Shown here: positions 1 through 32,432 of the stretch, piece after piece
Position numbering within the stretch: the first letter of the stretch is position 1
Layout of the letters: the number at the start of each line of letters is the position of its first letter
DNA from: K189A clade bacterium
Lineage (GTDB): Bacteria > Pseudomonadota > Gammaproteobacteria > Pseudomonadales > Azotimanducaceae
DNA length: 32,432 nucleotides
Assembly (NCBI GenBank): GCA_902565895.1
Contig: CACFGV010000023.1
Span: 1 to 32,432 of the forward strand
Reading direction: 5' to 3'
Translations under genes and position numbers: made by a program
Notes under the pieces: generated by a model
Told to the model about the DNA's origin: nothing
The model's database searches: none
The model's input: only the letters and a program-made list of their open reading frames with translations

Positions 1-1291
1 CAAAGGTTTGGCGCAGCCGCAGCTTTATGCGGGTACCACTGGTCGCGTAAACTTCGCGCCGTTGTAGGGCTGCGAATATCGCTTGTCGAGTATTTGCTTC
101 GGCCCAAACAGCGGTAAGACCTCCGGGGTTGTAAGCTGAGTAGATTTGCTGGTCTTTTAAGTCTAAGTCCCATTGGCCTAAGGAGCCGCGCCAGTTGTCT
201 TCTTCGGTGCTGCCCGGTTGGGAGGAGTGGCTGTCGGTAGCACCGACAAAGCCGTATCGGAATGGATTGATGCCCTGTTCGGCTTCTAAGCGTAAGCCTT
301 TTGCTAAAGTCGGTCGCACGTAGCCTTTGGCTATGTCCAACTTTTCTTGCGCGGTGAGTTCGCGTTCATTCAGACGTAAATCATCGCGTATCGGTATGGG
401 TAGAGCGATCTCAAAGTTACAAGCTTCGTCGCTGTACAGGGAGCCGGGATAACATTCACTAGAGCCTTTGTGCTGGTGGATCTCCACCAGTCTTTCGAAC
501 TGCGCGCGTAGTCCTAACAGTTTCTCGCTGTGGCCATCGGTATTGAAGCTACCACCCAGTCCGATGTTGCTGTTATGGGGTATGGCTACCACATCGCAAG
601 GCGGCTGGTCTTGGCATTGTTCCTGTAAGGCCTGCCACATAGTTTCTTGGGTGGGTTGGTCGAAGGAGTTTATGGCGCGCTTAGGTACGTTGGCATTGGC
701 GTAGATGAGGTTGCGGTGCCAATGTAAGTTGTCTGGCGATGCGGTCCACTCGCTGGCAACAAAGGTTGTGAATTTACCGGGTTGATTAGCCGCCTCGGCG
801 GCGTCAATGCTGCGTTGCCAAAGGTTTGCCTCTGAGTCGCTACAGCTGGCGGCGTCCACTAGACAATTGCGTTCACCGCTTACAATGAGCGGCAGAAAGA
901 TCTCAACAAAACCGCGACGGGATTTTTCGGCAGCAGCTTCGGCGAGCTCTTGGCAATAGGGGCGCTGCGGATCGCTGCGGCAAACGTTTATAAGACCAAA
1001 GTATTCGGCGTGATCGGTAACCGCAGCAAAGTCCAATGGGCGTTGCAATTTATGGGTGCTGCCGTCGGGTAGGGTGATAGGGCCTCCTTGAGCAAAACGG
1101 TAGGCGTCTTCCGGGGTGGTTTGGGTGTTCAACACATAAGCGTCCATCGAGAACGCGGTATGGGTGTGGAGGTCGCCCCAGTAAATAGTCTTTTCTTTTA
1201 TAGGGTTGTCGTCGCTGATGGCTGCCGCTGCAAAGGTCACACACAACGCGGTACCTATCGTTCGGAGCGAGTAATTTAACAGTTTACCCAA
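1..1291 (-). CDS. DUF3604 family exported protein (N-terminal part, cut by window edge)
   Basis: The frame stays open on the minus strand from a TTG codon at 1291 to the left edge, about 430 codons. The TTG is preceded by a strong GAGGAGG ribosome site. The first 25 residues form a signal peptide (basic start, then ALCVTFAAAA), so the product is probably periplasmic or secreted. Residues 38-45 read WGDLHTHT and residues 92-99 TDHAEYFG. These are the metal-binding motifs of the DUF3604 branch of the PHP phosphoesterase superfamily. A later GATDSHSSQPGST stretch and an EVYATSGTR stretch near the edge also fit that family. Its substrate is unknown. Family members usually run to 600-700 residues, so about a third lies outside the window. 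A C-terminal fragment of another DUF3604 protein occurs at 26893-27184. Confidence 0.9.
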   Translation of the reverse strand, partial: MGKLLNYSLRTIGTALCVTFAAAAISDDNPIKEKTIYWGDLHTHTAFSMDAYVLNTQTTPEDAYRFAQGGPITLPDGSTHKLQRPLDFAAVTDHAEYFGLINVCRSDPQRPYCQELAEAAAEKSRRGFVEIFLPLIVSGERNCLVDAASCSDSEANLWQRSIDAAEAANQPGKFTTFVASEWTASPDNLHWHRNLIYANANVPKRAINSFDQPTQETMWQALQEQCQDQPPCDVVAIPHNSNIGLGGSFNTDGHSEKLLGLRAQFERLVEIHQHKGSSECYPGSLYSDEACNFEIALPIPIRDDLRLNERELTAQEKLDIAKGYVRPTLAKGLRLEAEQGINPFRYGFVGATDSHSSQPGSTEEDNWRGSLGQWDLDLKDQQIYSAYNPGGLTAVWAEANTRQAIFAALQRREVYATSGTRIKLRLRQTF

Positions 1292-1340
1292 GGCCGCCCT
1301 CCTCTTTGCTAGCCCGAGTATGCCACAGTGGTCGCAGGCG

Positions 1341-2783
1341 TTAGCCTGTTGCGGCACGCTCGCGCAATTTGCCCATGATTTCTTGATGACGGTCGCGGCT
1401 TAAATTGTAGCGGCTATAGATCAACAGTGAAAAGATTGCCGCGACACCCATGATCGGTCCAGCACTTACGCCTAGTCGCGTCAAAGTGTCGGCGCTAAGT
1501 TCACCTGGTATAGCTTGCAACGGCAATCTTACGTAGTACTCGAGCATAATGCCGGCGAAGAAATGGCCTACTGAATTTGACGCTTTGGCAAAGAATGCGC
1601 GGGCAGAAAAAAACAGACCCTCTTGGCGTTCACCGCAAAGCAGCTCGTTTTCATCCACGATGTCGCCAATCATAGACATGATCGCAACTGAGCCCATGCC
1701 AATGCTAAAGGTAAAGCCCGCTGCGTTGAGTAACAGCAAGGGTAATAAATAAGGGTCGCCGTTCTCTGGCATCAACCCAAAAAGCCTCAGCGTAACAACT
1801 AGTTGCGCACAAAGGATGGTGATGGCAAGGGATATTAACATGACTGGTTTGCGGTCAAATTTCTGCATACACAGCGGCGACAGAAGGGCACCAGCAGCTG
1901 CGGCGCCTAGACCCACGAGACTAAACCAGCGTATTTGGTTTGGTTTCAGTTCCCAGAAATAGGTATTGATGTGAATGGCCAGAGTGTCGTAAATGCCGCT
2001 GGCGATCATGAAAAAGAAGTAGCCTACCAAGATGACTAAATAGTTGCGGTTGTTAAAGGTGCTGACGATTTGTCCGAAGAAGGCCATTAGGGTAAGTCGA
2101 TTTTCTTGGCGTTGGGCCTTGGATAAGTACTTAATTTCTTTGGCGGTACCTGCCGCGCAGGCCGAAATCGTGACGACTACGACGGCGCAGGCGGTGAGAA
2201 TGAGCGGTCCGTAGGACTCGCCAGCCAACTGGCCCGGCACCACAGCACCGTCTGATGCTCGCACAACCTCGTCAGCAAAAAAGAATGTATAGGCAATAAA
2301 TATGAAGCCAGGTCCAGATACCATGCCGAAAATGGTGTTGGCGCTGAACAGTTGGGAGCGTTCATGTTGGTCCTTGGAAAGTTCACCTCCCAACGCTAGG
2401 TGTGGGACGTTAAACAACGTCAATACACTACGACTGATAATGGTCCAGGTAGCGAGCCAGGCGAAAATGGCCGTTTCACTGGACAGGTCGAAAAGCCATT
2501 GTGGCGGATTAAAGACAAAGTATAAGGACAGCGCCAAGGGCAGCGGGGCGGCGATTAAAAAGGGATGCCTTCGGCCTAGTTGCGAGCGCCAACGATCGGA
2601 AACGATGCCAACCAACGGATCGCTTATGGCGTCGCCGATCATAGCGAGCATGATGGCGGTGCCAATTAGAGCATTATTTAAACCAATGACTTGGTTGTAA
2701 AAAATGACAATGAATGCGTTGGACAAGCTCAAATAAATGGCTTCGCCGGATGCGCCGATGCCAAACGCTAGTTTTGAGCTCAA
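1341..2783 (-). CDS. GPH-family MFS symporter (sugar/glucuronide:cation type)
   Basis: A protein of about 480 residues with roughly twelve hydrophobic helices. It carries the GPH/MelB-type signature in the helix 2-3 region: D51 and D55 in DAISDPLVG, followed by SDRW and GRRHPF (residues 70-75). Members import glycosides, pentosides or uronates with Na+ or H+ across the inner membrane; the substrate cannot be read from sequence. The start is unclear. TTG at 2783 is the first conventional start in frame, but the codons just upstream (reading GERKLPL before SSKLAFGIG) look like the usual N-terminus of this family. No ATG or GTG lies between them and the in-frame stop at 2844-2846. The true start may be a rare codon, or the 5' end may be damaged. 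It lies downstream of a decayed SDR on the opposite strand. Confidence 0.85.
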   Translation of the reverse strand: MSSKLAFGIGASGEAIYLSLSNAFIVIFYNQVIGLNNALIGTAIMLAMIGDAISDPLVGIVSDRWRSQLGRRHPFLIAAPLPLALSLYFVFNPPQWLFDLSSETAIFAWLATWTIISRSVLTLFNVPHLALGGELSKDQHERSQLFSANTIFGMVSGPGFIFIAYTFFFADEVVRASDGAVVPGQLAGESYGPLILTACAVVVVTISACAAGTAKEIKYLSKAQRQENRLTLMAFFGQIVSTFNNRNYLVILVGYFFFMIASGIYDTLAIHINTYFWELKPNQIRWFSLVGLGAAAAGALLSPLCMQKFDRKPVMLISLAITILCAQLVVTLRLFGLMPENGDPYLLPLLLLNAAGFTFSIGMGSVAIMSMIGDIVDENELLCGERQEGLFFSARAFFAKASNSVGHFFAGIMLEYYVRLPLQAIPGELSADTLTRLGVSAGPIMGVAAIFSLLIYSRYNLSRDRHQEIMGKLRERAATG

Positions 2784-2891
2784 AGGCAGTTTTCGCTCGC
2801 CTGTATAAGGAATATTAATTGAGGTAGAGATAGTGCCCCCGTTTCAGTCGCCGGAAGCCTAACTGGACATGCTCGCAAACGCTATCGCGAA

Positions 2892-3176
2892 GTTAGTAAC
2901 GCCAGGCCTAGTGCCATCGCCATGAACTTCACCCGTAACTTTGATTTGGCGTTCTCCGAAACCATGCTGAAGATGGCAGGCATTGATGCGGCAACAGCAC
3001 CCGGTGAACACTAAGCGCCAGAAACCTCAGACGCGCTGGCAAACAATATGCAGCAACTCGTGGGAAATCCTGAGCATGAAGCGAACGCCGTATCCTACGC
3101 GGCAACCCAGCCTATTCACGTTAATATCGCTGATATTGTCGTGCGGCCACCCGAATCCTTTGATGTGGCGCACTGA
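2892..3176 (+). pseudogene. Decayed short-chain dehydrogenase/reductase (C-terminal remnant)
   Basis: The frame starting at 2892 reads VSNARPSAIAMNFTRNFD, then continues to a TAA at 3012-3014. It resumes in the same frame with ALANNMQQLVGNPEHEANAV (from about 3027) and ends in IADIVVRPPESFDVAH before TGA at 3174. The last part matches the usual end of SDR enzymes, where a helix is followed by a QP-HVNI-DIV-RP strand. The glycine-rich NAD site and the Tyr-Lys active site that should precede it are absent, because the transporter gene starts only about 110 bases upstream. The remnant is therefore N-terminally deleted and interrupted by a stop. It accounts for most of the otherwise geneless stretch 2784-3206. 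The next gene is also an SDR, so this may be a remnant of a related pathway enzyme. Confidence 0.65.
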
Positions 3177-3206
3177 TTTTGTGAGGTAATAGGATGAGGG
3201 ATCAGT

Positions 3207-4184
3207 ATGAGTAAACAACAGGGACCGATGGATTTGCGGCAGTTGCGCGGTACCGTGGCTGTGGTTACGGGTGCCGGAAATCATGGCATTGGCTGGGGCT
3301 TGTGCTGTCATGCCGCAGGAGCGTTGGGCATGCACGTGATCGTAATTGACCTACACGAAAAGCTCGTGCGTGAAGCCGAGTCGCGATTACGTGAGCTGTA
3401 CCCGCAAGTGCTGTGCTATGGGCTGGCGTGTGATGTTACTGAGCCGCAGCAATTAGCTACAGTCACGGCTGCTATCGCCGAATTGCTGCCTGATAAGAGC
3501 ATTGGTGCCGTGTTCGCGAACGCCGGGGTCATTTTTTCCCATACGGTTCTAAACAGTACCGTGCAGGAGTGGCAAACCACCCTACAGGTCAATGTAATGG
3601 GCGTCGTACACACCATGCAGGCATTCGTCCCGCTGTTGCAGGCACAGGAGGCCGAGTCGATCTTCGCAGCGACGGCGTCAATTGGCGGTTTGGTGCGTGG
3701 CGATAACGGCGGGGCCTCGTATCAAGCCAGCAAACATGCGGTGGTGGCTACTTCTGAGGCATTGTCTTTTGAGTTGGCACGTAAGTCACCCCACGTTCGA
3801 GTGCATGTGCTGTGCCCTTGTATTGTCGCGTCGGCTTTAGACAAAACCAGTGTGGTTAATCAACGCGTGCGTGATGGCGAATCCTCAGCAGATGAGGTGG
3901 AAGCCTTGGGGTCGGATAGCTTTCGCTTGGCTATGACACCCGAGCGACACGCTGAACAGGTGTTCGCGCACATTGAGGCTGGCAACTTTTATATGGTCAC
4001 AGACAACGTACGACCTTACGTAGACCATGATCTGCCGTTTGATGGCGTTGGCATCATGCGCGAGCGCCACGCAAATATGCAGGCGTTAACGTTAGACAAC
4101 AGTGATGCGTGGCAGCGCCGACCTGGCATGGCCCCAAGTGCAATCATGAAAGGGCCAATGTTTGGCGAGCCGGAGTCGATTTAG
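3207..4184 (+). CDS. SDR family NAD(P)-dependent oxidoreductase
   Basis: A 325-residue Rossmann-fold enzyme that probably oxidises an alcohol or reduces a ketone in the cytoplasm. The nucleotide-binding loop TGAGNHGIG lies at 21-29 and the NAG motif at 105-107. The catalytic set is complete: N129, S158, Y172 and K176 (YQASK). The protein is longer than the classical 250 residues, with an extended C-terminus after the substrate loop. The ATG at 3207 has a GAGG ribosome site 7 bases upstream. Its stop codon overlaps the 3' end of the decayed P450 on the other strand. Position next to a flavin monooxygenase and VOC genes suggests a catabolic role. The substrate is not predictable. Confidence 0.88.
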
Positions 4185-5045
4185 TCGTAACGTTGTTGGA
4201 TTTCCTCCCATAGCATAACCGCAATTGCATTTCGGCTAAGCGGTTGCCCATGCAGCGGTGTAATCCAAAGCCGAAGGAAATATGGTTCGCGCGCGCTTAC
4301 GGTCCACTAAGGACCTTTAAGAGTCTTTGATGCTGCGTTCGTCGCGGTTACCTTGGGCTAACCATATAGTGACTTTGTTGCCGGCCTTCATCTCTTGGCC
4401 TGTGAACTTAAAGTAATTGGTCAACGTACGTCGCATTCGTGCCAAGGGCGTCATCCAGCGAATGATCTCGGACACCAGATATGGGAAGAAGGCTGGATTG
4501 TCGCGCAGTTTTTGATATTCCTGGAGGTGTTGATTCAGAGTCAGTACGCCGTCGGATATTGAATTGCGAGTGGTGTCGTTGCCGCCCACGTTAAGTAAGC
4601 GAACGTTACCAAGGTATCCTTGGGGGGAGAGAATTCGTGTGGCTTCTCCGCTAATCATCATAGAAATAAAGTCGTGGCCCACTGGATTGTTCTCGCACTC
4701 CTTCCGCAAGCGAGAGAAGTAAGCTAAGCACTCCATAAGCTTCTCTAGGCGCTGTTCATGGCTGTTTATGATGCCCTCGCCTGGACGTGCACAGACAATG
4801 TCGGACCTGCGAGCGAGCTTGCCGCGATCTTCGAATGGAAAATCAAACAGTGTAGCGAGCATTTGTGTGGTTAATTCAACGGACACGTGATCTACCCAGT
4901 CAAATGTCTCTCCCAATGATAGGTTGTCGAGAATTTGCGCCGCGCGGCTGCGAATGGTGGCTACCAGCTCTTTCTGGTTTTGTGGCGCCACCACCTTTTG
5001 TACGGTTGTACGCTGTTCTTCGGCCATAACGTTAGTGGCGTACAC
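4181..5045 (-). pseudogene. Decayed cytochrome P450 (CYP125/124-like), truncated and frameshifted
   Basis: From a GTG at 5045 the frame reads a P450 middle section: the I-helix region as NVGGNDTTRNSI, the K-helix ExxR as SEIIRWMTPLARMRRT, then GNRDERSIKDS followed by a TAA at 4317-4319. The same frame continues RSLVDRKRA past the stop. The haem-binding loop [19 protein letters not shown] then appears in a different frame at about 4228-4284, with the Cys ligand codon at 4252-4254. The terminal helix [12 protein letters not shown] lies in a third frame, ending at 4181. So one nonsense change and two frameshifts separate recognisable family blocks. About 120 N-terminal residues are also missing, since the divergent monooxygenase begins at 5074. 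Relatives hydroxylate sterol side chains or alkyl groups; this copy cannot make a working enzyme as it stands. Confidence 0.87.
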
Positions 5046-5073
5046 TAGGGCGGCAGATTAAGAGGGACGGCGG

Positions 5074-6273
5074 ATGCAACGACTGATTATCGCTGGCGGC
5101 GGTATTGGCGGGCTTACAGCAGCACTGTGTTTAGCCAAGTGCGATTGGTCCGTATTGGTATTAGAGCAAGGGCGCGAATTCACTACGGCAGGTGCTGGTA
5201 TTCAGCTGTCACCTAACTGTTCGCGCGTGCTGCACGACTTGGGTCTTGAGTCAGCACTGCGGACGTCGGCTTTTTTGCCAGAGGGCACTCAGTTCCGGCA
5301 TTGGCGTAACGGCCGGGTTATTACTGAGTCTTCCCTTGGGGCGTCGGTCGCCCAACGGTTCGGAGCGCCTTACTACCATATCCACCGGGGTGACTTGTTA
5401 AATGTCCTGTTAGCAGCGGCGCAGGCGCATTCAAACATTGAGTTACGTACTGAAGCGCAAGTGACCGGTTGTACCGCGCAGGCCGACGGCACCGTCCAGG
5501 TACACGTCAATAACGAACTGGAATTTGCTGCTGGCTTGATTGGCGCCGATGGTATTCATTCCCAGGTGCGCTGTGCTTTGTGGGGCGAGCACCAACCGAC
5601 GTTTACCGGCAATGTGGCGTGGCGCATGTTGGTGCCGGCGTCAAAGTTGCCAAAGGATATGGTGCGTCCGATGTCGACGGTATGGTGGGGCCCGGGGAAG
5701 CATTTCGTACACTACTATGTGCGTGGCGGCGACTACGTGAATTGCGTTTGCGTGGTAGAGAAGTCCGGTTGGCAAGTTGAGTCTTGGACGGAACGAGGCG
5801 ACCTTGTGGAACTTCAGCAGGACTTTGCTGGTTGGCACCCGCATGTTGTCGAGCTTATAAACCAAGCTGATGCGTCGGAATTGTTTAAGTGGGCACTATT
5901 CGACCGCCCTCCGATGACTCAATGGGGTAAAGGGTGCATCACGTTATTGGGCGACGCGTGTCACCCCACTCTGCCTTTTATGGCCCAAGGCGCTGCGATG
6001 GCCATCGAGGACGCGGCGGTGTTGGCAGGCTGTATGGCCCGGACCCCAGCCGTTGCAGAGGCGATGCAGCACTATGAAGATCTGCGTCGAAAGCGTACGG
6101 CTGGCATTCAACGTGGTTCGCGGCGCAACGCTAAAGTGTTTCACTTGTCTGGTATAGCAGCTTGGGCACGCAATCGTGCGGCTGGGCGCGCGCGGGCCAA
6201 TACCATGGATGAACTGTTTCGCTACGACCCGTTAACTGTGGTGTCAGATAAGCGGTCGCGATCTCAAGATTAG
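5074..6273 (+). CDS. FAD-dependent monooxygenase, PHBH/salicylate hydroxylase type
   Basis: A 399-residue class A flavoprotein hydroxylase, close to the usual 390-400. The dinucleotide loop GGGIGG is at 8-13 with acidic E31 ending the second strand. R105 follows in HRGDLL. The DG motif GADGIHSQVR lies at 157-166 and the GD motif LLGDACHPTLPFMAQGAAMAIEDAA starts at about 291. Relatives use NAD(P)H and O2 to hydroxylate aromatic acids such as salicylate or 3-hydroxybenzoate. A GAGGGACGGCGG stretch precedes the ATG. The gene heads a plus-strand run of monooxygenase, VOC protein, SDR and VOC protein. It starts 29 bases from the truncated, divergent P450 pseudogene. The substrate remains a guess. 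Confidence 0.9.
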   Translation: MQRLIIAGGGIGGLTAALCLAKCDWSVLVLEQGREFTTAGAGIQLSPNCSRVLHDLGLESALRTSAFLPEGTQFRHWRNGRVITESSLGASVAQRFGAPYYHIHRGDLLNVLLAAAQAHSNIELRTEAQVTGCTAQADGTVQVHVNNELEFAAGLIGADGIHSQVRCALWGEHQPTFTGNVAWRMLVPASKLPKDMVRPMSTVWWGPGKHFVHYYVRGGDYVNCVCVVEKSGWQVESWTERGDLVELQQDFAGWHPHVVELINQADASELFKWALFDRPPMTQWGKGCITLLGDACHPTLPFMAQGAAMAIEDAAVLAGCMARTPAVAEAMQHYEDLRRKRTAGIQRGSRRNAKVFHLSGIAAWARNRAAGRARANTMDELFRYDPLTVVSDKRSRSQD

Positions 6274-6357
6274 TCTTTTCGATTTAGGTTTGTTGGCAGA
6301 GTTTGCAATCTGCGCAGACATGCCGCAGCGTGGAGACGTTAGCTAAAGGAGGAGGTT

Positions 6358-7044
6358 ATGAACAAGGTAGCCGGTTTGCACCATTTGGCGATTTGTACTG
6401 CCAACATGAAAGAACAAATTGAATTTTTTACCGATAAGCTCGGGATGGAGCTGCAGGCTTTGTACTGGATGCACGGGGTAGAAAATACCTGGCACGGGTT
6501 TCTGCGGTTGAATGATGAAAGCTCTATCGCCTTTGTATGTAACCCAGATATTCAAAACATCCCTCGGGTGTTGGGTGAATCTCATGCGGGCAACCCTGGG
6601 GCTAACTGTGCCGGTGGCGCGATGCAGCACTTGGCGCTGAAGGTGAACGACCACGCAGAGTTGCTGGCCATGCGTGATCGCTTGCGCTCGAAAGGTGTGC
6701 CAGTGATGGGGCCGTTGGAACATGGTATGTGCTGCTCAATTTATTTTGCGGGACCAGAAAACCTCGCTTTGGAACTCAGTTACTCATTAGCGCCGATCAA
6801 TCAAGAAGCGTGGATTGATCCCGAGGTGGTGGCGCTGGCTGGTATTTCAGAGGACGAGTTACAACGTTATAAACAGCCACCGTCCTTCGCTGATGAAGGC
6901 GGTCAGGTGCCCCAGCCGGATGTAGCGCATGCGCCCGGCCCGCATATGAGTAACTATCCTGACGGTGTTTATGAGCGGGTTATGCAGATTCCCGATGAGG
7001 TGATGCTGAATTCAGTGCCTAGTGAACCGCCAGTATCTATATGA
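6358..7044 (+). CDS. VOC family protein, extradiol dioxygenase-like
   Basis: A 228-residue protein with a vicinal oxygen chelate (glyoxalase/extradiol dioxygenase) fold in residues 5-145. It keeps the expected 2-His-1-carboxylate metal triad: H9 in LHHLAI, H91 in MQHLALKV and E139 in LALELSYS. The remaining 85 residues form a proline-rich tail (about VPQPDVAHAPGPHMSNYPDG). The ATG sits 2 bases after a very strong AAAGGAGGAGG site, so expression may be high. It directly follows the flavin hydroxylase gene, so it could act on a hydroxylated aromatic product as a ring-cleaving dioxygenase. Isomerase or lyase activity is equally possible in this superfamily. Confidence 0.85.
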   Translation: MNKVAGLHHLAICTANMKEQIEFFTDKLGMELQALYWMHGVENTWHGFLRLNDESSIAFVCNPDIQNIPRVLGESHAGNPGANCAGGAMQHLALKVNDHAELLAMRDRLRSKGVPVMGPLEHGMCCSIYFAGPENLALELSYSLAPINQEAWIDPEVVALAGISEDELQRYKQPPSFADEGGQVPQPDVAHAPGPHMSNYPDGVYERVMQIPDEVMLNSVPSEPPVSI

Positions 7045-7081
7045 TCCGCAACACTAAGGTAGAGGACGGAGCGCTGATGTT

Positions 7082-7834
7082 GTGAGTGGGGTACAAAACA
7101 AAGTCGTACTAGTAACCGGCGCGGCTTCTGGGCTTGGCTTGGCGGATGCGCAGTTGCTTACCGAGGGTGGTGCAAAGGTAGTAATGACCGATGTAGATCA
7201 AGAGCGGGGTGCTGGGTTAGCGACGCAGTTAGGTGCCACTTTTTTGCAGCAAGATGTCGCCGATGAGAGTCGTTGGCTTGAGGTTATGGCGGTGATTGAG
7301 CAGCAGCATGGCCGCCTTGACGGGCTGGTGAATAACGCCGGCATAGCGCCTATTGCAGATATCGAGAAGTCTACTACTGAGACTTGGCGCAAAACCCTAG
7401 CAGTGCACTTGGATGGCACTTATTTCGGTTGTCAGGCGGGTATCAAGTTGATGAAGGCTTCGGGTGGCGGTTCGATCGTAAACATGTCGTCGACTGCTGC
7501 ATTGATTGGGATACCGGATTACTTAGCTTATTCCGCAGCTAAGGGCGGTATTCGGTCCATGACCAAGGCTATAGCCGTGCACTGCCGACGTGAAAAACTA
7601 GGTATTCGCTGCAATTCAGTTCATCCCGGCAGCATTAACACGCCGATGGTGCAGAACGCGGTAAAGCAGCTCATGAACATTGATCTTGACGACAGCGCAG
7701 AAAAGAAACGCAAAGCCATGGGGATTGGCGAACCGCGGGATGTGGCCCACATGGTGGTGTATTTGTTGAGCGACGATTCTAAGCACGTGAATGGCACCGA
7801 GTTAGTCATTGATAACGCCGACACCGTGGTTTAA
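7082..7834 (+). CDS. SDR family oxidoreductase (3alpha/20beta-HSD-like)
   Basis: A classical 250-residue SDR. The TGAASGLG loop is at 12-19 and D37 ends strand two, which suggests NAD rather than NADP. NNAG lies at 84-87, with S137, Y150 and K154 in the active site. The conserved Asn after helix 4 is replaced by H109 (AVHLDG), a variation known in parts of the family. The start is a GTG at 7082. It overlaps a tiny ATG-TTG-TGA reading frame at 7077-7085 that is better spaced from the GGAG site. It sits 37 bases after the first VOC gene and 19 before the second, so these are probably co-transcribed. Closest functional analogies are hydroxysteroid or dihydrodiol dehydrogenases; the real substrate is unknown. 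Confidence 0.88.
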   Translation: MSGVQNKVVLVTGAASGLGLADAQLLTEGGAKVVMTDVDQERGAGLATQLGATFLQQDVADESRWLEVMAVIEQQHGRLDGLVNNAGIAPIADIEKSTTETWRKTLAVHLDGTYFGCQAGIKLMKASGGGSIVNMSSTAALIGIPDYLAYSAAKGGIRSMTKAIAVHCRREKLGIRCNSVHPGSINTPMVQNAVKQLMNIDLDDSAEKKRKAMGIGEPRDVAHMVVYLLSDDSKHVNGTELVIDNADTVV

Positions 7835-7853
7835 CAGCGAAGGGGCACGCAGT

Positions 7854-8306
7854 ATGAACATTACCGGAATGGTGCATATCAACATTAACTGTCGCGACTA
7901 TGCGCGCTCGAGAGTTTTTTACGAAATGCTTGGGTTTGTCGAGGTCTGGAAGGTGCCTGCCACTAACAATGCAGAAGTAAATGCAGCGGTAGGCATGCAG
8001 GACTATCAGGTCAATGGTGCGATTTTGGCGCTCAAGGACGTAGAGCCGCCCATGCTCATCGACCTGCTGGAATGGCAGCAGCCAAGAGATGATTCGGAGC
8101 CCTACGCAAATTTATATCGTCCTGGTTTAGCACGGCTGGCCCTTCGTAGCAGCGACCTTCAGGCCGACTACAACTTTTTACTATCCCAAGGTGTTGAGGT
8201 GTTGTCTGAGCCTGCAACGGTGATGTCTAGTGCTGATCACGGCAGCCGGTTTTTCTGTTTCAAAGACCCAGATGGCACGTTCCTAGAATTAGTTCAAAGT
8301 TTCTGA
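7854..8306 (+). CDS. VOC family protein with incomplete metal triad
   Basis: A 150-residue glyoxalase-fold protein. I chose the ATG at 7854 because the aligned fold begins with it (MNITGMVHIN) and a GAAGGGG site lies upstream. The frame is open further upstream, into the end of the preceding SDR gene. Two betaalphabetabetabeta repeats are visible. H8 and E145 (FLELVQ) match two metal ligands. The position of the second His, normally in a HLAL-type strand, is R94 (GLARLAL). Metal binding is therefore doubtful and the protein may be a binding or non-metal isomerase member. It ends the plus-strand catabolic run. Confidence 0.8.
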   Translation: MNITGMVHININCRDYARSRVFYEMLGFVEVWKVPATNNAEVNAAVGMQDYQVNGAILALKDVEPPMLIDLLEWQQPRDDSEPYANLYRPGLARLALRSSDLQADYNFLLSQGVEVLSEPATVMSSADHGSRFFCFKDPDGTFLELVQSF

Positions 8307-8309
8307 GCA

Positions 8310-8630
8310 CTAGCTTTGGACATCACCCATGGCCTGGTAGATGTCTATCTCCAAGCTTGTCATGTCGATGGCGTCGCTTAGATTCATCCAGGTGGCCTTG
8401 CTCAGATTTGCCAGGGTGCCGTCTACGTCATTGCTGTTGATTTGATAAATGGCCAGGTAAGTATGTGTGTGATTGGGCTGTACCTGGCGCGGGTGCAGTT
8501 TAAAACGCTGGGCGGTCTGAAAGCCGTCAATCCGCAGTACCTCGGGCAGATGCACGTCGCTATACCAACGGTTATACGCGTCTTCTTTGCCTGCTACTGG
8601 ATTGCTCTTCACCATGTACAGCGTGGTCAT
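8310..8630 (-). CDS. Small dimeric alpha/beta-barrel protein (EthD/DUF4286-like)
   Basis: A 106-residue protein starting at ATG 8630 (MTTLYMVKSNP); the frame is open upstream to a TTG at 8675, which looks less likely. The pattern of a first strand, then YNRWYSDVHLPEVLRIDGF, then a second strand with AQRFKL and TYLAIYQI, is typical of ferredoxin-like proteins of the EthD, stress-responsive A/B barrel and DUF4286 group. Such proteins help ring-modifying or degradation pathways, often without a known chemical role. It lies 60 bases downstream of the haloalkane dehalogenase on the same strand and is probably in its operon. The family assignment rests on pattern recognition only. Confidence 0.72.
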   Translation of the reverse strand: MTTLYMVKSNPVAGKEDAYNRWYSDVHLPEVLRIDGFQTAQRFKLHPRQVQPNHTHTYLAIYQINSNDVDGTLANLSKATWMNLSDAIDMTSLEIDIYQAMGDVQS

Positions 8631-8690
8631 GCCAAGGCACCTGTTGAGTGGGTTCTGGCAGCTAATGTATGCCAAGCGTCGCAGCCTGCG

Positions 8691-9761
8691 CTAGGAGTTA
8701 GCGCGAATAAATGCCGCAATTACTTGGCAAAGCTCCTTGGGATTATCTTCTTGTACAAAGTGCCCACCGCCTTTGATGGTGGTATGCGGTTGGCCTGCGG
8801 TGCCTGGGACTCTGTCTAAAAAGGGCAGGTCGCCGCCCTTGCTTACCGGGTCGTCGTCGCCAAAAGCGCACAGAAACGGTTTTTGGTACTGCGAGAAGAA
8901 TTCCCAGGCCTTGGCCTGTGCTGCAAGAGATGGACTGGTTTTCATGGTTGGAACCTGGCTTGGCATTGCGCGCGGCCCCATTTTGTAGCTGTTGTCTGGG
9001 AATGGTGCGTCGTAGGCTTTGGCCAATGCGGTTCGTACCGGCGAAAGTTTGCGTAGGCCTAGACGGTAAAAAGCAAAGTCAATGGCCATGGCCAGCTTGC
9101 TACGTTGCTCTGTCATCATCGAAAGCAAGAAACCGGCGGGGAGGTCCTCGGTTTCCCAACAAAACTTCTGCCAATAGGCGAAGGCAATAGCTTGCGCGCG
9201 AGCACCACCACTTAGCGCTTGCATCATTTCAGGCAATGTTGGGGTGGGTTTATTGGCGCGGAAGTCCTCTACCTCGGCTACGACATCGTCGGGGGTGTCT
9301 GGGTTATAGGGCAGTCCGGTATTGGAAATCACCACACGCTCGAAGCGTTCTTCGTTGTCGGCGATCATACGTAGCCCAATAAGACCACCCCAGTCTTGGC
9401 CGAAGAATGTTATACCGCCAAGGTCATTGGCGCGTAACCAGGCGTTCATCCAGTCTACTTGCAGGTTGTAGCTGTAGTCTTCGCGGGTTGCTGGTTTGTC
9501 TGACTTACCATAGCCGGGTAGATCCGGCGCGATGACTCGAAAACCGTCGGCTACCAGCAGTGGAATCATTTTGCGATAAAGATAGCTCCATACGGGTTGG
9601 CCGTGCATGCACAATATAATAGGCGCGTCGGTATCGCCCTCGTCCAAATGGTGTATGCGCAAGTCACTGCCGTCGGCGGTTTTGATGGTGGTGTAATGAG
9701 GTGCAAACGGGTAGTCCGCTAAGCCTTCAAAGCAGGAATCTGGGGTGCGCAGGATCTTCAT
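8691..9761 (-). CDS. Haloalkane dehalogenase, HLD-I (DhlA-type)
   Basis: A 356-residue alpha/beta hydrolase that should hydrolyse carbon-halogen bonds of haloalkanes to an alcohol, halide and proton. The nucleophile D123 lies in GQDWGG, with W124 as a halide-binding residue. The oxyanion segment HGQPVWSYLYRKMIP starts at 53. The catalytic acid is probably in GDDDPV (302-304) and the base is H334 in GGGHFVQED. The stretch YDAPFPDNSYKMGPRAMP is characteristic of class I dehalogenases. Two oddities: Q55 stands where DhlA has Glu (HGEP), and the protein is about 45-55 residues longer than usual, mainly between 150 and 240 in the cap domain. A GAGAGG site precedes the ATG. A long inverted repeat lies about 30-70 bases upstream of the start. 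Confidence 0.9.
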   Translation of the reverse strand: MKILRTPDSCFEGLADYPFAPHYTTIKTADGSDLRIHHLDEGDTDAPIILCMHGQPVWSYLYRKMIPLLVADGFRVIAPDLPGYGKSDKPATREDYSYNLQVDWMNAWLRANDLGGITFFGQDWGGLIGLRMIADNEERFERVVISNTGLPYNPDTPDDVVAEVEDFRANKPTPTLPEMMQALSGGARAQAIAFAYWQKFCWETEDLPAGFLLSMMTEQRSKLAMAIDFAFYRLGLRKLSPVRTALAKAYDAPFPDNSYKMGPRAMPSQVPTMKTSPSLAAQAKAWEFFSQYQKPFLCAFGDDDPVSKGGDLPFLDRVPGTAGQPHTTIKGGGHFVQEDNPKELCQVIAAFIRANS

Positions 9762-9787
9762 TGAACAGCCTCTCAGAATGGCTTGAA

Positions 9788-9830
9788 TGCAGTTGGGCGA
9801 GAATAATGTAGTTCATTATTACCCAATGCA
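9788..9830. promoter_or_regulatory. Long imperfect inverted repeat upstream of the dehalogenase gene
   Basis: Left arm TGCA-g-TTGGG-cgag-AATAATG (9788-9808) and right arm CATTATT-a-CCCAA-TGCA (9814-9830) are complementary apart from small bulges, around a 5-base centre. All of it lies between a small unknown gene (ends 9881) and the start of the dehalogenase gene (9761). It could be an operator for a dimeric regulator or an mRNA hairpin in the leader. No run of T follows it on either strand, so an intrinsic terminator is unlikely. Confidence 0.45.
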
Positions 9831-9880
9831 AGAAGCAACCCCGCAGCCGTTCCAAGTCGTTTGCGGACCCCGGGTGATTG

Positions 9881-10108
9881 CTACGAGTGGCCACTGCCGC
9901 GCTGAATTTCAAACACACTGGTGCCCAGATTGTCGATCTCATACTGCAACAACCCCCGCATTGACTCGCTGCCCCGTGAATTTTTGAGCGCCTGAATCAG
10001 TAAAATCAGGGTGGCTTCTTCTACGTCTGTTTTATCCAAGCCGTTGCTGTCGGCGTATTGGTGCAGCTGGTCGATCAGCTCTCGTGCAATCGCGTATTTC
10101 GTGGTCAT
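9881..10108 (-). CDS. Small conserved-looking protein of unknown function
   Basis: A 75-residue product starting at ATG 10108 (MTTKYAIARELIDQLHQYAD). The frame stays open upstream to 10204, but the extra 32 residues look like non-coding translation. The sequence is mostly helical and acidic: an amphipathic first half, then a helix VEEATLILLIQALKNSRG and a short C-terminal part. There is no signal peptide or membrane segment. I do not recognise a family. It is divergent from the GST gene and upstream of the dehalogenase, separated from it by 119 bases that hold an inverted repeat. No good ribosome site is visible. Confidence 0.55.
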   Translation of the reverse strand: MTTKYAIARELIDQLHQYADSNGLDKTDVEEATLILLIQALKNSRGSESMRGLLQYEIDNLGTSVFEIQRGSGHS

Positions 10109-10241
10109 TGCTGAATTAGGTAGTGAACATTGCTCGACCCTAAGGTAGTTGTTGGCTCTCGGAACTCGGTAGTTGTACGCACTTGCTGTGGTGGCCGTTA
10201 CCATCTAAGCGCGACCAACAGTAGTCATTATTGGAAAAGTA

Positions 10242-10859
10242 ATGCCTAAGATCGAGCTGTACGAACTAGCGCCGACCCGTTCTGCCCGGGTGCGTTGGGT
10301 ATTGAAGGAAGCGCAACTCACCTATACCTCGTTGGGTAATCAAGTTGAAACCAGCGGCAGTGATGCGGTTAAGCAAATACACCCGCTGGGCAAATTGCCC
10401 GCTGCGCGAATCGATGGCAAGCCTTTGTTTGAATCTGCCGCCATAGCCACAGCAATTGCGGATTTGGTGCCGGAACAGAACTTGGTGGCCCGGCCAGGCA
10501 CTTGGGGGCGGGCTTTACATGACCAATGGGTGAGCTTTGCGCTCAGCGAAATGGAATGCTGGGTATCAAGTACCGAAATCAACAGCATTGATTTTGTGCT
10601 GCCTCCAGACCAACACGTGCCGGCCATTATTGACCAGAATAACGCCATGTTCAGGCGTAGCGCGGCGGCGCTAGATGGGGTGTTGAGTGAAGTGGATTAC
10701 CTGGTAGAGGGGCGCTTTAGCGTGACCGACATCATTGTGGGCTATACGCTGAATTTTGCTGAAGAGCAGGGTTTGCTGGCGCAGTATTCAAACTTGCGCG
10801 CCTATATGGAACGGTTGTACGCCCGGGAGCATTGCACGTTGGTGCGTCATGGCGACTGA
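10242..10859 (+). CDS. Glutathione S-transferase family protein
   Basis: A 205-residue protein with the two-domain GST layout. The N-terminal thioredoxin fold covers about 1-78: the first strand is IELYELAPTRSARVRWVLKEA with S14 as a possible catalytic residue, the cis-Pro segment is GKLPAAR, and the glutathione-binding ESAAIATAI motif follows. The helical C-terminal domain carries the N-capping box FSVTDIIVGYTL. GSTs conjugate glutathione to electrophiles, remove halogens or isomerise ring-cleavage products, any of which would suit this neighbourhood. GGAAAAG lies just before the ATG. The gene stands alone on the plus strand between two minus-strand units. The exact class is not resolved. 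Confidence 0.85.
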   Translation: MPKIELYELAPTRSARVRWVLKEAQLTYTSLGNQVETSGSDAVKQIHPLGKLPAARIDGKPLFESAAIATAIADLVPEQNLVARPGTWGRALHDQWVSFALSEMECWVSSTEINSIDFVLPPDQHVPAIIDQNNAMFRRSAAALDGVLSEVDYLVEGRFSVTDIIVGYTLNFAEEQGLLAQYSNLRAYMERLYAREHCTLVRHGD

Positions 10860-10867
10860 GCGCTCGA

Positions 10868-12541
10868 CTAACTTAAACCCAGTTCCTCAGCATACTGGTC
10901 GCGCATCACAAACTTTTGCATTTTGCCGGTAACGGTCATGGGGTATTCGTCTACCAGTTTGATGTATCGGGGTACTTTGAAGTGGGTGATTTGGCCAGCG
11001 CAATATTCGCGGATTTCTTCGGTTGTTAAAGGACTGTCGTCACGCACCTGCACCCAGGCTGCGACTTGTTCGCCATACTTGGCATCGGGCACGCCAAAGA
11101 CCTGCACTTCTTGAATGTCCGGATGGCTGTATAAGAATTCTTCGATTTCTCGTGGATAGACGTTTTCGCCGCCGCGAATAATCATGTCTTTTATTCGGCC
11201 CGTTATTTTTACGTAACCCTCGGCATCCATTTCACCGAGATCGCCGGAATGTAGCCAACCCTCTGGGTCGATGGTTTGTTCGGTGCGTTCGGGATCTTCC
11301 CAATAGCCCAACATCACACCGTACCCGCGCGCGCATACCTCTCCGGTTTCGCCGATGTTTGCCAAGCTGCCGTCTTCGCGGCAGATTTTGATTTCCCAAT
11401 TGGTATGCGGCCGCCCGACTGTGCTGACTCTGGCTTCAAAGGGGTCGTCCATTTCTGTCATGGTGTCTACCGGGCTGCACTCTGTTTGACCGTAGGCAAT
11501 GACAATGCCATTCAAGTCCATGTCACTGATTAGCCGTTTCATGAGCTCTCGCGGACACGTGGAACCGGCAATGACGCCAGTGCGCAACGAACTGACGTCG
11601 TAGTTCGCAAAGTCTGGGTCGTCCAGTTCAGCAATGAACATAGTAGGTACGCCATGCAGCGCGGTGCATTGTTCGTCTTGTACCGCTTGCAAGACCGGCT
11701 GCGGTTCAAACGCTTCGCAGGGTAATACCATAGTGGCGCCATGGCTGATGCAACAAAGGGTGCCCATAACCATGCCGAAGCAGTGGTACAAGGGCACCGG
11801 AATGCACAACTTATCAGCAGAACTAAGTTGCATATTACGACCGACAAAATAGGCGTTATTTAAAATGTTGCGGTGGGTCAGGGTGGCACCCTTGGGGTTT
11901 CCGGTGGTGCCGCTGGTGAACTGAATGTTGATGGCGTCGTTGGCATCGAGCTGTGCCTCGATGGTGCTTAACTGGGCGTATTCGTTGGCGCCGCCAAGCT
12001 GGCAAACAGCGTCGAAGTTATGCATACCCGGCGTTGTAGCCGAGCCCATACGAATAACGTGTTTGAGGTGCGGTAATTTTTGCGCGCTGAGTTCTCCGGG
12101 CGCGCATGATTGCAGTTCAGGAGCCAGGGTTTGCAGCATCTCAAGGTAGTAACTGGTTTTGAACGACTCTGCACTGATGATGGCTTTGCAGCTGACTTTG
12201 TTCAGAGCGTATTCCAGTTCGTAGAGTCGATACGCGGGATTGATGCACACCATGATGGCGCCAATTTTGGCCGTGGCGAACTGGGTCAATACCCATTCGT
12301 ATCGATTGGGTGACCAGATCGCGACGCGATCTCCCCTAAAAAGCCCGAGCTTCAGTAGTCCTGTGGCAAGTTTATCGACTTCAGCTAAAAACTCGGCGTA
12401 GCTCCAGCGAATGTTCTGATGCGGCATGATCAGCCCGGGGTGGTTAGGCTGAGCTGCGGCAATTTCATTTAGGCGTTGGCCAATGGTGGATTCAATTGGA
12501 TCCGCGGTCTGACCTTGGGCGTAAGCTCGGGTGAGGGTCAC
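10868..12541 (-). CDS. Acyl-CoA synthetase, AMP-binding (ACSF2/FadD-like)
   Basis: A 557-residue adenylate-forming ligase that should activate a carboxylic acid with ATP and CoA. The P-loop-like motif FTSGTTGNPKG is at 208-218, with the AYGQTECSP motif further on. The hinge YVKITGRIKDMIIRGGENVYP and the catalytic K540 (TGKMQK) near the C-terminus complete the set. The sequence resembles the medium/long-chain ACSF2 group (for example NPAYRLYELEYALNKV). The GTG at 12541 is placed 6 bases after AAGGAG; an ATG at 12546 reads ATG-CTG-TGA and stops at once. It follows a VOC gene by 35 bases on the same strand. It would feed a ring-cleavage or side-chain acid into beta-oxidation. Confidence 0.92.
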   Translation of the reverse strand: MTLTRAYAQGQTADPIESTIGQRLNEIAAAQPNHPGLIMPHQNIRWSYAEFLAEVDKLATGLLKLGLFRGDRVAIWSPNRYEWVLTQFATAKIGAIMVCINPAYRLYELEYALNKVSCKAIISAESFKTSYYLEMLQTLAPELQSCAPGELSAQKLPHLKHVIRMGSATTPGMHNFDAVCQLGGANEYAQLSTIEAQLDANDAINIQFTSGTTGNPKGATLTHRNILNNAYFVGRNMQLSSADKLCIPVPLYHCFGMVMGTLCCISHGATMVLPCEAFEPQPVLQAVQDEQCTALHGVPTMFIAELDDPDFANYDVSSLRTGVIAGSTCPRELMKRLISDMDLNGIVIAYGQTECSPVDTMTEMDDPFEARVSTVGRPHTNWEIKICREDGSLANIGETGEVCARGYGVMLGYWEDPERTEQTIDPEGWLHSGDLGEMDAEGYVKITGRIKDMIIRGGENVYPREIEEFLYSHPDIQEVQVFGVPDAKYGEQVAAWVQVRDDSPLTTEEIREYCAGQITHFKVPRYIKLVDEYPMTVTGKMQKFVMRDQYAEELGLS

Positions 12542-12576
12542 AGCATGCTCCTTAGATAAGTAAACGAAACGGGCGC

Positions 12577-13113
12577 TTAGCGGTTATTCAGCTCGCGGCG
12601 ACGCTGAGCATAGTAGTTTTCTCGCGCTTGAAAAGACGCCTCGTGTCCAAAGGTGGCTTCAACCCAGGCAAGGGCCTGGTCTTCTGACAGGTTGATGTCC
12701 CAGCGTTCGCCTTGAGGTTGGGCGACGTGCCAAGGAGTATCCCAAAATACTTCTAAGCCATTGCCTTCTGGGTCGTTAAAGTAAATCGACAAGGTATTGC
12801 CGTGGGACATTGGCCCGACCTTAATTCCGTCTATGGGCTGCAACGCGTCATACAAGGCTTTTAGGTCGGCAAACTCAGTAACGCGAAAAGCGAAGTGGTT
12901 CACCGAATTGGATGACTCCGCGTCCTGCCGCACCGGCAACATGGCCAATTGATGGTGCTCCTCAGGGTTCTGGCTTAGGAAAATGATGTCGGGCCCTTGT
13001 TCACCTAACGGGCCGCGGTCGGTGATTTCGAAACCAAGTACGCGGGTATAAAAGTCCAGCATCACTGCCTCGTCGCGGACATACATCACTGCATGAGACC
13101 AAGTTAACAACAT
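12577..13113 (-). CDS. VOC family protein, extradiol dioxygenase-like
   Basis: A 178-residue glyoxalase/extradiol dioxygenase-fold protein. I chose ATG 13113 (MLLTWSHAVMYV) because it has a GAGAGGAGG site and begins the fold. An open stretch to 13218 upstream lacks family likeness. The 2-His-1-Glu metal triad is complete: H7, H73 (VNHFAFRV) and E121 (NGLEVFWDTPW). The FNDPEGN turn before the Glu is typical. A charged helical C-terminus (residues 140-178) follows. It is the first gene of a two-gene unit with the acyl-CoA ligase. It may cleave or rearrange an aromatic diol or related intermediate; which one is unknown. Confidence 0.85.
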   Translation of the reverse strand: MLLTWSHAVMYVRDEAVMLDFYTRVLGFEITDRGPLGEQGPDIIFLSQNPEEHHQLAMLPVRQDAESSNSVNHFAFRVTEFADLKALYDALQPIDGIKVGPMSHGNTLSIYFNDPEGNGLEVFWDTPWHVAQPQGERWDINLSEDQALAWVEATFGHEASFQARENYYAQRRRELNNR

Positions 13114-13295
13114 GGTCTGAGCCTCCTCTCTTCTAGTACGTCGATAAAACCATTGTTGTGGTGATGTGACCAGTGTCTTCGACCAGGGTATCGCGCAGTT
13201 CCTGAACAGTTGGAGCAATTTCTCCGTCGCAAACGTGGTCTGTGATGGTTAGCCCGTGCTACATTTTATGGCCTGAGCCAACCGAGGAGTGAGTG

Positions 13296-15554
13296 ATGGC
13301 AGATGCAGTGGACTACAAACAGATTGGCAGTCGCCCGGTACGGCCCGATGGACTCGACAAGGTGACGGGTCGAGCGCAGTTTGGTGCCGATACGGTGTTG
13401 CCGAATATGATCCATGGCAAAGTGCTGCGCAGTGCTCATGCCCACGCCAAAATCAAGGGCATTGATGTCAGCGGTGCATTGGCGTTGCCGGGTGTTTTCG
13501 CGGCGATCAGCGGAGCGGACTTCCCTGGTGGCGGCATTGAAGGCGAGGTGGGCGGTGAAGGCGGTGGCACACTGAGCGATGTGGCTAAAAACGTTATGGC
13601 CAGAGATAAGGTGCTTTATCACGGACACACTGTGGCGGCGGTAGCGGCGGCAACGCCAATGATCGCTGAGGCGGCACTTGCTGCCATTAAGGTGGAGTAC
13701 GAACCGCTGTCACCGGTGCTGGATGTATTGCACGCTATGCAGTCAGATGCGCCCTTGGTAGATGAGAACAATTATACCAACCTGCCGGAAAAGCCTGAGA
13801 GTCCGAGCAATGTAGCGAATCTGGGTCGGTTGGAACGTGGCAACCTGGAAGAGGGTTTTGCGGCTGCTGATGTTGTGGTGGAGCGTGAGTTCGAGTGCCC
13901 GATGACGCATCAGGGTTATATTGAACCTCAAGCCTGTGTTGCCAGTATTGATGAAAACGGACGGGGTACGGTGTGGTGTTCCACCCAAGGGCATTTTGAG
14001 TTCCGTGCGGCTACCTCGAAGATTCTTGGCAAAGATCTCGCTGATTTGAAAATCGTTCCAATGGAAATTGGTGGCGGCTTTGGCGGTAAAACCGTGGTCT
14101 ATTTAGAGCCACTGGCGGTTATGCTTTCTGAAAAGTCGGGTCGCCCAGTAAAGATGGCCATGAGTCGGGAAGAAGTATTTCGCGCGACGGGACCCGCCTC
14201 GGCGTCAGTAGCTCGGGTAAAAGTGGGAGCCAAACGCGATGGCACCATTACGGCGGCCCAGGCCTGGGTCGCTTACGAAGCAGGTGCCTTCGCTGGCGCA
14301 CCTTATATGCCTGGCGCTATGGCGATTTTTGCCCCCTACGAGTTAGAAAATTTCCTTGTCGAAACCTTCGATGTGTTGGTGAATAAACCTAAAGTGGCTG
14401 CCTATCGCGCGCCCGGCGCGCCGCAGTCGATGCACGCCTTTGAATGCGCGTTAGATGAGATTGCGCAACTTATCGATATGGACCCCATCGATCTGCGTTT
14501 ACACAACGCGGCGGACGAAGGTACCCAAGCTAGCTATGGGCCGAAATTTCCGCCCATTGGTTTCAAAGCCTGTTTGCAAGCGGCCAAGGACCACCCAAAT
14601 TACCAGGCACCGGTGCCTGAAGGCGCAGGCCGTGGTGTGGCAGCAGGGTTCTGGTTCAACGTGGGTATGCAATCCAGTGCTGAGGTGCATATCAATGAAA
14701 ACGGCACCGTTATGGTCATTGAAGGCAGTCCTGACATTGGAGGCTCCCGCGCCTCAATGTGTCTGATGGCGGCAGAGACCCTGGGCGTGGAGTACGACAA
14801 AGTTCGTGCCCAGGTGGCGGATACCGAAAGCACCGGTTTCTGCAATGTTACCGGCGGCAGCCGAACAACCTTTGCCACTGGTATGGCGGTGACCCGGGCG
14901 TGTGAAGACGTAATCGCTGAATGTAAAAAGCGTGCAGCCATGACTTGGGGCCTTGACGAAGACCAAGTGGAATGGGAAGACGGGCAGGCGATACCTGGGC
15001 CTGGGGTTAACGCAGACGTGAAGGCATTGAGCCTTGCAGATTTAGCGGGCAAAGCAGCCAAGACTGGCGGACCAATTCAGGGCCGTGCATCTCTTAATGC
15101 CCAGGGTGCAGGTGCGAGTTTCTCGGTGAACTTTGGCGATCTGCGAGTCGATCAAGAAACCGGCAAAGTAGACGTGTTGTCCTATACCGCGGTGCAGGAT
15201 GCGGGCAAAGCGATTCATCCGTCTTACGTTGAGGGCCAGATGCAGGGCGGTGCCGCTCAGGGTTTAGGCTGGGCGCTGAATGAAGAATACATTTTCAGTG
15301 ACGACGGCGTGTTGCAGAACGCAGGCTTTCTAGACTATCGCATTCCAGTGTGTTCCGACCTACCGATGATTGACACCAGCATTGTTGAAGTGGCCAACCC
15401 AAGTCACCCTTACGGGGTACGCGGTGTTGGCGAAACACCCATTGTTGCACCTCTCGCGGTAGCAGCGAACGCGGTGTCTCGATCCCTTGACATGCGCATA
15501 TGTAAATTGCCGTTGTCGCCGCCGAACTTGTTAGAAGCTATTGATGGCGAATAG
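13296..15554 (+). CDS. Xanthine dehydrogenase-family molybdopterin-binding subunit (orphan)
   Basis: A 752-residue large subunit of the molybdenum hydroxylase family (CoxL/XdhB/aldehyde oxidase type). It begins with the usual GSRPVRPDGLDKVTGRAQF segment, then has the glycine-rich loop EIGGGFGGK, the AYRAPGAPQSMHAFE cofactor segment and a GVRGVGET end motif whose E713 is the predicted catalytic base. These enzymes insert oxygen from water next to a heteroatom or carbonyl. The [2Fe-2S] and FAD subunits that normally accompany it are not in the window, so its electron route is unknown. ATG 13296 is preferred over the GTG one codon earlier; GAGGAGTGAG precedes both. A MoaD-like gene follows after 22 bases. 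Confidence 0.9.
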   Translation: MADAVDYKQIGSRPVRPDGLDKVTGRAQFGADTVLPNMIHGKVLRSAHAHAKIKGIDVSGALALPGVFAAISGADFPGGGIEGEVGGEGGGTLSDVAKNVMARDKVLYHGHTVAAVAAATPMIAEAALAAIKVEYEPLSPVLDVLHAMQSDAPLVDENNYTNLPEKPESPSNVANLGRLERGNLEEGFAAADVVVEREFECPMTHQGYIEPQACVASIDENGRGTVWCSTQGHFEFRAATSKILGKDLADLKIVPMEIGGGFGGKTVVYLEPLAVMLSEKSGRPVKMAMSREEVFRATGPASASVARVKVGAKRDGTITAAQAWVAYEAGAFAGAPYMPGAMAIFAPYELENFLVETFDVLVNKPKVAAYRAPGAPQSMHAFECALDEIAQLIDMDPIDLRLHNAADEGTQASYGPKFPPIGFKACLQAAKDHPNYQAPVPEGAGRGVAAGFWFNVGMQSSAEVHINENGTVMVIEGSPDIGGSRASMCLMAAETLGVEYDKVRAQVADTESTGFCNVTGGSRTTFATGMAVTRACEDVIAECKKRAAMTWGLDEDQVEWEDGQAIPGPGVNADVKALSLADLAGKAAKTGGPIQGRASLNAQGAGASFSVNFGDLRVDQETGKVDVLSYTAVQDAGKAIHPSYVEGQMQGGAAQGLGWALNEEYIFSDDGVLQNAGFLDYRIPVCSDLPMIDTSIVEVANPSHPYGVRGVGETPIVAPLAVAANAVSRSLDMRICKLPLSPPNLLEAIDGE

Positions 15555-15576
15555 CTGATCCTAGCCGGGGTACCTC

Positions 15577-15819
15577 GTGGCGCAGATCACGTTGCCGGAT
15601 GAATGTGCCGCCATTACTGGCGGCCAATGTTCGTTAACCCTTAGCGCTGAAAACTATCGAGATCTGCGAGCGATGTTGGTACAGCAATGGCCAGATCTGG
15701 ATGTGTTGCTGGACCGCTACGCTGTGGCTATTGATGGTCAAATTTACCAAGACGCCTTTATGGAACCCTTGAACGAGGACAGCGAAGTATTTTTTATGCC
15801 GCGGATTGAGGGGGGCTAA
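15577..15819 (+). CDS. MoaD/ThiS-like sulfur carrier protein
   Basis: An 80-residue protein with a beta-grasp layout: a first strand AQITLPDE, a helix ENYRDLRAMLVQQWPDLDVLL, then YAVAIDGQIY and EVFFMPRIEGG. It ends in Gly-Gly, the terminus that is adenylated and thiocarboxylated in MoaD and ThiS proteins. It directly follows a molybdenum hydroxylase subunit with a GTG start at 15577, so it may supply sulfur for that enzyme's cofactor or for its maturation. A general molybdopterin synthase role cannot be excluded, but no MoaE is nearby. Its stop overlaps by 4 bases the stop of the convergent DUF2239 gene. Confidence 0.78.
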   Translation: MAQITLPDECAAITGGQCSLTLSAENYRDLRAMLVQQWPDLDVLLDRYAVAIDGQIYQDAFMEPLNEDSEVFFMPRIEGG

Positions 15820-16379
15820 ATAGCTGCCACAGCCAGCGCAATAGCGGTGTCTGCGATGTCTTTGGGCCATACTTGAGTGTGTTGTTTGAACGTTTCCAGG
15901 TCCCGGGCATACAAAGCCCGCAGGGCTTCTTCATAACCTTGCAGATCTCCGGCCATGGCTTGGCAGAAGCGATAAGCTTTTTGTTGCGCTTGATGTTGTG
16001 CAAATTGCCGTTGTTGTTCTGGGTCTTTGCGGGCTGCAGAAACCAGTTTGCGCAAAGTCACCGATGCGCCGCCGGGTTGTTGTGCCAACCATTCCCAGTG
16101 GCGCGGCAATAGCGTCACTTCGCGGCCAATTACCCCCAGTTTTGGCCGGCCGCGCCTACGATTTGGTTTGCTGTTGCCTTGTTGCGGGTAACTGTCGATG
16201 CGCCAAGCCACGTCCTCGGCGCTGCCGCTCAGGTCAACATCCACAACGCTGAATGTGCTCTCATCGAAAATCACTACGCCGGCCTCGTGCAAGTGGTGCA
16301 AGTGTTCATGGGCCGCAAGTGCGGCCTCACGCAAGGACCCGCGGGCAATACGCCGGGTCAAGTTAAAAGTGCTGTACAT
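15816..16379 (-). CDS. DUF2239 family protein
   Basis: A 187-residue protein matching DUF2239. It has an N-terminal domain with VVIFDESTFSVVDVDLSG, a basic linker (NRRRGRPKLGVIGREVTLL) and the very typical PRHWEWLAQQPGGASVTLRKLV. A helical C-terminus follows. The family has no known activity. The RRRGRPK stretch resembles an AT-hook-like basic patch and the later part may be helix-turn-helix-like, so DNA binding is a possibility but unproven. No clear ribosome site precedes ATG 16379. Instead a short inverted repeat (16388-16418) sits immediately upstream. The PHP-type gene upstream ends 47 bases before it on the same strand. Confidence 0.85.
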   Translation of the reverse strand: MYSTFNLTRRIARGSLREAALAAHEHLHHLHEAGVVIFDESTFSVVDVDLSGSAEDVAWRIDSYPQQGNSKPNRRRGRPKLGVIGREVTLLPRHWEWLAQQPGGASVTLRKLVSAARKDPEQQRQFAQHQAQQKAYRFCQAMAGDLQGYEEALRALYARDLETFKQHTQVWPKDIADTAIALAVAAI

Positions 16380-16387
16380 ATCTATCG

Positions 16388-16418
16388 GGGTAATAATTGG
16401 ATTTTTGAAATATTACCC
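16388..16418. promoter_or_regulatory. Short inverted repeat before the DUF2239 gene
   Basis: GGGTAATA (16388-16395) and TATTACCC (16411-16418) form a perfect 8-base inverted repeat with a 15-base centre. The repeat begins 8 bases before the DUF2239 start codon, in the 47-base gap after the PHP-type gene. There is no T run after it on the minus strand. It might be an operator or a translation-controlling hairpin. TATTACCC also occurs in the right arm of the repeat at 9814-9830. Confidence 0.3.
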
Positions 16419-16426
16419 GGATAAAA

Positions 16427-17641
16427 CTATTCAGCAACCTCTATTTCAATCTCTGCGTGCTTCCCAGGTGCCGTGAGTGTGTTCTCGACCACGAAGGGTA
16501 GGGTCAGTTTTTTACTTCTTTTACCTGGTTTTATTTGTAACTTTATCTGTCCGTGGGCAGGTACGGTGATGCGGTCGGCGTTATTCATAAACGTGTAATC
16601 GCCGGTGTAGCGCAAATTGAAGTCAGCGTCGGAAACATTGTTCAGGGTCACCTCGGCGATATAGGTTGTTGCCCTGTAGCTCAAAGGCGATGCGCTCAGG
16701 CTGGCGGCTAAGAGAGGCTGCAAATGCTGTTCGCGGCCAATCAGCAAATTGCGGAACCAAACCACCGTGCGACGCGCGAATAAGGCCTCTTTGATGGCGG
16801 CGGCTGTCTTCGCTTTGGCAAATACTAAGGTGACGGGTCGATGCCCGCCGTCGTGGGGTTTGTAGTCCCAGTCGATAAGATCGTGCACATCGGATACGCC
16901 AACTAAGGTGAGGTTGTAGTCCAATGCTAACTGGAAGGCCTCTTCGGAATAGGTGCTGCCGTTGGCAATTTCAATGCCGTGCAACACGCCGTTGCGAGCA
17001 TTGGCGCTATGGAATTTGTTCATGCGTGCAATGCCGTCTGGGGCTTGACGAGTCCAGTAGGGGTGGTTCCAGAAGATAAAGGCGTTTTGCGCGTGTGCGG
17101 CCTCAACCGCCTTTTGTGCCGGCCATTCTTTGGCGGCACTGTAGTAGGCTAGAACATCACTGGTGTCCGCTGGCGGTTTATCTACTTTGATGAGTTTGTT
17201 GGCGTCGTCAATGAACACCGCATTGATGTGACCTGCCGGTGCATCCCGTGTGATCTCGCTGCCGCGGATTACGATGAGGTCGCTGTTTTTGGCGGCGTCT
17301 GCGGCGATGTCATAGGCGCGATTACGGTCTGGATGCAGAATGTCTGCCCGGTGGGGTTGGTATTCAAGATGTTCAGTTATGGCCAGGGCGTCTAATTGGT
17401 CCCGTAGGGCTTCTTCAACCCGAATTTTTGGCCAGACATGACCATCTGAAAACACACTGTGGGTGTGTAGATCTACGGTCAGGGTCTGATAGTCCGCTGT
17501 ATCTGGGAATTCAATGGCGCGGACGTCATTAGATACTGTTGCTGCGCGGCCATGAGACTGGGCCACCGCAGAAATTAAAATGCCGCCCAGCAGCGTCACC
17601 GCCCGGATGCAATGGGAGAATTTGAAGTCTGAAAACAGCAT
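16427..17641 (-). CDS. Exported PHP-domain phosphodiesterase (Sb-PDE-like)
   Basis: A 404-residue protein with an N-terminal signal peptide (about residues 1-33, core VTLLGGILISAVAQSHG), so it is probably periplasmic. The PHP metal motifs are clear: DLHTH at 57-61, D66, TEH at 89-91, then GSEIT, NHPYW and VSDVHD. It resembles the Sb-PDE family known for hydrolysing organophosphate diesters, and a C-terminal beta-sandwich-like domain (about 305-404) follows the catalytic part. The natural substrate is unknown. It lies 49 bases downstream of the MFS gene on the same strand and may be co-transcribed. It is a third gene or fragment of PHP type in the window, together with the two DUF3604 loci. 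Confidence 0.88.
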   Translation of the reverse strand: MLFSDFKFSHCIRAVTLLGGILISAVAQSHGRAATVSNDVRAIEFPDTADYQTLTVDLHTHSVFSDGHVWPKIRVEEALRDQLDALAITEHLEYQPHRADILHPDRNRAYDIAADAAKNSDLIVIRGSEITRDAPAGHINAVFIDDANKLIKVDKPPADTSDVLAYYSAAKEWPAQKAVEAAHAQNAFIFWNHPYWTRQAPDGIARMNKFHSANARNGVLHGIEIANGSTYSEEAFQLALDYNLTLVGVSDVHDLIDWDYKPHDGGHRPVTLVFAKAKTAAAIKEALFARRTVVWFRNLLIGREQHLQPLLAASLSASPLSYRATTYIAEVTLNNVSDADFNLRYTGDYTFMNNADRITVPAHGQIKLQIKPGKRSKKLTLPFVVENTLTAPGKHAEIEIEVAE

Positions 17642-17690
17642 AAACCACCTCGTTGTTAGTCGCTTTTCTAACGGTTAGTTTATGACAAAT

Positions 17691-18920
17691 TTAGACGTTA
17701 TCGGACTTTACTCTGTCGCGAGTTCTTAGCACAAAAACGATTAACGGCAGGTACAACGCAAAGGTAAACCAATAGGGTAGATCGGGTTGAATCTGGTAAA
17801 AGAAGCCACCCAGCAGCGGCCCAATCGTGAACCCCAACGGCCCGCAGGAGCCCGCGACACCAGCAACAGCCCCTTGCTCCTCTGCATTAACGGCCATTGA
17901 TGCACCGGCCATAAAGGCCGGACCGGCAAGACCCATTCCAGCACCTTGCAACAGCATGGCGATGACCAGCATTGTCTGGGTATTCGCGATGGCTAAACAG
18001 GCAAAGGCCACTGCCAGAACCGGCATGGCAATACGCAGCCATTGGATGGGTCGCAGATTAATACGCTGCATCAGGCCTATTTGGCTGGCCAGTGACGCCG
18101 CCGCCGACAGGCCCATAGCCAGACCAAAGGTTTGGGCGGTCTCTACTGCGCTCAGTTGTAATACGTCCTGAAAACGAAAGGCCAGGGTCTGTTGCACCAG
18201 CGCCATGCCTATAAACATCATGGTGCCAACGATGATGTAGGGCAGAATGCGCCGATCAAAATAGCTTAACTTGGCACTGACTTGGTTGCGCTGGAGTTTT
18301 GGTTGTGGGCTATTGGGCAGTAGAAAAATTACTAACAGGGCGGTCGTAATAGCCAGCCCTGAGGCCACCCATAACGGGGTCAGTAGAGTGATGCCTGCCA
18401 GTAGCCCACCCAAAGCCGGTCCTAGGATACCGCCAAGATTGTTAGCTGCTCCGACGGCCCCCATACCCTTAGTGCGGGTCGCAAGGTCCGTTATGTCCGC
18501 CATATAAGCGCTGCTTGCTGGCATGATGGCGGACATCAGGCTGGCGTGGAGTACGCGGGTAAGCATTAGCAGTAAATAGGCGCTCAACGGCAGCAATGCA
18601 CCAATAAGCGCGGCATGAAAGACGCTGGCGAAAAGGAAGTTACCGCAGGCATAACCCAGCAAGCCGAAGATCATTAACGGTTTGCGGCCCCATCGATCAC
18701 TCAGTCGCCCCCAGCGTGGACTGGCCAGGAATACGGTCAGGGAAGAGGCTGCAATGATGGAACTGATTTGTAATTCACTGAGGCCCACCTCTCGGCCTAA
18801 CGGACCCAGAATGGCAAACAGCACGCTAAAACCGAAGCCTACGCCGACCAAAGCAACCAACAAGATGGCGCGGGCGAATCGATAGTTGCGTAGCGGCGGG
18901 GTTGATATCGCGTCGGTCAA
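17691..18920 (-). CDS. MFS transporter (DHA1/TetA-like drug exporter type)
   Basis: A membrane protein of about 409 residues with 11-12 hydrophobic helices. It carries the MFS loop motif GRLSDRWGRKPLM between helices 2 and 3 and a helix-5-like segment GAANNLGGILGPALGGLLAG, as in TetA-type proton-driven exporters. The start is uncertain. The frame is open to 19028, but the family resemblance begins near residues RNYRFARAILLVALVG, so TTG at 18920 is my choice despite a weak ribosome site. The longer start would run through a small gene on the other strand. It could export a toxic intermediate or drug; the cargo cannot be inferred. Confidence 0.85.
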   Translation of the reverse strand: MTDAISTPPLRNYRFARAILLVALVGVGFGFSVLFAILGPLGREVGLSELQISSIIAASSLTVFLASPRWGRLSDRWGRKPLMIFGLLGYACGNFLFASVFHAALIGALLPLSAYLLLMLTRVLHASLMSAIMPASSAYMADITDLATRTKGMGAVGAANNLGGILGPALGGLLAGITLLTPLWVASGLAITTALLVIFLLPNSPQPKLQRNQVSAKLSYFDRRILPYIIVGTMMFIGMALVQQTLAFRFQDVLQLSAVETAQTFGLAMGLSAAASLASQIGLMQRINLRPIQWLRIAMPVLAVAFACLAIANTQTMLVIAMLLQGAGMGLAGPAFMAGASMAVNAEEQGAVAGVAGSCGPLGFTIGPLLGGFFYQIQPDLPYWFTFALYLPLIVFVLRTRDRVKSDNV

Positions 18921-18948
18921 TGGTGTGCGCTCGGTGCAGGTGGTTAAA

Positions 18949-19296
18949 ATGCCAATCGAACATTGTAACGGAAACCACGCCTGCTTCGGCAGCCACAAGG
19001 AGAAAACCATTAGCTCGAAAGACCACAAGGTCTCGCGCCCAGAAGCTGGGCGTAGTCAGGCCGCACAAAGAGTGACGGTGCAACGCGGTCGCTGGCGGCG
19101 AATGGCGCGCACCATCTTGTTAGGCACAACCACTGCGCTCGCGGGCGTGGTGTGGGTGGCGCAACAATATGGGGTTGCGGTCGCCGACAGCCTGGCATTT
19201 CTTGGCAGCAGCGTGGTCTTTGTAGTCGCCCTAATAGGCGTCGGCTTGGTGGGCGCTTGTTTGTTGTGGTTGGTGCGTAAGCTGTTGGGGCGTTAG
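18949..19296 (+). CDS. Small two-helix membrane protein of unknown function
   Basis: A 115-residue product from ATG 18949, which has an AGGTGG site 5 bases upstream. An internal ATG at 19102 (MARTILLGTTTAL) would give only the 64-residue membrane part. The first 50 residues are hydrophilic and basic. They are followed by two hydrophobic stretches (LLGTTTALAGVVWVAQQYG and SSVVFVVALIGVGLVGACLL) and a basic C-terminal end (VRKLLGR). I recognise no family. The hydrophobic part looks genuine; the N-terminal part may not be translated. It lies convergent to lepB (6-base gap) and divergent from the MFS gene. Confidence 0.5.
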   Translation: MPIEHCNGNHACFGSHKEKTISSKDHKVSRPEAGRSQAAQRVTVQRGRWRRMARTILLGTTTALAGVVWVAQQYGVAVADSLAFLGSSVVFVVALIGVGLVGACLLWLVRKLLGR

Positions 19297-19301
19297 CCGA
19301 T

Positions 19302-20015
19302 TCAGCTCCGTAAGGAGCGCATGAGGCGGTCGCCACGGGGTAGGTAGTAGTTGTCTACATCGAAACTAAAGGCTACGGAACTGGCTCGGCCCAGGATGGC
19401 GCTACGTGATACGAAACCGATCACGCGGTAGTCGCCACTATTGTCGCGATTGTCGCCGAGCATGAGATATTGATTCGGCGGGATGGTAACGGGGTCGAAA
19501 CTGGATTGAATCCAAGCGGGTGTTCGCTTAAAGAGCATGATCGGTCTTTGATCGCCCAGGGTTGTTTCACGAACTACGCGGGTATGGCTCAACGGCTGTA
19601 GTAATTCAGCTGGCAATATCTGCTCGGTCTCGTCTGAGTACTGCGCTGCTTGGCCGTTAATAATCAGCTGATTGTTGCGCAGACTCACGGTGTCGCCGGG
19701 CAAACCAATGACCCGCTTGATCATTAGGCGGCCGTCTTTGGGTGATTCAAAGGTAACGATGTCTGAGCGCTCGGGGTCTGCCCATTGGGCAATTCGCGTG
19801 AAAGTGAAGGGGATGCGCAGATCATAGGCTAGCTTATTCACGATTACGCGATCGCCAATCAGAATAGACGGCAACATCGAGCTGGACGGCACGTGGTTCC
19901 AATCGGCGACCGCTGATCGAAAAACTAACATACAGAAGATGAAAGACAGGAACCCACGCCAATTGCGCCAAGTATCGGCTAACCGATCGAGCCAGTTGGG
20001 ATTCGGGTTGAACAT
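19302..20015 (-). CDS. lepB: Signal peptidase I (S26A)
   Basis: A 237-residue inner-membrane protease that removes signal peptides from exported proteins. One N-terminal membrane helix (about 21-37) is followed by the catalytic Ser46 in VPSSSMLPSI and the catalytic Lys100 in MIKRVIGLPGD. The boxes YLMLGDNRDNSGDYR and GFVSRSAILG complete the family set. It is shorter than E. coli LepB, which has two helices; several marine gammaproteobacteria have such a compact version. ATG 20015 begins 2 bases after the stop of the DUF1244 gene with no ribosome site of its own, so translation is probably coupled. It is the last gene of a yaaA-DUF1244-lepB unit. Confidence 0.93.
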   Translation of the reverse strand: MFNPNPNWLDRLADTWRNWRGFLSFIFCMLVFRSAVADWNHVPSSSMLPSILIGDRVIVNKLAYDLRIPFTFTRIAQWADPERSDIVTFESPKDGRLMIKRVIGLPGDTVSLRNNQLIINGQAAQYSDETEQILPAELLQPLSHTRVVRETTLGDQRPIMLFKRTPAWIQSSFDPVTIPPNQYLMLGDNRDNSGDYRVIGFVSRSAILGRASSVAFSFDVDNYYLPRGDRLMRSLRS

Positions 20016-20017
20016 GG

Positions 20018-20317
20018 TTAGTCGTTCAGAGCTGCCATAGCCGCCAGCTGCTCTGGCGTAGCGTCCAGCTGATGCTCCGCTTTCCATTGCTCATAGGTCA
20101 TCTTGTAAACCTTCTCTCTGGCATCATCCATGCTCACATCTAGGTCCCGCTCGTCGGCCGCGGCTTTATACCACTTAGACAAGCAATTGCGGCAGAATCC
20201 AGCGAGAATCATAAGGTCGATATTTTGTGCGTCTTTGCGCGAATCTAAGTGTTCTATAAGGCGCCTAAATGCTGCGGCCTCAAGCTCGGTTTGTTGCTCA
20301 GGGGTAAGACTACTCAT
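20018..20317 (-). CDS. DUF1244 domain-containing protein
   Basis: A 99-residue protein matching DUF1244. The core NIDLMILAGFCRNCLSKWY carries the conserved Cys pair, followed by AADERDLDVSMDDAREKVY and a MTYEQWKAEHQ end. The function is unknown; the CRNC pair could bind a metal. ATG 20317 is preferred over the open upstream stretch because family members start with a short helical lead (SSLTPEQQTELEAAAFRRL). Its AGGA site overlaps the end of yaaA. It lies between yaaA and lepB in one tight operon, with only a 16-base gap to yaaA. Confidence 0.9.
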   Translation of the reverse strand: MSSLTPEQQTELEAAAFRRLIEHLDSRKDAQNIDLMILAGFCRNCLSKWYKAAADERDLDVSMDDAREKVYKMTYEQWKAEHQLDATPEQLAAMAALND

Positions 20318-20333
20318 GTATATGGGTTCCTGA

Positions 20334-21098
20334 TTAGCGGGTAAAAATCCAATTGTCAGCATCGCTGAGCGTTTCGTTAAATGCGTAGTTTTCGACGTCG
20401 AATTGCTGCAGGTTAGATACCTGGGTAATGCGCTGGTCGATCATATAGCGGGCCATCAGGCCCCTGGCTTTTTTAGCGGAAAAAGAAACGAAGCGGTATT
20501 TGCCGTCGCGCAATTCCTTAAAGTTAATGTTCAGTATGCGGCCTTCAACTCGCTCAGGCTGAATTACCTGGTAGTACTCGTTCGACGCTAGGTTAATCAG
20601 CACTTTACTTGATTGCTGTGCCAGCGCCTGATTGATACTGTCAGTTACTTTAGTGCCCCAGAATTCGTACAGATTGCTGCCACGTTTGGTGACCAAACGG
20701 GTCCCCATTTCTAGGCGGTAGGGTTGAATCAAATCCAGTGGTCGCAGCAGTCCGTGCAGTCCTGACAATACGCGCAGATGTTTTTGCGCAAAGTTTATGT
20801 CTCTAGCAGTCATGCTACTGGCATCTAACCCTTGGTAGACGTCGCCTTTGAAGGCGAACAGTGCAGGGCGGGCATTGTCTTCGTCAGCCTGCGGACGCCA
20901 CTCCGCATAACGGCGATGATTCAGCTCTGCGAGCTTGTCGCTGATCTTCATGAGGCTTGCAATATCGGCTGGTGCAAACTTACGCAGCGTTGACATGAGC
21001 TCCGATGATTCACGGTTGAAATCTGCTTGGGACGATTTTCTTGTTGTCAGCGGTGTTTGATAGTCCAGCGTTTTGGCTGGGGAAAGAATAGCCAGCAT
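20334..21098 (-). CDS. yaaA: Peroxide stress protein YaaA
   Basis: A 254-residue protein, close to the 257 of E. coli YaaA, which lowers free intracellular iron and limits Fenton damage during peroxide stress. Typical blocks are visible: MLAILSPAKTLDYQTP at the start, FKGDVYQGLDA, LSGLHGLLRPLDLIQPYRLEMGT, LINLASNEYY and FSAKKARGLMARY. ATG 21098 has an AGGACA site at the right distance; the frame is open upstream to 21140. It is the first gene of the yaaA-DUF1244-lepB unit and is divergent from the bolA-trhO pair. Confidence 0.95.
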   Translation of the reverse strand: MLAILSPAKTLDYQTPLTTRKSSQADFNRESSELMSTLRKFAPADIASLMKISDKLAELNHRRYAEWRPQADEDNARPALFAFKGDVYQGLDASSMTARDINFAQKHLRVLSGLHGLLRPLDLIQPYRLEMGTRLVTKRGSNLYEFWGTKVTDSINQALAQQSSKVLINLASNEYYQVIQPERVEGRILNINFKELRDGKYRFVSFSAKKARGLMARYMIDQRITQVSNLQQFDVENYAFNETLSDADNWIFTR

Positions 21099-21274
21099 AA
21101 CTTGTCCTGTTGGTTTCCTATTATATTGTCCGACCACCATTGAACTGTCGGGCTAACTGAGTTTAGCCAACCTAAGAGGCGGAAACGAGTGCATAAAGCC
21201 AAGTTCTGGGGGGTAGTGGCCTAAGTCTAGGTCAGGCGATAGAATTGCTTCTTCCCGAAATCGCAGCCGCGCTC

Positions 21275-21607
21275 ATGATGACCCGTCTACAACGTATTGA
21301 AGAAACAATTGCCTCAGCATTGACGCTGTCCCATCTTGATGTTGCTGATGAAAGTGCTGGACACAATGTGCCGGCTGGGGCTGAAAGTCATTTCAAGGTC
21401 ACCGCGGTCAGTGCGTCGTTTGCAGGTGAATCTCGGATCAATCGCCACCGTCGCATCAATGCGCTACTGCAAGCTGAGTTTGCGGCGGGCATGCATGCTT
21501 GCGCGCTACACCTATACAGTGATGAGGAATGGCAGCAACGCAACAACTTAGCACCCCAATCCCCGGGCTGTGCCGGAGCCAGCAAAGCAGCCTCAGACGG
21601 AGCGTGA
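21275..21607 (+). CDS. BolA family protein
   Basis: A protein of about 110 residues with a BolA fold. Residues 1-80 show the characteristic helix RLQRIEETIASAL followed by DESAGHNVPAGAESHFKVTAVS, including the His of the iron-sulfur partner site, and the segment RINRHRRINALLQAEF. BolA proteins work with monothiol glutaredoxins in iron-sulfur handling and act on cell shape and stress responses. Two ATG codons in tandem (21275 and 21278) are possible starts, neither with a clear ribosome site. The C-terminal 25 residues are low-complexity. The stop overlaps the GTG start of trhO (GTGA), pointing to translational coupling. Confidence 0.9.
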   Translation: MMTRLQRIEETIASALTLSHLDVADESAGHNVPAGAESHFKVTAVSASFAGESRINRHRRINALLQAEFAAGMHACALHLYSDEEWQQRNNLAPQSPGCAGASKAASDGA

Positions 21608-22539
21608 GCGTGCGACGAGCCTTGGCCTTTTACAAATTTGTTGAAGTCATTGACCCAGAAAGCCTGGTCCTTGAGCTGCAAAGGTTGGGTGAGCGACATA
21701 ATGTTGTGGGTACTATTCTGCTGGCGAACGAAGGGGTGAATGGCACCGTTATTGCCCAGGTCGAAGACTTGAAATCGATGGTGCACGCATTGCAACAAGT
21801 ATTTGGTGAGATGACCTTTAAGTGGTCAGACTTAGATCAAAACGGCGTTGGTTTTCATCGCTTCAAAGTGCGCGTCAAGCCTGAGATCGTAAGTTTTGGG
21901 GTCGAGGACTTAGACCTTCAACAAACCGGTGAACACGTTGGCGTGGAGCGTTGGAACGAACTGCTCGATGATCCGGACGTATTAGTGATCGATACGCGCA
22001 ACCACTACGAAATTGACATCGGCACTTTTGATAACGCCGTTTCGCCAGATACTGATAATTTTCGTCAGTTCCCACAGTGGGTAAAAGACAACATTGACCC
22101 CACCAAGCAGCGTAAGGTTGCGATGTTCTGTACGGGTGGTATTCGTTGTGAAAAAGCCACTGCCTATATGGCTCAGCATGGGGTGGAAGAGGTCTATCAG
22201 CTTAACGGCGGCATATTGCAATATCTAGAAGATGTGTCGGTCGAGCAAAGCCGCTGGCAGGGTGAATGCTTTGTTTTTGATCAGCGTGTTTCGGTGGATC
22301 ACAATTTACGGCAGGGGCAGTATCGGCAGTGCTATGCGTGTCGGCACCCGCTGTCTGCTGAAGACGTGCAGGCACCAGAATTTGAACATGGCGTAAGCTG
22401 CCCGTATTGCCACAGCACGGTAGAGGAAGCTAGGCGACAACAGTTTCGTGAACGGCAGCGCCAGGTGCGCTTGGCGGCGGCCCGCGGCGAGTCACATATA
22501 GGGGTCAAGCAAAAGAGCAAACGATCGGTTGCCCAATAA
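21604..22539 (+). CDS. trhO: tRNA uridine(34) hydroxylase TrhO (rhodanese family)
   Basis: A 311-residue protein that hydroxylates U34 of certain tRNAs on the way to 5-carboxymethoxyuridine or 5-methoxyuridine. The N-terminal ferredoxin-like domain (about 5-95) contains GTILLANEGVNGTVI. The central rhodanese domain has VIDTRNHYEIDIGTF and the active loop MFCTGGIRCEKA with C176 and C182. The C-terminal part has two CxxC pairs (CYACRH and SCPYCH) that look zinc-binding, and a basic tail. The GTG at 21604 overlaps the bolA stop; the GTG at 21610 is an alternative. The first residues RRALAFYKFVEV fit the family. Confidence 0.94.
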   Translation: MSVRRALAFYKFVEVIDPESLVLELQRLGERHNVVGTILLANEGVNGTVIAQVEDLKSMVHALQQVFGEMTFKWSDLDQNGVGFHRFKVRVKPEIVSFGVEDLDLQQTGEHVGVERWNELLDDPDVLVIDTRNHYEIDIGTFDNAVSPDTDNFRQFPQWVKDNIDPTKQRKVAMFCTGGIRCEKATAYMAQHGVEEVYQLNGGILQYLEDVSVEQSRWQGECFVFDQRVSVDHNLRQGQYRQCYACRHPLSAEDVQAPEFEHGVSCPYCHSTVEEARRQQFRERQRQVRLAAARGESHIGVKQKSKRSVAQ

Positions 22540-22600
22540 CAATTGCTCCAGCTCTGAATCACCTAGGTTGCTGATGCGCTGGGCTATGCAACAGATGCCA

Positions 22601-22636
22601 CTGCCGCAGTAGCGGCTCTTACTGTCGGAGTAGCGG
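22601..22636. repeat. Short direct repeat across the tesA stop codon
   Basis: CTGCCGCAGTAGCGG (22601-22615) and CTGTCGGAGTAGCGG (22622-22636) match at 13 of 15 positions with a 21-base period. On the minus strand the first copy encodes the last codons of tesA (PLLRQ) and the second lies just after the stop. The downstream copy also forms a 5-base-stem hairpin (GCCGC, 4-base loop, GCGGC) between the convergent trhO and tesA genes. It has no T run, so a terminator role is weak. Confidence 0.4.
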
Positions 22637-23317
22637 CAATAAGTACGGTAACACTGCATCTACGATTAACGGTTGTGCTGCGGCGGTCGGGTGAATGCCA
22701 TCGTTTTGCATAAACTCGGGCTGCAACGCCACTTCCTCCAGCAAGAAAGGAATCAGTTCCGTATTTGCGGTGGTCGCAACGTCTTTGAAGCTTGCACGAA
22801 ATGCCTCGGTGTAGCGTCGCCCATAATTAGGCGGAATTTGCATTTCTGCTAGTAAGGTTGAAGCGCCCTGGGCATGGGACAACTCAAGAATGCGCAGCAA
22901 ATTGTCCTTCATTTTTTGCACCGGGTAACCGCGCAGGCCATCATTACCCCCCAGCTCCACGATGACGATTTTTGGCGCGACTGAATCTAAGACGCCGGGT
23001 AACCTGGCCAGTCCGCCTCCAGTTGTTTCGCCAGAAATACTGGCGTTAACCACCCGCCAACCGGGATGGTTGGCCGTCAGATATTGGTCCAGTAAGTGCA
23101 CCCACCCCTGCTCGCGTTGAATACCATAGGCGGCGCTGATACTGTCGCCCAGCACAACAACCGTCCCAGAAGAAGCACTGGTCGACACGTTGCCCATGGC
23201 GGGTTGCGCCAGGGCAGACGTAAACAACAACGCAATTATCACAACCGCAGTAATAGGCTTCGGCAAACGAAGCCTGATTAGGGGCGAGAGGTTAAGAAAT
23301 GACGGTGAAGAAGCCAT
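22619..23317 (-). CDS. tesA: Arylesterase/acyl-CoA thioesterase I (SGNH hydrolase)
   Basis: A 232-residue SGNH hydrolase of the TesA type, which cleaves thioesters and esters in the periplasm. The nucleophile S59 is in LGDSIS. The oxyanion residues lie in SGETTGGG (96) and GGND (N125), and D206 and H209 are in DGIHP. A signal peptide ends near ALAQPAMG (about residue 41). The ATG at 23317 shares its central bases with the ATG of the divergent ybbA. A TTG at 23266 with AGG upstream would give a more usual, shorter signal peptide starting LPKPITAVV. The arrangement tesA divergent from ybbA-ybbP is the same as in E. coli. Confidence 0.93.
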   Translation of the reverse strand: MASSPSFLNLSPLIRLRLPKPITAVVIIALLFTSALAQPAMGNVSTSASSGTVVVLGDSISAAYGIQREQGWVHLLDQYLTANHPGWRVVNASISGETTGGGLARLPGVLDSVAPKIVIVELGGNDGLRGYPVQKMKDNLLRILELSHAQGASTLLAEMQIPPNYGRRYTEAFRASFKDVATTANTELIPFLLEEVALQPEFMQNDGIHPTAAAQPLIVDAVLPYLLPLLRQ

Positions 23318-23987
23318 GAGTCGAATCGTAGTCTCCGCTGCCGGTGTGACCAAAGTTGTGCCCACCGCAGCGGGTCAATTAGTGATCTTGGATGGCATTG
23401 ATCTGGAAATCAATGCAGGCGAGTCGGTGGCTATTGTGGGTGCGTCAGGTTCTGGTAAGACCACCTTGCTGGGCATTTTGGCTGGTTTAGATGCGGCGAC
23501 AGATGGTCTCGTAAGCCTGGTGGATGCGAACCTTTCTGAGCTGGACGAAGAGGCGCGCGCCTTGGTACGGGGCCAGCATATGGGCTTTGTATTTCAGTCC
23601 TTCCAGCTACTCGGCAGTTTAACTGCGCTAGAAAACGTGATGTTGCCGGTAGAGTTACGCGGTGATCGCATGGCAGAAGATCAAGCACGCCAACTGCTGA
23701 CGAAGGTCGGCTTGCAAGACAGAGTGGATCATTATCCACGCCAGTTATCAGGTGGTGAGCAACAACGGGTCGCAATTGCCAGAGCGTTTGCCTCAAACCC
23801 TGAAGTGTTATTTGCCGACGAACCCACTGGAAATTTAGATACCCAAACGGGCGAGGTGATCTGTGAATTGCTGTTTGAACTGAATCAAGAATTTGGCACC
23901 ACGCTGATCTTGGTGACCCATGACCACGGGTTAGCGCAGCGCTGCGACCGCACCATTGCCATTGCTGGGGGCAAGGTCGCGTCATGA
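23316..23987 (+). CDS. ybbA: ABC transporter ATP-binding protein YbbA
   Basis: A 223-residue ATPase of the LolD/MacB-like group. It has Walker A GASGSGKT at 42-49, Q94 in the Q-loop, the signature LSGGEQQ at 144-150, Walker B VLFADEP at 164-170 with the catalytic Glu, and the switch H202. It should power the membrane protein YbbP encoded next to it, with which its stop overlaps (ATGA). ATG 23316 overlaps the divergent tesA start in the sequence CATG. The open frame continues upstream to 23190, but only as the antisense of tesA. The biological substrate of YbbAP is not settled; links to lipid or lysophospholipid handling together with TesA have been suggested from the gene order. Confidence 0.93.
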   Translation: MSRIVVSAAGVTKVVPTAAGQLVILDGIDLEINAGESVAIVGASGSGKTTLLGILAGLDAATDGLVSLVDANLSELDEEARALVRGQHMGFVFQSFQLLGSLTALENVMLPVELRGDRMAEDQARQLLTKVGLQDRVDHYPRQLSGGEQQRVAIARAFASNPEVLFADEPTGNLDTQTGEVICELLFELNQEFGTTLILVTHDHGLAQRCDRTIAIAGGKVAS

Positions 23988-26464
23988 ATCTGGCCCTGGT
24001 TTCACGGATGGCCTGGCGTGATGTGCGCTCTGGCGAAATGGGTCTGCTGCTGGTAGCCCTGCTGGTGGCGGTAGGCACGGTCACCTCTATCAGTTTATTC
24101 GTCGACCGGCTTCAGGGTGCCCTGGTGCAAGAGTCCGCCAGCTTCCTGGCTGCAGATCGGCAGATTTCTAGCTCTAGAGAGATTCCCCCGAGCTTTTTTG
24201 CAAAAGCCCAAGAAAAGGGTCTGCAGACGGCTCAGGCACTGGTATTTCAGTCGATGATCTATGGCGGTGAATACAATCAGTTGGTTAGCGTAAAAGCCGT
24301 AGATGGTGGCTATCCGTTGCGTGGCGAGTTAATCGTCGCCGATCAGCCTTTTGGTGAAGGCTATGCCGTTAACAACATTCCTCAGCCAGGAGAAATCTGG
24401 CTTGATTCGCGCTTATTTCCTGCCCTTGGGGTAGGACTTGGTGATCTGGTAGAGGTTGGCATGGCCGAACTGCGAATAGGTGGCGTGTTGGTTGCAGAAC
24501 CTGACCGCGGTGGTTCGATGTTCGACCTTGGTCCGCGACTTCTCATGAATCTGCAAAACGTACCGGAAACAGAAGTGGTGCAGCCTGGCAGCAGGTTGTC
24601 GTATCGAATGCTGCTGGCGGGCCCAGAGGATGAGTTGCAACTGTTAAAAGAAGATTTGCCTCTGGAGCCCAACTACCGCTGGTTAGATATCCGTGGGAGC
24701 AACGCCAGCATCGGTAACGCTTTAGACCGCGCGGAGAGTTTTTTGTTGCTGGGTGGACTACTTGGAGTGTTGTTGGCGGGCGTAGCTGTTGGGCTCAGCG
24801 CGCACCGTTATGCCCAGCGCCATTTCGACCATGTTGGAGTGCTTAAAACCCTGGGTGCAACGCCAGGGCAAATTCTGCGTGGATTTATGGGTTTGTTGCT
24901 GCTGGTTGGTGCGGCAGCCATTGGGCTGGGTTTAGCAGCTGGTGGGCTATTGCACATAGCCATAGTTGAACTGTTGGCGCAATTTCTGCCAGTGTCATTG
25001 CCTGCGCCTGGGCTGAGACCCTTTACCCTAGGGGCGGTAACCGGCCTGATCTGTGCGCTGGCCTTCGCTATGCCAGCCTTTGTACACCTCAAGAGTGTTG
25101 AGCCCATGCGCGTGATACGTCGTGATTTGGGTGTGGCGCCGTTAAGTCGTTGGGCATCTTATGGTGCGGCGGCAGCGGGCAGCCTGGCGTTGCTGGTTTG
25201 GTATACCAAGAACTTTATGCTTACTTTTTGGGCGCTTATCGGCGCCGTGGTTGTGATTACGGTGTTTGGGTTTGTGGCCTATGCGCTTTTGCGCGGTGGC
25301 CGGGTGGCCGGTATGCAGGCTAAGAGTGGCTGGCGCCTCGCGCTGTCTGCGCTGCAGCGCAGGCGACAGGAAAGCACAGCGCAGATTTTGATTTTTGGTC
25401 TAGCCATCATGTTGTTACTGGTGCTGGTCTTGATTCGTACTGCATTGATCGAGGAATGGCGGGCGCAGGTGCCAGACGATTCTGCCAATCATTTCGTCAT
25501 GAATATTGGCCCGGAGGAGGTCGAAGGGGTTGGGGCGCTCATAGAGCAATCTGCGACCCAGGGTGAATTTTTATACCCTGTAGTACGTGGTCGTATTGTT
25601 GGTGTTAACGGCCTGGATGCGAGGGGCTGGCGCACACAGAATCCCCACGTACAAAGGCGTATTTCGTCTGAGCGCAATCTGACATGGATGGCTTCCCAGC
25701 CGTCCAATAATGTTGTGATAGAGGGTCAGTGGTGGGATCCAGACAGCACCGTGGTAGAGATTTCTTTGGAAGAAGAATACGCCGATGAAATGGGGCTCAG
25801 CCTGGGGGACAAGTTAGATTTCGACATTGGCGGACAGCAAGTCAGCGCGGTGGTGAGCAGTTTGCGAAGCTTGGAGTGGGAAAGTCTCAGTCCGAACTTC
25901 TACATTATTTTTTCGCCTCAGGCGCTCGCCGACTTTCCTGCAACATATATGACCAGTTTCTATCTTGAGCGACAGGACAAAACATTTCTTAATACGCTGT
26001 TAAGCTCCTACCCCACAATTACCGTGATCGAAATTGATGCGGTCATCGAGCAAGTGCAAACCATTGTTGATCAGGTCACTCAGGCGGTAGAACTGGTGCT
26101 GGTGTTGGTATTGTTCAGTGGATGCTTGGTGCTTATCGCGAGCATTCAATCGAGCCGTGACGCGCGCATGTCGGAACTGGCGTTGGTGCGCGCTCTGGGT
26201 GGTACGCGCCGCTTGATTGCAGGTTCGTTGACTGGAGAGTTTTTAATTCTCGGCGTCTTCGCTGGTTTGGTTGCGGTGCTGGGTGCCGAACTCACGGTGG
26301 CTGCGCTACAGACGCAAGTCTTTGAGTTGAGCGCACAGATCCATCCGTGGATTTGGTTGCTAGGGCCGTTAAGCGGTGCACTGATCATTACTGTGGTGGG
26401 CCTGATCGGCAGTCGTAGCTTGCTTGATTCTCCACCCATGCATGTGCTGAGGGGGTTGAACTGA
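23984..26464 (+). CDS. ybbP: FtsX-like ABC transporter permease YbbP
   Basis: An 826-residue inner-membrane protein with the YbbP layout. It has an N-terminal helix (about 17-37), a large periplasmic domain, a first FtsX block of three helices (around 255-370), two central helices and a second periplasmic domain. A second FtsX block (about 695-820) includes [22 protein letters not shown] and the ending [13 protein letters not shown]. The cytoplasmic turn [15 protein letters not shown] is typical of these permeases. It starts inside the ybbA stop and its own stop overlaps the ttcA start (TGATG), so ybbA-ybbP-ttcA look like one operon. Confidence 0.93.
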
Positions 26465-27204
26465 TGTCGGAGAGGGGGGCGGTTTCTTTGCCGAAGCGTG
26501 ATCCGCGCAAAGGCCAATACGAGAAAAATAAATGTCATAAAAAGTTGCGGCGTTTAGTTGGCGAGGCGCTGACTGATTTCAATATGCTCAGCAATGGCGA
26601 CAAGGTCATGGTGTGTCTGTCAGGAGGAAAGGACTCTTATACTTTGCTAGACATGATGCTCAGTTTTCAGCAGCACGCTCCCATTCAGTTTGACATTGTT
26701 GCGGTGAATCTGGATCAAAAGCAGCCGGGTTTTCCTGAACACGTGTTGCCGAAGTATCTGAGCGAGGTCGGGGTGCCCTTCGACATCATCGAGCAAGATA
26801 CGTATTCCATCGTTAAAGAGCTTACGCCAGAAGGTAAGACCACTTGCCCAGTATGTTCCCGGCTGCGGCGGGGAATCCTGTATAACCATGCAGGACGCAA
26901 CGCCAATCGCCGCAGTAGATTTAATCAAGCTCAGCCAAAGAAACGGTGCCGTACAACAACAAGTGCTACGTCTTGGAGACTATCCTACGGGCCAAGCCAG
27001 CAGTTGCATCACCTGGACAGATCGCGACTACAACAAGGGCGATGTGGCGTTATGGTACGTGCGGGTACTGGAACAACCCAGCCAGCGCTGGGATCAGAAA
27101 AATCAGGTGGTAGAGCGCGCTTGGTCGTCGCCGATCTGGTCATTAACTGCTCCAATGCCAGATCGGTCAGGACCCGAGCGCTAAATCATTGGAGCAAAAG
27201 ATAG
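26464..27204 (+). pseudogene. ttcA: Truncated ttcA (tRNA 2-thiocytidine synthetase) fused to foreign sequence
   Basis: Residues 1-143 are a clear TtcA: a basic lead, [17 protein letters not shown] with the PP-loop SGGKDS at 53-58, [15 protein letters not shown], and the first Cys pair C128/C131 in [18 protein letters not shown]. After position 26892 the family sequence stops abruptly. The GHHRDDI segment, the second catalytic Cys and the C-terminal half, about 150 or more residues, are gone. The frame continues 103 codons to 27204, but that tail ([12 protein letters not shown] and so on) is only the wrong-frame translation of a DUF3604 fragment. Without the second half it should not thiolate C32 of tRNA. 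Either a genomic rearrangement or an assembly join could explain this. Confidence 0.88.
26893..27184 (+). pseudogene. C-terminal fragment of a DUF3604 protein
   Basis: In the frame beginning at an ATG at 26888 the sequence reads [33 protein letters not shown], then [16 protein letters not shown] and [10 protein letters not shown] before TAA at 27182. The YVRVLE-P--RW and ERAWSSPIW blocks are the hallmark ending of DUF3604 proteins, which are normally over 600 residues long and exported. Only the last 95 or so residues are here, with no N-terminal domain and no start signal of their own. The left boundary coincides with the point where ttcA is cut. The fragment cannot be the missing end of the gene at 1-1291 in a simple way, since that gene runs off the left edge on the other strand. 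Confidence 0.8.
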
Positions 27205-27211
27205 ACAGGGT

Positions 27212-28003
27212 TTATTTTCCCATCAAAGACTGAGCAAATTGCCGCAACTCAGTCACCACCGTCTCTGTAGCCTCGCGAATCACAAAGTGCCCAGCCTCAG
27301 GGACATCCACTCGGCGCACATCGCTTAGCCGTCCTTGCAAATCATCAGCATTAGCTGGGGTACCGAACTGGTCTTGTTGGCCGTATATCAACAACGTTGG
27401 CACAGCACTTCGGCCCCAATAACTGCTACTGGGCGCTATCTTTGCGTCCCATCGAGCGCTGGGGCGTTTAGGTGGCCACAGCAAGTCAATCAGTTCGGCA
27501 TAAGCGCTTGGCTGACGGCCTGCAAAACCTGGTGCGCAATAAGCCTGGACAAGGGCTTGAGCCCATGCGGTTTTGTCCCCCGCTCGTGCGCTGTTGCGCA
27601 CGTGCGCCAGCACCTTATCCGGCAGGGTGCTGGGAAACTGTCCTCCGGTACCGCAAATCACCAAACCCTCGCATAAGTGTGGATAGTCCCTGGCAAACAC
27701 CTGGGCCACTCGTCCACCCCAGGCATGACCCACCGCAATTACCCGGGACAGTTCTAACTGTGCCAGCACGGCAGCAGCATCTGCCGCTGTATCTAATAAC
27801 GAAAACGCCCCCATGGCGTGGCTTGCCCCGGCGTTGCGTTGATCAAAACGCACTACTTTCTCTGTAGTAGCCAGCGCAACCGCAACTGGGTCCCAAAACG
27901 CTAAGGGCAGTGTGGCGCCATTGAACAGCAACCACGCGATATCGCCATCACCATCGACACGGTAGTTAATTTGTACGTCCTGTTGCCGCCTTAAAATAGC
28001 CAC
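27212..28003 (-). CDS. Alpha/beta fold hydrolase with Ala at the nucleophile position
   Basis: A 263-residue alpha/beta hydrolase. Recognisable parts are the oxyanion region WLLFNGATLPLAFWDP, strand VVRFDQRNAGAS, the nucleophile elbow VGHAWGGRVAQ, the acid region LLIYGQQDQFGTP and the His motif EAGHFVIREA. The elbow normally reads GHSxGG, but here residue 94 is Ala (codon GCC, one base from TCC Ser). The acid and base are still present. It may be inactive as a hydrolase, use another mechanism, or be a binding protein. GTG 28003 is preceded by GGGAAAG. It is divergent from dgoK (105-base gap) and convergent with the DUF3604 fragment. A sugar lactonase role beside dgoK is only a guess. Confidence 0.83.
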   Translation of the reverse strand: MAILRRQQDVQINYRVDGDGDIAWLLFNGATLPLAFWDPVAVALATTEKVVRFDQRNAGASHAMGAFSLLDTAADAAAVLAQLELSRVIAVGHAWGGRVAQVFARDYPHLCEGLVICGTGGQFPSTLPDKVLAHVRNSARAGDKTAWAQALVQAYCAPGFAGRQPSAYAELIDLLWPPKRPSARWDAKIAPSSSYWGRSAVPTLLIYGQQDQFGTPANADDLQGRLSDVRRVDVPEAGHFVIREATETVVTELRQFAQSLMGK

Positions 28004-28108
28004 TCAACTTTCCCATGTTTGATGCCAGGCCACACAATACCCTAGCAGCCTGGGGTTCGGCCCACGTAAACTGTTCACGTTTCTTTATCAGCCAAAGATC
28101 TCGCGCCT

Positions 28109-29035
28109 ATGAGTTCCAAACCGAATGCCGTGAACATTGTAGTGGATTGGGGCACCAGCAATTTTCGCGCCTACCTGGTGGCGGAAAACGGCAACTGTCT
28201 ACGCCGCGTTGAAACGGCTGAAGGCTTAAACAATGTGCAGCAACCATTTAGCGAGGTGTTGCTAAAACATATCGATCCTTGGTTACAACAACACGGTGCG
28301 CTGGTGACTGTGCTATGCGGCATGGTGGGCAGTCCTGGCGGCTGGCATTTGGTACCGCATCTACCCGCCCCCGCATCGCTAATGCAACTGGCCGAGCATT
28401 GTCACCGACTGACCGAGTTCACCCATTGCCCAGCATGGATCGTTCCAGGCGTCTCTGGCGCGGGCCATGCGGGCAACTATGACGTAATGCGCGGTGAAGA
28501 GGTGCAGTTTTTTGGCGCACAACAACTGCTGCCCCGCTCTGAACATAAGGCTCCACAGTCACTGTGTTTCCCAGGCACCCACAACAAATGGATCGACGCC
28601 TCATCCAGCACACTGAATAATTTTTCCACCACCATGAGCGGTGAGCTATTTGGGCTACTCAGCCAACAATCCATATTGGCCAGTTCCGTAGACGATGACG
28701 CACTGTGGAATGACGACGCCTTTACTCAGGGTCTAGACCACGCCAAACAACCAGGCGGCCTATTGCATCATTTATTCGGTGTGCGCGCGCTAAACCTCAA
28801 TGGCGAGCACAGCCAAGAGATCGGGCTGAGTTATTTGTCGGGATTGATCATTGGCCATGAACTGCAACATTTAGATGCGGATGCGGGTTGTTCCATTGCC
28901 ATTGTCGGCGCCTCAGAATTGGCTCAAAGATATCAGTTTGCCCTCGCCCACTTCGGCTATGATGCTTTTTGTATCGACGGCGAAGCCGCCACTATTCTGG
29001 GCGCCTTGGCTATCGCTGAACAGTTACCGGCTTAG
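28109..29035 (+). CDS. dgoK: 2-dehydro-3-deoxygalactonokinase
   Basis: A 308-residue kinase that phosphorylates 2-keto-3-deoxy-D-galactonate with ATP in the De Ley-Doudoroff galactonate pathway. The phosphate-binding start IVVDWGTSNFRAYLV, the stretch VLCGMVGSPGGWHLVPHLPAP, the FPGTHNKWI segment and a C-terminal IVGASELAQRYQFAL fit the DgoK family in order and length. The ATG at 28109 has only a weak AAAGATC upstream. dgoA follows 9 bases after the stop, forming a two-gene unit. No galactonate dehydratase, regulator or dedicated transporter is present in the window. Confidence 0.92.
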   Translation: MSSKPNAVNIVVDWGTSNFRAYLVAENGNCLRRVETAEGLNNVQQPFSEVLLKHIDPWLQQHGALVTVLCGMVGSPGGWHLVPHLPAPASLMQLAEHCHRLTEFTHCPAWIVPGVSGAGHAGNYDVMRGEEVQFFGAQQLLPRSEHKAPQSLCFPGTHNKWIDASSSTLNNFSTTMSGELFGLLSQQSILASSVDDDALWNDDAFTQGLDHAKQPGGLLHHLFGVRALNLNGEHSQEIGLSYLSGLIIGHELQHLDADAGCSIAIVGASELAQRYQFALAHFGYDAFCIDGEAATILGALAIAEQLPA

Positions 29036-29044
29036 GACTATTTG

Positions 29045-29680
29045 GTGCGCGACCTGCTGATTTCTCACCTCAACAACATGCCGCTTATTGGCATTCTGCG
29101 TGGGGTCACGCCTGACGAAGCCGTGGACACAGTCGGCGCTCTTTATGCTGCGGGTTTTCGTATGGTTGAAGTGCCTTTGAACTCGCCGCAGCCACTGCAC
29201 AGCATCGAGAAAATCACCACCACGTATGCTGATCAAATGCTAATCGGCGCGGGTACGGTGCTGACCACCCAACAAGTCGCAGACGTCCGCAGTGCTGGCG
29301 GACAGCTCATCGTATCCCCCAACACCAACCCAGACGTTATTCAAGCCAGTGTCGAGCAGAACCTGGTCAGTGTTCCAGGTGTCGCGACACCGAGCGAGGC
29401 CTTTTCCGCGATTGCAGCAGGAGCTCATGGCATTAAAGCGTTTCCGGCAGAAATGATCACCCCGGCGGTGATCAAGAGTTGGAAGTCAGTGCTACCCAAA
29501 GACTTCCCAGTGCTTGCAGTGGGCGGTATTGATACAGCTAACATCCCAGCGTATTGGCAGGCTGGCGCTAACGGCTTTGGTCTGGGAGGTTCTTTGTACA
29601 AGGCGGGCAAGTCTGTCGACGCCGTGTCAGCCGACGCCCAGCAGTTTGTTACAGCAATGCGGAACTTAATGCCCGCCTAG
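29045..29680 (+). CDS. dgoA: 2-dehydro-3-deoxy-6-phosphogalactonate aldolase
   Basis: A 211-residue class I aldolase of the KDPG/KDPGal family. It splits 2-keto-3-deoxy-6-phosphogalactonate into pyruvate and glyceraldehyde 3-phosphate. Seen are PLIGILRGVTPDEAV with the catalytic Glu region, EVPLNSPQPL, LIGAGTVLT, and the Schiff-base Lys in HGIKAFPAEMITP. A glycine-rich phosphate site (AVGGIDTANIPAYW, NGFGLGGSLY) follows. The NSP and FPAE motifs match the galactonate version (DgoA) better than Eda. GTG 29045 is 7 bases after AGGA; TTG one codon earlier is possible. Its end overlaps the convergent membrane-protein gene by 4 bases. Confidence 0.92.
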   Translation: MRDLLISHLNNMPLIGILRGVTPDEAVDTVGALYAAGFRMVEVPLNSPQPLHSIEKITTTYADQMLIGAGTVLTTQQVADVRSAGGQLIVSPNTNPDVIQASVEQNLVSVPGVATPSEAFSAIAAGAHGIKAFPAEMITPAVIKSWKSVLPKDFPVLAVGGIDTANIPAYWQAGANGFGLGGSLYKAGKSVDAVSADAQQFVTAMRNLMPA

Positions 29681-30315
29681 TCGACTGTTCTTTGGGCCAG
29701 CGCTTCGCGCCAGCTCAGCCCCAAGGCGATCAGAGTTAAAATCAGCGCCAGGACCAATCGCGGATCACCCAGCTGGAACCAAGGATCCAACGGAAACGCA
29801 ATGGTTTTGTGCATCGCCGCTACTTTGAAGTCGTGGGACCCAGAAAATGCTGGATTGGTCGTAATTTCCATCATGTCGCGACGACTGCGATAGCGCATCA
29901 GTGCGCTCCGAGTCCATTGGTGCATTTCTGGCGCATTCATCAAGTCCAACGCAGAGGCTGCCGCGTCGCCTGCAAAAACCGGATGGCTGGCACGAGCGAA
30001 CAGCGCGGGATACATGTATTGCATGTATTTACCCAATACATCATCGCTGCTTTCGCCGGGTTCCACGCCTGGCACTTGCAGCGGCGTTGCATACATATCT
30101 ATGACATTGATCATGGCGAAGTCATCGCCAGTGTCGGACCGTAAAAACTGCTCTAGTACACGTTTCTGCTCTGGTTCGATACCGCGCTGCTCAAAAAACG
30201 CCATATACTTGTCAATTTCTTGCTCGGTAAGGGGGCCACCAAACGACGTGTACCAGCTAAAAAATGCTATGTACAGAACTGCAGCGGTCAGCCAGATCCA
30301 ACGCGTACGTGTCAT
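29677..30315 (-). CDS. Membrane-anchored protein of unknown function
   Basis: A 212-residue protein with one hydrophobic helix at each end: WIWLTAAVLYIAFFSWY (about 6-22) and LVLALILTLIALGLSW (about 187-202). The central 160 residues are hydrophilic and mostly helical, rich in Met and aromatic residues (KYMQYMYPALFARASHPVF), and would face the periplasm if both ends cross the membrane. I do not recognise a family. A GGAGGG site precedes ATG 30315. It stands between the dgo pair and the hot-dog-fold gene. The 75-base gap to the latter holds a 10-base palindrome but no clear promoter. Confidence 0.75.
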   Translation of the reverse strand: MTRTRWIWLTAAVLYIAFFSWYTSFGGPLTEQEIDKYMAFFEQRGIEPEQKRVLEQFLRSDTGDDFAMINVIDMYATPLQVPGVEPGESSDDVLGKYMQYMYPALFARASHPVFAGDAAASALDLMNAPEMHQWTRSALMRYRSRRDMMEITTNPAFSGSHDFKVAAMHKTIAFPLDPWFQLGDPRLVLALILTLIALGLSWREALAQRTVD

Positions 30316-30390
30316 AAACCCTCCTATTTGGACTCAACTTAATGGAGGACATTAATCAGCGCAAGGCTCCCCCCGCCTGCGCAGGGGCAG

Positions 30391-31242
30391 TTAGCTTGCG
30401 TATTCCGGCGACGATGCTTTCATACAACGCGACTGCATCAGCAGCGTTGCAACCTTGGCACCTTGCGGATCAAAAGCTTGGGTTTCGTACCAAACGTATT
30501 CTGTTTGCGGACTTTGACCCACACACAACACCTTACTGGTCAGGTGGTAATCGTGGTTCATCAACAACGGGCCGCTGTCAAAGCCAATCTCCATGGCACC
30601 AAACAAACCCACCATTTCACCAAGGTAAGGACGCATGCCTTGCATCGGATAAGCCCATAAAAATTCCAGTACTGTGGCAGGCGCAGCCACAGGATCACCC
30701 CAGGGCGAGGCGTCGCGGTACCAATCTAATGGGTCACTGATTAAGTTCTGATCAAAACGCTCGAACTGTCGAGTTGGTGCGGTATGCACATCGTATTCTC
30801 CCAGCGACAGACCTTCGTGTAGACGGTGCAAAATACGCAGCTCGGACGGATCACATGGGCGGAAATCTCGGTTACGTAATTCTGTATCGACGTGTTCCCC
30901 AACAGATGCAGTGCCAGTGGCCACCAACATGCCGTCCTCGCGCTCCATCCATACTTTAATCGAGTCATTACCTGGCGTGCGTTGCTCAGCAAACACCTGG
31001 ACTTGTTCTTTATCAACGGTTGCGTTCTTAAAATTCAGGGACAAATTTCCACGCTCAAACCATTCGTTGCCGAAAATCTGCAACAACACCGGCGGAAATT
31101 GGTTCATGTGAATATCGCCAGCTACGGTGCCGCCCCGAAAGCCGAGCTTCTCAGCCGTCGCATCATCGTGAATGCTGCCTGCGCCCTCGTCCGCGGACCA
31201 ATTTCTTGCGGCCCACAGTGGACCACTAACTACTTCTGTCAT
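30391..31242 (-). CDS. MaoC-like double hot-dog fold protein
   Basis: A 283-residue protein whose N-terminal part reads GSIHDDATAEKLGFRGGTVAGDIHMNQFPP. This is close to the MaoC/hydratase 2 pattern in which Asp and His bind the acyl-CoA. The length suits two hot-dog domains (about 1-120 and 150-280), the second lacking the motif. It probably hydrates or hydrolyses an enoyl- or acyl-CoA, though the exact activity is unclear. A GAGGAGGAAGGG site precedes the ATG. It lies 27 bases after the acyl-CoA dehydrogenase stop, so the two form an operon and likely take part in one beta-oxidation-like route. Confidence 0.72.
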   Translation of the reverse strand: MTEVVSGPLWAARNWSADEGAGSIHDDATAEKLGFRGGTVAGDIHMNQFPPVLLQIFGNEWFERGNLSLNFKNATVDKEQVQVFAEQRTPGNDSIKVWMEREDGMLVATGTASVGEHVDTELRNRDFRPCDPSELRILHRLHEGLSLGEYDVHTAPTRQFERFDQNLISDPLDWYRDASPWGDPVAAPATVLEFLWAYPMQGMRPYLGEMVGLFGAMEIGFDSGPLLMNHDYHLTSKVLCVGQSPQTEYVWYETQAFDPQGAKVATLLMQSRCMKASSPEYAS

Positions 31243-31269
31243 TCCCTTCCTCCTCGCTGTATTCGCAAC

Positions 31270-32432
31270 CTAATCAGGCAAGCCTAATACCCGTTTCGCA
31301 ATAATATTCAGCTGCACTTCGTTCGAGCCGCCGGCAATCGAAATTGATTTCGCCTCAAGCCAAAGTCTACACATGGCGATTTCTTCTTCGCTGAATGTAT
31401 CTCCCTGCCAACCCAAACCCTGGGTTCCTCGTACCTGCAACTGTGCTTCCAATTGCGCCTTCACGTAGTTGGCTTCCACGTACTTAAAGATCGATGTCGC
31501 CGCCCCAGGCGTGTCCGCTGCGGTTTCTTCAACCGCGCGCTGTTGGGTCAGCACGAAACTACGCCGCAACATTTCGATATCAATTAGATCAGAACGAAGT
31601 TTAGGGTCGCTGTGACTCGCCGCCTTGTCGTACTGCTGCACCATATCCGGCATCGGTACTGAGGGTTTAATACGTTGCATGGGGCCGGCTGTATCAGCGC
31701 TGGCAAGAGCCGCCAAACCAGAGCGTTCGTGTTGCAGCAAGCGTTTACCCACTGTCCAACCCTGATTCAGCTTGCCTACCAGATTGGCTTTGGGCACCCG
31801 CACGTTGTCAAAAAATGTTTGGCAAAAAGGCGAATGGCCGTTAATAAGTTCAATAGGTCGGGTACTCACGCCCTTGCTGTCCATAGAGAACAACACAAAA
31901 CTGATGCCTTCGTGCTTTGGCACCTCGCGGTCAGTTCGCACCAAACAGAACATCCAGTCCGCGTAGTTCGCCCCCGAAGTCCAGATCTTTGCGCCGTTTA
32001 AAATAAAGTGGTCGCCTTGGTCTTCAGCGTAGCTTTGCAGCCCAGCTAAATCTGATCCCGCACCAGGTTCACTATAACCCTGGCACCAGGCCACCTCGCC
32101 CCGAGCTATGGGCGGTAGGTGCTGTAATTTTTGCTCTTCGGTTCCGTATTCCAAAAGCGTTGGTCCAAGCATAGAAACTCCCATGCCCCCTAACGGTGGT
32201 CGGGCTTTTATGTTTTGCAACTCCTCGAGCAACACCACGAACTCATCCTTGCTTAAACCGGCACCACCGTATTCTTTTGGCCAAGTGGGTACGGTCCAAC
32301 CTTTTGCCGCCATGCGCTCTAGCCAAACGTAGGCCTCGGGATTTGTGCTGCGCCGTTTGTTGCCACCGCCAATGTCTTCGCCGGCCACCATACGCGTGCG
32401 CATGGTCGGTGGGCAGTTGGCCTCAAGCCACG
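31270..32432 (-). CDS. Acyl-CoA dehydrogenase (C-terminal part, cut by window edge)
   Basis: 386 residues are visible and the frame remains open to the right edge, reading WLEANCPPTMRTRM before the edge-proximal ATG at 32403; the true start is outside the window. The FAD-dependent acyl-CoA dehydrogenase blocks are present: GWTVPTWPKEYGGAGLS, the substrate and flavin segment WCQGYSEPGAGSDLAGL, and KIWTSGANYADWMFCLVRT. The C-terminal end is SIAGGSNEVQLNIIAKRVLGLP. Such enzymes introduce the alpha-beta double bond in acyl-CoA chains. Members of this subgroup often degrade sterols or unusual acids. It is followed by the hot-dog-fold gene, which could take the next step. Confidence 0.92.
   Translation of the reverse strand, partial: WLEANCPPTMRTRMVAGEDIGGGNKRRSTNPEAYVWLERMAAKGWTVPTWPKEYGGAGLSKDEFVVLLEELQNIKARPPLGGMGVSMLGPTLLEYGTEEQKLQHLPPIARGEVAWCQGYSEPGAGSDLAGLQSYAEDQGDHFILNGAKIWTSGANYADWMFCLVRTDREVPKHEGISFVLFSMDSKGVSTRPIELINGHSPFCQTFFDNVRVPKANLVGKLNQGWTVGKRLLQHERSGLAALASADTAGPMQRIKPSVPMPDMVQQYDKAASHSDPKLRSDLIDIEMLRRSFVLTQQRAVEETAADTPGAATSIFKYVEANYVKAQLEAQLQVRGTQGLGWQGDTFSEEEIAMCRLWLEAKSISIAGGSNEVQLNIIAKRVLGLPD

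Follow-up and report, generated by a model that had tools for sequence, protein, structure and literature searches.

A truncated ttcA gene fused to a DUF3604 tail very probably marks one end of an inverted join between neighbouring loci

In the contig analysed here the gene ttcA breaks off halfway and runs into the tail of a DUF3604 gene, and we are highly confident that this is a one-ended inverted join of two neighbouring loci. The join probably represents an inverted chimera that arose during amplification or library making, a reading that we favour over a recent real inversion. An artefact of draft-making is more likely than a mutation, and the event would be ordinary in either case. The window, i.e. 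the whole stretch of DNA that was analysed, is an entire contig (C23, 32432 bp) of the draft genome G000, which comprises 2.02 Mb in 87 contigs, with an estimated completeness of 68.8% and an estimated contamination of 0.36%.

The open reading frame at 26464–27204 begins as TtcA. A profile search matched it to positions 9–142 of the 295 positions of NCBIfam PRK10696 (E 6.7e-65, under the curated cut-off), and this first half harbours both the PP-loop SGGKDS and a CxxC motif, which we take to be hallmarks of TtcA (tRNA 2-thiocytidine synthetase). The profile match stops near residue 143–146, and the second half of the enzyme is absent from the frame. The cut 5′ part of ttcA, which is full-length in relatives, therefore comprises 143 residues (26464–26892, plus strand). 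From 26888 to a stop codon at 27184, in the +1 frame relative to ttcA and likewise on the plus strand, the sequence encodes the C-terminal end of a DUF3604 protein, cut at its start (Pfam PF12228, positions 524–589 of 591, E 2.8e-8). Position 27204 is merely the stop of the run-on ttcA frame, the DUF3604 frame being already closed at 27184. The profile matches thus confirm what had been proposed in an earlier note on this DNA, namely 143 residues of TtcA, a cut at about 26892 and a DUF3604 C-terminus in another frame. Nowhere in the window does the full PF12228 profile occur in one frame; its tail lies at the join and its front at the left contig end.

When the join was compared by eye with relatives, the window matched ttcA up to CATGC in four of five relatives and DUF3604 from ATGCA in four of four. 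The hexamer CCATGC at 26886–26891 is compatible with the orthologues of both genes. About 4–7 nt would be common to both sides, a range read from five ttcA and four DUF3604 relatives instead of this genome's own intact genes, so that the exact length hangs on unseen bases. The absence of a tRNA or repeat at the join, also claimed previously, was borne out: the window contains no tRNA, and no inverted repeat touches the join among 25 of the 34 pairs listed. A Pfam search of 30 proteins of the window, two of which overlap at the join, detected no recombinase or integrase domain. A functional TtcA–DUF3604 fusion gene was considered and rejected, as there is no other fusion in the ttcA frames of the relatives or in 21 named loci; the notion that the join encodes a functional fusion is not supported.

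The DUF3604 front part (2–1357, minus strand; PF12228 positions 3–414 of 591) runs to the left contig end. Its upstream neighbour is a gene for a GPH-type sugar transporter (1341–2783, minus strand), likewise in the relatives G022, G018, G004 and G002. On contig C132 of G022, a single gene with an open frame of 594 amino acids matches the window's DUF3604 front at 14198–15529 (80% identity) and, with its end, the window's DUF3604 tail at 15641–15889 (75%). In G035, G018 and G004, too, both pieces correspond to consecutive parts of one gene. Since both match consecutive parts of one orthologue in relatives, the two pieces of the window are regarded as one gene. Front and tail are separated by 35 residues in two of these relatives (G022 and G035) and by 37 in the other two (G018 and G004). 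Judged from these orthologues, the front would be some 35–37 residues short of the tail, and the left contig end about 104–110 bp short of the cut.

A DUF3604 fragment on contig C48, which also starts at a contig edge, was tried as continuation of the left end and rejected, being a different gene without overlap. Elsewhere in the draft there is no second copy of the first 200 bases of the window, which are matched only weakly, over 35 nt, by this C48 gene. The stop codon of the tail is located 10–11 residues later than in four relatives, possibly a slight sign of real decay; the pN of the tail is 0.155 between the window and G022, i.e. within range when set against 0.149 between G022 and G035. 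DUF3604 genes are generally numerous: G000 has seven matches (contigs C21, C22, C23, C30 and C48) belonging to divergent branches, and several genes per genome, again from divergent branches, occur across the genus.

Gene order reveals the orientation of the two sides. Upstream of ttcA, two undisturbed neighbours at 23190–26464 (plus strand), presumably ybbA and ybbP, encode an ABC transporter ATPase and a protein with FtsX/MacB permease domains, and their order is kept in relatives. The right flank (26893–32432) comprises the DUF3604 tail, the alpha/beta hydrolase gene abh (27212–28003, minus strand), dgoK, dgoA, g29677, g30391 and an acyl-CoA dehydrogenase gene. On G022 C132, abh directly follows the DUF3604 gene and is itself followed by dgoK and dgoA, so that the neighbours are identical to those of the tail in the window. 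This contig reads g15816-...-DUF3604-abh-dgoK-dgoA, and C100 of the same genome reads ttcA-ybbP-ybbA-...-g17691. Because the window holds g17691 and g15816 on one contig, with g16427 between them, we infer that C100 and C132 are chromosomal neighbours; no sequence overlap was found between their ends. The undisturbed order, pieced together via these two contigs, would be ttcA 3′ – [ttcA 5′ ... DUF3604 front] – tail – abh – dgoK – dgoA. The window instead reads DUF3604 front ... ttcA 5′ / tail – abh. Compared with C132 and C100, the segment 1–26892 (about 26.9 kb) is thus turned round with respect to the right flank. A single contig of G018, and likewise one of G002, carries ttcA and abh 52–54 kb apart on one strand; the window has the two genes on opposite strands.

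The earlier note had envisaged an accessory region newly placed beside the ybb operon. This idea had to be abandoned, as the order from abh to the acyl-CoA dehydrogenase gene is kept in five relatives (G002, G004, G015, G018 and G033) and lies at the said distance from ttcA in G018 and G002. Of 40 genomes of the genus, only 8 yielded abh at E 1e-20, one of the 8 being that of the window. Among the genomes examined, this DUF3604 gene adjoins abh in G022 only; in G018, G004 and G002 it is on a separate contig. As side observations, the PHP/DUF5001 gene g16427 (16427–17641) sits in the window between a DUF2239 gene (15816–16379) and an MFS gene (17691–19028); in G002, G004, G015 and G018, where these two genes adjoin, the corresponding stretches yielded no match to g16427. 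In a more distant member of the genus (G008, C12, 114160–137353), some 21 kb separate a DUF3604 gene from ttcA. The shared genes from g13293 to ybbP lie in between, and the local orientation of the DUF3604 gene is opposite to that in G022.

GC skew is in line with the gene order. It amounts to +0.097 over 1–26892 and −0.080 over 26893–32432, with a cumulative maximum at 27210. In G018 and G002 the skew is positive throughout 75 kb, in each of fifteen 5-kb blocks, and the block from the acyl-CoA dehydrogenase gene to abh, read in the orientation of the window, has a skew of −0.122 to −0.128 in G018, G002, G033 and G004. We also scanned 61 stretches of the draft including the window (37 of 87 contigs, 1,165,700 bases), leaving out the central parts of most of the largest contigs as well as both C26–C29 contig ends; the scan is blind to flips with less than 4 kb per side. 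The 60 stretches on 36 other contigs contained four further sign flips (C10, C14, C17 and C30), all weaker than that of the window, each side of a flip reaching about 0.045 or more. The genes at these flips look complete by Pfam coverage where matched, one open reading frame on C30 being without a match. Because the four flips are weaker and involve no evidently cut gene, such joins do not visibly abound in the draft.

The gene that is cut is widely conserved. Counting the genome of the window, 53 of 58 genomes gave a match to ttcA, and the open frame spans at least 280 amino acids in 51 of the 52 matching relatives, the exception (G030) being a fragment at a contig edge; G006 has an additional ttcA fragment besides. 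The second half of TtcA is present in 21/21 named loci checked (20 from metagenome bins and one from Xanthomonas), a set that overlaps with the 52 matching relatives, several contigs being shared to go by their lengths. The ttcA piece of the window is without decay: compared with five relatives its pN is 0.042–0.067 and its pS 0.77–0.84, pN being 0.050–0.066 between G022 and four intact relatives and 0.006–0.026 among those four. With the piece undecayed and the skew unadjusted, the event must be very recent, or it never occurred in a cell.

The earlier note had further held that the missing half of either gene is not close by. This does not apply to DUF3604, the front of which is at 2–1357. 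For ttcA, a family search of the 68.8%-complete draft, some stretches of which are N, gave no 3′ half, returning the window itself and a weak match on C1. The C1 gene was rejected as a candidate since it is TilS. Downstream of ttcA, relatives carry a gene for a TonB receptor and ccm genes (named from reading the open reading frames). A 12-kb DNA query of this block gave no match in G000, a search run without positive control. The TonB receptor protein had no match in G000 and was matched in 3/3 relatives, and CcmB, likewise unmatched in G000, was above the cut-off in G018 and G015 and sub-threshold in G022. It seems, then, that the draft lacks the downstream block, which therefore cannot reveal the second junction. 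Overlapping contig ends, as an untrimmed assembly might have, were not seen: among 74 readable ends of 39 contigs (all-N ends removed), no 17-mer was common to contig ends. Contig C14 (50.8 kb) contains, at about 42–49 kb, a complete 5S-23S-16S rRNA operon and two tRNAs, beside a biotin/lipoate ligase-type gene and at a change in GC skew. Complete rRNA operons are uncommon in short-read metagenome bins, and this operon is a weak hint of a single-cell origin of the draft. One single-cell pipeline trims 100 bp off contig ends and keeps contigs >2000 bp (PMC5519541). With such trimming, the left end would originally have reached nearly to the cut, which is suggestive, not proof.

The favoured course of events can be outlined as follows. 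A chimeric molecule would have formed in vitro when a strand whose 3′ end lay in ttcA re-annealed on a 4–7 nt match in the DUF3604 gene, a known behaviour in phi29 amplification. The ttcA end of the segment of about 26.9 kb, and not its DUF3604 end, would thereby have come to adjoin the DUF3604 tail, and the assembler would have spent the tail on the chimeric join, so leaving the contig open at the DUF3604 front. The organism would then possess an intact ttcA and an intact DUF3604 gene, and the join would encode nothing functional. An assembler is not misled by a 4–7 nt overlap on its own, and because the overlap alone cannot account for the error, molecules bearing the join must have been sequenced. 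This origin is supported by the DUF3604 parts at both places, the contig end 104–110 bp off the cut, the undisturbed arrangement in G022, the strand and skew flipped at the join, the intact ttcA elsewhere, and the lack of decay and of any repeat, tRNA or recombinase. Counting against it are the ~27 kb between the joined segments, a draft not visibly full of such joins, the requirement that the join exist in sequenced molecules and the tail stop lying 10–11 residues late.

The main competitor, which we consider possible rather than probable, is that some 26.9 kb of the chromosome really did invert, very recently, in the sampled cell or population. Illegitimate recombination between short matching sequences in inverted orientation would have been the cause, and ttcA and the DUF3604 gene would both have been inactivated. 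Such an inversion would yield the gene order and skew observed, would explain breakpoints that are neighbours (27 kb) and not random, and agrees with the inference that the join was present in sequenced molecules. Both orientations may coexist, which would explain a contig end near the second breakpoint. On the other hand, an inversion should leave two junctions and a single one is seen, the contig ending 104–110 bp before the reciprocal one would appear, and neither repeat nor recombinase was found. Moreover, the undecayed ttcA piece and the unequilibrated skew demand a very recent event, which would have broken a gene with a full frame in 51/52 matching relatives and a second half in all 21 named loci. 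A live, reversible 27-kb inversion by which this species would switch TtcA as well as the DUF3604 protein on and off, the two orientations coexisting in the population, is highly improbable.

A contig composed of two different organisms or strains is likewise very unlikely, if marginally less so than this switch. A draft of 68.8% completeness in 87 contigs would leave room for it, but the tail completes the window's own DUF3604 front and the contamination estimate is only 0.36%. Furthermore, G000 has one abh copy at E 1e-20 and no second close match to the tail (next best E 1.9e-4), and the ranges of identity to relatives overlap on both sides of the join. The interspecies version was rejected. 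The earlier note had left the choice between a deletion or inversion breakpoint and a chimeric assembly, which is broadly correct, and had raised recombination between DUF3604 paralogues. Gene order and GC skew favour the inversion type, and a simple deletion is unsuitable because it leaves the reversed orientation unexplained. Recombination of paralogues might have been suggested by the DUF3604 pieces at both segment ends and by the other DUF3604 genes of the genome. Yet the pieces do not overlap, match consecutive parts of one orthologue and show no mutual similarity by blastn of the window against itself; together, paralogue recombination and deletion are the least credible readings.

A word of caution is in order for drafts of uncultured bacteria: a fused open reading frame may mark one side of an inverted join, which is betrayed by the open end of the contig concerned together with the sign of the GC skew. 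Annotating the species as 'ttcA lost' or as carrying a 'TtcA-DUF3604 fusion' would probably be wrong. If the inversion were real, a conserved enzyme of tRNA thiolation would recently have been lost, which would be of modest interest.

Among known systems, phase-variable invertible DNA consists of a segment that flips, with inverted repeats at both ends and a recombinase nearby. The window shares the opposite orientation of a segment. On the other side, no inverted repeat is seen at the join among 25 of the 34 pairs listed, the second end lying beyond the contig, and Pfam shows no recombinase among 30 proteins of this contig; the segment, moreover, measures 27 kb and has its breaks inside genes. 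Intra-replichore chromosomal inversions occur in bacteria, and the gene order and GC skew of the window fit them, whereas its single junction, the lack of a repeat at the join and the undecayed ttcA piece do not. The comparison with phi29 chimeras applies only if the DNA of the draft was amplified. In a phi29 single-cell study, 406 of 475 chimeras were inverted and >70% of junctions had 2–21 nt complementarity (PMC1855051), figures that speak for an in-vitro chimera. Counting against it, the inverted chimeras usually joined segments <10 kb apart (337/406), in contrast to about 26.9 kb here; only 69/406 joined segments >10 kb apart, and these did not cluster by distance and had complementarity in only 34.8% (PMC1855051). 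A single-cell workflow reportedly produced 1.5 misassemblies per 100 kb when benchmarked on three cultures; a further point against, single-cell genomes are described there as less prone to mixed-lineage chimerism than metagenome bins (PMC11247762). As in the inverted chimeras of phi29 multiple displacement amplification (PMC1855051), the window unites two segments of one genome, the second segment being inverted; the few bases that the two would share, 4–7 nt, are read from relatives.
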